Shown piece after piece: positions 1 through 64,000 of a stretch of 64,000 nucleotides of DNA (positions are counted from its first letter, which is position 1; the number at the start of each line of letters is the position of its first letter). Source of the DNA: Termitomyces sp. T153 (lineage: Eukaryota > Basidiomycota > Agaricomycetes > Agaricales > Lyophyllaceae); assembly GCA_018296165.2 (NCBI GenBank), contig JACKQL020000018.1:620001-684000 (forward strand), given 5' to 3'. The notes beneath the pieces are model-generated. The model worked only from the letters and a program-made list of their open reading frames with translations. It was not told where the DNA came from and did no database searches. The position numbers were made by a program, and so were the translations under genes.

Positions 1-523
1 GATAAGCAGAGATCTCACCCACGTCCCATCGTGCTATGGCCAAAGAAAAAGAATGAAGGCAAGAGGATCATGAAGAACGTGTGCGTGCCGAGAGAGGACG
101 TATAGACAAAATATGCATCTAACAAGGGAGTACGTATGAGACTCTGTGAACGGAAGAAGAATTTTCTTCATCACTAGGATTTATCAGGCCCGTTCAAAAA
201 GAACATACCTGTAGTCGGGCAATGACTTTGGATTCCCACTGCACGCTCCTCACGATTCTCCTTCTAATAACAGCTCGCCATCGCGGTAACGTAGCATCAT
301 AAGCATCCGTAGGAAGACAACCTGGTGTAGCGTCGTCATCAAAGGCATCATCAAGGTTACGAAGGGATGCTGGGTATCTGTTTCTCTTCAGAGAAGGCAC
401 TGGAGAGGACTCGCGAGATGAATTTTCCGAACCTGGGACCGACAACGTAAAATGGCTGGATGTTGGGCGCTGCTGGGGCTTCTGAAGCTTCTGGTGAGCA
501 ACCTCTGACCGTGAAAGTGCCAT
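1..523 (-). CDS. dihydrosphingosine-1-phosphate phosphatase-like protein, 5' part (cut by window edge)
   Basis: Two exons can be read on the minus strand: 523-209 and 143-19, joined across a 65-base intron (donor GTATGT, acceptor TTCACAG); a further GTGAGA donor at 18-11 shows the gene continues off the window. Exon 1 encodes a Ser/Pro-rich cytosolic N-terminus. Exon 2 encodes a segment beginning RTPLLDAYFVYTSSLGTHTF followed by a hydrophobic stretch. This is the pattern of the first membrane region of the LCB3/YSR3 family of PAP2 lipid phosphatases, which dephosphorylate long-chain base phosphates in the ER and feed them into ceramide synthesis. The catalytic PAP2 motifs would lie beyond the window and cannot be checked. 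The start at 523 (MALSRSEV) is preferred; an in-frame ATG at 550 is the alternative. The family call is from the recognised exon 2 motif only. Confidence 0.65.
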
Positions 524-1812
524 GAACAGGTTACAAGGTCTCCAAAGCAAACTCCGGCTCGACGATTTTTACGTAATCGGCAATATCGCGCCGCTCGCAG
601 TTTACTTGAGGCTTTGAATCTATCACCTCATCTGATTGACCAGCTGGGAAGCGAAAATTCTGATCCTCTTCGATCCCTAAAGATCGTTAGGCGTGACGTC
701 CTACTCGAAACTTCTGGCATTCTGGAAAATTTCAATCTACTCCGGTATTACTTCTAGCATATATTTTCCGACATTTCCTGGCATCCTTACCGAAGAATTG
801 GCGATCAGCCGATAAGAAACAAGCAAGAGTTCAAACGGTCATATTTATCCGATCCACTATTATCAAATGACGTTATGGCTGAACAAAAACTGGGAATTCT
901 GTAATAGCTGCAACATATCGGCTCAAGACGCGTCGGTATTCAACGTTCAAAGACTATGTAACGCGCATGAAAATCTCACCTCATTTTCCGAACCTATCTA
1001 TCAAGCTATCAACATGTTCATCATGCGCGTCTCTACCTTGCCTGCACCTTCGCACTATATTTCTCAACTTCGGTTATTTCACTGAGTGTGAATGTTCTCC
1101 TTCAGGAGATTGTTGTAGACGCTCGAGTTATACATACATTTACCCCAAACTCGCACGGTGTTATAACTCAACTACCTCAGCTACTTGTTGACGTGGGTTT
1201 GGGCCTTTGACGATTAATTTGCACTATACTCAATAAGTTCAAGGCTCTGGCAATAAAATGCCTCCTTCTCGATCGAGTGCTGCAACAGTCGATGTACGTT
1301 GTTTGACTTGTTTACCCATTGCTATCCGAGCCCTTTCTAACCACTTTGATTCCAGAATCATCAGACATCAGAATGACAACAATGAATTAGGAAGCTCCTT
1401 TTTATGGCAATCGCTAAGAGGTCGGCGATTCAAATCCAAGATAAGGACTTTTCTTAACTATGTACCTCCCAAAAATCCTAGGTCTTTCTTTTCAAGGCAA
1501 TTTCGTCAGAAGGATTTACCAGGAGAATTATCGATCAACCTTGAGATCTCGATCCAGCCGTCTGACATATCAATGCCCGAGACGCATGTGCATGTTGGTT
1601 TCCTCTGGACTTCTTCGGAAAGGTGCTGAGGTTCATAGAAATGTTTTTCCTTCCAGCGTGCGTGCGAGTAGATTGTAATTTCAAAAATCTCGTGATACAT
1701 TTCGATTCAACAGCAAAAAGATCGTGTTAGCGTCCTGACTTCCCTGAGACTTCCGTGATTGTCTTGCGCAAGGATACGTCATGATTCATACTGTAGATGT
1801 ATAGATATGCCT
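524..1812. other. intergenic region, no gene recognised
   Basis: About 1.3 kb between the lipid-phosphatase start and the O-methyltransferase stop. Open frames of up to about 120 codons exist (for example plus strand 1258-1629), but none shows a recognisable domain, signal peptide or consistent splice structure. It must hold the promoter of the phosphatase gene and the 3' end of the methyltransferase transcript. Confidence 0.5.
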
Positions 1813-3672
1813 TCACGCGCGAAGTTCGACCATACTCATCTCGCCTACACACCAAAGCTTGACAAACTGAAGATCAGCTTTGCTGGCAATATCGATGAAA
1901 TTATCCAGTGTGCGTTCTTTCCCGTTGTGTATGACCATCATGGCAATATCGCAGTTGTATTGTCTGATTCGTCCAATGCTGTAGTTAGGGAGCATCGGTT
2001 CCGGCGCATTTGTGAACGTGGAGCTGGATGTATCAGTGTGATTCGCATGCTGAAGCACGTATTCGTCTGTAATGTGAACCAATTGCTTGTAGGTAAGTAT
2101 GTTCAAGAGCTCTTCGGCTGGACTACTCACGAATAAGGATACAGGCACCAGGCTTAAGGACTGCACGTATGTTGCGAAGGATTTGAATACATTCATTGTC
2201 GGGCCAATCATGTCTAATTTAGATCGTATCACTGCATTCCTAGTTATTGAATTGGAGATGGAGTACTCACATAATGTTCTTCAACTGAGGGTGCCATTTG
2301 CGTTAGAGTCATCAAGATTGGTGAATATACTTACGTAGTATACATCACATCCTTCAATAGGTGAATCCGCAAGGAAATCGAAGGCTTTGAACTCGATTCG
2401 TTTCTCGGCAATTGCAGAGGGCAAGAGTTTCGGCCAAACTTCCACTTCAGCCTGATGGATACGATCGGGTAGATCTTGAAGCTTGAGTTGAAGGTTTGGA
2501 TATGTTTTGATTAGCTCCATTGCTGAGTTCCCGATACCTCCGCCAAAATCATTGACAGTGGTTCCAGGAGGGTATCTTCCCCAAGGAAAGTCTACACTAA
2601 TGCATCAATATCATATCCACAGGAAGAAATTGAGAACATACCTGCAAGGACAGCTGCGGTCTGTATAGCATCATTCCAGCCGCCCATTCCGATCCCGAAG
2701 CTTGCTCCGTCTGGGGCTCCGTCTGGGGCTTTCTGATATTGGGCATAAGTATCTGAGATGGAAGCAACAGAAAACATACCCAGTACTGGAACATAGAGCC
2801 TTCGAACCCTGTCAACTTGTTCCACGGGGATTTCTCGAATGCTTCCGAATTTCCCCATTCTGGGTCAGCCAGAACGTCAGCAAGCATCAATGTTGCATCG
2901 CTATGTTCCCTGATGCTTCATTGGCCAGTGGGTCAGAAAGTGTATTGTGAAAGTCGAGAAATTGGATGCTAACAAGAACGATACCATGTTTGTCAGGGGG
3001 TTCGAAGAGAGAAGCTGAAGGCTCAGCCGGTTGTTGGCGAAGCAGTCTGTCGCAACTGTAGAAATATTTACATGAATGCGATGAAAAGAAATCGTGCACG
3101 TTTATTACCTTCTCGGAAAATATGTTTAGTGGCTAACAGACGCATAATACGACCGAGTTTTTCATGGTTGATACCTGCTTTTTCTCCGATTTCTTTGATA
3201 TGATAACCAGATGGTTGGTCTTGGAGGATATCTGGAATCTTGAAGGTGATAATGACTTTCAGACAGGCAGGTTCATAAATCTATCGAGCAGCCAAAACAT
3301 AAATCTAAAATGCAGAAAAATCTCTGAACGATCAGAATCCGGACCTGCAATGCTCTCTGTGATAACGCATGAAAATATGAGACTCGAAGGTCTTATGTGT
3401 AGGCGGATACGTACGTTGAGTATAGTATGGCTCGGCCGCGCCAGAGTTGTGCACAATTGCGCAGATGCACCTTCAAGTAGCTGGACTGCATCTCTCAGAG
3501 CGGGTGGTGAGATGGCCGTGTCCAAGGGATGAGGAACCAGGTTGTCCAAAGAAGGGACAATCGAGAACGTAGATTTCAAGTAATGAGTCTCGATAGTATT
3601 CGTGGCATTCCTGACAAGCGCGATCAGGTCAGAAATTTGCCCGTCAGCAAGAGGACGTTTTAAGATTGTCAT
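1813..3672 (-). CDS. family-2 O-methyltransferase (S-adenosylmethionine dependent)
   Basis: A multi-exon minus-strand gene. The N-terminus (start 3672, MTILKRPLADGQ) is the helical dimerisation region. A following exon (about 3290-3120) reads as a winged helix (PDILQDQPSGYHIKEIGEKA). The catalytic domain shows the SAM-binding glycine motif NDFGGGIGNSA (about 2520-2555), then RHDWPDNECIQILRNI (about 2170-2220), which corresponds to the family's HDWPD motif. An intron with donor GTGAGT and acceptor ATTACAG joins ILI to HEYVLQ. The protein ends after VGEMSMVELRA at 1813. The family methylates hydroxyl groups of phenolic or polyketide-type metabolites in the cytosol (sterigmatocystin 8-O-methyltransferase and caffeate methyltransferases are relatives). 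The substrate cannot be told here, and no biosynthetic core enzyme lies nearby. At least five introns are needed and all parts appear intact. Confidence 0.85.
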
Positions 3673-4334
3673 TGAGAATTATGGATGAATGAACTATACT
3701 ATGGCATATTTATATCTGTCTGCGCAGGCCCGGGAGAGATCTCAGCGCTCAGCTCTCAGATCTCAGACTTCAGTTGAATGGGGACGACCTTTCTCGTCAC
3801 TAGCCCATTTGAGGCCTGCCTGAAACACATGGTTACCTGACTAGGCCTGACTCCCGAAATCTGGAGCCATCTTCTTATCCGAGTGGGTCCAGATATGTTC
3901 TAGCTCAGATCATGGATATGAATTCAGAAATATTTCTGAAGCCATCCGAGGCTGGATGAAGGGTTCTGAAACACATCCTGTAATAGCCTAGATGTTCTGA
4001 AATGTTCTGGAATGTGACTGCTATTAATACTGAGTGAAAGTTATTAGACACAATTTACTCAGCCCGTGTGTCAAAGACTGTATTCCTGCGAAGATACCTA
4101 TGAGACGCAATTTACTACATATTCGTCAGCTTTTAGTTTGGGATGGAAAATACAATCGTGCATACCTCAGTCCGTGTGTCAAAGACTGAGGTATGCCCCG
4201 AGTTCCTGCTCTGACTCTATGTACTCGCCTGTACAGTTTTTCCTAATCTCCTATCCCTGCAAACGACTTCACGCTTATGGCTCACCAGATACAGGTACAC
4301 TCATGCATTATCCTGTCTAATCACTCAGGGGGGG
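3673..4334. other. intergenic region upstream of the O-methyltransferase
   Basis: The stretch next to the methyltransferase start should contain its promoter. It shows CT-rich tracts with repeated CTCAG/CAGATCTCAG words (about 3740-3775) and clusters of TTCTGAAAT-like words (3920-4015). A 20-base phrase, CCGTGTGTCAAAGACTG with its flank, occurs twice (about 4064 and 4172). No gene is recognised. Confidence 0.4.
4160..4196. repeat. perfect inverted repeat (hairpin), 13-base stem and 11-base loop
   Basis: GCATACCTCAGTC at 4160-4172 is the exact reverse complement of GACTGAGGTATGC at 4184-4196. The loop and right arm include the phrase CCGTGTGTCAAAGACTG, which also occurs about 108 bases upstream without the hairpin arms. 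That suggests the palindrome was built on a pre-existing repeat. Confidence 0.7.
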
Positions 4335-5165
4335 GGGTAATGCAATATTCTTTGTGATGAGAGAGGTACATTTGGATAGGTAAGTAATGCATCACTGTAA
4401 GGCAATACAGTGTAGGGGCACACCTGTTATACATCATCTCACTGCGCTTCATAAGAATATGCATTACATTTCGTAATGCATTACGGCGTGCGATATCCAT
4501 CAGAAAGTGCATTATGCAGCACTTACCTCCCAGTAATGCATAACCAATACATTATCTTACCACGCTTCATGAACAAGCGTATGCATTACGCTTCATATTG
4601 CATGATGGCGTGCGATCATCAGAAAATGCATTATGCAGCGCTTACCTTGATGCATCACCAATACACTTTGTAATGCATTACGGCATACAATATCCATCAG
4701 AAAATGCATTATGCAGCACTTACCTCCCGATAATGCATAACCAATACATTATCTTACCACGCTTCATGAACAAGCGTATGCATTACGCTTCATAATGCAT
4801 GATGGCGTGCGATCATCAGAAAATGCATTATGCAGCGCTTACCTTGATGCATCACCAATACACTTTGTAATGCATTACGGCATGCAATATCCATCAGAAA
4901 ATACATTATGCAGCACTTACCTCCCGGTAATGCACAATTCAATACATTATCTGACCACGCTTCATAAACAAGAATATGCATTGAATTTCGTAATGCGTGA
5001 TGGCCGTGCGATCATCAGAAGATGTATTTTGCAGCGCTTACCTCCCGATAATGCATCACCAATACATTAGGCGTACGTATCCAGGGATTGTTCGTAATGC
5101 ATTAAGGTGTGTGATCATCAGAAAATGCATTGCGACTATACAGTACCTTGTAATGCATTAGGGCG
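4335..5165. repeat. satellite/minisatellite array, 197-base unit built of two diverged half-units
   Basis: The phrase GTAATGCATTACGGC recurs at 4473, 4670 and 4867, exactly 197 bases apart, with the sequence between nearly identical. Each unit holds two related halves of about 98 bases. One half has ATATCCATCAGAAA and GCAGCACTTACCTCCC; the other has GATCATCAGAAA and GCAGCGCTTACC. The word ATGCAT (often TAATGCATTA) occurs dozens of times and is itself a palindrome. The array decays at both ends, next to a run of nine Gs at 4328 on the left and at GGGCGGCGGCG (5162) on the right. Short open frames inside it are products of the repeat, not genes. Confidence 0.85.
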
Positions 5166-5279
5166 GCGGCGAGAGCGCCACCCGCCCATTTTCCTTGTTT
5201 GATCCTACTCACCCGTGCATACAGATCCGGGGAGTATTAACAATCACTTATCAGATCTCGATAGAGAAGCATTCCTAAC

Positions 5280-5753
5280 ATGAGTATTCGTGAATTCCTT
5301 TTGAACAGAGGTTTCTTGGAAAGAAACATAATCCCGTTGATCCGGTGCCAAGCAAGGAAGAAAACAGGCCTGTGTTCTGCAAAGAAAACAAGAAAAGGCC
5401 AGAAAAAGAATTATTGTACAGATGTCGAAGGATTACTTGCAGCTGGACCTGTGAAGGTTGACAAATGTGTCTGTAGGTTGTTCAAAGCAGTTGGCACTCC
5501 GCGTCATGACCACAAGCTAGAGCAACCCAAAGGGCAGCCTGACGCAGGGCGTAGGCTCGTAAACCTTTGTGATGAATGGAGGAAAGATCCTCTGTACCAA
5601 ACTCTTCCTTCTTTCTCCACCATTGCTCCTGATATGAGCAATACCTCGACACACAATGCATTTACTCACTCAACAATTCCACCTCCTCGGAAAAACACAT
5701 TGCACGGGCGCGAGACTTGCACCATTCAATCCGAAGCACTGTCAAGACCATAA
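5280..5753 (+). CDS. hypothetical protein, 157 codons, unrecognised
   Basis: A single uninterrupted frame of 157 residues. It starts MSIREFLLNRG and has a Lys/Arg-rich stretch near residues 27-45, scattered cysteines and a Ser/Thr/Pro-rich C-terminal third. No signal peptide, membrane segment or familiar motif is visible. It follows the satellite array directly, with no splice sites needed. It could be a chance frame or the remnant of a transposon gene. Confidence 0.25.
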   Translation: MSIREFLLNRGFLERNIIPLIRCQARKKTGLCSAKKTRKGQKKNYCTDVEGLLAAGPVKVDKCVCRLFKAVGTPRHDHKLEQPKGQPDAGRRLVNLCDEWRKDPLYQTLPSFSTIAPDMSNTSTHNAFTHSTIPPPRKNTLHGRETCTIQSEALSRP

Positions 5754-6129
5754 AGGAGAAAATCAATAAGTGAGTTGTCATCATGAGAATGCCTCTTACC
5801 ATCAAGCAGATAATTAGAATCATTCTTGTCATTACGCCCAGTGTTCTTTAAATCCAAGATACCTTCCATATTCCCTCTGACGTACGATCATTGTCAGCTT
5901 CCACGACTGTTGCAGCTAGAGACGCGCAGCGGGCCAGACTGAGACCAGAGAGATCAGTACTAGCTTAATGGCGCAACAGAAATGGACTGGGGTCCAAACA
6001 TTCAGTAGTTGGTAAAGCTGATGATGATATACGAAATACATACTTGGGGTGCAAACGTTCAGTAGTTGGTAAAGCTAATGAACCAAAGGACTGCCAGGAG
6101 TGAAAATAAGTGTACGGGTCACGTGGATC
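5754..6129. other. intergenic, contains a 57-base tandem duplication
   Basis: No gene recognised. The segment starting GGGGTCCAAACATTCAGTAG at 5989 is repeated from 6046 with four substitutions in the first 36 bases, a direct duplication with a 57-base period. Confidence 0.5.
5989..6084. repeat. direct duplication, 57-base period
   Basis: Both copies contain TTCAGTAGTTGGTAAAGCT. The first starts at 5989 and the second at 6046. They sit at the degraded 3' end of the KDZ fragment. Confidence 0.6.
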
Positions 6130-6850
6130 TAAACACCGACATCTCGTGAATATCAACTGCCTCTAATGGGAGAAGCTGTGTCTGCCAACAAACTTTGCCT
6201 AGTAAAGTTGACAGTGAATTCAATGCCTTACAAGCTGCCCTATACTCATCTGCTGCTGCCTGTATTTGTGCGTGAACAGTCTCGATGACACCTGGAGCCT
6301 GTGTATTGGTATGTTGGCCACGGATGAAACGGTCCTTGAACTTGTAGAGATGGGATCAAATCTGTAGATTGCTCTGGACAGCTTCAAGAGCTTTGAATGC
6401 CTGAGCATAACAAAGCTTCCATTCAATGCTTGCCAGATTGATGTCAAAGGACATTTTGGAACCAATGTGTGGATGGCAACCACAAGGACAAGGTATATGC
6501 TTTCAAAGGCATTTTCTGGGCGGCAGCAGTTGTTTCTTTGTTTCTGTGAAGAACTACGACACCAGGCACACATAGCTATTCCACCTCCAACCAGGCAGTG
6601 ATCTTCCGCTGCAGTGCATTGCGTCAAAGTTGGAGTTTTGTATATTGTCAATTTTGTGAGTGTTCCCAGATTTTTGCAGCCTCGGCTTCCAGGGATTGTC
6701 TTGAACAAAAGGTGAGCTGAGAATTGGCATAAAAATCAATTACATATTGTTCACTCTCAATATCAATTTCACATGTGATAAGAACACTGGGCAAGATATG
6801 ATTATCTAAATATGTTTCATCTGCAGAGCCAGCTTTGTGAGCTTCCACCT
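6130..6850 (-). pseudogene. KDZ-type transposon, C-terminal coding fragment (broken)
   Basis: Reading the minus strand from about 6470 gives KLCYAQAFKALEAVQSNLQ, an in-frame stop, then SHLYKFKDRFIRGQHTNT, then a coil-rich tail with AAADEYRAACKALNSL and a WQTQLLPLE stretch. This is the helical C-terminal region of Kyakuja-Dileera-Zisupton (KDZ) transposon proteins common in Agaricomycetes. The upstream part (6500-6850) is more decayed. No catalytic residues are seen. Recognition is from memory of the family pattern. Confidence 0.6.
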
Positions 6851-6861
6851 GGGCCAGATCC

Positions 6862-6946
6862 TGTAGAACTAACTAAGACTTATGATCCTCAGTTCGGTGA
6901 ATAGAACTCTGTTTGACTTGTAGAACTAAGTAAGACTTATGATCTA
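6862..6946. repeat. imperfect direct repeat, 57-base spacing
   Basis: TGTAGAACTAACTAAGACTT at 6862 recurs at 6919 with one substitution. It lies at the left edge of the first CpG-free block. Confidence 0.5.
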
Positions 6947-7189
6947 CAGTCTGATAAGTCAAAATAGTAATAACATGAAGTAAGTAATGTACCTTCAGTT
7001 CAGTAAATAGAACTGAGGGCTTCCTAATTGAGAAAGTAAATGTTATAGAGCAATTATGCATGTGGCTGCAAGGAACTGTATAGTAGCAATTGGGAGCTCA
7101 TCATATAGGGGACATAACACTCTGGATCCCAGAATGGAAGTAAGCCTGAGCCCAAGCAACCAGGGGGAAACACTGCTGCCAAAGCAATG

Positions 7190-7445
7190 AGTCTTCTCAT
7201 AACATTCCCCCAGACTCAGAGCTGTGGCTTGAGTCCTGGGAGACTGACTGGGTAGTCATGAGTAGACCAGGAGAGGGATTTAGTAAACAGGTTGGTGGGG
7301 TTTTCTGTGGATGGAATGTGCATAACTTTGATGTTGCCCTTCTAAACATGCTCTCAGGTGTAATGATGTCTGATGTCAATATGTTTTGCTCAAGAATGTC
7401 CTTTGGTGTATTGAGCAAGTGATATTGCAGGTGAGTTGTCAATGT
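7190..7445 (-). pseudogene. Ty1/copia RNase H fragment with stops
   Basis: The minus strand reads SPAISLAQYTKGHS, a stop, then AKHIDIRHHYT, then after two more stops KGNIKVMHIPSTENPTNLFT. This is the C-terminal end of a copia RNase H domain (the conserved KHIDIRHH and NPxxLFTKSL patterns). Stops fall where CGA would be expected, in line with loss of CG in this block. Nothing else of the element can be assigned on either side. Confidence 0.65.
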
Positions 7446-7509
7446 GGATGGGAGCAGGGAGGCTTTAAAGAAGATCTACCTTGAGGAGCCAGTTATACAT
7501 CCAGATAGC

Positions 7510-8705
7510 TGTCATGACCCATCCCCAGATCCCCAAACCTCCCTCACACACACTCCCAAATGCCCAGACCACCTGCCAACACCCTCTCAACTCACCATGA
7601 CCCTCTTTTACCCATGGTGCCCACCCCAGCTAACTCCAACACTTCCCCAGTGTCATGACCCACTCCCAGACCTCTGGACCTCTCCCCCTTCAACCCTGCC
7701 TCCATGGAGTACCCACCAATGCCCCCTTGACCTACCCCAATGTTCACCCACAGTGCCTGCCTTGGCTAACTTTGACACTTCTCCAGCAAACCCTAATAGC
7801 CCCCTGGCAAATCCCAATGCATCCCTGCAGGCCCCATCACTTCCCCTTCTCCTCCCAAGCCCCCAGGCTCCTCTGACATTCCCCCTGACCCTGGCACATG
7901 TTGCTGACTTGGTCTCTTGACCCCCTTGACCACTATGAAACTTCCCAATAACTATGGAGTGGACCATGTTTCCATCAATTCCCATCAGAATATCACTGTG
8001 GCCTGCCATCTGATCAGAACTGACACCCATTCAGACCTGTGTGGCTCTGATGAGCCCTGCCATCACACCCTTAGTCCTTGGAGAAGGTCCAGTAGTCAGT
8101 ATATAAGTTGTAGAGTAGTATCCCTTACTCTAGTCTTGATATTACCTGTGGCTACCAATATTTTTCTGTTATGTTTGTGTTCTGTTACATTTCCCAGTCT
8201 TATCTCTAGTCTTGAAGTCTCTTTTATCTATCTCATTTTTGTCTCTGTCTTGTCTTGACTCTGTCTTGTCTTGCCTGTCTCTATTTCCTTTATCATTGCC
8301 TAAGTTCTTTTCAGCCTTAATCCCATTATGAACTCCAATCATACAATTACAACTCCCAAACATTTATAACTAACTCTGGACCTTGCTCTATGCTTGGCCC
8401 TGGAATCTATCAACATCAACTGATCCCCCATCAATCTGCAGCCCCACTCTCATTACTTGCATAGCCTCTGCTTGCCCTACAATCTGTATATTTGTCTCCA
8501 GACTTGTACCTGAGTCTTCCCTCCAGCCCAACCTTTCTTTGTACCTTGTCTTGGGCTTTCCCAGACCAACTCTGGACTGGCTTGGACCATCCCCTCTAGC
8601 TTATTCTTGTAAGTATCTGAAGTCCAGACCCCTTCAGGACATCATGTCTGCCTAGTAAGGACTTGCCCAGTTAAGCTGAGCCCCCACAGTCAGCAGAACC
8701 TGACA
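7510..8705 (+). repeat. gypsy-type LTR (5' LTR), CpG-erased
   Basis: It begins TGTCATGACCC and ends AACCTGACA, giving inverted tips TGTCA/TGACA, and is 1,196 bases long. It is the same family as the CpG-rich solo LTR at 36206-37346: both share AGTCAGTATATAAGT with the following TCTAGTCTTGATATT, and both end in a CCCAGTnnAGCTGAGCCCCC..GTCAGCnGAACCTGACA pattern. TATATAA near 8099 is the likely promoter. No matching 5-base target duplication was found at the far end of the element. Confidence 0.75.
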
Positions 8706-8738
8706 TAATATCAAGACTCTCCCCTTACCCCATTCTCA

Positions 8739-10735
8739 ATGTCTGCATATGACCCTGTGTACAACCCCACCAGCTACCTAACTGATGTCTATAGTAGGCT
8801 GGTCCCTGAAAATCCCTATGCCCTGTTCTATTCAGTCCCACCTGCAGATTACTATGTTTCTTATCACTGGACCCCAGATTTGAACCCAGCCTTCTATGCC
8901 CCCTCCATCAGTCAGGGAGTACTCTCAGGCTGATGCTGCCCCCTAACATTCCCTGCTGATGGGACCTACCCCCACATGTACCCCAAAGGATTCCCTGGAG
9001 CACCCCCAGCCCTGCTCAACTCCATCTACCTTCCCCCAGTGCATTACTACCCCTACTTAATCCCAGCTGTGGCTCCAGTTCCTCCAGAACAACCAGATAA
9101 CTATTCCCCCTCTCAACTTCAATTCCCCACTCAAATTCTCTCTTCTCCTAGACAGCAATGAGTCAAAGCCTATGTTCAGCAGCACAACAAGGTCCTCTGC
9201 TCCCTCCACCTCTCTCCCATAGAGTTTGCAAGGCATGCTTGTGCCCTCCTCATCAGCTGAAGTTACTACAACACTTCAGGAACTCCAGAAGTCTGGGCCA
9301 ATTGCCTCCTTGATTTCCACAAGAGTTATCTACAGGGCACCCTCCCCAAAACCATGCAAGGTATCCTGGGAATTGATGCCAACCTCCAGAACAAGCTCTG
9401 TGCCCTAGTCAAAGAAATCCACACTAGCCCAAACCCCCACTAATTTGAGGACCTGTTGGACCCTGCCTGCTCCTTCCACATACAACAAGAGGAATTCACA
9501 CTGAAGTACAAGTAGAAGCTCCAGCCTCCATTTCCCATCAACAGGAGGAACTCAATGCCATGTCCAATGTCTTAAAGTTCCTCAACCCTGCTGGAGGCCT
9601 CTTTGACTAACCCACTGCTCACACCCTAGCCCTCTCTGCTTGCTTCCAGGCCAACTCCATTCCCAGTGCCTTCCACACTTGGGATCTACTCACTGAGCCC
9701 AAACCCTATACCCAGAGAGCTCCCCAGCCCCTTCCTGCCAACAATGACCTTGCCTGCAACTACACCCTCTCCTACATTGATGAGCCAGAAAAACTTGGCA
9801 GAGAACCTGGAGCTCCAGCCTCTCTTCTGGACAGGCCTCCCCACTTTGACCTCTGCACCCCCTGTGATAATGCACCTCCAAATGCACCCATGCTCTGCAA
9901 AAACATCCCAACCCCTTTGTGCCAACCCATGGGCCCTGGAGTGCCTCAACCCCCCTTTCCCAATACCCTTCCTCAACCCCTGCCAATTCCCTTAACCAAC
10001 TCACCAGCCACCAACAACAACTATGGACCACCAACCCCCAGAGGACTCCCTCCCCCTTGCTGGGCCCTGGGGCCCCCTCTGAGCAATGCTGGCCAACCCC
10101 CAGGTGGCAGACCTCCCAACAGCAGACCTCCAGGTGGATGGGGCCTGGCCATGGACAACTTCCCCCCTCAATGTGGCAATGGGAACAATTACTATTACTA
10201 CTACAATGCTAGACCCCTGCCCCAAAATCAAAACACCTAGGACAACACTTGCAATGCACTGGCTTGAGAAGGCAAACTTGACATTCTGGAATCCTTCACA
10301 GGCCATGACCCTTAAAAATGGAGAATCTTCCTGATGCAATGCCTCACTATGTTCCAAGCTAAGCCCATCACTTTTCAGCTCAAGAGCTCACAGGTTGCTT
10401 ATGCCACCTTGTATTTACAGGGCATTGTCTTTGATCACTATATGGCACTGCTCCAGTTTGATCCCAACAACCCCATGCTCTTCAACTGGCCCACTTTTAC
10501 CCAGGAATTCTCCAGTAACTTTGGTGTATTTGACACTGTAGTAGAAATGGAGGAAAACCTCTTCAAGTTCCAGATGTGTAACAACAAATGCTTCACCACC
10601 TTTATTGTCCAGTTTGAACAAGAAGCCTACAAAACAGGCTGGAATTACAATGCCCTCCAATTTGCCCTATGCCACACCCTCCCCCAATGCATCAAAGACA
10701 TCCTCTACCTCACACCCAGGCAAACTATATAAAAC
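8739..10735 (+). pseudogene. gypsy gag (broken)
   Basis: Pieces of a gag polyprotein. The first (8739-8933) is Tyr/Pro-rich. The middle (9666-10240) is Pro/Gly/Asn-rich. The best-kept part (10334-10735) reads FQAKPITFQLKSSQVAYATL onward and contains a WPTFTQEFSSNFG stretch, the helical retrotransposon gag capsid domain of Ty3/gypsy elements. Stops and frameshifts separate the pieces. Confidence 0.65.
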
Positions 10736-11139
10736 AGTTACAAGGCACTTGCCTCACAGGTTGATCAATGCTATTGGGAAGACCAGAGCAAAAACATAGC
10801 TCCTCAATCTACCTGGAATGCCTCCAGCAACACCAACTGGCAATCTGCAATCCCCAATGGCAACTGACCTCCACTCCCTGCAACCTCTGTGCCCTGTTTC
10901 CCCTCAGGATGAGTACTTACCAGTGCCAATCAATCCCTGAGACCCTGCCCACCTGCCTAACTCAACACTGCCAACCTCCACAAGGCTCTGGAACCACTGG
11001 ACACCAATTCTGACAATTTTCAGGACCCCAACAATGCTCTGGACTCCACTGAAGACCAGGAGGCCTTATGTGCAAACAAGATCCAGAACAGGCCCTGAAT
11101 TTATGTACCAGAGGAGACTCAGGAGAAACAACAGAAGGA

Positions 11140-13400
11140 GGGCACATGCATCTTATGTGGTGAGCAGGGACATTTCATTGGTAGCTTCCCTAAATTCCAG
11201 GTGATGGGATGTGCTGTGACTATCAGTTTACAGAAAACAACTCAATGGTTTAGATCATGAAGACACACTAAATTGTGGATTAGACACTGATGTCTTCTCT
11301 GCCCTCGCTGCAATCCTCTGTGCAATAGTACCCTCTCTGGACACCCTCCCAGCACATCTCCAATTGCAATCCTCCCACACCCTTCTTCTCCACACCAACT
11401 TCTCTTTCTCTGCTAGCTCCATCCCCACTCTGGTCAACAGCAGTGCCACCAACAAGTTCATTGATGAATCCCTGGTGGTGCTTTCTCCTCAAAACCTCTG
11501 ATGCCTTCCCACCCCTATCCTCCTCAAACTCTTTGACAGCAACCTGACCTCCACTCAAGACATAACTCATTGTGTGGAAAGACTATGATCTTTGCCAATA
11601 GATGATGACAGGACCTCCAGCTACTAGTCACCAAGCTACATGCCTCTGCCCCTGTTGTTCTAGGTTTCTCATGGCTTTGCACCACCAATTCCTGCATTGA
11701 CTGGCCCAGTCTGACCCTCCACCTCAGCCAGAATAGCCCAATCAACTTTAGACTAGTCTCCTTTGATGTCTCATCCTACTCCAAGGGCCCCAAAGACACA
11801 ACTGACATTCTCTGGACCCCTCCACAGCTCCATTCAAATTCAACACAATCATCCATTATCAACATCCAACTTGACAACTCCCTAACAGTCCTCCCCACTC
11901 TTGTTGACAGCAGAGCCTCTGGCACCTTTGTCAGTAACCAGCTTGATCTCCCTCATGACACCCTTGACAAACTTCTCAAGCTCCAACTCTTTGATGGAAG
12001 CCCCACCTCAACTGGAATCACTCAATACCACAACAGTGCCCTCATCCTCAGTAACAAACTAAGATTCCAAGCTGGCTCCTTGTTACCCAACTTCCAGAGT
12101 CAATCTTGATTGTGCTTGGACTTCCCTAGTTGCATGATGTCAGCCCCAACATCAAGTGGAAGGACCTCTCCATGCAGTTTCCAGGCTCCAAAGCAAGTCT
12201 TGCAGCTACCATTCCTCTCCACCTCCAGCCCACCTCAAACACTGATGTCCCCAACCTCAATTCCAGCAGCTCTAGAGCAACCCAAACCCTCTTGACCCTC
12301 AAGGATGACCAAGAAAGGGAGGAAAGCACACCTCTGCCCCTTGGACAAAACTCAATGGCTTCCTCCCAACATTTCTAAGAATCAATATGAAGGCCTGCAG
12401 TACCCTGACCAACAATATCAGACAACTCTGGATGCCCCCACCACAACTTCAGACTCTGCCACCACCACTCCAACACCTGCCCCCATTGATCCAGAACTTG
12501 ACATCAAAATCATTGGCACCATCCCCTTTGTATGCATTTTGCAAGACAGAACCCCCACCTACCAGCTTCAAATCATGCCAGCCCTACTAGAGGAACACCT
12601 ATGTGCAGGAACTACTCCACTGGAACAAAAGACAGGAACAAATCCTACACAGTAGTTCCCCCAGAGTATCATGAATTCATTGACATGTTCTCTGAAGGAA
12701 GCACAAAAAGAACTTCTCCCAAACTGCTCCTACAATCACAATATTGATCTCAAAGAAGGCACCTCCCCCCTTTGGCAAGATCTACAACATGTCCAGGATC
12801 AAACTCCAGGCCCTAAAAGACTACCTTGACAACATGCTTGGCAAAGGCTTTATATGCCCCTTAATCTCCACTGCTGATGCTCTGGTTCTGTTTGCCAAGA
12901 AGAAGGACAGGTCTCTCCAGCTCTGCATGGACTACTGGGGTCTCAACAAAGTCACAAAAAAAGAACTGGTATCCTCTTCCCTTGATCAAAGACCTTGTTG
13001 ACTGCCTCCACAGCACCAAGCTCTACACTAAAATAGACCTCCACTCTGGCTATAACAATGTCTGGATTGCTCCAGGGCATAAATAGAAGACCATCTTCCA
13101 CACCCACTACAGCCTTTTTGAGTATCTTGTAATGCCCTTTGGAATGACTAACTCCCCTACCACCTTCTAGTACTTCATGAACAACATCTTCCATGACATG
13201 AATGATGTTTTTGTTATTGTGTATCTGAACAACATTCTGATCTACTCAAACTCACTGGAGGAACATCCAGAGCATGTCTGCTGCATTTTAGAACAACTCT
13301 GGGAATACCACCTCCACACCAAACCCAAGAAATGCTCCTTCCACACTGTGGAGGTCAAATACCTTGGAGTTAATGTCACCCTGGACAGAATATGCATGGA
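11140..13400 (+). pseudogene. gypsy pol remnant: zinc knuckle, two protease-like modules, reverse transcriptase
   Basis: At about 11147 a zinc knuckle reads CILCGEQGHFIGSF; the last cysteine position holds Phe. At about 11425 a protease-like active site reads TLVNSSATNKFID, with Asn in place of the catalytic Asp, followed by a VVLGFSWL motif (about 11675). A second protease-like module follows (TLVDSRASGTFVSNQLDLPH, about 11900, Asp kept) and ends in LIVLGLP (about 12110). The reverse transcriptase (about 12745-13400) shows FAKKKDRSLQLCMDYWGLNK, YTKIDLHSGYNNVWIAPGH and MPFGMTNSPTTF, each interrupted by stops or frame changes. Its catalytic box reads YLNNIL instead of YLDDIL. It is dead. Confidence 0.8.
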
Positions 13401-13539
13401 CCCTGAACCATTCAGTGGTAATCCCCCCTCAGCATTTGCCATGCTGATTATGAATGAACAAGGAATCCTCCACCAAATCAGAAACACACCCCCAGACCCC
13501 TTCTTCACCCAGCACAACCCCTGCAACAACTCTGCCAAC

Positions 13540-13760
13540 AAGCCAGCAGTTGACCAACTCTTCATGCTATCTCCAGACTATCAACTTCTACTCTGGGAAG
13601 GACATATTTATGCTCTGGACCACAAGTCACCTCAACATACTCTGGCAGCATCACAATTACAAAATCTGAGGACACCTAAGAATTTGTAAGACTCTCCAGC
13701 TCATCTCCTGAACTTTGGCCCAAGGGCAGCCAGAGAATCAGCACAATGCTTACTATAGAC
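13540..13760 (+). pseudogene. gypsy integrase N-terminal zinc-binding fragment
   Basis: Reads EGHIYALDHKSPQH then ILWQHHNYKI, a stop, and GHLRICKTLQLIS. This matches the H2C2 zinc-binding head of gypsy integrases (HHD..GH.G..KT). It follows the reverse transcriptase without the RNase H region. The integrase core is not seen. Confidence 0.5.
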
Positions 13761-14510
13761 CACCATTCTCAGACAACTGGGCCCCACCTCCCTGGAGCTT
13801 GACCCTGCCCCACCAGGTATGCTCTTGCCCCCCAATTTGAAATCCAGCCCCTGCATTGGGAACTTGCTGGACCCAACCTCAAACATCTCCAATGAGCTCT
13901 TAGGGAGGACCACATGACCCTTCTCCTTGACTACTGGTGCTGGAACCACTGAGTTGTCTTCTGCCAACTCATTGTCCTCATCCCCTTCCTCCAGCACAAA
14001 CTCTAAGAACTCTCTAGGGATGTGGGCCCACAGTCCAACCCAATGACAGGTGGATGATTATGACCTTTATCCAAGCCTGTGAGGCAGTAATCCCCCAACT
14101 GGAGCCCACCAGCACCCTCCTGACTCCTGCCCCACCCTTGAACTCTCCACCTACCCCACTCTGCCCAAAACAAACATCAGAGGTGCCAGTTGTGGCACTT
14201 GTCACATACATTGTGGGCCCAGCACAAGCCCAGCTCCAGAGGGGAGGACATACAGTTGTTCCCATGGAGCATGCAATCCTGACACTGAGACAGATTAGTA
14301 GAGCCCTGAGATGCAAGGATATGCTTACCATAGCATTGACCATGCATCACTCCCTAGTGAGGATCATGGCAGACATGGCTGGGAGCAAAACACACAAACC
14401 AATCACTGGAGGCCATGGCAACCTTATCAATCCATGACAGCAATCTCTGGAGAACCCATGGCTGACCCCCCACACATGCCTCAAGAATCTTGGCATTGAA
14501 GGGGTGGTAC
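13761..14510. other. unassigned 3' internal part of the gypsy element
   Basis: Open frames on both strands (for example plus strand 14054-14437) are products of C-rich, CG-free DNA and show no recognisable domain. The end carries the purine tract next to the following LTR. Confidence 0.4.
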
Positions 14511-15120
14511 TGTTATGACCCTCCATGGTCCTTGGCCCCTTGCCCAGTTCCCTGACTACTTTTCCTGAATGACCTGCCCAATCTCTGCCATCAATCCCAC
14601 CATAATAGCCCACTATCAACCCATCAATTCTGCATCAACAACCTTTTCCATTTATATAGGTGAAACCCCCAGACTTACTCCGCAGAAACCCCACATCCAT
14701 CCCACACTTGTCTGAGACCTCCAGTGGTGCTGCCAACCTTGTTTTGGCACTGCCACCCTGCTCCCAGTCTTGGAACCCAGCTTCAACCTCAGTGCCATGC
14801 CCCATACTCACATCCAACCCCTAAACTACTCCAAGGACCTCAAAAGCTCTACCATAAGTACCATACCACTTTAGTCAGTACCTTACAATATTGCCTATTT
14901 TCTATGTATGTTTCCTAGCCTCAGTTTCCCAGCACTATCTGTTTCTCAGCCTGATTCATTTCTCAGCATTTATCCCATATTGACCTATTACTCCAAAATT
15001 TGTTAACCCTAATCTCCAACAAAACTCCAGCTTGATTCCTAAGTCCTCCAACCTCAATCAGCAACTAGTGGGTTGCTTGCTCTACAGTGAGAGAACCCCT
15101 GGAGTCAGTTGGACCTAACA
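14511..15120 (+). repeat. second LTR-like sequence, unlike the 5' LTR
   Basis: It begins TGTTATGACCC after a purine-rich stretch and ends GACCTAACA, with inverted tips TGTTA/TAACA, about 610 bases. The first bases and the final GAGTCAGTTGGACCTAACA resemble the ends of the 7510-8705 LTR, but the body does not align by eye and is half as long. It is either a diverged, deleted 3' LTR or a different but related LTR family. Confidence 0.5.
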
Positions 15121-15460
15121 GCTGTTTATGCCTAGTGACATAAATAGTGGGGTGTGAGTAGAGTCAAAGAGTTTGAAATATAGAGATCAAGAGCCTCATG
15201 ACACAGGAGGGTTGGCAGAGATGGGCAGGTTGTGTTGACAGGCAAGGGACAAGCTACCAGGCTGCTAGGACACCCTCAAAGAGCATGAGGGTCTAAGACT
15301 GATTTGTTATGTGTATGAACCATATTTCAGTGTGGTGGGTGGTGGGAAGAACATGAACTTACAGCCTCAGAGTCTGTCACAGTGGGAGGGAGTAACTGAA
15401 GATGTAAGCCATTCAACATGGATCTATGCATTGACCAAATGTGACCATGGAGCAAATGAC
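15121..15460. other. CpG-free intergenic spacer
   Basis: No gene or known element seen. It lies between the second LTR-like sequence and the short tandem repeat. Confidence 0.4.
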
Positions 15461-15560
15461 TAAGAGAGACCAGTCCAATATAAGAGAGACCAGTCCAATA
15501 TAAGAGAGACCAGTCCAATATAAGAGAGACCAGTCCAATATAAGAGAGACCAGTCCAATA
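15461..15560. repeat. five perfect tandem copies of a 20-base unit
   Basis: TAAGAGAGACCAGTCCAATA occurs five times in a row without a single difference. It is CG-free and lies 22 bases inside the right edge of CpG-erased block 1. Confidence 0.95.
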
Positions 15561-15796
15561 ACAAAATCAAAGGTACCATGGTCGGGAGCAGCGGCGGTGG
15601 CAGTGGCGGTGACCCGGTGACACTGGAGCAACACTGAACAGCTCCACCGAACGCTTTTTACCAACAAATTTCGACGTTCCGTGTCATTCTGCTTGAATTC
15701 GTCATGCCGAAGGTGGCCACATCAACAGAGTTACGACACAATGATACATGATACGTTCCTCGTTAATTCTCAAGAATGGGAGGCCCGACTTATCAG

Positions 15797-17453
15797 TCAT
15801 ACTTCCATGTCCACATCTTTGTTCTCCTGCAGCTCGGACTCCTCGGTCTGTTCTACACCTATACTTCCTGCTGGTCGCCATACACTCCCCGAAGTTGCCT
15901 TCCACAGCCGAACACGTCCATCGTTTCCTGTGGACGAGAGGACCGTGCTATATCCAAACTTAAGTTGATGGCAGGACGAAAAGATAGAAATCGGACTTAC
16001 CCAGTGATGTTCCATTCCACTCTGCCAATAGCTGACCTTGAAAATGACGCACAACTATGTAAATCCATCAATTTTTCAGACTAAACATCACCTACTTGTG
16101 TTGATCGAAATCAGCCACGACACTCGCAGTCCACTTGCCCTCTTCGTCGTCGTCTTCCCTATCGAGATCTTCGCCTGGTCTGACGCGCCAGATACGAACG
16201 CAGCCGTCACGACTGCCAGTGGCAATAAGGTGATATGAGCGCCCACAAGAAGGGGCCCATGAAACGGAAGTGACAGAAAAGGTTGGTGGAGCGGGTACAG
16301 CACCTTCGACAGTTGGCATGTTGCCTTCATGTGAAGATGAAGATGTCTGTGGAGTAGGGGTAGGGTCAAGGGTGAGAATGACCGTAGGCCGACGAGAAGG
16401 AGTAAGTTGGATGATCTATTATATGTCAACCTGTGAATTCGCATCACGTAAGTTATATATATATGCACACCTTCACGACACCGTCAATTCCAGAAGCGGT
16501 AGCGATGAGCTCGCCCCAGTATCGGTCTTTGCACCATGAGATGCACCAGCCGCCGTCTGCTTCGCGATTGCCTGAGCCTGAACGGATCGAAGTCTGGTGA
16601 GTAGTGGCCGCACTTTGTTGAAGATTCTGTTGCAAAGCTTGGGTGACAAGAGAAGCGTTGGTACCGTCAAGTGTCGCGTTTATTTGTGTGGGCGTAGCCA
16701 CAGCGGCGGTATGAGCACGGGTGTGAAGTGACGGTGATCCAGATGAAGAAAGGTTTTGCACGTCTAGTTCTTCAGAGAGCTGCCAGGTAGATATCGACGG
16801 CTGCTCGATGCACTCATATATTCGCAATGAATTATCAGACGCAATTGTTGCCTTTGTATAGTGAACAACAAGATTATCTTTCTGGAGCTGGAGCACTCAC
16901 AAGCTTGAGCCCAAAGTGATGAGGTGCAAACTCTACCGCTCTAACTGTTCCCCGTGCATCCGTCAAAACTGCTCTTTCGATCCAACGCGAGGTTGAGGGC
17001 TGCGGCTGCGCTGAGGTGCCGCCACTCCCGCTTCCACTTGTCTGTTGCGAAGATTCCGATTGTCCCGACGGTAAACTCTGTTCCCAGACCTTGACAGACC
17101 TATCGAAAGATGAAGATGCGATAATAGAGCCAAATTCTGGGTGTGCCCAGCTTAGTTTCGATACAGGCGCGTCATGAGCCTTTTTTTGTGAGTATTGGGA
17201 GGCTAGCCATGATCAAAATACATACCTTCCAATCGTCTTCTACTGACCAAGATCCGCTCGCCTCATCTAGATGCCATACTTTAATCCTGAATGGTAAAGA
17301 GACACTCATAAGCATCCCGAAAAGACAGACAAACGCGCTCAGTATTCACCGTTGATCCAGACTACAGGTGGCCAGTCGAAGACCATAGAAATCGTAAGAC
17401 GCGTCGGTCACCAAGTCGCTATGCGCATTTTGTATCAGTCCAGTCTGTATCAT
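15797..17453 (-). CDS. SEH1: nucleoporin SEH1 homologue (WD40 repeat protein)
   Basis: A seven-or-so-exon minus-strand gene. The N-terminus (ATG at 17453-17451, MIQTGLIQNAHSDLVTDASY) is followed by FYGLRLATCSLDQR and KVWHLDE. Further blades read FGSIIASSSFDRSVKVWEQ, ATIASDNSLRIYE, SYHLIATGSRDGCVRIWRV and, across an intron (VEWNITG joined to TVLSSTGNDGRVRLWK), the last SEH1 blade. SEH1 is a six-bladed open propeller shared by the Nup107-160 (Y) complex of the nuclear pore and the SEA/GATOR2 complex that controls TORC1. The DGRVRLWK and SWA-x-GRSYHLIATG patterns are typical. A low-complexity Gln/Ala/Thr loop (about 16580-16780) is longer than in yeast. All exons appear intact although block 1 ends only about 215 bases downstream. 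Confidence 0.9.
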
Positions 17454-18194
17454 CCTGGTATGAAAACACTGATGTGGAAAACGCTGATGTGACACCCAGT
17501 GACAAGTCGAAACTTTGCTTGCAAAACATAGGCCCTTCTTCGACTGATCTTCTCAGCGACTCACGAAACAACGAACCTTGTACATCTGATCCCTATACAA
17601 CGTTGTAATGCGACTGGTCCGATACGAGACGCTATCGAATTTGAATCATTCCATTCACAACGGAGGCTATGTAAGCCACTGAAGCTAGAAATACTTGACA
17701 TCAAACAAGATCCTCCCTGGAATCTAGTCTTGCCATGGTCTGATGCTCCGACTCTGAATTCCGCATGATCACATCTGTTGGGCGGTAATAACTGCGAGCG
17801 TATTGCCACCATTGACGTCTTCGTATGCTTACTCGACAGGTCATGCGGAACGTGGATGACTTTTCTAGCATTGGAAATGCGACATCTGTTGGCAAATCTT
17901 GCAGCTAAGCTCCCCATTTTGAGCAACACAGTTTATTTATGGGTCATTGGATTCGTAAGGTCTGCGGCCCTGCAAACTTTCATCGAGCTTCTACCTCGGA
18001 AGTTCTGTGAGTAGGCAATATACTGCCTCAGTGAGCAAAAACATTCTTGGTGCGTCGTCTGATCCATGGACTTCTCTTCAATCTGGTCCTGTCAATAGAC
18101 GGCCTCGTCCGTCAATTTCTAAGTCTCGACTCTTCGACGAACCTGCCTCCAATCGATAAAAGCCACCTTTTCATGCCTTAGATCCACAGCAAAA
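17454..18194. promoter_or_regulatory. divergent intergenic promoter region
   Basis: It separates SEH1 (minus) from the small secreted protein gene (plus). A TATA-like GATAAAAG lies at about 18155, some 40 bases before the ATG at 18195. Open frames on the minus strand here show no domain. Confidence 0.5.
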
Positions 18195-18814
18195 ATGAAA
18201 TTCGCCCTCGCATTTGTTTCTGCTCTCATTGTGATTTTCCAGACCTCCGCTCTGGTCCTCAGCAGGGACAACACGACTACGAACGCTGAAGTCATCCCTC
18301 GTTCTTTACCACCATAGATGCGGTACTTAAATGTTTCCAGGACGAAGCTTCAGCGGTGGCGGCGGCATGCAGCGATCCAAGGTCTACTCTCCCCCTCTGG
18401 CGAGCCTGGAGGGGTGCAAGTACAGATCACTTTTACACGCTCAATGCTGATGAAATGCAAAATGCCGTAACGAGATTCGGATACCAAGGAGAGGGTATCA
18501 CAGGGTACCTTTTTACTGTCTCTCAGACAGGCAATGTTCCTTTATATCGGCTGTATCATCCGGGGATGCAGGATCATTTCTACACCACTAGCGCACCAGA
18601 GAGGGACAATGCCATTCGCTTTTCTGGGTATACATATGAAGGAATTGCGGGGTTTTGTTACCCCGACACATCGTGTGGCGGACGTCCTTTGTATCGCTCG
18701 TGGAATCCTTCTGCGAGTGACCATTTCTATACTATGTCTGAGGCCGAAAAGAACAATGCACAAGCAGGAGGATGGAGCTATGAAGGGGTCGCTTGTTATG
18801 TGTACCCTTACTGA
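18195..18814 (+). CDS. small secreted protein with DUF5648-like repeats
   Basis: Exon 1 (18195-18290) encodes a signal peptide: MKFALAFVSALIVIFQTSAL then a short linker. A 50-base intron (18291-18340, acceptor TTTCCAG) leads to exon 2, giving about 189 residues. The mature part has three tandem repeats of about 45 residues with the pattern PLYR.W.....DHFYT....E...A....GY..EGI. First repeat: LWRAWRGASTDHFYTLNADE; second: YRLYHPGMQDHFYTTSAPER; third: YRSWNPSASDHFYTMSEAEK. This matches the DUF5648 repeat found in many secreted mushroom proteins, often alone or beside hydrolases; the biochemical role is unknown. The donor GTCATC is not the usual GTRNGT, so the exon 1 edge is slightly uncertain, but the signal peptide and phase fit. 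Confidence 0.8.
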
Positions 18815-20228
18815 AATGGAATCGGTAAGCCTCACTTGTCAATTTTGTTGTTCTGCTATCCACTGACGCTCAAATAATTTAGCTCCTCGGACAGAATTGT
18901 AGGACTCCTGGAACGACGGATAATTCATTGTTCATATATTGTAACTGTTGTCCGAGTGGTCAATGACTGGTTTCAAAGCTTCGTGGACTCTTACCGTATT
19001 TTTGGTGACACTAGTACCGTTCGAGCACCCTCAGTGACGACTGAGCCCAATAAACTCTATGCCGACAAAAGAATACTAATGGGTACTAATAATAATATGT
19101 TGGTTTCACCATAACATTACTCCTCAAAGCCTCTGTCGGATCCATTTGGTAGTGTGGTATTCATTTGGTACTTCACGACCATCCAAAAAATATACTTCAC
19201 GTGAAAGTGTAGAAAGACTCCGACTTCCAGGTTGTCAAACCATCAAAGGTGAGCGTCAGATTATGTCTTCTACAAGTGACTTTGATCTTCTCGCTGCGAA
19301 CATAGGCCGGTTTTGAAGGGATACAGTTATCACCAAATGCCTTTCTGGAATTTGATTACTACCTTGAATTGAGTGTCGTCAGGAGCTCGAGCTCCTTCCA
19401 CTCATGGGCATGCAACAAGACCACGACTTACGGTGTAATGGCTTTGCCTTCTTAATTGGTGCCTTCAGTGTTTGAATTCATCATTCATCAGGAGGTGCTT
19501 GTTTGTGTGCAGACTGGGTTACTTCTCGAGGATATGAACAGGATTCTATGCGCTTTTTCTGCAGCTGTTACCACATCTATCATCACTTCCTGATCATGTG
19601 GGCCATTGGAGGATATTTTATTCCAAAAGCGGATGAAAGGTGCAAACGGGTTTCTAGGTCTTTCAACGATTGGTGGAATAAGATACCATTACCAGAGATC
19701 CGAGAGTACCGTCCTTTGAATCGATCTCTGAGTGTACAAATTCATCCTCCGTTTTTTCAAGCAGATAAAATTCAGCTCGAAGTTCAGAGACTCGCCGACT
19801 CGGGGTATCAGACCGAAAAAGGTGTACAGACTATATACCCGTGGCTGTGCAGCATACAGCAGCAATAGCATGAGTACATACCCCAAGACACGAGAACCCT
19901 AGCTCGGGCAACAAGGCTCTAGCTCCCGGTCGTATATCTTCTGACCTGCCTTGTTCATGCTGAGGCCATATCTTACGCGAGCATGAGGAAGACAATTAAT
20001 ATGCCATCTCTTTTGCCCTCGTCAGATCTGAGTACTGTACGTGTTCGAACATTCAGTTTGTGGAATCGACGTCTTATCAGCTTTAGAATATTTGCTGTTC
20101 GCTAGCCTATAAAAGGATCTCGATCTTTCACATGTTTTCATCGTAACCGACAGGAATCACTCGAAAATCACTCTGGAGGACTTGTCATTGTTGTATACAT
20201 ACACAATCAAGGAGGCTCCTAACATAGT
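18815..20228. other. intergenic region, no gene recognised
   Basis: Holds the 3' end of the secreted protein gene and about 1.3 kb without a supported gene. The longest plus-strand frame (19503-19868) shows no domain or splice signals. Confidence 0.45.
20108..20116 (+). promoter_or_regulatory. TATA box-like site
   Basis: TATAAAAGG in a TATA-type promoter context, facing rightward into the 3' end of the interrupted zinc-finger gene. No start codon follows within 170 bases, so a non-coding or antisense transcript, or nothing, is possible. Confidence 0.3.
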
Positions 20229-20310
20229 TTAACAAATAGAGAGAATAAGATCATCGAGAGACGAACTAGGGCCCAAAACGGAGGGGTTCGGTGTTGAAGA
20301 TGGGCACTGC
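20229..20310 (-). pseudogene. C2H2 zinc-finger gene, C-terminal tail cut off by the copia insertion
   Basis: If the copia element and one copy of its ACTGC target are removed, the reading frame coming from 25002 continues here in phase. It reads a Ser/Pro-rich tail (CPSSTPNPSVLGPSSSLDDL) and ends LILSIC with TAA at 20229-20231. This part keeps its CG dinucleotides, for example near 20255, 20262, 20279 and 20289, unlike the rest of the gene. The host gene therefore originally ran off this tail and was split by the element. Confidence 0.6.
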
Positions 20311-20571
20311 TGACGAACGGACGTCTTGGATGTGCGCGAGGAAGGTCGTAGTCAGCGCGGGAGGCGATGGTAAAATCTTAACTGGAGTTCAACGAGAACG
20401 GTTTAATGTATTAGATATATAAGGACACAATACAATTTACTATGCTCACCTGGAGTTCAACGAGAACGGTTGAACTCCATGTGGGCGATCGCAGTACGAA
20501 AAACTCAAATAGTTTGTAACTGTTAGTATTGGGGGTCTAGATGCAATGACGATCGAGAAATACTTTCGTCA
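20311..20571 (-). repeat. copia LTR, unmutated copy (3' LTR)
   Basis: 261 bases, TGACGAA...TTCGTCA, with 19 CG dinucleotides. It contains ATATATAAGG near 20416 and a repeated phrase GGAGTTCAACGAGAACGGTT (twice, 69 bases apart). It is the control for the mutated copy at 24736-24996. Confidence 0.95.
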
Positions 20572-20594
20572 CTCCCACTTGACGAGATCTTCAA

Positions 20595-23500
20595 CTACCC
20601 ATCACTGGTGACTCCCAATGCGTCGCGGAATTTCTCGAAAGCTTCACGCGGGAGGGATTTCGTGAATATGTCGGCAAGCATGTCCTTAGTAGAACAATAA
20701 CGAAGTTCGATTTCTTTGGTTTCATCTCGTTCGCGTAAGAAATGGTGCCGAATGTCGATATGCTTGGCGCGTGAGTGCGCGACAGGGTTTCGTGCCAGCG
20801 CTATGCAACCTTGGTTGTCCGCGTGGATGACTGTTGCGTGCAGTTGGGGGTACCCAAGGTCCTCAAGGAGGACGCGAAGCCAAATTGCCTCTTTGGTGGC
20901 GTTTGACGCTGCCATGTATTCGGCTTCGACAGTTGACAGCGCAACGGTGGGTTGTTTCTTGGCTGACCACGATATTGATCCCCCTGCTACATTGGATATG
21001 AATCCACCAATCGAGCGACGCGAGTCGATGTCTTGTGCCCAGTTAGAGTCGGTTCAACCGACAAGGTCGACTTCTTTACTCCCACTCCTTCCAAACACTA
21101 ATGCCATGTCGGCAGTGCCCCTAAGGTAGCGTAGGATGCGCTTTGCAGCCTCCAGGTGGGGTCTTCCGGGGTTGCCGCCGTACTGAGAGATGATTCCGAT
21201 GGAGTGTTGGATATCCGGTCGCGTCTGAGTGGCATACAGCAGTGCGCCAACAATTTTGAGGTATTTTAAACCATTTGCGAATTTTGAATATTCCAAGCGT
21301 TCATTGTCATTTTTAGGTGACTGAGAGGTAGATAGGACTTGCTTGGTGGCTAAGGGGGTGGATACAGGTGTACATTTGGACATGCTGAATTGCGCGAGGA
21401 CTTGGTGGATATAGGCCGTCTGGTTCAGGGAAATGGTGTGTAGTTGTCTGTTCCGTTTAACTTGAATGCCTAAAATGTATCTTAGCTCTCCTCAGTCAGA
21501 GACCTTGAACTCGGCAGACAGTTCAGCTTTGAACTTCTGCAGGGTTGCAAGATTCTTCGCGGTGAGGGCCATATTGTTGACATACACCAAAACTAACATT
21601 ACAATCACACCATCTTTCTTCAGGATGTAAAGGCAGTCATCTGCCTGGCTCTTTTCAAAGCCAGCTTTTGACATGACTTCATTGAGCTTGGTCTTCCACT
21701 GTTGTCCTGCCTGTTTCAGCCTATAGAGGGGCTTCTTGAGCTTCCAGTAGCTGCCAGTTTTCCCTTCAATGGTCACTCCCTCAGGTATTGTCATATATAG
21801 TTCTTCCTCAAGGTCTCTGCAAAGGTAAGCTGCAACCACATTGACTTGATGTAGTTCCCAGTCCTTGCAGGTGATGATGGATAGCAGGGTTCATAAAGTA
21901 GTAAACTTGGCAATGGAGGAGAATGTTTCCATGAAGTCTTGGCCATAAACTTGCAAGAAGCCCTTCACAACAATTTGAGCCTTGTACTTTGTGATGCCTC
22001 CATTGCCATCATGTTCTACATGAAACACAATGCAGCTTCCTACAGCTTTTTGGCCTTCAGGTAGTGTTGGGACCCACTCAAAAGTGCCGGTTTTCTGTAG
22101 GGTTTTGTACTCGGTTGCAATTGCCTCCTCCCACTGCCTTGAGCTAGTGGAGGATGCTGCTTCACGGTAGGTTTTTGGCTCTGTCCCTTCAAATGCAACA
22201 TATGCTCTGTGTTGGTTGCTGTTCTTCTCTTCTGATGTTTTGTCATCTACAGGCATAATGCCGTAGCATTTGACTTGGTGATGGGTGTGCATGGGGTGTT
22301 CTCTCAGAGGTAAGTTGAACCATTTTGAGGCCTTTGGTGCTGAGGCTGTTGGTGTTGGTGTGGGCTCAGGAGCTGCTGGGACTGTTTCTTGGGTTGATGC
22401 TTTGGTGGACTTTGGCACAGGGTTGGCAGGGGTAGCTGCTGTGACAGGAGTGGTATTGGTGGTTTCTAGCAGGGCTAGCATTGCCAACTCCTCTGCAGAT
22501 GGTGGGCTGCCATGCATTTCAAATTCTGCAAGGTCCCCAGGGCTGTTGTCCTCAACAAAACATATGTCCCTAGCAGTTATTAGTTTTCCAGTTTTGACAT
22601 CCTTGAGCCTGTAACCTTTGGTTTCATTGGTCCACCAGCCAAGCATGCAGCATTTCACTGATGTAACTCCCAGTTTGCCCCCATGGAGCTTTTTGGGAAT
22701 ATTGGCATATGCAATGGATCCAAATATTTGCAGGTGAGAGATGTTGAGCTTTTGACCTGTCCAGGCTTCCTAGGGTACAATACCATTTAGAGCAAATGTT
22801 GGTGAGCAACTTTGAATATGGACTACATACATGAATGCCTTGCTCCAGTAGTGCAGGTCCATTCTGGCAGAATGCAGCATGCAGCATACCATTTCAAAGA
22901 GTATGGCAATAGCTCTTTCAGCTATCCCATTTTGCTTGGGAGTGTAGGGCATGGTTGTTTCATGAAGGACTCCATTGCATTGGCAAAAGTCGGTGAGCAA
23001 CTCCTTCAGGCACTCCATCCAATGTCTGAACATATTTTCTTCAGCCTTAGCCCTGATTGTCTCTCAAGCATCACAATGATGTTTTGCAGTGCAGCACCAG
23101 CCTTGCTCTTTTGCTTCAACAGCTGACCAATTGTGAAGCAAGAGCTAACTTTGATGATGACCAAGGTGTATCACATCCCTGTCCATGTCTCAATAGACAT
23201 CAGACCCATGAGATTGACTACAACAAGGCCCATCTTCTCATAAGTGGTGGTGCTCACATAGGGGAAGGGTTGGCAATGTGATTTGCCAAGGGTGCAGCCC
23301 TTGCAAATGTGGTCATATGTGGTGGGGGATGATATGGTAAGGCCAGTTACCATGTCCTTCCATTGCATATCCCTGATTGTGACTCCCACTTGCAACATAA
23401 GCAGACTCAGTTTGGATTGCAATGCAGGCAATATGATACAAGGTACCTGTGCTACCCAATAATGATGCATGGAATAACTCTGTCCCACCCTTCAACATGA

Positions 23501-24749
23501 CTAGTCCAATATCAGGTCCCTCTGTATAACTCCTGTAAGTTGTGCCCTGATGTTGTAGTGTCCTAAAGCTAACAAGGTTGGCAGTGATCTTGGGAACATG
23601 GAGAACCCTGGTCAAAGTGACAGTCTTGGGGCCACTTGGCAACTGCATTTGGAATTTGACAGTACCATGCCCTGCAATGGGTATGTTGTGGGCATCTCCC
23701 ACTAAAATCCAGTTGTTGTCTGAACTGGTGGTGATAGGCATGTATGTAACAAAGAAGGATGGATCAAAAAACATGTGTGATGTCATGCCAGAGTTGAGGA
23801 GCACATCACCAGCACAATCTAACCTTCCAGCCATATATACCTGACCAGGTTCATGACAAAGTTCTTGGAGATCAGTGATAGTGAGGTTGGCAACTCCTGA
23901 ACCTTTGCTAGTTTTCTTTTTCTTCTCATCCTCAATGTGCTTGGGGCATTTGTTGATCCAGTGACCAAGTGATTTGCAATAGTGGCATTTGTCATCAGCC
24001 TTAGGCTTTTGGCCTTTCTTCTTGCCATCAGACTTCTTGGAGGCAAGCAGAGCAGTTTCACTCTCTTTCCCACAGAATTGGCAGTTGTATTCAGCCTGGA
24101 GTTGGGTTAACACATCTTTGGAGGTGAGCATTTCCATTCCAAACAGTTGGATTTTGATGAGATCCCAAGATGACATGTGTGGCAATGATAGAATGAGTGC
24201 GTGAGCAACATAGATGTTGGGGAGCTCCTTGCTAGCCACAGTAATCTTGTTCTTGATGTTGAGCATTGCAGCAATGTGGTCAGCCATGCTGGTGCTGTCA
24301 GCATACTTCCAGGTGTACAGCTCCTTGAAGTAGTAATGTACATTGATTTTTTGCTGATTCATGATGTGTATAGCCTTCCAACCATCCCATATAGCCTTGG
24401 CAGTAAGCTTATCTGCTACATGGGGCCACTGGGAGCTCTCAGCCACAGATTTCATCAATCCCTGTACTGCCTGATCCTGCAATGTCCACTCAAGGTATTC
24501 CTTCTTCTCAGCTCTCCAGGTGGCTTCATCTGGTCCTTCAGGCTTGGTACTGGATGGTTTCGAGGGCAGTTCTTTGTTGCCAGTGACAATGAGCCAGAGA
24601 TAGCAAGATTGCAGTGTGGCTTTCATATGTTCAGCCCACAGTGCATAGTTCTTGCCATTGAGTTTCAGAAATTTGAATGCATCTCCAGAACTGGAGGATG
24701 CAGCATTGAGTAGACCATTAGCAGGGCCCATAACCTGACAAACAGACAT
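20595..24749 (-). pseudogene. copia gag-pol polyprotein (broken)
   Basis: From the minus-strand start at 24749, gag runs to a zinc knuckle CHYCKSLGHWINKC (about 23950-23990, all Cys/His kept). The protease site reads LLNSGMTSHM (about 23790), with Asn where the catalytic Asp of LLDSGATSHM is expected. Integrase pieces (YTPKQNGIAERAI, about 22930) follow. The reverse transcriptase (about 22650-21490) includes WKLKKPLYRLKQAGQQW, and its catalytic box is YVNNM instead of YVDDM. RNase H (21480-20595) reads THSRAKHIDIRHH-like and TKSLPREAFEKF and looks intact. Stops and lost residues cluster in the CG-depleted part; the RNase H part, which retains CG, is open over long stretches. Confidence 0.9.
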
Positions 24750-24996
24750 CTTGGATGTGTGTGAGGAAGGTCACAGTCAGCATGGGAGGTGATGGTAAAA
24801 TCTTAACTGGAGTTCAACAAGAATGGTTTAATGTATTAGATATATAAGGACACAATACAATTTACTATGCTCACCTGGAGTTCAACAAGAATGGTTGAAC
24901 TCCATGTGGGTGATTGCAGTACAAAAAACTCAAATAGTTTGTAACTGTTAGTATTGGGGGTCTAGATGCAATGACAATCAAGAAATACTTTTGTCA
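24736..24996 (-). repeat. copia LTR, CpG-erased copy (5' LTR)
   Basis: Same length as 20311-20571 and alignable without gaps. All 19 CG of the other copy are lost here: nine read TG and ten read CA on the plus strand, none TA. Only one other difference was seen (T at 20349 against C here). Confidence 0.95.
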
Positions 24997-25001
24997 ACTG
25001 C

Positions 25002-25882
25002 AAAGAATACTTTGATGGAGAGGATGATGGTGGAAGGTAAGGTTCAGAGTAAGTGACTCAAGGAAATGCCCTATGATTGCAGAGCAAGGGAAAGGCCTCA
25101 TTGAAGGACTCATATTTGGCATTTGATCCAAGGGGGAAAATTGTGTGGCATCCAGGGTGTCCCTTATGTCTTAAAACCTCACTACTCTGAAATTGGGAGA
25201 AGGGATCCAAAGCACCCTCATACATGGGTTGTTCAGAAAGCTTTGCACATGGAAAAACCAAGACCCTAGATTGGTCAGTGCAAGAGGTGGGTTTTTCTTC
25301 ACAAAGGATCTCTGATGGAGATGGAATGCCTGAGTTTAAGTCTGGGTTCTGATATGAGGAAGGATATCTCATTCCAACTCTGTCACTGGTGAGATTTGCC
25401 TTTCCCTTTAATTTCTTTGAGATGTAATCATGTTTCCTCTTCCTGTGTCAGAGAAGTGAGCTGGGATCAGCTGTTTTGTAATTGCAGTCAGGGCACTGGA
25501 ATGGTTTTTCTCTCCAGTGCTGATGAGGATGTAAGTTGTTGAAAAGCTGGAAAAAAGAATGAACTCACTGTTGGTGCATATGGATGGTCAGGTTTGATTT
25601 CTGCAATGACTTATAGGAACAACCATTGTAGGGGCAGTTATGCATCCTACAACATAACATCAATGTTGTAAGTACAATCATAATATATTGAACCAATTGG
25701 AATAACATACAGAGAACTTTTGTCCTCATGATGAAGCTTTGCATGGTGAGGAATGTCCCTTTTGAGGCTTATGACAATGCCACAGACATCACATGGCTCA
25801 GTATTGACATCACACTAAGAAATGTACATCAATTGTAATCAGAACTCAGGGGATTGTATGGTGTCACAGCTTGGCAAGGCAT
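25002..25882 (-). pseudogene. C2H2 zinc-finger transcription factor-like gene, mutated and interrupted
   Basis: A TATAAAAG (minus strand, 25967-25974) precedes a possible ATG at 25882. The first finger-like segment reads EPCDVCGIVISLKRDIPHHAKLHHED (partly 25755-25830), the second CPYNGCSYKSLQKSNLTIHM (about 25580-25650), the third FQCPDCNYKTADPSSLL, then a stop, then HRKRKH (about 25430-25510). The stop is TGA exactly where an Arg CGA would keep the finger open. A Ser/Pro-rich tail follows, with another CGA-type TGA at 25058-25060, and then the copia insertion. It is a host-type DNA-binding protein family common in mushrooms; the target is unknown. The gene is dead through CG loss and insertion. 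Confidence 0.7.
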
Positions 25883-28800
25883 ATACCACCTTGTAAACTA
25901 GATGAAGGTTCAGTGAAGCAGGAATTGAAAATAGGGAGAATGGGTGAGAGTACCAGCAAAACCCTACTTTTATAGTCACATCAGACCATAAGAAATACCA
26001 GGCATGTCTTTATGCTTTGAAAGATGGAAGAACAAAGCATCCAAATAGGAGAGCAGACCAAAGCAACAATTAAAGTCCAAGCACAAGAAGAGCCAAGGGC
26101 CAAGGCAAAAGCAAGAGAATCACACTTTGCTCCACATCATTAATATTATAACAATACTTATCATCTTGTAAATAATTACATATGATGGACATGGCATAAG
26201 TGCTGGGATCCCTGTTCTAGTACACTATAGTTGGACCATTGACCCAGTGAGTTCATTTTTTGCAATCAGATGCACTGAGACTGCCATCATGTAGTCCAAA
26301 TAATTCAGAAGTTTGACCCAAGCTGATGACCACACATGTGCCACGACTTAGATCCTGCTTGACTGACCATTAAGTTTCAATATCTGTTGCCATTGTGGCC
26401 TCTTCACCTTCCCTTTCATCCCACATTCTCCATGGGCAATATAGGCCATTTACACACCCACCTACTTACACATTTATGCTATTATTAATTACCTCTTGCT
26501 ATTGCAACAGAGAGTCCTCACTATAGAAAGTCCTCACTATAGAGAATCTTGAACACATCAAGTTCCACTTCTTACTGCCATGGGGTATGGGTGGTATGCA
26601 CATGACTGAGTGCCACTCAGGAACAGAAGTTAATATTGTACCACATGATCTTCATCTCTCCATCATCCATACATGGAAACAGGTAGAATCCTAACTTCTT
26701 TCTATTCATATCCTTCTATCTGCTCCTTCTAGCATGGTGGTATGGGCACCACCATAATTAATTATATGCTAAGCCAATATTGACTACTGTAATGGAGGCT
26801 CTGCTGACTTCACTGAAACAATTATTGTCATTGGAGTATGGGAGGTAAGTGTAAGATGTATGTCTCCACTCATGGGTGTTCAGAAAATGGAATGGGACCA
26901 CACTATGTCTTGAGACTATATAGCATGAGTACAAGCAGATACAAGGAATGGAAGGAAAAGAGAAGCAAGCACAAAGGATGTGGGCAGCACATGTATGTGA
27001 AAGGGAATAAGGTTATGTCCAAATATGTGTACTGTAAGTGTCTGTAAATCTGCTAAGTAGCTACAGTTGGCCATATCAAAATCCTGCTTGTTGATCTACC
27101 TCAGACTCCAGTTCTGTTTCTTCTATCCACTCCCAGTGATAACACCAGCACTCAGCATCCTGACTTTCAATTTTACAATATCTCACATTTTCTCAAAAAT
27201 GAAAGTATATATCATTTGTCTGGGTTTTTTCATCAATACTGAAAAATTGTTCTTCTAGTTCTTATCCATTGCAGTTTCTTTCATCCTTGCTGGCTTTGTC
27301 ATTGCCTCCAAACATGTTGATGTGAAATGTAAGTTTGATGCCATCAATTGATCAGATCAATTAATCAAACTTTCTTTTCACAGTTGTTTGAGGGCTTAGT
27401 TACATGCAAACTCCCACTTAGAATAGGAATAGTATTGATAGTTTATGATTTTGTCCAGTGGTTGAGATGGTCTCACATAGAAGAATGGGCACAATAGTAT
27501 GATAACTGATACCAAACCAACTAATACTTGTAAGCCCAAGAGAACTGCTCCCTGGGGTGTCTCCAAGCCGTGGTAACTAGCTTGCTTGCTTTTCCCTTTG
27601 AAATTCTTCCCCTTTTATAGCTTGCTGCTCATGCACAGACCAGTGTGCTCTCTGTGTGTGCCCATCATCTGCACTGTGTGGTTTTTCTTGGCCTTGCACC
27701 CTCATTGGTTGAGTAGGCTGAGATGATGCATTGCTCAGTGTGATGCTAGTTCCACATCCTTCCATATGCTGATAAGACCCAACTATTGCTGAGCATTGTT
27801 ACTGACATTGTGGACTATCTTATCTGGGCAGCACTGGATGTGGACACAGCATGAGTATGTATAAGTCATGTGACTCCATCATGTGGGGTCTAGCCCTAAG
27901 GTCTGGAACAATGTAGCCATTGCATAGGAGCCTAGCAACCACAAGACTTCTGGATCACAAGTCTCATCATGTGGAATCTAGCCTGTGATCTAGAACAATA
28001 AGGTTGAGACCTTCTTTAGCAATGAACACTAGCAACATTACCTGGCAACAACAATAGTCATTCTCAAAAACAGATATATTTAAATGGCCATGTGACTCCT
28101 TACTGATCATTTCTCTTGTCTTGCTTACAAACATACCTGAACAGCATCTACACTTCAGATATTGACATTAGGTATGCTCTTGTATTATTACTGACATTTA
28201 TTATGTATCTTGTTGACATCACATACAAATACCTGGTTACCATACTGACATATAGTATGTTTCATGGACACTTTGGCAGATGCCATTGCTAGCAGTGACT
28301 ATATTTCCTTTCTGAATACTATATTTAAGAACAGTACAAATACTGCCTGTACATAGAGACAAGAACAACAAAGTGTACCATTCCCCCTCAGTAGCCCTCA
28401 GCTTACCAGCTTCAGATTTCTTTTCTGTCTACTCTCATCATTGTTAGGCTTAGTGACAAGCCTCAGCAACCTTGTATTCAATTTAGTGTGGGTACCAACT
28501 ATGAGTACTCTATAGTGTCTTTGGTCTCTGCAATGCTAGCAACTGTGGCTAGCAACTAGTTTGCATTCATCCCTCAGTTTTTACCAATGTCACTACTCCC
28601 CTTTTTTCCCCATCTGTTTCTTGTTGCTAGGTCTTTAACAACCTTAGCAAAAAATTCATGTCCTCCCCTTTTATCTATCCTTCCTATTCTTAGCAACTTT
28701 GCCTTGCTTCCATCCCTACCACCACCTTTACTCCCTATTGCTTAGTTTCCCTTTCTTAGTGATTTATCACTCTCTCCTTAGTAACTTCTCCTAGCAACTC

Positions 28801-29308
28801 TTTTGTCTCCAACCCTTTTTCCCTTCATTACCCAGCAACTTAGCTATCCTATGTTACCATCTAGCAATAGTGACCTTTCCCACTTGTACCTTCACTTCAT
28901 TCCTATCCCTTTTATTGCTCTAGTTCTCTGGGACATTTACCAACTTGCCCTTACCACTTCTCATTGCCAGCTACCCTATCTTGTTGCCAGTGTTTAGGTT
29001 TCTTTTGTTTTCTTGCATGGCAGCTAAGTGGCATAGGAACACATCAATGCCTTTTCCCCTTCTCAAAAACTCCCCTAGCAGTCTGCACATGATTTGTTAC
29101 AGTTGATAGCTTGGTTTCAGGTGGCCTGGCACAGGAAACATTGTGTTATCAAGGTGTGGAGGGCAGTATCATTGCAATGGGCACTGATGGCTGTTCTCAG
29201 TGTTGGTTAGGTCTCTAGCCAGGGTGCTGAGCACAGCCATTGATTAGCCATCAGCACATGATCATACCCAGTTCTCTTCAGCATTACAACTCTGCTGGCA
29301 TTGTTTGT
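25883..29308. other. CpG-erased, gene-poor region
   Basis: No intact gene. Frames such as 26838-27047 (plus) show no domain. A small duplication, AGAAAGTCCTCACTAT, lies around 26517-26545. The tract 27840-28480 has LTR-like looks (TATTTAAGAACAG near 28322 then CTCAGCTTACC and CAAGCCTCAGC), but its ends could not be fixed. Long T/C-rich stretches occur at 28560-29060. Confidence 0.4.
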
Positions 29309-29475
29309 GGTGCATGTTTTGGGCTCTTTGGCTTTCTTTACTAGGTATGTACCCAATGCCTACAGTTTTTGGCATTTCTAAAGCTTACAGTTTTCAGCTT
29401 TCTTTGATATATTTGGGGTTTTTTCCACCTGAGAGTATTCTGTCCTGTCTCATGATATGAGACAGGCATATCACC
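29309..29475 (+). repeat. dispersed 167-base repeat, CpG-erased copy
   Basis: Aligns over its whole length with 35521-35690 (shared TACCCAATGCCTACAGTTTT and CATTTCTAAAGCTTACAGTT). The CG sites of that copy are TG or CA here, and several other substitutions exist. It includes the palindrome CCTGTCTCA..TGAGACAGG. Confidence 0.85.
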
Positions 29476-29599
29476 TCCTCCACACCATTTTACTGACTGC
29501 CCTCAGTCAGGCCCATGCATCCAAATGCCATCACAGTCTGATCACCTTAAAATCCTCAACAAAAGCAATTTTCTTTCTTAACAAAAATAATTTTCTTCC

Positions 29600-31113
29600 C
29601 CACCCTTGATTACACCTGCCTTCTCACAAAGACATGCTCAAAACTGCCTTCCATGCTGCAGCCTTGGCATTAAACCACCCCATTCTGACTGCCCCTCAAT
29701 CATCTAGACAAAGCCCTTGGCTCCTCTGACATCAATAAAACCAGTGACTATCTCAACAAAATCCAAGTTTTGCCTGAGGTAAGATTTTTTGCTGACTCTG
29801 CATGTCCTATCTTATTGACCTACAACTGATAGGTCTTTTAGGTTCTTTTCTGGTCAATAACTACAAGCAAGCAATTAAGCTGATAAATGGCTTACCTGCT
29901 CTAAAGAAGCAAATGAAGGACCAGGGGGTCATGGGCATTGAAACTTTCAAAGAATGGCTGACAGAGGAGAAGGCATATCTTTAAGGACTATTTTGGGAAC
30001 CTTTACAAGAGACACTACAAATGTAGCACTATCAGAAGTTAGTGAATCTTGAGGCAAGCCAGTTTGTCACACCTTCCTTTCATTGTGTGCTGTCCTAATA
30101 TTTGTCTTAGGAAGGCTCTGGATGATGTGCAATCCAAATGGCTTGTGATGACCCCCAACAATCGCAGTGCACAAGACTATACACAGTCAATCAAAACAGA
30201 ATGTTGTCATGCACTGGAAAACCATGAGAAGGACCTCAAAGTTGTCCAAGGCCTCAAAACAAAACTCAGCATCATGACACAATGGACTCATACAAACCCC
30301 AAGTGGAGAGCAGCAGTGGAGATAGCAGCTAGGCATTGCTACCAGTGATGTCTTGATCATTTAGAAGAGCTGGTTGTTTCAAGGATGTTTGAACTAACAA
30401 AGATGAACATGTCATGAATGGGTAAGTTAAAAGCTTTGTTATTCAGACAACATAAAATCATGTTTAGTAAACAGGGTATAAGTTGCAGAAGCATATTGGT
30501 AAGGCCCTCAAGGCTCAATTGCAGGCCATACAAAATGCACTCAACAGGTACAATGTTGCAGCCCACACCCTTCCCCACCATGTCCTGAGCTTGCATGGGA
30601 TCCTGTGGTTGAATATGCATTTTTGGCCAACTTTGACTTGTTAGCAGACACATGTGAAGATGTGCATGAACACCCTTGGGCAATGCCTGCTGCTCAAATC
30701 ATAATGGATGAATATTTCAAGATCAAGCATGCTAGAGAAGAGATAGACTGGTTAAATGTGGAAATTAGGATGAAGAAGCCTATCTGCAGAAGCAGGAGAA
30801 GATTGTTGCCACCCAGAATGCAGCTATTGCACACCAGATTGCCTGGCAGTGGAAACACCTTCATCAATTCAACATCCTCCACATGCAGTGCCTGCAGAAG
30901 CTTGCATTTCTACCAGGATTCACAGGATCTCTTGTTCCCAGTGTCCAAATTCAGGCTGGAAAAAGAAGAGAAGATGACATGTTGGTTGACAAGGCTGATG
31001 TCCAACAAGATGTTGTCGACAAAGATGACAATGATGACAATGATGACAACAATGACAATGCTCTACTGGCTGAACAAGTACATAGGGTTATTCAAGTTTC
31101 TTCAGATATATAA
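29600..31113 (+). pseudogene. KDZ-type transposon, C-terminal coding remnant
   Basis: Several frame-broken pieces in order match the helical C-terminal half of KDZ transposon proteins: EPLQETLQM..YQKLVNLEAS (about 29995-30050), KALDDVQSKWLVMTPNNRSA (30110), ENHEKDLKVVQGLKTKLSIM (30220), LDHLEELVVSRMFELTKMNM (30350), TGYKLQKHIGKALKAQLQAI (30475), VEYAFLANFDLLADTCEDVH (30608), YFKIKHAREEIDWLNVEIR (30715), AIAHQIAWQWKH (30825) and LAFLPGFTGSLVPSVQIQ (30903). Stops and shifts lie between. The catalytic N-terminal half is not found upstream. Confidence 0.75.
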
Positions 31114-31270
31114 TTTAGGTCTTCAGATATATAATTTAGGTCCTTTCTCTGCTTATATTGGCCATAGTATATTATAATCTTTCTGTATACATTGGGAACC
31201 ATCTTGCTCTGATTTCTTGCAACTATTTGATGAATTTTGAATGAGGATGTGAGCTCATTGTCACAAACAA

Positions 31271-31574
31271 CGAGCAAGGGGCGGGATCAATTGTTGGCGT
31301 GATCTCAGGCGCCCCCGACAAATACCCGACACAACATCAGTGATATGTCAGCGACCGACATTGCCGATGGCCGTTGACGACGTGCCTGATGGCCAGGAAC
31401 CACCGGCAATAGCCTCGGACAATACCCGGTCAACATTTTTGAGGACAAGTCCTACATTAGAGCTGTACTATTGCAGGAAGGGGGCAGCTACATGAATCAT
31501 GACGAATTAGGCGTGGAATATGACATATATTCCATGCCTAATTCGGCTGAATTGGTGGTAGCTACAGGTGGAAC
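31271..31574. other. intergenic stretch with normal CG content
   Basis: CG returns abruptly at 31271. No gene recognised. The main feature is the hairpin at 31503-31545. Confidence 0.5.
31503..31545. repeat. long hairpin: 19-base arms, 5-base loop
   Basis: CGAATTAGGCGTGGAATAT (31503-31521), loop GACAT, then ATATTCCATGCCTAATTCG (31527-31545). The arms are complementary except at one position, where the right arm has TG in place of CG. It ends 30 bases before the left arm of the inverted duplication begins. Confidence 0.85.
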
Positions 31575-32652
31575 TTTAAGTAAGTACCCAGTCTTCAAGA
31601 CGCTCTCAACATGACTCCTTGAGAATATATTGAGCATCTGGAATTGGAAAGCCACAACTTGCACGCTATGACTTGAGGCTGTCGCCGCATCAAGAATTAT
31701 TTATACTTGCATATTTAGTGAATTGTTCGGTCGTTTAATCCCTCGATGTGCCTCTATGAACCACTAATTGGCATATTCAAGCTTGAATTTACTACGAGGT
31801 ACTAGGTACTCAAGGAATCGTTTTCCTGTACAGACACCTGCTTTTCGGGATATAGGAAACATACATATAAAGTATGGTAGCCATCCGCACAAATCCGCAA
31901 GAGCACACGCAAAACCGACAGGAGTAGATATGGTCATGTCTCGTTTACTCTCCGAATGGGAGCTTGTAGAGCACACAAGACAATGGAAGGTGATCATGTG
32001 GCGTGAAATTGGCAGTTACGTTGTGGGGCCTAATAACGTAAAGAACCGTGAAGTACCATGAGCACCTAGATTCGCTATCGTGTTCATTGCCGTGAGAAGT
32101 TAATTGACATTGCAACAGATCTTTCAGCAATAAGATACAAAAAGGCCAGCTTCTCAAGGTCGGCACGAAACAGTGTGAGCATCCAGAGCCCTACAGTAAA
32201 TCAAGAACCAAACACAGCATTGAGAGGGCGAAAAGTGTGCAGTGCGTGCGATGAAAACCAGGCTGTGTTTTGTGGACAAGCATCATGGTATCCGCAGATT
32301 TTCTCTCCTCAACCACAAAAGGAAAAAACTAACGACACGTGTTGATCAAGATCCAAATTCTGCAGACGGAATCACAAGCTCGAAAGTGACTCACCCCAGA
32401 TTTATCCAGCACGAATGGTTGATACTTTCCAGAAATGAAACGTGGGCGTCGAAAGCTGTAAGATGTAGATAGATGTATATGCGGGACTGAGAATAAGTAC
32501 AGAGGGTTCAAAAAATAGATCGGATGGAGTTAGATTGAGATATGCATGTTTCAATGCGATGAGAGAACGAGATGGGACTATAACGGAAGCAATGGGCACG
32601 AAAGCAATGAACGCGTAAGAACGAAAGCATGGAGATCAGTAGGGAGACTTGA
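31575..32652. other. non-coding outer part of the left arm
   Basis: About 1.1 kb, very similar to 45752-46844 reversed. No supported gene; the small frames are mirrored in the other arm because the DNA is duplicated. It should hold the 3' end of the membrane-protein transcript. Confidence 0.5.
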
Positions 32653-33507
32653 TCAAGGACGGGCAGCGGTGTTATTGCTAGCGGCTGGCATACCAGACTC
32701 GAGGTCTAGAGAGGGTTTATCTTGCTTCGTCGGATGTCGCCATTGCAGAAGGAAAGCTAAAAGACAGGTATTCCAATGAACATGCTTTTCGACGGTTTTT
32801 GTGGTACTGAAAGCAGTCGAGCTCGAATCAGCTATCCCACCCATGTCATGCTGAGTATCGCTATTATCAGGCAGGTCCGGAACGTCGTCACATGTCCCTT
32901 GAGGAAAATGTTGAGCGGAGCGATACGTCTCACACAATCTAGATGGGCCACCTGAGTTATTGCTAGTCAACAGAGAGGACGACCGGTTGAGATCGGTAGG
33001 GAGCCTTCGCGCTTTTCGCTGCTCTTCACTTGCAGTCTAAGATAGATCAAAGCGCTGCCAGGATGCCGAAGATTTGACTATTACTCACTGCAATTGTTGC
33101 TTGCAAGTCGATAGCCTGTCTTATACTGATTTGTATGGCATTTGAAAGCCCATGATATGCAGCGATCACTTCTTGAAGAAGGCTGGTACATTGATGAGCA
33201 CTATCACGGAGACTGATAGAGTTCTCTTCCAACCTGTAAGTTCCTGTCAAGAGCAATGCATAGTTTAGAAGGGGAAAGCGCACTCTTGTAATCTAGTCTC
33301 AAAATCGTCAGTGATTGAAACTGGAACGAGGCCTTCATCTTTGACTTGCTGGTAGAGGTCCCTCGTCTCCAAAAGAATCTTTTGAAAGACCTTCATCCGC
33401 GCTCTTGGAAGAAGGTTGTAGCAAAAAGCAAATGTTGTGACCAGGCCACCGACAATGGTGAGTGCACCGACATAGTAATTCAAGATCGTAGTTGAATGTT
33501 GATCCAT
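32653..33507 (-). CDS. hypothetical membrane protein, left copy
   Basis: Three exons: 33507-about 33285, about 33230-33075 and about 33035-32653. It starts MDQHSTTILNYYVGALTIVG with one hydrophobic segment (about residues 8-30, ending in FCYNLLPRARMKVFQ), then a helical region (RDSAHQCTSLLQEVIAAYHG) that may form a coiled coil. The Ser/Asp-rich C-terminus ends in HPTKQDKPSLDLESGMPAAS. No known domain is recognised. It is transcribed away from the kinase-like gene at 33770, with 262 bases between the starts, and has a paralogue in the other arm (44785-45751). The N-terminal half is far less like its partner than the C-terminal 40 residues. A role as a membrane partner of the kinase-like protein is only an inference from the conserved pairing. 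Confidence 0.55.
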
Positions 33508-33769
33508 AACTTTCGGCGAGAGGTAAGAAGGGCAATTTCCAGCCTATCTATCATAATTGTCAGGGTACCTATTCTTATATCAAGTTTGTAAGTGAAAGTC
33601 GCTTCGCGGCTTCACAATCCGGCATCCGACACAACTCCGATCAATCATCTTGTTCACGACCTCATGTTAAAAGCACATACTCATGCAGTGTAACCAGAAG
33701 GGCTGGAACCCACAAGTCCACAATTCAACAAGGCAAAGACTATAGGAAAACAACGTTTCCTCTGCCCGA
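33508..33769. promoter_or_regulatory. divergent promoter between membrane-protein and kinase-like genes (left)
   Basis: 262 bases between two outward-facing starts. The arrangement is the same in the right arm (44433-44784), but the sequences are poorly matched there. No clear TATA box. Confidence 0.4.
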
Positions 33770-35148
33770 ATGGAGGCCGCCTCTGTTTCACCTTTATCGA
33801 GGAAAGATGCCTCGGCATCTAACCCTTATGAAGTGTTCTTCTCCCTTGTCTATCCCGCCAGGATCAAAGAGTATGAAAAGCATTGGTGCGATCGATATGA
33901 CTTTCTGTTAACTCAAGGGTATAAACTCCGACCCCGGTACCATCCTGATTGGACGCCATCATGGAAGGCTCCGAATACAAAACAGAAAAATCCAGTATAC
34001 TGCGAAGATGCCCATGAACATGTAGTTCAGTGTATTGATCCTATCACAAAACGTTGCAAATCACTCAACAGATATAGATATACATGGTAATGGATGCTCG
34101 CCGCACTGAGGACAACAGTAAGGTTTGTATCAAAAGGATCACCAAGTTTTCCAACGAAATCGCGATTGCGAAATATCTGACATCCGAAGAGTTGCTTTCT
34201 GACCCCAAAAATCACTGCCTTCCTGTCTTGGATAACTTCGTCGATCCCGAAGATTCTACAATCAGCTACATGGTCATGCCATTACTTCGAGATTTCAGTG
34301 ATCCTGAGTTCGGTGCTCATGGAGAAGTTGTCGACTGTGTAACGCAGTTGTTGGAGGTGTGTACCCTTCCGACTGCTACCCCCAGGGATTTGCTAATCAT
34401 TTCCAGGGATTGACATTCATGCACGATCACTTTGTCGCTCATACGTTTGTTATGATTTTTTGACGATCCTCACTTGAATTCATTTCCCTCTTCAGGGACC
34501 TAACTACCGTCAATATCATGATGGACGCTCAGCCCATTCTACCGCAAGGGTGGCATTTCTCGTCACGCGATTTTGCTCCAAATGGTTATGAAAACCTCAA
34601 ACCTCTTGCTCGAATCGACCACCCCGTCCGATACTATATCATCGATTTCGATGGCTCAATTCGATTCTCACCCGGCGAGTCACCCGTCATCAAAGGTGTC
34701 GGAGGACGTGACAACGACCCGCCCGAGCTGATTACCCCTCATATTCCATTCGATCAATACAAATTGGACGTCTTCACACTCGGCAACGTTTTTCGAAAAG
34801 AGTTCCAACAGGTAATCTTCAAATCTTCGGCCCTCATCCTATTTCTGATACACTTGCCCTTGGTAGAAATATCTAAATCTCGATTTCCTCGATGGTCTCA
34901 TCCCGATGATGATGACTCACGACTTCCGGCAACGGCCCACCTCACAAGCTGTACTTCACTACTGGTACAAGACGAGAGAACGTATACCCATCGCTAGCGC
35001 TCGCTGGCCTTTACGAAAACCGACGGAGACGATCGTTGAAACTGTTATAAACACGGTCGCTGCTGCGCGTTCCGGAGTGAATAATTTACGATATCTCTTC
35101 GAGGAAGTAGGTCTTTCACTTGTTGTATGCCTCGACTATGTTGTCTAA
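33770..35148 (+). CDS. fungal kinase-like protein, left copy
   Basis: About five exons. The N-terminus (MEAASVSPLSRKDASASNPY) has a conserved WCDRYDFLLTQGYKLRPRYH block. The kinase fold shows the beta-3 lysine (VCIKRI, about 34128), a hinge-like YMVMPLLRDF, a catalytic loop spliced across an intron as HTDLTTVNIMMD (HxD and Asn kept, Arg of HRD replaced), IDFDGSIRF at the DFG position, PPELITP as the APE-like motif, and LDVFTLGN. Typical of the expanded, poorly studied protein-kinase-like families of Agaricomycetes. Aspartates and lysine are present, so activity is possible, but the DFG Gly is displaced. Introns: for example CAACAG|GTAATC...TTGGTAG at 34813-34867. The partner gene in the right arm differs at only one of the last 80 residues but at about a quarter of N-lobe positions. 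Confidence 0.65.
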
Positions 35149-35520
35149 TCTGGTTTGTGTCAAGGATAAGAGAACCTGGGCCAATCCTTGATCATCTAAC
35201 TGCACCAGGACTATTGAATCGTACGACGCGTTGTCATGCCGGGACAAGGGAATTCAATCATCGAGACCCAATCCACCATTTTTCATTGTGGATAGTAGAG
35301 AACCAGGTATAATTGCAGCAGCCGCGATGGAGAGGTTTTAGGTCCGAAAACAAGTCTTCCATCGTAGGCAGAGTTAGTGAAAACAAAGTACAACAGTATT
35401 GTCAAGGAACATATGTATCTCCTTCTGATGGATGTAACCAATAATTCAGCAATATATGTCGACTGTCGATGATGTATCACGATGTAAAAACAATGTAGTG
35501 ATATGGAAAACGACGATTGA
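35149..35520. other. 3' flank of the left kinase-like gene inside the arm
   Basis: No gene; very similar to 42692-43085 reversed. Confidence 0.5.
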
Positions 35521-35690
35521 GGGGTGCATGTTTTGGGCTCTTCGGCTTTCTTTACTAGGTATGTACCCAATGCCTACAGTTTTCGGCATTTCTAAAGCTT
35601 ACAGTTTTCAGCTCTCTTTGGTATATTTGGGCTTTTTTCTACCTTATAGTATTCTGTCCTGTCTCACGGTATGAGACAGGCGTATCACCG
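35521..35690 (+). repeat. dispersed repeat, CpG-bearing copy, with 9-base palindrome
   Basis: Aligns with 29309-29475. It starts exactly where the left duplication arm ends and includes CCTGTCTCA (35658), a 5-base loop and TGAGACAGG (to 35680). Confidence 0.85.
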
Positions 35691-36205
35691 TATGCTTCTC
35701 TACTTGTCTTACGAATCCTGTGTTGATTGTATTCCAAATAATGCAGGGCTTGCACTCCCTCCCATGCTCTTGTAACGGGGTCCAAGGTCGATTCTGTGGC
35801 AACCATGCCCTCAACCCCAACTGTATCACCGGTCACGTCTATAGATGCGCCGCTAGGACTGGCGCAACCTGCGATTACGGCCCAAGGGACTCTTGCGCAC
35901 AATGCGGCCAACTTTCCTGCTGAGCATCCAATACCAATATTCAATCGGAGTTGGGTGAGAAAGGACAATTTACGAGTTTTACCTTCTTGAATGTACATAC
36001 ATTGTGTCCACGATCGAAAGTTTCCGTTCCCAGCGTCGTATTGGACTCTACATATGATCACTCACACATTTCTGCTTTGAGTTTTCAGAAAAATCAGAGA
36101 CAGCCAGCTCCAGTGTGTGTCTAAGCTCTCAATAATTGTGAATTATGATACTACTGATTGGAAGGTTCATCCACCATTTCATTCCTACCAATGACTCAAA
36201 CATGG
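35691..36205. other. intergenic; one unrecognised minus-strand frame
   Basis: A 140-codon minus-strand frame (36061-35639) has an Ala/Gly/Val-rich middle, but no domain is recognised and it overlaps the dispersed repeat. I do not call it a gene. Confidence 0.35.
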
Positions 36206-37351
36206 TGTCACGACCCGTTCCCCGAAACCCCGCACATCGTTCATCAAACCCCCGAACCCCCAAAAGGACCCCCAACGCTCCGCCGAACTTCCGCCCATGC
36301 CCACGCCTACTTCGGCTAACTCCGACACATCCCCGGCTAACTCCGACGGCCCCCTGGCCAACTTCGGTGCCTGCCCCGCAGCCACTGACACTTACCCTGG
36401 GCTTCCCAAACCCCGAGAACCACCCCCGCTATTCCTGATCTTCGCCCACCCATCATTAACTCAACACCCTGCTTCCTCCGACCTATTCCGGAATATCACG
36501 ACAACCTCGGAACAACCCGCGATCCCATCAACGTATCAGCGCGGCACGATCTTCGATCACAACCGACACCCGCCCACTCCGTCAAGCCCCGCCAAGCCCC
36601 GCCGCCACAGCCGACGTACCCCGAAGTCCTCCGGTAGTCAGTATATAAGTCATCGAGTAGCTCTTCGTACTCTAGTCTTGATATTGCTTAACGTTACCTA
36701 TGGTCTGATTGTTTCCTTTCGTGTTTCGTGTTTCGTGTCCCATTCTCCTTACTCTCAGTCTCCCAGTCTTATCTCAGTCTCCCAGTCTTATCTCAGTCTC
36801 CCGGTCTTGTCTTGTTTCCATTTCGTTATCATTCTCGTTATCATTTCGTATCCCCACTCAAATCTACTCCTGTTCCATATTGTCTCGTCCGACGCTGTCT
36901 CGGTGACTCCGTCAGACCATTGTGCCCAAGTCTTCATCAACCTTAACGACCTCACGAACTCCGCGATTACGATTATGAACCCCGACACTCCTTTACCAGG
37001 TCCGAACCTCACTCTTCGCTCGGTCCCAGACTCCATCAGCTCCAAATGATCTCCCATCAAACCCCAGCTCCGTCCCCATGGATCACACAGCCACCTACTC
37101 CCTTGCTTCTGCAAATCTCCCGTACGGCCTTCTGCCTGAACCCCGCCAAGACCGTCTCGTTTCCCCACGATCCGACTTCTCCGGACCTTCCCGGATCCGT
37201 CTGGATCACATCTCCCCAGCTACCCACGCAAGCCACCAGGGCCCGGAATGTCTTCGAGTGTTTGGTTACCAATGCAGGGGAATCACACCCGCCTAGTAAG
37301 GACTCGCCCAGTGCAGCTGAGCCCCCGGGGTCAGCGGAACCTGACACATGG
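36201..37351 (+). mobile_element. solo gypsy LTR with target-site duplication
   Basis: LTR 36206-37346 (TGTCACGACCC...CCTGACA, 1,141 bases) is flanked by CATGG on both sides (36201-36205 and 37347-37351). There is no internal region, so it is the product of LTR-LTR recombination. It keeps abundant CG and is the same family as the CG-free LTR at 7510-8705. Promoter-like AGTCAGTATATAAGT near 36636. About 36757-36806 holds near-perfect short tandem copies of TCTCAGTCTCCCAGTCTTA. Confidence 0.9.
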
Positions 37352-37613
37352 GTCTTTTGAGCCAATGGTCTCAACACTTTGAGTCTTTGTATGATATCAT
37401 ATAAATGATTATGCAAGGCATAGCTCAATCGATGTAATGAACAATCACAGTTGTAAGTCAACCAAGGAATGATCAATCAAAGGTCAGAGGGAACAGCAAG
37501 ATATGGTATATATGAAAGATGAACATTCACAGGAAGTACAGAACGCTATGTCCAACAAATCCAAACTAGAATTTGGCACATGTTAGTGTTGATATTCTGT
37601 TAAGACCGCATGG
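37352..37613. other. short intergenic region
   Basis: AT-rich flank between the solo LTR and the stop of the FAD oxidoreductase. No gene. Confidence 0.4.
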
Positions 37614-39397
37614 TCATTTGCAACGTTCAGTTGTCAAGAAATGATGAGGGAACCACTCGGGCGGACTCCAAGCCCTACCAGCTATATCAGCAGTGATCAT
37701 CCCTACCACGGCTTCTGCACTGAAAGTCCAAATAATGTCAGCCATATCAGTCATGAAGACCAAAGATAGACTAGAAGATAGGCCCACCAGGCATATCCAC
37801 GCGGCATCCCATGCCCGGTATATCCAGCACTAATATATTGACCTTGGTAGTGCCCCACACCCTGTGTTTGAGTGGGATCTATAACTGGTCCAACCTACAG
37901 ATGCAGATAAGTCTTCATGAAATTTGACAAGTGGGCGGTTAAAAGATTTAGCTTACGAAGGGATCTCCGACTTGAGTGTACCCCATAATCCCGGTCTGCG
38001 ACGAGTATTAGGACATCAATTTCAAGCTTTATAGGAATACTTACCCATTCCATCTCAGGCTCTCGGCCCTCTTCATACTTCCCGGGGAACAGCGGCGGTA
38101 AATACTTCCTTAACGCTCTGCTGACGTTTGGATTGAGGGTAGAGTCGTCCACGATGTAAGACTCAAGACCCGGACCACTCTCGTCGCGCCCACCACCAAA
38201 TATAATGAGGGGTTTATCTTTAGGCGAGCTGACGGGTCGAGGGAACCAATACTTCCAGCCCAAGGTTCCAACCCAAGCATCCTGAGTGAGTTCGGCAGAA
38301 GGAGCCGCAGAGCGCAAGGCGATCGCCTGTCCACGCGTTTGAATAATACCTTTGGGTCCATGCAAATGTGGGAGAAGGTGGCTCGCGTAGGCGTTTGTAG
38401 CGTGAATCACGTAGGAACATTGAATATTGCCGCGTGGGGTAGAGAGGGTCCAACGGTGAGGGCCAGCGGCAGACAGAGATATCGATTTCACAGGGGTGTT
38501 GGTGTGCAAATTGAGATTGGGGTTGAGTTTTTTGGCAAGCTTGTAAAGTTGAGTCACAAGTTTCAGCGGCCACACGTTGTTCCCTGGATGTCTGTACGCT
38601 GGATAAGAGGAGCCATACTCCTAAGTGCACGATGTTAGAGGAATGAGTAGCCTGACAAAGAAGGCGTCGTACTGTAAGGACCTCTTCCTCAGTCAGCCAC
38701 TCTACGTTCTCAATCAAGTCAGCTTGTGCTGCCTTGGCGGCGTCGTAATCCGCCTTTGTGGCCTGCATCTCCTTTGTGTTTACAAGAAGTCCTACTCGAT
38801 GATTAGACACCAAATCCACAATTTCTTCCCATCCTTCGGCTTTAATGAGACGGACCAGCTCCCGTTCAGTGTGAATCTCAAGCTTATGCGCTTTCTTTGC
38901 CTCGTCCGGCCCATAGTTAGACTCTCTGAATACAAAATTATCGAAGATCTCAGCCGTCAAGTGGCCACCATTGCGTCCTTCAGAAGCCGTTGGTATCTCG
39001 CTTGTCTTCTTTCAGAAAAATATGACAGACCTGTTGCTCCAGAACCTGGGTACAGATCCAATCAGTAGGGAGATGAGAAGATGAATGGATGAAAAAGATT
39101 GAGCAGGTCCTTACAGAAATCTCTGGCCTCGAGTATAGTCACTTTACAGGGGACATCTTCCTCAGCTGCAAGACTCCTGGCAAGATGATACGCAGCCGAA
39201 ACGCCTGTAATACCTGATCCTATGATACAAATGTCTGAATCAGGAGTTAAATCATCTTCACTCCCCTCCTTGGCAAGAGGGTTCGCCCCAGGTGAATTGA
39301 TCCAAAACGAATGAGTAGAATGGGGGACAGGGAGGCCTAAGGTATGTGGGGGTGCTGGAAGATCAAAGATGGCCTTTGCATTGTGTATAGCGCTCAT
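37614..39397 (-). CDS. FAD-dependent oxidoreductase, DAO family
   Basis: A five-to-six-exon gene, start MSAIHNAKAIFDLP at 39397. The dinucleotide-binding motif IIGSGITGVSAAYHLAR lies at about residues 55-72 (near 39190-39240). Then come exons with EIFDNFVFRESNYGPDEAKK, the substrate-domain phrase NNVWPLKLVTQLYKLAKKLN, SYVIHATNAYASHLLPHLHG, IIQTRGQAIALRS and a second FAD-side motif, IIFGGGRDESG. The C-terminus, restored across an intron, reads GHYQGQYISAGYTGHGMPR then GYACAEAVVGMITADIAGRA and ends PEWFPHHFLTTERCK, stop at 37614. The family oxidises amines or amino acids with FAD (gamma-glutamylputrescine oxidase-like proteins are relatives); the substrate is unknown. Complete as far as can be seen. 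Confidence 0.85.
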
Positions 39398-39955
39398 GTC
39401 GATGATCGAGAGGTCTTATCCGAGGTGCAAGTGTATTTATGTTCTTTCAGGACATACTCAGAGCAACTTGAGCTCGAGGAGTGACTCGAGGGAGGTCCGA
39501 CAAAATTCGACTCCGACGGAGACTGCCGGCAGAACCTAGCTATTCACATTCTAGCGCGGTCCGAGTCTCTTCAATGATTTTTTGGACTTCCTGCACAGTG
39601 GATCTACAGGAGCCTGAGTTTTTTCCACTCAGGAGCTTGCAACAAGACCACCCGATTGTGGTCATGAATGCGAACGGAGCACCACACTGTCTTTATCGTT
39701 CTCATTTTCTTTACATGATACTCAAAAGAATGATTTTTCCCGTCATAGGCGCCTCGCACATACCAGTCATCCGAATGGAGTTCTTGTTGTGAGTCTTGAA
39801 ATCATGACAGGAAAAAAAGGTAAAGTTGAAGTCGAGCTTAGATTCATCCACGCAGACCTAGATGGAAGCAGCTAAAAATGTATATATTCAACAAAACATC
39901 AATATAAAGCAGAAATTTATGAAAAGGATGGCCAAGGAGGTTTTTGCGGGTCACA
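39398..39955. other. intergenic region, no gene recognised
   Basis: About 560 bases between the FAD oxidoreductase start and the PCNA stop; both genes are on the minus strand. It should include the promoter of the oxidoreductase gene. Confidence 0.4.
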
Positions 39956-41309
39956 TTAGTCATCGCCAATCTTGGGCGCGAGATAGTACCGGATGTAACC
40001 CTGACCGAAGTCATACGATACCTGAGGAAGCTTTCAGACAGGTACATAAATAGGCATAAGAGACTTACGAGAAGCGGTACCTCATTGCTCATCATGAATT
40101 GCACACGACTAGATAAGCTAGCGCTCTTCGAGAAGTTGACGAGATATTTAAGAGAAAAGGTGAGCGAGACGTGCGCATTCATCTCGATGCGAATACCCTG
40201 TTCTTCTTCGTCTTCCTCATCAGAGTCTTCCGCCTTCTTCTTGCCCTTGCGTTTCGATGGTGAGGCTGTCTTAGCCTTCTTCGAGGGTTTGTCGGAGCTC
40301 GAGGACTGCGAATATATTAATAAGCTGTATTATTGAGTATGTAGCGCGAACCTTTTTGCGCTTTTTTCCGCCCTCTTCGCCTTCCTCCTCATCCTCCTCC
40401 TTCTCTTCCTCACCTTCATCATCCGAATTCGCCTTGAACTCCTCATCACCGTCCATTTCCACATCCCCATCCGTAGCTTCTTTCTTGACTTTCTTCTCCT
40501 TCTTGATCTTCTTTCCATTTGACGCTTGCTCCTCTTCTTCGTCTGCATCGACATCGACGACTTCGGCATTCTCGGCGTTCTCTTCCTTCTTCGGCTTCTT
40601 GAGCTTGTTTTGGTTGACTTTCCCGATTGCACTCGAGTCACTCGGGCGCAAAAGAACGCTACCATTGGCAGCCTCGCCGTCGCTTGCGAAACGTACACCC
40701 TCCTTCGAAACTTCGATTCGCACACTCTCGCCAAGGAGGGAGAGGTCGCGCACGATACGCGTAAACTCGGATGAGGGCATCGTCACGCGGGCATCGTAAT
40801 CCGTGTCTGGGATACCGAGAGTGTCAGTGTCGATATCCATCAGTTTCATGTCGTATTCTGCTATGCGGTCAGAGGCTGCAACGCGCCCGTCAGCAAGAGA
40901 AAAAAAGAAAAAAGTTTATTGAAACGGCGTACATTTTGCCTCGTACACAAGATTGAGAACGTCAGCTTCGTCTGCAGCTTTGATAGTACACTCGTCATCA
41001 TCCTTTGCGCACTTCAGCACCTTTGTCAAACTGTTGAGGTTAACACCGAGCGGCATGGGACGATCACAACGATAGCGCTTGAATCCCGTTGCCTCCAGAA
41101 GAACGGACACGAGAGCGACGTGCGAGTTGTCCATGGCTTGCAACGTGATACCCTCTTCATTACACTCGAAATTCGCGTCATTGACGAGCTCCTTGATGGC
41201 TGTTGGTCTCAATGAACTCAAGTTCAGGAGTGTGTATCCTCTAGTATTTGTACATACCATCAAGGAGTTTCTTTAAGATTCCAGCTTCGGAAAGTTTGGC
41301 TTCCAGCAT
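39956..41309 (-). CDS. PCNA: proliferating cell nuclear antigen (DNA sliding clamp) with a large charged insertion
   Basis: The start [17 protein letters not shown] (ATG at 41309-41307) joins across an intron to [20 protein letters not shown], followed by [35 protein letters not shown] and, after another intron, [20 protein letters not shown]. The second domain reads [20 protein letters not shown] and [16 protein letters not shown]. The C-terminal end reads [25 protein letters not shown], then after a last intron [19 protein letters not shown], stop at 39956. PCNA forms a trimeric ring that tethers polymerases in the nucleus. Here about 130 residues of Lys/Glu/Asp/Ser-rich sequence sit between the VLLRP strand and the IRIEM strand, where other PCNAs have about a dozen. 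One of the introns lies inside this stretch. Total length is about 380 residues, compared with about 260 usual. Confidence 0.92.
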
Positions 41310-41580
41310 GGTGTTTACGCGTCTTCAAGAGGTGAGGGAGGGATAGAAAGGTTTGTACACAAAACGCGTGACCGTCACGCGTCAAACTCTCCGATTAGAG
41401 CGGAGCTCCAATTCGCGTTATGTCACGTTACTAGGCAGATTTTGGACTCCCCCTGCTCTCCTTTTGTGTTTCTCTCACTGCCTTGTTTTCTCTTGTTCAC
41501 TCCTATATCATTGCCACACTACAGTAGCCTATTCACACCCTAATTATTGGAATCTTCTGATATCAATTTCACGCCCAATC
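41310..41580. promoter_or_regulatory. divergent promoter with three ACGCGT (MCB) boxes
   Basis: ACGCGT occurs at 41317-41322, 41364-41369 and 41377-41382, between PCNA (minus) and the unknown gene (plus). ACGCGT is the MluI cell-cycle box bound by MBF (Mbp1/Swi6) in yeasts, which drives replication genes at G1/S. Three copies in 66 bases next to PCNA make that use likely here. The first lies 8 bases before the PCNA ATG, so it would be in the 5' leader. Confidence 0.7.
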
Positions 41581-42600
41581 ATGACAACACCATTCAACCG
41601 TCACAAGAGCAGTGACCTGGCGCATGCGACACGCGCTGCTCAGCGCAAGCTGAAGCAGCTCGAGATTGAGAAAGAACAGCGCATAGAAGAAGCAGAGGCG
41701 CTGAAGATGACAGAAGTATGTCCCCTCGAATAATGTCCGACCTTGAATTCTACTCAATGTCCCGACCAGGAACAGCGACAAATTCTACAGAACTCTTTCA
41801 AGTCGGTGAAGGTCGAATTCAGTGATTTAGATGGCCTTTCGTGGTCTAAAGTGCCGCAGAAAAAAAGAGTCACTTATCCAATCCAGACCTTTGTGGTCCT
41901 CACTAATACGGACCTCGCCTCCTTTGGACCTCACGATACTATTCGTGCCTCTGCATCTTCGCGGCCACGTCCTAGGACCAGCCATTCGTCTCCTAATTTT
42001 TCTAGTCGCCCCTTTCTTTCATCTCCATCCAAATCTCCTAACCTTAGACATGCTCGCTCCACTATGTCATCAAGAACAACAATGAAAGCAATTCTGCGTA
42101 ATCACAGAGCAACACGGTCTCGTTCTCCTATCAAGGGCCTATTTCCTGAGGATTCCTACGATTCTGATAGCGAACAGACAATTTGCGGGTCCGACTCAGA
42201 TCTGGACGATCGTTTGCGGCACAAGAAGGAGCGGGAGAAATTTAGCATCTCCAAAAGAACCGCGGCCTTGCGAGGTGCTTCGTCTCCTTCCGCAGTTATG
42301 GTGTCCGCTCGTTCCATCGCAACGAAGCTGGCCGCTGCCGTCTCGCCTAAAAAGTCGGGTGTGAGTAGCCCGGCCCCGCAGAAGGCAGATACCAAGGAGC
42401 CCGCATTTGCAAAAATCCCCTCTCTAAGATCGACCGCTTACCCTGCGTACGTAACGTACTCAAAGTCCTCGCCTGTTAAATGTTCGTTCTCTTTGCAATC
42501 CGATTCCCAGACGCCGAAGACGCCCCTCTTTCATACTATTTCCAAGTCGGGATCTGCGACCACGGCTGTATACCATTCGCCCACCTCCAGTGGCGATTAG
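41581..42600 (+). CDS. hypothetical Ser-rich basic protein divergent from PCNA
   Basis: Exon 1 (41581-41715; MTTPFNRHKSSDLAHATRAA then a coiled stretch rich in Lys, Gln and Glu) joins exon 2 (41770-42600) across a 54-base intron, giving about 321 residues. After a coiled coil (RKLKQLEIEKEQRIEEAEAL) comes KSVKVEFSDLDGLSWSKVPQ, then a disordered Ser/Pro/Arg-rich region with many SP sites (SSPSKSPNLR, RSRSPIKGL, VSPKKSG) that could be CDK targets, an acidic patch (DSYDSDSEQTICGSDSDLDD) and a Ser/Thr-rich end. No known family is recognised. The shared MCB-containing promoter with PCNA suggests S-phase expression (inference). Confidence 0.65.
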
Positions 42601-43085
42601 ATGTATATAAATTATATCTTCTTCCGATCTCATCATCTCCTGTATATGTATGACCACTCTGCTATCTCATTGTATCCTTCACTCTTCGCACCTCAATCGT
42701 CGTTTTCCATATCACCACATTGTTCTTACATCGTGATAAATCATCGACAGTCCAAACGTATCGCTAAATTATTAGTTACACCCATCGGAAGGAGTTTGAC
42801 ACCCTAGATACATATGTTCCTTGACAATACTGTTGTACTTTGTCTTCACTAATTCTGCCTACGACGGAAGACTTGTTTTCGGACCTAAAACCTGTCGATC
42901 GCGGCTGCTGCAATTATACCTGGTTCTCTAGCGAGGGTCTATCCACAATGAAAAATCATGGATTGAGTCTCGATGATTAAATTCCCTTGTCCCGGCATGA
43001 CAACGCGTCGTACGATTCAATAGTCTTGGTGCAGTGAGATGATCAAGGATTCGCCCAGGTTCTCTTATCCTTGACACAAACCAGA

Positions 43086-44432
43086 TTAAACAACATAGTC
43101 GAGGCATACAACAAGTGAAAGACCTACTTCCTCGAAGAGATATCGTAGATTATTGACTCCGGAACGCGCAGCAGCGACCGTGTTTATAACAGTTTCAACG
43201 ATCGTCTCCGTCGGCTTTCGTAAAGGCCAGCGAGCGCTAGCGATGGGTATACGTTCTCTCGTCTTGTACCAGTAGTCAAGTACAGCTTGTGAGGTGGGCC
43301 GTTGCCGGAAGTCGTGAGTCATCATCATTGGGATGAGACCATCGAGGAAATCGAGATTTAGATATTTCTACCAAGGGCAAGTGTATCAGAAATAGGATGA
43401 GGGCCGAAAATTTGGATACCACCTGTTGGAACTCTTTTCGAAAGACGTTGCCGAGTGTAAAGACATCCAATTTATATTGATCAAATGGAATATGAGGGGT
43501 AATCAGCTCGGGCGGGTCGTTGTCACGTCCTCCGACACCTTTGATGACGGGTGACTCGCCAGGTGAGAATCGAATTGAGCCATCGAAATCGACGATATAA
43601 TAGCGGACGGGATGGTCAATTCGAGAAAGAGGTTTGATATTTTCGTAGCCGTTTGGAGCAAAGCTACGAGATGAGAAATGCCAACCTTGAGGTAGAATGG
43701 GCTGAGCATCCATCATGATATTGACGGTAGTTAGATCCCTGTAAAGTTTATTAATTCCTGCAAAGAATGAGAAAAAGCCATGACAGTACGTATGAGCGAC
43801 AAGGTGGTCGTGCATAAACGTCAATCCCTGTGCAGAATTAGTCAAATCCGTGGGTCTCATTCGGAGGGATACCTACCTCCAATAACTGTGTGACACAGTC
43901 AACAACTTCTCCATGAAAACCAAACTCCGGATCATTAAAATCCCGCAGAAGTGGCATAATCATATAGATGATCATAGGATCTTCCGGATCCACAAAATCA
44001 TCGAAGATTGGAGGGCAGTGGTTCCTCGAGTCAGAAAGCAACTCCCGGGATGACAAGTATTTTGCAATAGCAATCTCGTCGGAAACGTTGGTAATCCTTT
44101 TGATACACACTTGCCCATGATCAACAGTGCGACGAGCATCCATCACCATGTAGATCTGAGTTTGCTAGATTAGTTGATTTCGGGCCTTAACATTTACGTG
44201 CCAGATACAGTACTATGTGATCATGAGCATCCTCGCAATACACAGGATTTTTCTCTTTTGCGCCTGGTATTTTCCACGAGGGTATCCAATCAGGATGAAA
44301 GCGCGGGCGCAGTTCATAACCTCGATTCAACAGAAAGCTATAACGATCGCACCAATGCTTCTCATATTCCATGATTTTGTCTGGGTAGACGAGGGAGAAG
44401 AATTTGTCATAAGGATTGGATGCGGGCTTCAT
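43086..44432 (-). CDS. fungal kinase-like protein, right copy
   Basis: Paralogue of 33770-35148 in inverted orientation. It starts MKPASNPYDKFFSLVYPDKI, keeps VCIKRI, the spliced catalytic loop HTDLTTVNIMMD, IVDFDGSIRF, PPELITP and LDVFTLGN, and ends SLVVCLDYVV at 43086. The catalytic half (MMDAQPILPQG to KEFQQ) differs from the left copy at four of about 98 residues and the last exon at one of 80. The N-lobe exon (VMDARR to CVTQLLE) differs at about 21 of 90. Short introns are at the same places but with different sequence. It seems intact. Function unknown beyond the kinase-like fold. Confidence 0.65.
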
Positions 44433-44784
44433 TCTTTCGCAGAGGGGCAGAATTCGCCTGCATTTGACAGGTAAAACGTTGTGTCTGCGCAGTCGTTGTG
44501 TGAAAACGTTTAGACCCTTGAGGCCGTGGTGCCCAGATGGCAGAGGCTTGAAGTCAACCTATGTGTGTCCGTAGATCCTATAGAGTGACAAAGTGATTGA
44601 TAGACAAAGTGATTGATTGAAGTGCTAATCATGCCCTTCAACATCAAAACATGTTGCTCATGCGTGGACTTCTCACGAACCATAACCATCAACCATGTTG
44701 TCTTGCATGTTCATACAATATAACAATCCAGTGGACCCCTCAGGCCTCAAACCTTGCTCGGACCGCCGAATTCTGTTATTTGCA
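44433..44784. promoter_or_regulatory. divergent promoter between kinase-like and membrane-protein genes (right)
   Basis: 352 bases between the two outward starts. It includes a small duplication AGACAAAGTGATTGAT (about 44590-44620) that is absent from the left arm. Confidence 0.4.
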
Positions 44785-45751
44785 ATGGATCAAGAACAAT
44801 CCATGACAATCTTCAATTATTACGTTGGAGCTATCGCTGTCGGTGGCGGTTTAATAACAGCAGCCGTTTTCTGCTGCAGCCTTCTTCCAAGGACGCGTAT
44901 GAAGGTTTTCCAGAGAACTCTTCAGGAAACCGGAACTCTTTTGCAACAAATCAAAGACGAAGCATTGGTACCAGTATTAGCTATCTACGAATTTGAAACG
45001 AAGTTGCGGATGTGCGTTCTTGGGTCGCTTCTCCTAGCTTTACAGCCATTCACCAGGGACGATCAGATTGAAAGAAAGCTCCGCTAGTCTACGCGATAGT
45101 ACTCATCAGTGTTCGAGCCTTCTTCGAGAGGTCATCGCCGCATACCGTGGCTTGTCGACAGCCATAAAGAGGAGTACCAATCATGCCATCGACCTGCAAG
45201 CAAGAATTGCAGTGAGTGATGGCCGCCTTGGCAGTATTTTGACCGTCTTAGACCGCAAGTGAGGAGCAACGAAGAGCACCAAGGCTCTCTAATTCCCTCA
45301 TGTGTGGTCAGCCATCAGCTCTGTCGACTAGCAGTTTGAACTCAGGTAAATTTCAAACTTACGGGAAGTGTATACGTTCATCATTTTGACAAGAAATATG
45401 TGCCAACGGTCCTGGCCTACCTGATAGCGACACTCAGCATCAATCGACTGATGTTGCAAGATGTTTTTCTTCAGGTACCGAAAAGATACAAGTTTTGAGC
45501 TTACTTGGAGAAATGACGTTCTTTCAGGACCTAGACCCCTCCACGAAAATGGCATGTCCGAGATAGGTTCTGATTCAAGTTCAACAGCTGTCCTCAGTAC
45601 CACAAGAATTGTTGGAAGGCGTGCTCATTGGAAAACCTGTCTTTTAGCTTTCCTTCGGCAATGGCGACATCCGACGAAGCAAGATAAACCCTCTCTAGAC
45701 CTCGAGTCTGGTATGCAAGCCTCTGGTAATAACACCACTGCTCGTCCTTGA
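44785..45751 (+). CDS. hypothetical membrane protein, right copy
   Basis: Paralogue of 32653-33507. It starts MDQEQSMTIFNYYVGAIAVG with the same single hydrophobic segment and LLPRTRMKVFQ, then DSTHQCSSLLREVIAAYRGL, and ends in HPTKQDKPSLDLESGMQASG. The middle, around 45265-45470, is longer than in the left copy, and exon joining there is uncertain. It contains AGGTAAATT and TTCAGGTACC splice-like sites and could be a retained or degraded intron. It is paired head-to-head with the right kinase-like gene as in the left arm. Confidence 0.5.
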
Positions 45752-46844
45752 TCAGGTCTCCCTACTGATCTCCATGCTTTCGTTCTTACGCGTTCATTGC
45801 TTTCGTGCCCATTGCTTCCGTTATATCTAATTGCTGTCCCATCTCGTTCTCTCATCGCATTGAAACATGCATATCTTAATGTAACTCCGTCCGATCTATT
45901 TTTTGTACCCTCTGTACTTATTCTCAGTCCCGCATATACATCTACATCTACATCTTACAGCTTTCGACGCCCACGTTTCATTTCTGGAAAGTATCAACCA
46001 TTCGTGCTAGATATATCTGAGGTGAGTCACTTTCGAGCTTTGTGATTCCGTCTGCAGAATCTGAATCTTGATCAACACGTGTTGTTAGTTTGTTCTTTTT
46101 TGTGGGTGAAGAAAGAAAATCTGCGGATGCCATGATGCTTGTCCACAAAACACAGCCTGGTTTTCATCGCACGCACTGTACACTTTTCGCCCTCTCGATG
46201 CTGTGTTTGGTTCTTGATTTACTGTAGGGCTCTGGATGCTCACACTGTTTCGTGCCGACCTTGAGAAGCTGGCCTTTTTGTATCTTATTGCTGAAAGATC
46301 TGTTGCAATGTCAATTAACTTCTCACGGCAATGAACACGATAGCGAATCTAGGTGCTCATGGTACTTCACGGTTCTTTACGGTATCAGGCCCCACAACGT
46401 AACTGCCAATTTCACGCCACATGATCACCTTCCATTGTCTTGTGTGCTCTACAAGCTCCCATTCGGAGAGTAAACGAGCCATGACCACCTCTTACTCCTG
46501 TCGGTTTTGCGTGTGCTCTTGCGGATTTGTGCGGATGGCTACCATACTATATATGTATGTTTCCTGTATCCCGAAAACCAGGTGTCTGTACAGGAAAACG
46601 ATTCCTTGAGTACCTGGTACCTCGTGGTAGATTCAAGCTTGAATATGCCAATTAGTGGTTCATAGAGGCACATCGAGGGATTAAGCGACTGAACAATCAC
46701 TAAATATGCAAGTATAAATAATTCTTGATGCGGCGACAGCCCTCAAGTCATAGCGTGCAAGTTGTGGCTTTCCAATTCCAGATGCTCAATATATTCTCAA
46801 GGAGTCATGTTGAGAGCGTCTTGAAGACTGGGTACTTACTTAAA
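45752..46844. other. non-coding outer part of the right arm
   Basis: Nearly identical to 31575-32652 reversed. No supported gene. Confidence 0.5.
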
Positions 46845-48526
46845 TTTCAGAGAAGAGTTTTGGAAACATCGTAAATATATATGATCGTACATACATACAT
46901 GATTTAACAATCACAATTCAGTACAGTCGAAGAATGAACACACACCATTTGCATGTAGGTTCATATCTGAAAGAAGGCGTTAGAACATGAACGAGGAGAT
47001 GAGATAGGTTCGGCGAGAAGAGATGAGAACAAGAAAGTACCCTCAGACACGAATATTTGTCCTGCACGGGAATAGGACATATGCTTGTCATTTTATTTGG
47101 AAATCATCGTAGGGCGGGAGAGAGGAACGAGGGCAGTACGTGAAAAGAACGGATACTAACCTGTTACCAAGATGACACATTTTCGTAGTCTCCGACGCCC
47201 TACGGGACGGCTCCGAGTCGGTTCGACATTCTTAAGTCACGTCGAAAGGTGGTGCGCGTATGGCTCACACGTGATCGCCCACGCGTATCGAAAAATTTCT
47301 TCTCGAGCCGTGGTTCGTGGATTGTACACTCGTGCAATCATGAAAATATGAAACGAAGACGTCTCTATAAAAATAATAGATTAGTTGTCAGAATTTGAAT
47401 TTGAGGATTGTAGCGGGGAATCAGAGGCTCAGTTGGTGATGCATGTTCGAGTGTGGATCATCGAATTTAGAAAAACCTCACCAACTCGGAATATGGAAAA
47501 TATCATCAACGCCGTAGGTAGAGACTAGACTTACTCGTTGATCTTGCGAAAGTAAGGACATCGTTCTAGGAAGAAAAATCCAAAAGGATGACCAAGTGAG
47601 CGTGGAAAAATTGTCATCTGCTATATAACCTCTCATTGGAGCTCCGAATGAAACCCACTGTACAGTTCCTAAAAACGTTTGTTCCAGCAATTTTGAGGAG
47701 TGTTTCTTGTTGTCGACAACGTTCGTTCGCCATTGGCTGGGTAAGCCTTTCTATCCTTCTTTCCTGTGTCGAGTTATCTCGCTATTGTATGATGTCAACC
47801 TCAGTTCTGCTTCCGAACGAGAGCAACTAACCTCTTGTGGACAACTTTCTTACCAAAATTTTTTTCTGATCTTCTCGTTATCTCGTTTCTTTCCTCTTGT
47901 GCTAATGTTTTGTTCCTCAGATTGTATTTTATATTCTCTGGAAGGCTCGATAATCTTGTGCGGTTGGGAGCTCTGCTCAGCGTGAGTTTATCTTGTTCAT
48001 CTGTTTTTACTCGGTTTTTTCAAGACGAAAACAAGTTCATCCATTCGTTGATCGTCATGTACGATGTTCGAGCTTCGCGGTCCCCTCCATCTAGGTAGAG
48101 GTCGTGCATGCTTGTTCCGTTCTGGGACAGGTGTGTCGGGCCAGTTGTTCGTGACAAGACGCGGCAGATGAAAACACCGGCTTTTCTGATTTCTTTTCGT
48201 GTTGCTTGTGATGATTCAAAGTACACCTTCGCTGATGATTCGTTACTTCTAGTTATGCTTTGGACAGTCGTTTTCGCTTCGAGCATTGTATTACCTTCTG
48301 TGTTGATGTTTGATCTCTGTTTTGTACCACTAGTCGCTTATTTCAATGATCAATCCATTCTTATATATGTAATCGGCGCCTGGTGTGGTTTTTGTCAGTT
48401 CTCACAAACTATATCGTCTCTGAGGTCTCTTATCTTTGGGCAAGCAGTGGCGATGACAGCATTATTACAACATGTCACGTGTCGTACCAAAAGAAACCCG
48501 ATCGACACTACTTGCTCCTCGCCGCC
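46845..48526. other. long intergenic/leader region upstream of SIN3
   Basis: About 1.7 kb without a recognised gene. The left part carries purine-rich tracts (46980-47040). From about 47700 the plus strand is T-rich with many splice-like sites (GTAAGCC, TTTTTCTGATCTTC, TTTTTAG), as expected for the promoter and possibly intron-containing 5' leader of SIN3. Small frames here (for example 48108-48671) overlap the SIN3 first exon in another frame and are not supported. Confidence 0.45.
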
Positions 48527-51500
48527 ATGGATAGCGACAAGATGGCCATTGACGCCATCAAAGACGACCAACAGATACCTTCTACTCCTGCAGCACTGCT
48601 CGAGACGTCTGCGACCGAGCCGACCTCAGACGCCCAAGCGGCTATCTCAACCACGGGCCAGGCAGTACTGATCCCCGAGGGAAGCAGCGAAGCACTTGCA
48701 GGTGGAGTGATTGGCGAAGATACAGCAACAATGGAATCCACGACAAATCCTGTAGTTCCATCCGGGGAACTCCCTGCGCGCTCCGAACCGACCCCTGAGC
48801 ACTTTCAACCAGCATCCCTCATGCCCGTTGACGAAGCCCCCGTTGCTGGCCCCTCGAATGGTGCGGAAAGGTCGCAGCTCACAGAACCTCATGAATATCC
48901 CAATGCTACTCTCAATCGCCCTCTTAACGTCACCGATGCTCTGTGTTATCTTGATGCCGTCAAAGTTCAGTTCTCTGAACAGCCTATCGTGTATAACCAG
49001 TTTCTGGACATCATGAAAGAATTTAAGAACGAAAAGTAAGTCTCTGTTCTTCCTTTTTAGGTTCTCTGAGGACTCTAAATGTCGTGGCGGGCGCGTATGC
49101 CCTCGATACGATTTTCACATTTTGGAGGGTGCCATTTTGTTCTTGTGGGTCGTGTGTTTACTGTGTTTTCTCACCACGTCACTTAGGATTGACACGCCGG
49201 GTGTCATAAAAAGTGTCTCTCAACTTTTCAACGGTCATCCATCACTCATCCAAGGATTCAATACTTTTCTTCCTGTGGGATATCGCATCGAATGTTCGGA
49301 TGATCTTACTGGAGGCCTCATAACCGTCACGACGCCTACAGGCCGACAGATGCAGACGACGAACAACGGAGGGACAAGCCCTATCATCTGGTCGGAAATG
49401 TCAGCGGATGGTGTTCCTCTCCCACTCCCTCCTCCCATCGACATGCCCGCCGGCCAGCCAGCTGTAACGTCTCCCGCGCCCATCACTTTCCCAGTTACCG
49501 GTCAAACCATGGAACCGGCGGTCCAATACGTGCAGAAGATCAAGCAACGCTGTGATGCGGAGACGTATCGACAATTCCTGGATATCTTGTCGCAATACCA
49601 CTCGAATCCAGATTCGATCGATGAGGTAATCCCATGCAAGGCTTCTCATTCGGATAACGCCGCTAATATTCTTTTCTGTTTACCCCTAGGAGGAAGTTTC
49701 CAAGCAAATTGCCAGGCTCTTCAAAGACGCTCCAGATCTCCGTTCTGATTTTAGGATTTTCATGCCTGAGAGAAGCCAATCTAACCTCGATGATCCATCG
49801 CCGCCTGAGAGGAGAGGGACGCCGTTTGCGGAAAAGGGCAAACGGAAGCTTGATACTGTTGCGAATAACGCATCGAATTTGCCACAAAAGAGAAAGCGGA
49901 AAGCTGTTGAAAAAGGCGAGCGGGAGCGGGAGAGAGAAAGGGAAAGAGAGAAAGAGCGAGAAGTGATTTCTGTTCGTTCCACAGCTACTAGCAGCAAGGT
50001 ACGCCCATGTGCATCTCTTGAGATCAATTAAGCATGCTGATATGTTGTCATGTAGGTAAAGAAAACCAAGCACGCTGTCGGTCAGGATCTGACTCCATCA
50101 TCTTACGACAAGATACCACTGCCTCAATCTCCTCGCCGTGTCGCTCAAGCGCCGCCGCCAGCCAGGATGCCGCCCCCGAACGACGATTCACAGTTCTTCG
50201 ACAATGTTAGACGATTTTTGGACAACAGAGAGACATACAACGAGTTTCTCAAGGTCGTCAACCTCTTCACACAAGACTTTATCGACAGTACGCGGCTGGT
50301 GCAAGAGGCGCGCAACTTTCTGGGCGATAGCGAGCTTTTCAAGCAGTTCAAGAATATCCTGGGTTGGAATGAGCGGAAGGATAGGGAAGCTTTCGAAGCT
50401 GAACAACAGACTTGGACGCGACCGACCGTGGTGACACTAGCCAATCGTCCAATGCAAGCAGATCTGACCATGAAGTATGGGAGCTACCGTCGACTACCAG
50501 ATTCCGTCAGTCAACTCAGACATCCTCTCTAGCTTTGTCAGCTCATCTCGGTGTTCTAGGAGGTCAATGTGTCGTGTACAGGACGAGACGAGATGTGCCG
50601 GATGGTACTTAACGACGAATGGGTATCTCACCCTACATGGACCAGTGAAGACTCTGGCTTCGTCTCGCATAGAAAGAACATATATGAGGAGGCCCTGCAC
50701 CGCAGTGAAGAGGAACGACACGAGTACGACTTTCACATCGACGCGATCGTTCGCACTATCGCAGTTCTCGACCCGATCAATCTCAAAATACAACAGCTGA
50801 GCCTGGAGGATCGTGGGGCGTTCAAGCTCAAGCCGAATCTTGGTGGAACGTGGAAGCCTCTCCATACGCGGGTGGTCAAGAAGTTATATGGACGCGATAC
50901 GGGGATGGATGTTATACATGCGATGCAGGAGACACCGCAGGTTGCTGTGCCTGTTGTGTTGGGGCGGTTGAAGCAGAAGGAAGAGGAGTGGAAGCGCGCG
51001 CAGAGGGAGTGGAATAAGATCTGGAGGGAGGTGGATGCCAGGAATTATACCAAGAGTTTGGACCATCAGGGCATATGGTTCAAGGTGACAGATAAGAAAG
51101 CGATTACGGCCAAGGCGTTTGTGCACCAGATCGAGGCGGCGAGGGAAGAGCAGATGGCGACACGGGCGTCGTTGATTGATCCGTTGTTTGCGAGAACAAG
51201 ACCGCGTCACCAGCTTGAGTTTGTCGTGGATGATGTGACAGTGCTGCAGGACGTGCTGAAGTTGACGTTTTCCTTTCTCGACCGGACGCAGGCGCAAATC
51301 AACTTTGTGGAGAGAAAACGGATAGAGGTGTTCCTGAGGTCTTTTGTACCGCTGTTCTTCATGCTAGACCCGGTTGCATTTAACACGTGCTTCGCGGTTG
51401 CACAAGAAGTTTTCGAAAGCGATATGAGCGATGATGTGGGTAGCGTTGTGGATGATGGTGAGATATCTTCGATGGCGAGTGGGAGTACAAGGCGGAATCA

Positions 51501-52877
51501 ACGGAAGGGCGGGAACTTGTCGTCTGGCGGGGATTTGAGGAAGAAATTGTTGAAGAGCGAACAAGTCAAGGCTACGAACCGTAAGACGAGGGCGCAGGAG
51601 GCGGCTTCTCCGATTGTCTCAAGGTTGGCATCGCCTGTTTTGCCTGAGGAAGACACAAGAGTAGACCCATTGGCGCAGACGAGAAAGTTATCAAGGAAAA
51701 ATATATTCTTCACCAATACTACCTTCTATGCGCTTTTACGGTTAATTGAGGTATTGTCACTGTTCGATGCCATCTTTACTGTCTGGTTGATTTGCGTACG
51801 TCAGGTGTTGTATTCCCGTCTTAGCCTTTTTAAATCTATCGGAGCCAAACTAGCTGCGGCTGGACCTTCCCGTTTCAACCCTGTTGCCCAGGAACTTCAA
51901 CTTCCTCCCGCAGTTGACATGGCGATCCTTGGCGATCGAGCTGGCAAGGCGGAGCATTACTACGATTTGCTCTTGGAGTCTGTTGAGCGGTTATTCGATA
52001 ACGAGATTGAGCAGCATGCATTTGAAGATCAGATGAGGTGTTTGTTCGGCACCAAGGTGAGTTTATATCGTGGATGGTGACTTCGACAGATTGTTGATCT
52101 GGTGAACAGGAGGCGTACAAGTCTTTCACGATCGATAAGGTCATCGGGGCGATCATCAAGCAGGTTCAAGCTGTCTTTGCAGATCCCAAAAGTCAAGACA
52201 TCTTGGAGATTCTGAAGAAGGAGAGGTCTCTTGTTTCGCCGACAACGCAGGACCAGATCAATAGTAGAAGGAATGCTGAAAAGGTTTTAGGACCCGATGA
52301 AAACCTATTCCGAATTGATTGGGTATGCGTCAATTTATCAGCTAACAACTTCCTGACACAATGCCTTAGCTTCCTGAATCCCGTACTATGACCGTACAAC
52401 TCATCGGCAAAGATGACTCTAGCTTTGATGATTCTGAGGTCTTGACGGGCAGGTGGCAAGCATACATCGACTCCTATGTCTCGGTTTGTGGCTTTACATG
52501 GTTCATGAGTTTGCCTGACAGTACTGTATATCGAACAGAGCGATACTACAGAGGGTGTTTTCTCTTCAAAAGTCAAGTCTCCCTTTCTACGCAGGTCAGC
52601 TAATCTAGAAGGTCAATGATAAAACCCATACTGACGACACCTCGTGTTCAGGAATTTGCCTCCAGCTATTCGGGAATTGCCGCCAAACTGCATCTCGCAG
52701 GATGGTCTCGAGATCAAGATATGCGTGCGGACTTATCGGTTGTTCTTTGTCTCAAAAACGGAGGACTTCATGTGGAAGATATCGAGTAAAGACGAGACGA
52801 AGAAGGCTGTAGAGCACCTTGAGAAGCGAGAAAAACTCAGGAAGAAGTGGTTAGAACAGGCTAACAAACCATTGTAG
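48527..52877 (+). CDS. SIN3: SIN3 transcriptional co-repressor scaffold
   Basis: Start ATG in a strong context (GCCGCCATGG), [16 protein letters not shown], followed by an acidic, disordered leader. PAH1 spans an intron: [20 protein letters not shown] and [16 protein letters not shown] join to [23 protein letters not shown]2 reads [20 protein letters not shown] (about 49520) and continues [20 protein letters not shown] across another intron. PAH3 reads [20 protein letters not shown] (50187). The histone-deacetylase interaction domain begins near 50540 and has [17 protein letters not shown] and [20 protein letters not shown]. The long C-terminal region runs to [19 protein letters not shown], stop 52875-52877. 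About nine exons and roughly 1,250 residues. SIN3 holds the Rpd3-type deacetylase complex and is recruited by DNA-binding repressors in the nucleus. A Glu/Arg repeat (49905-49965) lies between PAH2 and PAH3. Confidence 0.92.
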
Positions 52878-53295
52878 ATGGATATGTCATTTTTTTCTGA
52901 TTATTTATATACCCGCAAGTTCGTGAAAGAGATAGCCATTAATGATTGGTAAACGATAGAATCCGCGTACACTGGCCTAGTACCTCAGAATTTGGAATTG
53001 AATCGTACATCGAGAGATTTTTTGCAAACACACGAGTGCTGTCTGTTGCCGTTATTCAAGCCAATTCCGGAAAACGGAATGATTGCTCGTAATAACTGAG
53101 AATTGCAAATTTATATTGCGCTAGTTTGACATCCACCAGACTTATGTGAACGTCGCTTGTTCATACCCATGGGCTCTACTTAAGTCGTCCGCGGTACAAG
53201 CTTCAGTAAACTCTTTCTTACTCGTCCCATTATTGAAGCTATTCTGGGTAATTATACCTGCAGGGGTTGAGTCATACAGAGTATACAGGCACGAT
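52878..53295. other. intergenic, 3' flank of SIN3
   Basis: AT-rich; no gene recognised. Confidence 0.4.
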
Positions 53296-53980
53296 TCATC
53301 TGATTCTGTGCTCTTTCACCATCTCCACCGTCACCATTGATTTGAAACACGACGAAACTGAAGCACGGGAAGAAATACTTAACACTAATGGCTGTTCTTT
53401 CGTGGGCGTATCATTTCGGTTCAATGATTTCTCTCTCCTCTCCGGGTTCTGGAAGGTTTGATTGGATAACTGGCTGGAAGCTATGTCGTAAGAGGACATA
53501 CTTTGATACCCTCTCGCAGTTGTTCTATTTCTTTGGATACTTTTTGCATCTTCCTCGGAAGATCCTGTAATCTGGCTAGCATCTCTTCAACAGGATGTTG
53601 GCAAATAAGTATGTTTTTGGTGTTATCTTTGGCAAGCTTATTACTTTTTTTGGGCCACATGAATTTGATGACAAAACATAGAGGATACGAACGGTCACAT
53701 ACTTTGGAAGACTTTCGGTGCGAGAAATATCAAGATCAGGCGTATTCACAGCTCGAATTTCATATTGGCTTTGAGCTTTAGACGTTAAGGAGAGGATCTC
53801 GGTCTTCTCAGATGACAACAAATGAGGAAAAATGAATTGTAGTGGATGTATATTGATGATGAGTGTAAGGAGAACTTGATAGTAGAGATGGAAGGTTGAA
53901 ATGCTTGAGGTCCATGACATTCGCGAGTTACATGCTGAGATCAAGAGAACAGATACACATAGATAAGAATACGCCGACAT
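53296..53980 (-). CDS. hypothetical small protein, possibly spliced, unrecognised
   Basis: A possible minus-strand gene starting MSAYSYLCVSVLLISACNSR at 53980, with one open exon to about 53720. A later exon in another frame encodes a coil (VEEMLARLQDLPRKMQKVSK then EIEQLREGIK, about 53510-53590), followed by a GTATGT donor. The N-terminus could be a weak signal peptide or just a hydrophobic segment. No family is recognised, and the exon joins are guesses. Confidence 0.3.
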
Positions 53981-54943
53981 TTTGTTTGCAGGATCCCTTT
54001 AAAAATAGACGGCTGGAATGATGGGAGGACGAGGTTGTGATAAGTGCTTTTCAATAAACCCTCAATTTATGCAAGGATGTTCGTGGGATTTGGGGTTGTT
54101 AGCTATACAAGGTTGTTATTGTGGGGAATGCGAACCCCACATCGAATAAAAAGAAATAAGGATGAGCTGTGATCTCAAACTTGTTGTTTTCCAAATTTGC
54201 GAACAACAGACAATACTTTCACAAGCTTGATCGTCTCCATGGTTATCTTTTGTTAGCGTCTGCAGCTCACGTAGTCTTCTGAAGCTTGAACATATGTCGT
54301 CAAAGGCCTCGAGTGAAGGGGTTGTATGAAAGCACCAAACGCCAAGGAACATTCGAGTTCAGACAGAGCCTGAGACAGATATGGCCCTTTGTACTTACAC
54401 ACTAGACTATCAGGACGCAGGTAAGATATAAGTAAGACGGCTACTTACGTCCTTCGGGACTGTCGTAACGAGAGTGAAATTGAAGACGCAATGCCACGTC
54501 GACGCGTATCTAACTAAACATGACGTGACCACGAATCTAAACTATCCGTTCGAAAAAAGCGGCCTTGGTTGGGCGGCCGTGGTGCTAATCAGCCGGACTT
54601 TTCCGATCTTGCTGCATATTCCCATGCAGGCCATTCTGGTGAGAACAGGTGAGAACCCATTCTTCTTCAGGACTCGATTGTTTCCAGGTTCCTTGTCTTG
54701 TTGGCGGAAGAAAAGAGTTAGTTACTAACGTACTGGATAGCCTTAAGGGTAGTTCCTTTGTTAACTCGCTGGACTTTTCGCTGTGTATTGGCCACCGGGA
54801 CCTCACTAATCTAGATACAAGACCAAAAACAGACAGAACCTCGCACACGAAGGCGAGGTCCTGGTAGCGTGTGTACGTACTACATATGCCCACGATGCAT
54901 AAAAGGATTGATGATGAAATGAGGTCGACTGGGAACCTCCTTC
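53981..54943. other. intergenic region, no gene recognised
   Basis: About 960 bases containing the promoter of the aldehyde dehydrogenase. Minus-strand frames at 54116-54352 and 54585-54893 show no domain. Confidence 0.4.
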
Positions 54944-56707
54944 ATGGCCAACCTCACTCCTCTATTTATTGGTGGCGAACCAAAACTCTCTGTGTCTACG
55001 TTTGATATCATCAATCCTGTCTCTGGTCTCGTAGTAGGGAAATCAGTAAATGCTTCTCGCGAAGACTGTCAGGCCGCAGTCGATGCTGCTGCAAGAGCAT
55101 TTCAAACTTGGGAGCATTCAACCATAGCTGAACGTCGAGGTATTTTCTTGAAGGCCGCAGAGCTTCTTGCGACCGAGAGTTATAAGAATAAAGTCATGAA
55201 GACGATCCAATCAGAGACAGCTGCGTCACTGACATGGTGTACCTTCAATTGGACTGGATCTATAAATAACCTGCGCGCCTCAACTGGATTTTTCGGAGAG
55301 TTGAACGGACAGATTCTACCGTCTGTCGTTCCTGGTGGGGAACTTAATGTTCGTCGAAGGGCAATGGGTGTTATGTACGTTTGTTTTCTTCTAATCACAT
55401 TGATATCCTTAGCGGACGTTGACAGATTGTCAATCGCACCGTGGAATGCGCCCCTTACACTCGCGCTCAGAGCAGTCTTGATTCCAATCATATGTGGTAA
55501 CACTGTCGTGCTCAAGTCGTCCGAGTACAGTCCCCGTAGCCAGGCTGTCATCGTTGAGCTTCTCCATGAAGCAGGACTGCCTCCCGGCGTACTAAACTAT
55601 GTATCTGTTTCCCGTGAAGATGCTCCAGCTCGTACCGCAGAACTCATTTCACACCCTGCAGTACGCAAAATCACTGTATGTCATATGTACAATATTACAA
55701 TGTACCTTTCACCTTCATTGCTTCATGACTAGTTCACTGGGAGCGACCGCGTCGGCCGCATCATCGCAATAGAGGCTGCAAGACATCTTAAACCCTGCAT
55801 TCTCGAGCTTGGTGGCAAGGCACCCGTCATTGTCAGTCCAAATAGCCTTGTTCTACTACATCAATGAACTTAGAAAAATATATAGGTCTTGGACGATGCC
55901 AACATAGCGGCAGCAGCGCGAGGTATTGTTCATGGTGCATTCGCGCATTCCGGTCAGGTTTGCATGTCCTCGGAGCGTGTCATAGTCCAGGCTGGTGTCG
56001 CACCCCTTCTGATTGATGCTATAACTATTTTGTGTAAAGGTCTGAACATTGGCTCGTTGTTCAGCCAATGTTCCGCAGACAATGTGATAAGCATGGTAAA
56101 AGAGGCGGTAGAAGGAGGTGCAGAACTCCTGTTAGGCGACTTGAACATAGAGCGAGCAACTGTGCTACCGCATCTAGTACAACTTGGATTCAAGGGAAGC
56201 GGTACAGGGAAAGGCCTGAGGGTATGGGAGAAGGAATCATTTGGGCCGGGTACGCGAATGATAGTTACATTAAACTTGGACCCCAGTCATTGGTTTTCTA
56301 ATTGCTGTTTGCAGTGGTCGTATTCGTGGTCGTAGACACAGTGGACGAAGCCGTCGAACTTGCAAATGCTTCGGAATATTCTCTTGCTTCTGGTGTGTGG
56401 TCCAATGATACGTATGTAGCACAACGGGTAGCTGCGCGGGTGCGGGCAGGTGTGCATCTTCTGCTTGATCGATTGATCTCTATAAGTCGCTTCTATCGAG
56501 ATAGGTTTTGTCAATATCAATGGCTCAACAGTCCATGTGGAGCCACCTATGAGCGCACGTGGGCTAGGGTACGCGGTCGATTTGCATTGTGAAATTCATT
56601 GGAATCTGAAGACCCTTAGTGGCTCATCTGGTTATGGGAGGTTCGATGTTGATGCATTTACTGATCTCAGGGTTACTGTCATCCATGCTCGTGCTCCAAG
56701 CGATTGA
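54944..56707 (+). CDS. aldehyde dehydrogenase (salicylaldehyde/vanillin dehydrogenase-like)
   Basis: About seven exons. It starts [20 protein letters not shown]. The coenzyme-binding region shows [20 protein letters not shown], then [16 protein letters not shown] (the conserved Lys contacts NAD(P)) and [13 protein letters not shown]. The catalytic Glu lies in [12 protein letters not shown] (about 55797) and the nucleophilic Cys in [13 protein letters not shown] (about 55950). Later parts read WEKESFGP, joined across an intron to [20 protein letters not shown], then [25 protein letters not shown] and [15 protein letters not shown], stop at 56705-56707. The enzyme oxidises aldehydes to acids with NAD(P). 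The sequence style is closest to aromatic aldehyde dehydrogenases, but the substrate is not proven. It runs tail-to-tail into the first MFS gene with under 100 bases between stops. Confidence 0.85.
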
Positions 56708-56784
56708 AACAGGAGGTACTTGATGGCCAAGACAAGCCAAACATGAACTTATGTTAAATTTAAAGATCGACGTTGATTCACCGA

Positions 56785-59387
56785 TCACTGACAAGCGTAT
56801 AAAATATAATGTTGTTGTGGAACTACTGTATGGAGTAATGTTCCTAAAACCCGTGTTATCAGATGCAAGTTAGTCGCTATTGGATGAAACGGATTTACGC
56901 GAAGTGCATTCCCCTTCAGTTGCAACCACGGAACAACCAGAATGAATAAGCCGGTGACAATCCTAGACGTTTCTTCTGAACAACAAACTCTTATACAAAT
57001 ATCTTAATTACTCACGCTGTTTCCACGCCAAATGTCTGAAGGGCGCCGTTCTTCGCGGCCCAAGGGACTTGAAAATATGCAACAGCAAACCCTACACAAG
57101 ACCTCAGTACTTTGTTCAACTTCATGAATCAAAAATACTTCGTACCACCAAGAACACGAGCCAAGTTGACGAGAGCACTAACTTCACCCTAGGTGAAGGT
57201 GAGAGGAGGATCATACTTTTTGAGATGCAATGAAAACCTGATGCTTAGGGAAACAGTCGTTGAGGTACGCATATACAGCGACTGTGTTAATCATGATTGC
57301 AAGCTCCGAAATACCCCAACCTATGATAATGGCGCCCACACCAAGGTGTTTCTGGAAAGAGGCGCCAAGCACCAGAAATCCGCAGATAAAGAGAGGTATA
57401 GCGGTATAACATGCCCTTTCCGTCCTGTGTAAATCTTGCATACAGAGAGAAATGCGATGACATCCTTACCAGAGGCGACTCTCAGCCTCGAATACTCCCT
57501 CGTTGCGACGGATGCTGGCGTTCATAATCCAGTCGTTCATATAACGGCCCATAAGTTCGCCAATGATAACAGACACCTAAATTTGGCGGAAATGGGGTCA
57601 GAACGTCAAAATGATATCTAGAAATTCGCACAATGGGGGTCGCGTAGAGACCTGCAATGATCAAAGGGCCAAATGCGTAACCAACTGGTGGATCTTCTCC
57701 GAGAAAAACAGCGTTTGTCACCTAAGCCGTCCATTTAGCAGACGAAAGTAGAGAGATTTATCGAAGTTGCGACCGACGTTGATACCAATGCCAAACCCAA
57801 AGATTACACCCTAAATGTGAGCATAATGTCAGTGGGAAGTCAATGACGATTGTAACTAGAATGACTTCAAAGATAAGAATACTGAGAACATGAGGTCTCC
57901 ACACGACCCGGATTGGTGAGACGATAGCTCCAATCCAAGTAGCTCTGTACTTTGCCATCTTGACACCGGTAATTCCTAGAAGGGTCTCGACACGATAACG
58001 AAGCCCATCTGTAGGGCGTGGTGGAACCGGTTTCAGTGTGCGATCATAGAGTCTGTTTCCGGGTCAGAATTTGAGAGGTCAGCGAAGCGGAAGTTCTCAC
58101 GTCTCTTCCATGAAGAACGTAATAAGAGTTACCACGATAACTGAGTAAAAACATCCGACGCCGTATGACCACCGCCAATGTTGACGTGCAACGAGAAATC
58201 CGAGAGCGAATGGGGAAAGGAATGGAGAAATGATGAACCCCATAGTCCAGATGTTGAGCTAGATTGGTCACCGACTTCGAGACGACACTTGTATAACTTT
58301 GTGTAATACATACTTTGCGGGCTTGTAAATGGAAAGGGAATAGATCTGTAACTATGTAGAGGCCCTGAGTACCGGATCCATTCAGTTATATGACGATAGA
58401 TGGTCCATCATCGGAAACGTACAGTAACCTGTGGTGCCGTTCTAAAATGTGGCTCACGAGTAAGTTAAAGTTAATCGGCAGGTAAGAAAAGATTTTTACC
58501 CAAAGAACGCAGTCAGACATCGCATAGCTAATATAGGTATCAGAAAATCTTCAAAGTACTGTCGTACTGTTACTTCATGATACCTGTGAAAGTCTTCAGG
58601 TCGGGAGCGAAGGTCGCTCCAATTAAGAATCCTAGCGCCAAGACCTTGCGAGAATTGAGAAATGAGTATCATGGATGACCTAGAGAATGTTGTTAAGTGC
58701 TCGCCTGGGACCAAAAAAGTACAGGCAACCGTCCGTAACGATTGACGAAGATGATAGCAGCAATGCCACCCCATCCTGCAGCGCTCGTTATGCATATATC
58801 AAGAGAGCAGTCAAAATGTCCCAACCAAGTAAGAAGATACTCCAACTACGGAAACGTGAGTCAAAGGCGGAAGTGGAGGTCGGAGTATAACACTCACTTT
58901 GACGTCACATTATTTATGACACCAGGGGTTGTGTTGTATTGTTCGGCGAGGGCAAAAATAGCAGCGATTCCTAAACATCAAGGTGGAGTAAACTAGCTGT
59001 TCCATCAATGAAAACTCGTTATACCTATTCCGGAGTCAAAATCTGGGACGATTGCAGCTAAAGTGACAATGAACAATAAGAGGTTTTTCCTGCGGTCACT
59101 CCAATTCTGAGGATCGAGGTCGGAGTCGTGAGGTTGCGGCCAGAGAACCTTGGTTCCGTCTGGAGAGAGCTTAAGTCTCGAGGCAACGGCCTCTCCAAAC
59201 TCGATTTTGGCCTCCCTGGTGGAGCGAGTTCTTAACATCCTGAATTATCATATGAGGACACATACCCCGGGTCTATTACCAACCGTCCCGCACGCTTTTC
59301 ATGGAAAGAATGAAGGTCTATGTCGCCTGCCTGATAAACAGTTTCAAGAATCTCATGTTTCTCTACAGAGCTCGACTTGGAAGGCAT
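56785..59387 (-). CDS. MFS transporter, paralogue A
   Basis: Start MPSKSSSVEKHEILETVYQA at 59387, with the cytosolic N-terminus LHSFHEKRAGRLVIDPG. It continues across introns to EAKIEFGEAVASRLKLSPDG and WPQPHDSDLDPQNWSDRRKN, then the first membrane helix (LLLFIVTLAAIVPDFDSGIG). Later parts include ITGVKMAKYRATWIGAIVSP, helices near GASFQKHLGVGAIIIGWGIS and INTVAVYAYLNDCFPKHQ, then VPWAAKNGALQTFGVETA and a last helix. The DPQNW motif and 12-helix layout fit MFS drug/metabolite exporters of the plasma membrane. The exact 3' end (taken as the TGA at 56785-56787) is uncertain. At least ten short introns. Confidence 0.8.
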
Positions 59388-59928
59388 GGTGAAGTGACTG
59401 AGAGATGGTGGATGACAAGGAGAGTGTCAAGTTTTGCATGTGGTCATCTTTGCCCCTCTATGTACTTTGTTCGTGCCATGCATTCAAGTTGACATCGCTT
59501 TGAACAAGATTCAAAGTCAATCACCGGGTATAGATATTGTTAACCCCATTTGCTACGCGCTTGATGGATCCGTATCCTCTCCGGCGCCCATCGGGGGATG
59601 CAATCTTGAAATTTCGATCATCTGATGTGATGAGATCGAATTCAGATTCGTGGACCCTAGGAAAGAAGTAGAATCGAATCATATACATGGGACTCACGAA
59701 ACGTAGCAAAGGGCAGTTCAGACATACATAATCAGTTCACATACACGTAGCCAGGCCCTCAATCAGAGAATATGTAGAGAAAATTATCTATCATACATAC
59801 AGAAGTATACCCTGCTTGATTGATTCGTAAAAACAGGATATCTACCTAGCTTAGTAATACTTCTTTGGCTATTTCATCCCGCCATGGGTACATGATGAGT
59901 ACACTTCGAGTTCAAAGTTTCTGATCAA
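59388..59928. other. intergenic between the two MFS genes
   Basis: 540 bases; promoter of paralogue A and 3' flank of B. No gene recognised. Confidence 0.5.
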
Positions 59929-62561
59929 TCAGAATAGCCACGCAGAAAAGAGAACATCCTCGCATTTACAATCGCAGGCAATGCATTGTTTAGATGAGCC
60001 ATCAAATGGAATAACGCTCCTATACAAATTTGTCAGGCGTTGGAATTCCGAAGTCCTGTAAAGGAAACGGACTCTCAAGCGGCGACCTTTGATTTGTAAG
60101 ACAGGAACAACCATCAAGAATAAACCAATCACGACCCTAGAAATGCAGAGAATCAATGAAATGTCAGATACGTAAATGCTGATATACTTACGCGGCTTCA
60201 ACTCCAAAGGTTTGAATAGCCCCATTTTTAGTTGCCCATGGAACTTGAAAAAATGCTACACTGAAGCCTGGAAATAAAGTTTCAGGATACTTATGAAGGA
60301 TGATTGATGATTTCGACACGAACCTCCCAAAGTTCTCGCAAGATTTATGAGCGCACTGATCTCTCCCTGTAGGACTTTTGGTCAACGGACATCAAACAAT
60401 GAAACATGTATCGACTTACCTTGTGTTTCGGGAAGCAATCATTGCAGTACGCATAGACCGCGACAGTATTTATCATGACTGCTAGTTCCGCAATTCCCCA
60501 TCCCATGATTAGTGCACCAACGCTCAAATGTTTTTGAAAAGATGCCCCGAGGGTGACAAAACCACAGATATATAATGGCATTGCGACATAACAAGCCCTC
60601 AGAATGGTTGTTAATGTCTTGCTTGTAGGTGAAAGAAATAGCAATACCAGAGGCGACTTTCGGCTTCAAAGACCCCGTTGTTCCGCCGTATACTCACATT
60701 CATGATCCAGTCATTCATGTAACGACCGACAACTTCTCCGATGATCACGGAAACCTACGGCCTCTTGTGAAAATATGGTTTCCGAGATATAAGAAACAAA
60801 CTTGCGATTGGTGTGCCGTATGCACCTGCGATTGCAAATTGACCGAATGCAAACCCTACTGGGCGAGGTGATCCCAGGAACACTGCATTCGTCGTCTGGA
60901 ATAAACATTTTGAGATATTCTGTCATTCATGACACGTGAGTATTGCATACATTGATGCCAATGGAGAATCCGAAGACCATCGCCTAAAATGTTTGTTGGC
61001 CTTAGATCGAGAGAGAGAAAGAAAGAATACGCGCCTCAAACCAGAGGATCATCATGAGATGTGGTCGCCAGACGACATCAAATGGGGACAAAATTGACTT
61101 CTTCCACGATGTGCGATATTTCGCCATCTTGACGCCGGTAATTCCGATAAGAGTTTCAATGCGGTAACGAAGACCTCTAGTTGGAGGTTCTGGAATAGGC
61201 TTAACGGTGCGGTCGTACATCCTGGCCAGATACTGATGTGGAGAAATCGAGTAGCAATATGATTGAAAAAGCTTACGTTTCCTCACCAAAGAAAATAATC
61301 AGGAGTACCACAACTGCACCGTACATTGATCCAATGCCATATGCCCATCGCCAGCTTGTACGTGCGACAAGGAAGCCAAAAACAAATGGAGAGAGGAAGG
61401 GGGAGATAATGAAACCCATAGTCCAGATGTTAAGCTATCGAGTCCATAAGAATGTTGATTGTTCATAGATTGACATTTGAACTAACCTTTCGAGCCTGCA
61501 AATGGAAAGGGTACATGTCGCTGATGACATAGAGACCCTAGATCGATCATGTCATTGTCAGGGACCGAGAAAGATGATAGACTTCACTGCGAACCGTGAC
61601 TTGAGGGGCAGTCCTAATTTTGGGTGTAAGTCAGGCGTCAAAAATCCAAAGTGGTTTTCTCACGCGAAGAAAGCTGTCAGGCATCTCATGGCTGGGCATT
61701 TCCAATAGCACGCGTCATGGGATCCAGATGTGTGAAGATACCTACCTGCAAATACCTTCAGTGTCGGGGCGAAAGTTGCTCCTACGAGGAATCCGAGGGC
61801 GAAAACCTGAAATGGCATGCTTGAGCACAGTGCGTGGGATGTATTATCAAAGACTGACCTGAGACCAGAAGAGGACAGGCAACCGTCCGTAACGCCGCAT
61901 TAACATAACGGCAAAAAGGCCCCCCCAACCTGTATACGTAGGTGTACCTTAATGAAACATATCGCATGGGTCATCCATAGACAGGTCCTGACCAAGCAAG
62001 AAAATACTCCAGCTGGAGACATTTAGTGGTCAACGTTGATAATGGTGGTAGATGATGCACCTACTTTGAAGTCAAGTCATTGATCACTCCGGTAGTTGTG
62101 TTATACTGTCGCGCCAACGCAAATATTGCGGCAATCCCTGCTGCTCGGTCAAAATACTGTCAATACACTGGAAGTATACCAGCCTATGCCAGAATCAAAG
62201 TCGGGGACAATAGCAGCGAGGGTAATGATGATCAGTTGGACTGTCTTACGCCAGTCACTCCAATTCTGAGGATCATCTGAGGAGTCGGTGGGTTGGGGCC
62301 AGAGAACCTTAGTTCCATCCTTGGTAAGTTTGAGCTGGGACGCAACGCCCTCTCCTAACTCAATCCTTGCTTCCCTAAGAAAGATTATCAAGATAATAAG
62401 AAAGTGGACGACAATCGGTAGACCGACTGTGGATCGATGATCAACCGACCAGCATTCTTCTCATGATAGGAGAGGAGATCGATATGAGACTTTTCGCTGT
62501 CGCTGTGGGCCGAAGCATGGTCGAACTTCTCGACACCGTTTGTAGCTTCCTTGGAATCCAT
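59929..62561 (-). CDS. MFS transporter, paralogue B
   Basis: Start MDSKEATNGVEKFDHASAHS at 62561 (an ATG 10 codons upstream is possible; the chosen one parallels paralogue A). N-terminal LLSYHEKNAGRLIIDPQ, then EARIELGEGVASQLKLTKDG, WPQPTDSSDDPQNWSDWRKT and a first helix TVQLIIITLAAIVPDF. A loop has MYDRTVKPIPEPPTRGLRYR and ITGVKMAKYRTSWKKSILSP. Late helices contain GASFQKHLSVGALIMGWGIA and INTVAVYAYCNDCFPKHK, then VPWATKNGAIQTFGVEAA and GLFLMVVPVLQIKGRRLR. Gene structure and sequence are close to paralogue A, so this is a head-to-tail tandem duplication. The 3' end is uncertain: after KGRRLR either the frame runs to 59929 or a splice shortens it. Confidence 0.8.
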
Positions 62562-63470
62562 GTGTAATATGATGGAAAATGCCGAAGACAAGGTCGTTCT
62601 ATACTAGTATTTATATAGGCCACAATGCCATGTGTCCGTGTAGTTTTCAAAAGACGACACAGGACAAATGTTCGCACCATTATTGTGCCTGTTCACTCGT
62701 GGAGATTGCGATCAGGCACGATTATGTTCTTAAATGTTCTTGATCCAACCGTGAGACTCAACGTCCATGAAGGATTACAACATCGACATGATGTCTGACC
62801 ACGAGAGTGAGCAAGTACGAATGCCAAAGACGCCGGAGTGATAAGTCAAGAGTTGACAGATATCTCCCACGGCATGTCGGAAGATAGAGAGACAGGTGAC
62901 ATTCATTTTGATCCTACATAGGACAGGTGTAATGTCTATCGACGAACAAAGTTTGAGAAGATGACGAATGATGGGACACGTTGTGTGTGGCGTTGACGAG
63001 ACGGTGAACCATTCTCCACCGCACCCTTTGCTCACTGAAAGCCAAGACAAAGTGACAAGCCGAGAAATTGGTTCCTAGACGTTGATCTGTTTGTAACTGC
63101 AGATCTAAGAGCTTTGCACGCATTCTCTATCATTCAACAATGCTTTGGAGAGATTAACATCAGCCTGAGAGAGATACGCCAAAAGAGTCGAGAAGAACCA
63201 AACGTGTTATCTTCGGGTGAACGGATCTCCTAATGGACGGATAAGGTTCAGCGAGTGAGAAAGAAAGGCTGAGCGTCCACGACCGACTGTGACAGTATGA
63301 GTTGGTTCCGAGGTGAATTGTCCCGTGTACGAACTTTGCAGTACATGTAATACATGGCTCGTCCTTTCGGAAATTCCTGCCGACCTATTTAAGATCCGGC
63401 GGCAAAAATCAACCTGCACCTCCGCGGTCCCTTCTGGATGACAATAGGGAAAAAGGGAAGAAAATAAAGC
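62562..63470. other. intergenic region upstream of MFS B
   Basis: About 900 bases. It contains the MFS B promoter, with TATTTATATAGG-like AT-rich sequence near 62608-62620 (minus-strand reading CCTATATAAATA). No gene recognised. Confidence 0.45.
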
Positions 63471-63474
63471 GGAT

Positions 63475-63540
63475 CTAACCGGGAATTCAACCCAGGACCA
63501 GCATGCATATGTGCCCTGGGTTCAAATCCCAGAAAAATTA
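63475..63540. ncRNA. two facing tRNA T-arm-like hairpins (degenerate tRNA or SINE remnant)
   Basis: On the plus strand CTGGGTTCAAATCCCAG (about 63517-63533) has the T-stem/T-loop form and a B-box-like GGTTCAAATCC. On the minus strand, CTGGGTTGAATTCCCGG (about 63479-63497) is a second such arm facing the first. No complete cloverleaf could be folded by eye, so a functional tRNA is not claimed; a tRNA-derived repeat is the likely origin. Confidence 0.35.
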
Positions 63541-63616
63541 CAAGGTCACAAAAGTTAGCAATCACATGATCACCGGAGCACATGAGCTTGTTGACAGTTG
63601 ACAGTGATCACATCCG

Positions 63617-64000
63617 ATCTGTTGACCACATCTCCAGTCCATGTAGTTCTATCAAGTCCATCAGCAACAAGGTTGATGAACTATATAGACTTGTCACTAC
63701 TGCTTCTCCAATCTCACCCTCTACCTCTCCACAAACAATCAACTCTTGAATCCTCAGCCTCAAAGAAAATCACAAGAAACTCAAAGAAATCCTCACACAT
63801 ATCAATGATTCTAGCAGCAGCTCTAAAAAGGACAAAACTAGTGTTGACTACCACTTTCATACAATACTGGGACACTGTGGATACCACTGAACTCAATATC
63901 AACACACCACAAGATTTCATTCATCTCTTGTGTCAGGACTACAATAAAGGACAAATAGCACAGCAAGAAGACTGTGTGTTTATGCACTCATACTGGGCAT
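63617..64000. other. start of another CpG-free, transposon-like tract
   Basis: No CG is seen from 63617 to the window end. A plus-strand frame near the end reads TTELNINTPQDFIHLLCQDY, which is gag-like in feel but not recognised. A TATATAGACTTG site at about 63681 may be a promoter in an LTR. The element, if any, extends beyond the window. Confidence 0.35.

Follow-up and report, generated by a model that had tools for sequence, protein, structure and literature searches.

Why one long terminal repeat (LTR) of a copia retrotransposon should have lost every CpG when the once-identical LTR at the other end of the same element has kept them all is the question raised by a locus of Termitomyces sp. 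T153, contained in the 64,000-nucleotide stretch of contig JACKQL020000018.1 analysed here (the window). An earlier note on this DNA, based on alignment by eye, had read the pair as a record of fast and essentially saturating CpG-specific mutation, attributable either to a distinct RIP-like mechanism or to methylation and deamination.

The LTR pair and its insertion

Computed alignment of the two 261-base LTRs (Table 1) was gap-free and reproduced the count made by eye, namely 20 differences, 19 of which correspond to all 19 CGs of the left copy, the right copy containing none. At these 19 sites the right LTR reads TG at 9, CA at 10 and TA at 0, which bears out the contention that both strands were used about equally. 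The sole non-CpG difference is a T/C at 20349/24774, and the many non-CG differences which the earlier note had named as grounds for abandoning its reading were thus not encountered. Were 19 changes to fall at random, the odds of all of them landing on the 38 CG bases among 261 would be approximately 1e-16.

The element carries RVT_2 and copia gag sequences, two LTRs and a 5-bp target duplication, as befits a copia LTR retrotransposon. Because this duplication (ACTGC) is present as perfect copies, both LTRs belong to one insertion, and two separate insertions as the source of the pair are excluded; with 19 of the 20 differences at CpG, the proposed CpG-specific mutation after insertion is therefore upheld. 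The pair is 92% identical despite a change at only 1 of 221 non-CpG sites, and LTR-based dating is distorted accordingly by CpG decay.

Table 1. Features of the window surrounding the copia element (positions are those of the window)
Feature	Position	Strand	Remarks
Second CpG-decayed block	7001..15000	.	2 CGs per 8 kb
Left flank	20011..20277	.	68% to element-free contig 27 site; window CG kept at 7/9 comparable sites
Left 5-bp target-site duplication	20306..20310	.	ACTGC
Left LTR	20311..20571	-	3' LTR of minus-strand element; 19/19 CGs kept
Internal end of element	20572..21250	-	CG density matches left LTR, 18-19 per 250 bases
Edge by raw CG count	21251..21750	.	6 and 3 CGs in two successive 250-base bins, 0 in the one after
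Copia reverse transcriptase RVT_2	21351..22067 (C18:641351-642067)	-	2 TGA stops within
CpG-decayed block	21561..31270	.	11 CGs
Decayed portion of element	21751..24735	-	7 CGs left
gag / Pol_BBD open reading frame	23313..24749	-	478 aa
Right LTR	24736..24996	-	5' LTR of element; CGs kept 0/19
Right 5-bp target-site duplication	24997..25001	.	ACTGC
Right flank	25001..26258	.	81% to element-free contig 27 site
End of dispersed repeat at right edge of block	31271..31570	.	18 CGs kept

Distribution of CpG within the element and its flanks

Within the element, 18 to 20 CGs are present per 250 bases up to position 21250, after which the count falls to 6, 3 and 0. The boundary thus lies inside the element, and the nearly CG-free block beyond it reaches approximately 31270, both observations going further than the earlier note. 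Relative to the family copy C7, the fall in CG begins earlier, at approximately 20911, with 11/14, 11/18, 4/10 and 3/8 sites kept in successive 200-base bins to 21710; because C7 is 9 to 21% diverged outside CpG around the edge, part of this gradation may represent older divergence. A logistic curve describes the window edge slightly better than a two-level step (67.5 vs 70.4), and that of a second edge element, C24, no better (95.0 vs 90.4).

On contig 27 there is a diverged paralog of the locus that lacks the element and in which the two matching flanks lie approximately 60 bases apart; no allelic copy of the left flank is present in the assembly, only this diverged paralog. In the right flank, comparison with contig 27 revealed no CG opposite TG, CA or CG, and 22 TG/CA sites. 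Of the 18 CG sites in the dispersed repeat bordering the block on the right, 15 are TG or CA in the contig 132 copy. Elsewhere in the window, a 1.3-kb inverted duplication, 94% identical, retains CG in both copies at 49 sites and in one copy only at 11, and a further repeat (29309-29475 vs 35523-35689; 11 differences, 4 at a CG) was left out of the comparisons.

One-sided CG erasure is shared by three edge elements (window, 19:0; C24, 17:0; C8, 7:0), in all of which the intact LTR adjoins CpG-rich DNA. The absence of TA outcomes, stated in the earlier note, holds for the window pair and not elsewhere, as CG/TA sites occur at 1/7 in C8 and 1/17 in C24. A further element, C9, is flanked by 12 CGs in 501 bases on the left and 2 in 501 on the right, yet its LTR losses are even (2 and 3), which speaks against a simple dependence of loss on the flank.

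These edges could in principle have been created by gene conversion or ectopic recombination, whereby an undecayed copy subsequently donated a new left end to a fully decayed element. The family is indeed a mosaic, with sharp shifts in non-CpG divergence between the window element and C7 along its length, and the raw CG drop at 21250-21750 is fairly steep. However, the target duplication is intact, and the left LTR is nearest its own partner, from which it differs at 1 non-CpG site as opposed to at least 4 for each of the four LTRs of C7 and C14. The partly decayed stretches at the C24 and C8 edges also speak against replacement, which would not, moreover, predict a kept LTR on the CpG-rich side in 3/3 edge elements, and this origin is thus considered very unlikely.

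CpG loss across LTR pairs

A total of 17 LTR pairs were compared, comprising 3 of the window family, 5 from RVT_2 matches with long open frames and 9 obtained via LTR similarity searches from which single hits were excluded; the choice of pairs was non-random, the long-open-frame selection being biased to young copies. Target duplications of 5 bp were identified in 14 of the 17 pairs and, by eye, also in C9, where the automatic check had missed it, and were not established for C26b and C2. Short direct repeats at window positions 59095/62254, and others in L023, L028 and L029, were excluded because they had not been shown to be LTRs, while L040 is without an LTR pair, as are the RVT_1 elements in the single 8.5-kb region examined (L059). 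Sites with TG or CA in each copy were assumed to descend from CpG, double losses being estimated as twice the number of TG/CA sites.

CpG loss rises with non-CpG divergence, with a Spearman coefficient of 0.93 over the 14 pairs lying off a boundary and of 0.84 over all 17, the decayed LTR being used for the three edge elements. Loss in the off-boundary pairs spans 0 to 100%, and 5 of the 14 stand at 15 to 71%; since such intermediate states exist, decay follows a clock and not a burst. The distinct saturating mechanism envisaged in the earlier note is not supported by this gradation, saturation itself applying to the right LTR within the decayed block and not to the left LTR in the unaffected zone; its alternative suggestion of methylation and deamination is the one that the age-tracking loss supports. 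Nearly all LTR CGs are still present in five young elements, of which C22, C43 and C14b lie between nearly CpG-free flanks (for C43 and C14b, one of the two flanks is covered over approximately 200 bases), and loss therefore lags insertion.

That CpG changes far faster than other sites, as had been claimed from the window pair, was confirmed: the ratio of CpG decay to the rate at other sites is approximately 126 (79-224) in 10 pairs, which omit the nearly or fully decayed C7, C14, C26a and C26b, and 251 (178-355) when these are included to give all 14 off-boundary pairs, the edge pairs C24 and C8 entering no pooled fit. Under ratios of 126, 200 and 400, the state of the window right LTR (19/19 CpGs lost, 1/221 non-CpG sites changed) has probabilities of about 0.0008, 0.008 and 0.08, respectively, and its own ratio has a lower bound of approximately 560. 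The window loss is thus too fast for a uniform clock at the 10-pair ratio. Ratios of 447 for C7 and at least 251 for C14 were obtained, and allowing these two a separate ratio improves the fit by a likelihood ratio of 7.4 (1 df), indicating that family rates differ. To this extent the findings lean towards the earlier note, this family outpacing the ten other pairs. At the 19 sites of the window left LTR, C7 has lost 36/38 CpGs and C14 38/38; TG in one LTR of an element frequently stands opposite CA in its partner, the losses therefore being post-insertion and independent. Raw counts of stop codons within the listed RVT_2 matches are 150 TGA, 40 TAG and 25 TAA.

Such a fast family, with C7 and C14 nearly or fully decayed, might be taken to reflect a RIP-like, premeiotic and CpG-specific process which struck the repeat within one or a few sexual cycles, the boundary having fallen inside the element by chance, and repeat CpG changes in Ganoderma sinense are termed RIP in the portion of that report drawn upon here (PMC4457147). 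Against this stand the age-graded loss over 14 pairs, the opposite fates of identical LTRs in one element, and the inverted duplication, in which most CGs are kept; from the latter two it follows that repetition alone is not the trigger. The TG and CA outcomes are not significantly clustered in runs by strand (P = 0.22; 0.11 when pooled; 0.057 for the lowest single LTR), and no RID-type gene is present among the four PF00145 matches described below, though exons could escape detection. A RIP-like origin is, on balance, improbable.

Proposed origin of the CpG boundary

The most likely cause, and one of an already known kind, is believed to be CpG methylation of the repeat blocks followed by deamination of 5-methylcytosine (5mC), and we propose, with good though not complete confidence and from sequence evidence, that a single copia retrotransposon landed on the margin of a block of repeats which is, or formerly was, CpG methylated. 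As expected of deamination, the changes are confined to CpG with TG and CA about equally represented, in C7 and C14 as in the window. The enzymes expected of such decay are encoded: the search for cytosine methyltransferases recommended in the earlier note yielded four PF00145 matches at three loci (exon pieces, such that single exons may be missed), assigned to two DNMT1-like genes (C121 and C4, the former accompanied by a same-strand RFD domain) and one DNMT5-like gene (C37). The last matches 7r76 (E = 1.7e-81), which is named DNA repair protein Rad8 and corresponds to DNMT5 of Cryptococcus, and an SNF2 domain is adjacent.

DNMT1- and DNMT5-type enzymes would maintain CpG methylation within the block, where methylated C would be converted to T by deamination on either strand and with independent timing, producing TG or CA; decay of a site would then halt, no CpG being left to methylate. 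The end of the element next to the CpG-rich, gene-bearing flank presumably remains unmethylated, and its CpGs would for that reason mutate at the ordinary slow rate. With one end kept and the other decayed, the LTR pair would record the position of the methylation boundary.

Deamination might instead be enzymatic, with repeat-block CpGs acted upon throughout life by a deaminase or by a methyltransferase that also deaminates, in place of spontaneous 5mC decay. The mammalian CpG mutation excess is roughly ten- to forty-fold, and the ratios of 126 to 251, and above 560 for the window LTR, exceed it; an equal ratio is, however, expected from a low background mutation rate, and a strand choice without runs does not suggest a processive enzyme. 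This variant appears quite unlikely, and an extended form, in which enzyme-driven decay is fast enough to clear 19/19 CpGs for a single change among 221 other sites and is arrested within transposons by a cue from the chromatin of adjacent genes, is likewise unlikely; if it were true, LTR pairs would provide both a readable clock and a ruler of the heterochromatin edge.

On the favoured explanation, spontaneous decay of methylated CpG, the process is of a known kind; its edge is recorded with unusual clarity, and it is the geometry that stands out. The decay zone ends beside a gene-bearing stretch, the element marking the stopping point, and edge-straddling elements would fix, inside a transposon, where the methylated domain stopped. 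With paired LTRs, CpG loss and age can be told apart for individual insertions, and the outcome favours gradual decay.

Comparison with known systems

A CpG-only signature has a precedent in three basidiomycetes, which belong to the Pucciniomycotina. In the extract of Amselem et al. 2015 relied upon here (PMC4352252), these species possess a class IIA DNMT1 (Masc2) and lack RID, whereas the T153 genome harbors a DNMT5-like gene next to two of DNMT1 type. RIP of Neurospora, as outlined in the parts of two sources used (PMC4352252, PMC7862722), likewise generates C to T changes in repeats, but neither its preference for CpA nor triggering by homology nor a premeiotic burst is evident in T153: the changes occur at CpG, the LTR fates differ and the duplication (of undated age) kept most of its CGs, and 5 of 14 pairs are at intermediate loss, even if the window family is itself fast.

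Among mushrooms, repeats of Marasmius oreades are described as highly CpG methylated in the text consulted (PMC9674265). The corresponding excerpt on Ganoderma sinense, also a mushroom-type basidiomycete with CpG transitions in repeats, reports CpG-preferring changes and methylation of almost all affected elements (PMC4457147); its authors speak of RIP, and the excerpt includes neither an age test nor a boundary. To judge from the sections used of the reports cited here, CpG loss in basidiomycetes has so far been shown on whole families or genomes, and its naming as RIP is disputed. The closest parallel is Austropuccinia psidii, for which the part of the study considered (PMC8063080) describes transposons that have lost more CpG the older they are, a loss attributed to methylation and deamination, with classic RIP indices absent from the Gypsy and Copia elements; there, families were assessed by identity to a consensus, whereas in T153 the decay is read from the LTR pairs of single insertions, with the boundary lying within one of them.

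CpG loss within one copia insertion

The copia insertion is bounded on both sides by the 5-bp duplication ACTGC, and a diverged element-free site was located on contig 27, where both flanks are matched approximately 60 bases apart. Aligned over 261 positions, its LTRs (20311-20571 and 24736-24996) show 20 differences. At 19 of these, a CG of the left copy is TG (9) or CA (10) in its right counterpart, and the remaining one is a plain T/C change; the alignment reproduces exactly the counts claimed by the earlier note. The window has a CpG content near expectation outside two nearly CG-free blocks, and the element spans the left edge of the second of these. Other regions of the genome, among them seven chosen at arbitrary places, likewise alternate, stretches with roughly 15-45 CGs per 500 bases giving way to others with almost none.

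Features of the window and CG counts of its CG-poor blocks
Feature	Position	Strand	Remark
CG-poor block 1	7.0-15.0 kb		2 CGs
DUF5648 gene	18290-18814		left of copia element
copia element	20311-24996	minus	
RVT_2	21351-22067	minus	in copia element
gag + Pol_BBD ORF	23313-24749	minus	in copia element
CG-poor block 2	21.6-31.3 kb		11 CGs

Several further properties of these sequences were recorded. Compared with the copy on contig C7 (L015:2836-7556), the element shows mosaic non-CpG divergence: its left end, the right LTR and some stretches of gag differ by approximately 2%, and the interval from approximately 20.8 to 23.3 kb by 9-32%, a pattern that recombination between two element lineages would produce. 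Positions 8001-14000, within the first block, display a strong negative GC skew (-0.31 to -0.38) and a TG over-representation exceeding that of CA. A repeat of approximately 1.28 kb (27770-29047), nearly CpG-free at this copy, has more than 30 long or partial genome matches, a lower bound from the scoring of 40 of 1407 candidates.

Opposite fates in LTR pairs at CpG edges

Among the 17 LTR pairs compared in this genome, three were one-sided, with CpG losses (left/right) of 0/19 in the window element, 17/0 in the C24 element and 7/0 in the C8 element (elements being named after their contigs). In all three, the retained LTR lies toward CpG-rich DNA and the decayed LTR toward DNA with few or no CGs; as the kept and lost LTRs of an element share one sequence, their fate depends on place. 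The decayed LTRs of C24 (L062) and C8 (L041/L042) each contain one CG that became TA, which represents change on both strands at one position.

One-sidedness was not significant in the other 14 pairs, in which CpG loss correlated closely with non-CpG divergence (Spearman 0.93). Five young elements had lost 0-8% of their CpGs; two others stood at 15 and 18%, three at 60-71% and four at 95-100%. All three losses in the young C33 and C56, which have unequal flanks, fall in the LTR facing the CpG-poorer flank, a number too small to test; contrary to the flank pattern, C9 has unequal flanks yet even losses (2 and 3).

At the window edge, CGs per 250 bases number 18-20 over 20251-21250, then 6, 3 and 0. 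When inferred ancestral CpG sites were scored against the C7 copy, 48/48 were retained in the first 600 bases, followed by 11/14, 11/18, 4/10 and 3/8 in successive 200-base bins and 7/125 beyond (falling trend across five bins, the fifth being 0/4, P 0.002). Because non-CpG sites of C7 diverge by 9-21% across this graded stretch, the early part of the fall may reflect older divergence. A logistic curve gave a slightly better fit at this edge than a two-level step, and a worse one at the C24 edge. At the right end of block 2, a dispersed repeat ending at 31570 carries 18 CGs in its last 300 bases, 15 of which are TG or CA in the contig 132 copy.

Rate and mechanism of CpG loss

The ratio of the CpG rate to that of other sites was 126 (79-224) for ten pairs and 251 (178-355) for all fourteen; decay in C7 and C14 outpaced that of the ten pairs (likelihood ratio 7.4). 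The window right LTR is over-decayed for its apparent age (P approximately 0.0008 at a ratio of 126, 0.008 at 200 and 0.08 at 400), its own lower bound being approximately 560. This excess may reflect methylation differences between families, chance and the selection of the window pair for its extremeness, or, less probably, a faster process acting in some blocks.

RIP, whereby repeats would trigger premeiotic mutation, is opposed by a 1.3-kb inverted duplication (31571-32849 and 45549-46848; 94% identity) which retains most of its CGs, 49 sites being common to both copies and 11 present in one only. Similarly, the single RVT_1 region examined (L059) has a very high CG density, 37-57 per 500 bases, although the RVT_1 matches listed beside it include one other place at equal score and eight at 145.7 bits. 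TG and CA outcomes show no significant strand runs, and the dependence of LTR fate on place is a further point against RIP. The inverted duplication extends to approximately 4 kb (31571-35522 and 42691-46848), with 76% identity outside the outer 1.3 kb and normal CpG content in both copies. RVT_1 matches on C10, C112, C289, C241, C109 and C306 lie on the minus strand approximately 5.3 kb from the contig start, which may indicate an end-associated non-LTR element or assembly breaks in a repeat.

The most likely cause is CpG methylation of repeat blocks followed by slow deamination of 5mC. We infer both the methylation and the reason for which a block would stop beside a CpG-rich flank. Such a process would account for the CpG restriction and equal strand use, the independent changes of the two C7 LTRs, the age dependence of loss and its lag after insertion, the young C22, C43 and C14b being still CpG-rich within nearly CpG-free flanks. 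A methylase encoded on C37, adjoined by an SNF2 domain, has 7r76, which we take to be DNMT5, as its sole PDB match (E 1.7e-81). DNMT1-like methylases are encoded on C121 and C4, that of C121 sharing its strand with a DNMT1-RFD domain. A tabulation in a review credits four Agaricomycotina with two DNMT1/Masc2, one DNMT5 and no RID (PMC7862722).

Comparison with known systems

A limited literature search of titles and abstract openings returned no description of LTR pairs with opposite CpG fates. The observation is correct and its boundary informative; the process is already known, CpG-biased C to T change being established in basidiomycetes (PMC4352252, PMC4457147, PMC6980582, PMC4014442, PMC5870257 and PMC8063080), and the cause given in the last of these is that proposed here, namely, deamination of 5mC with age.
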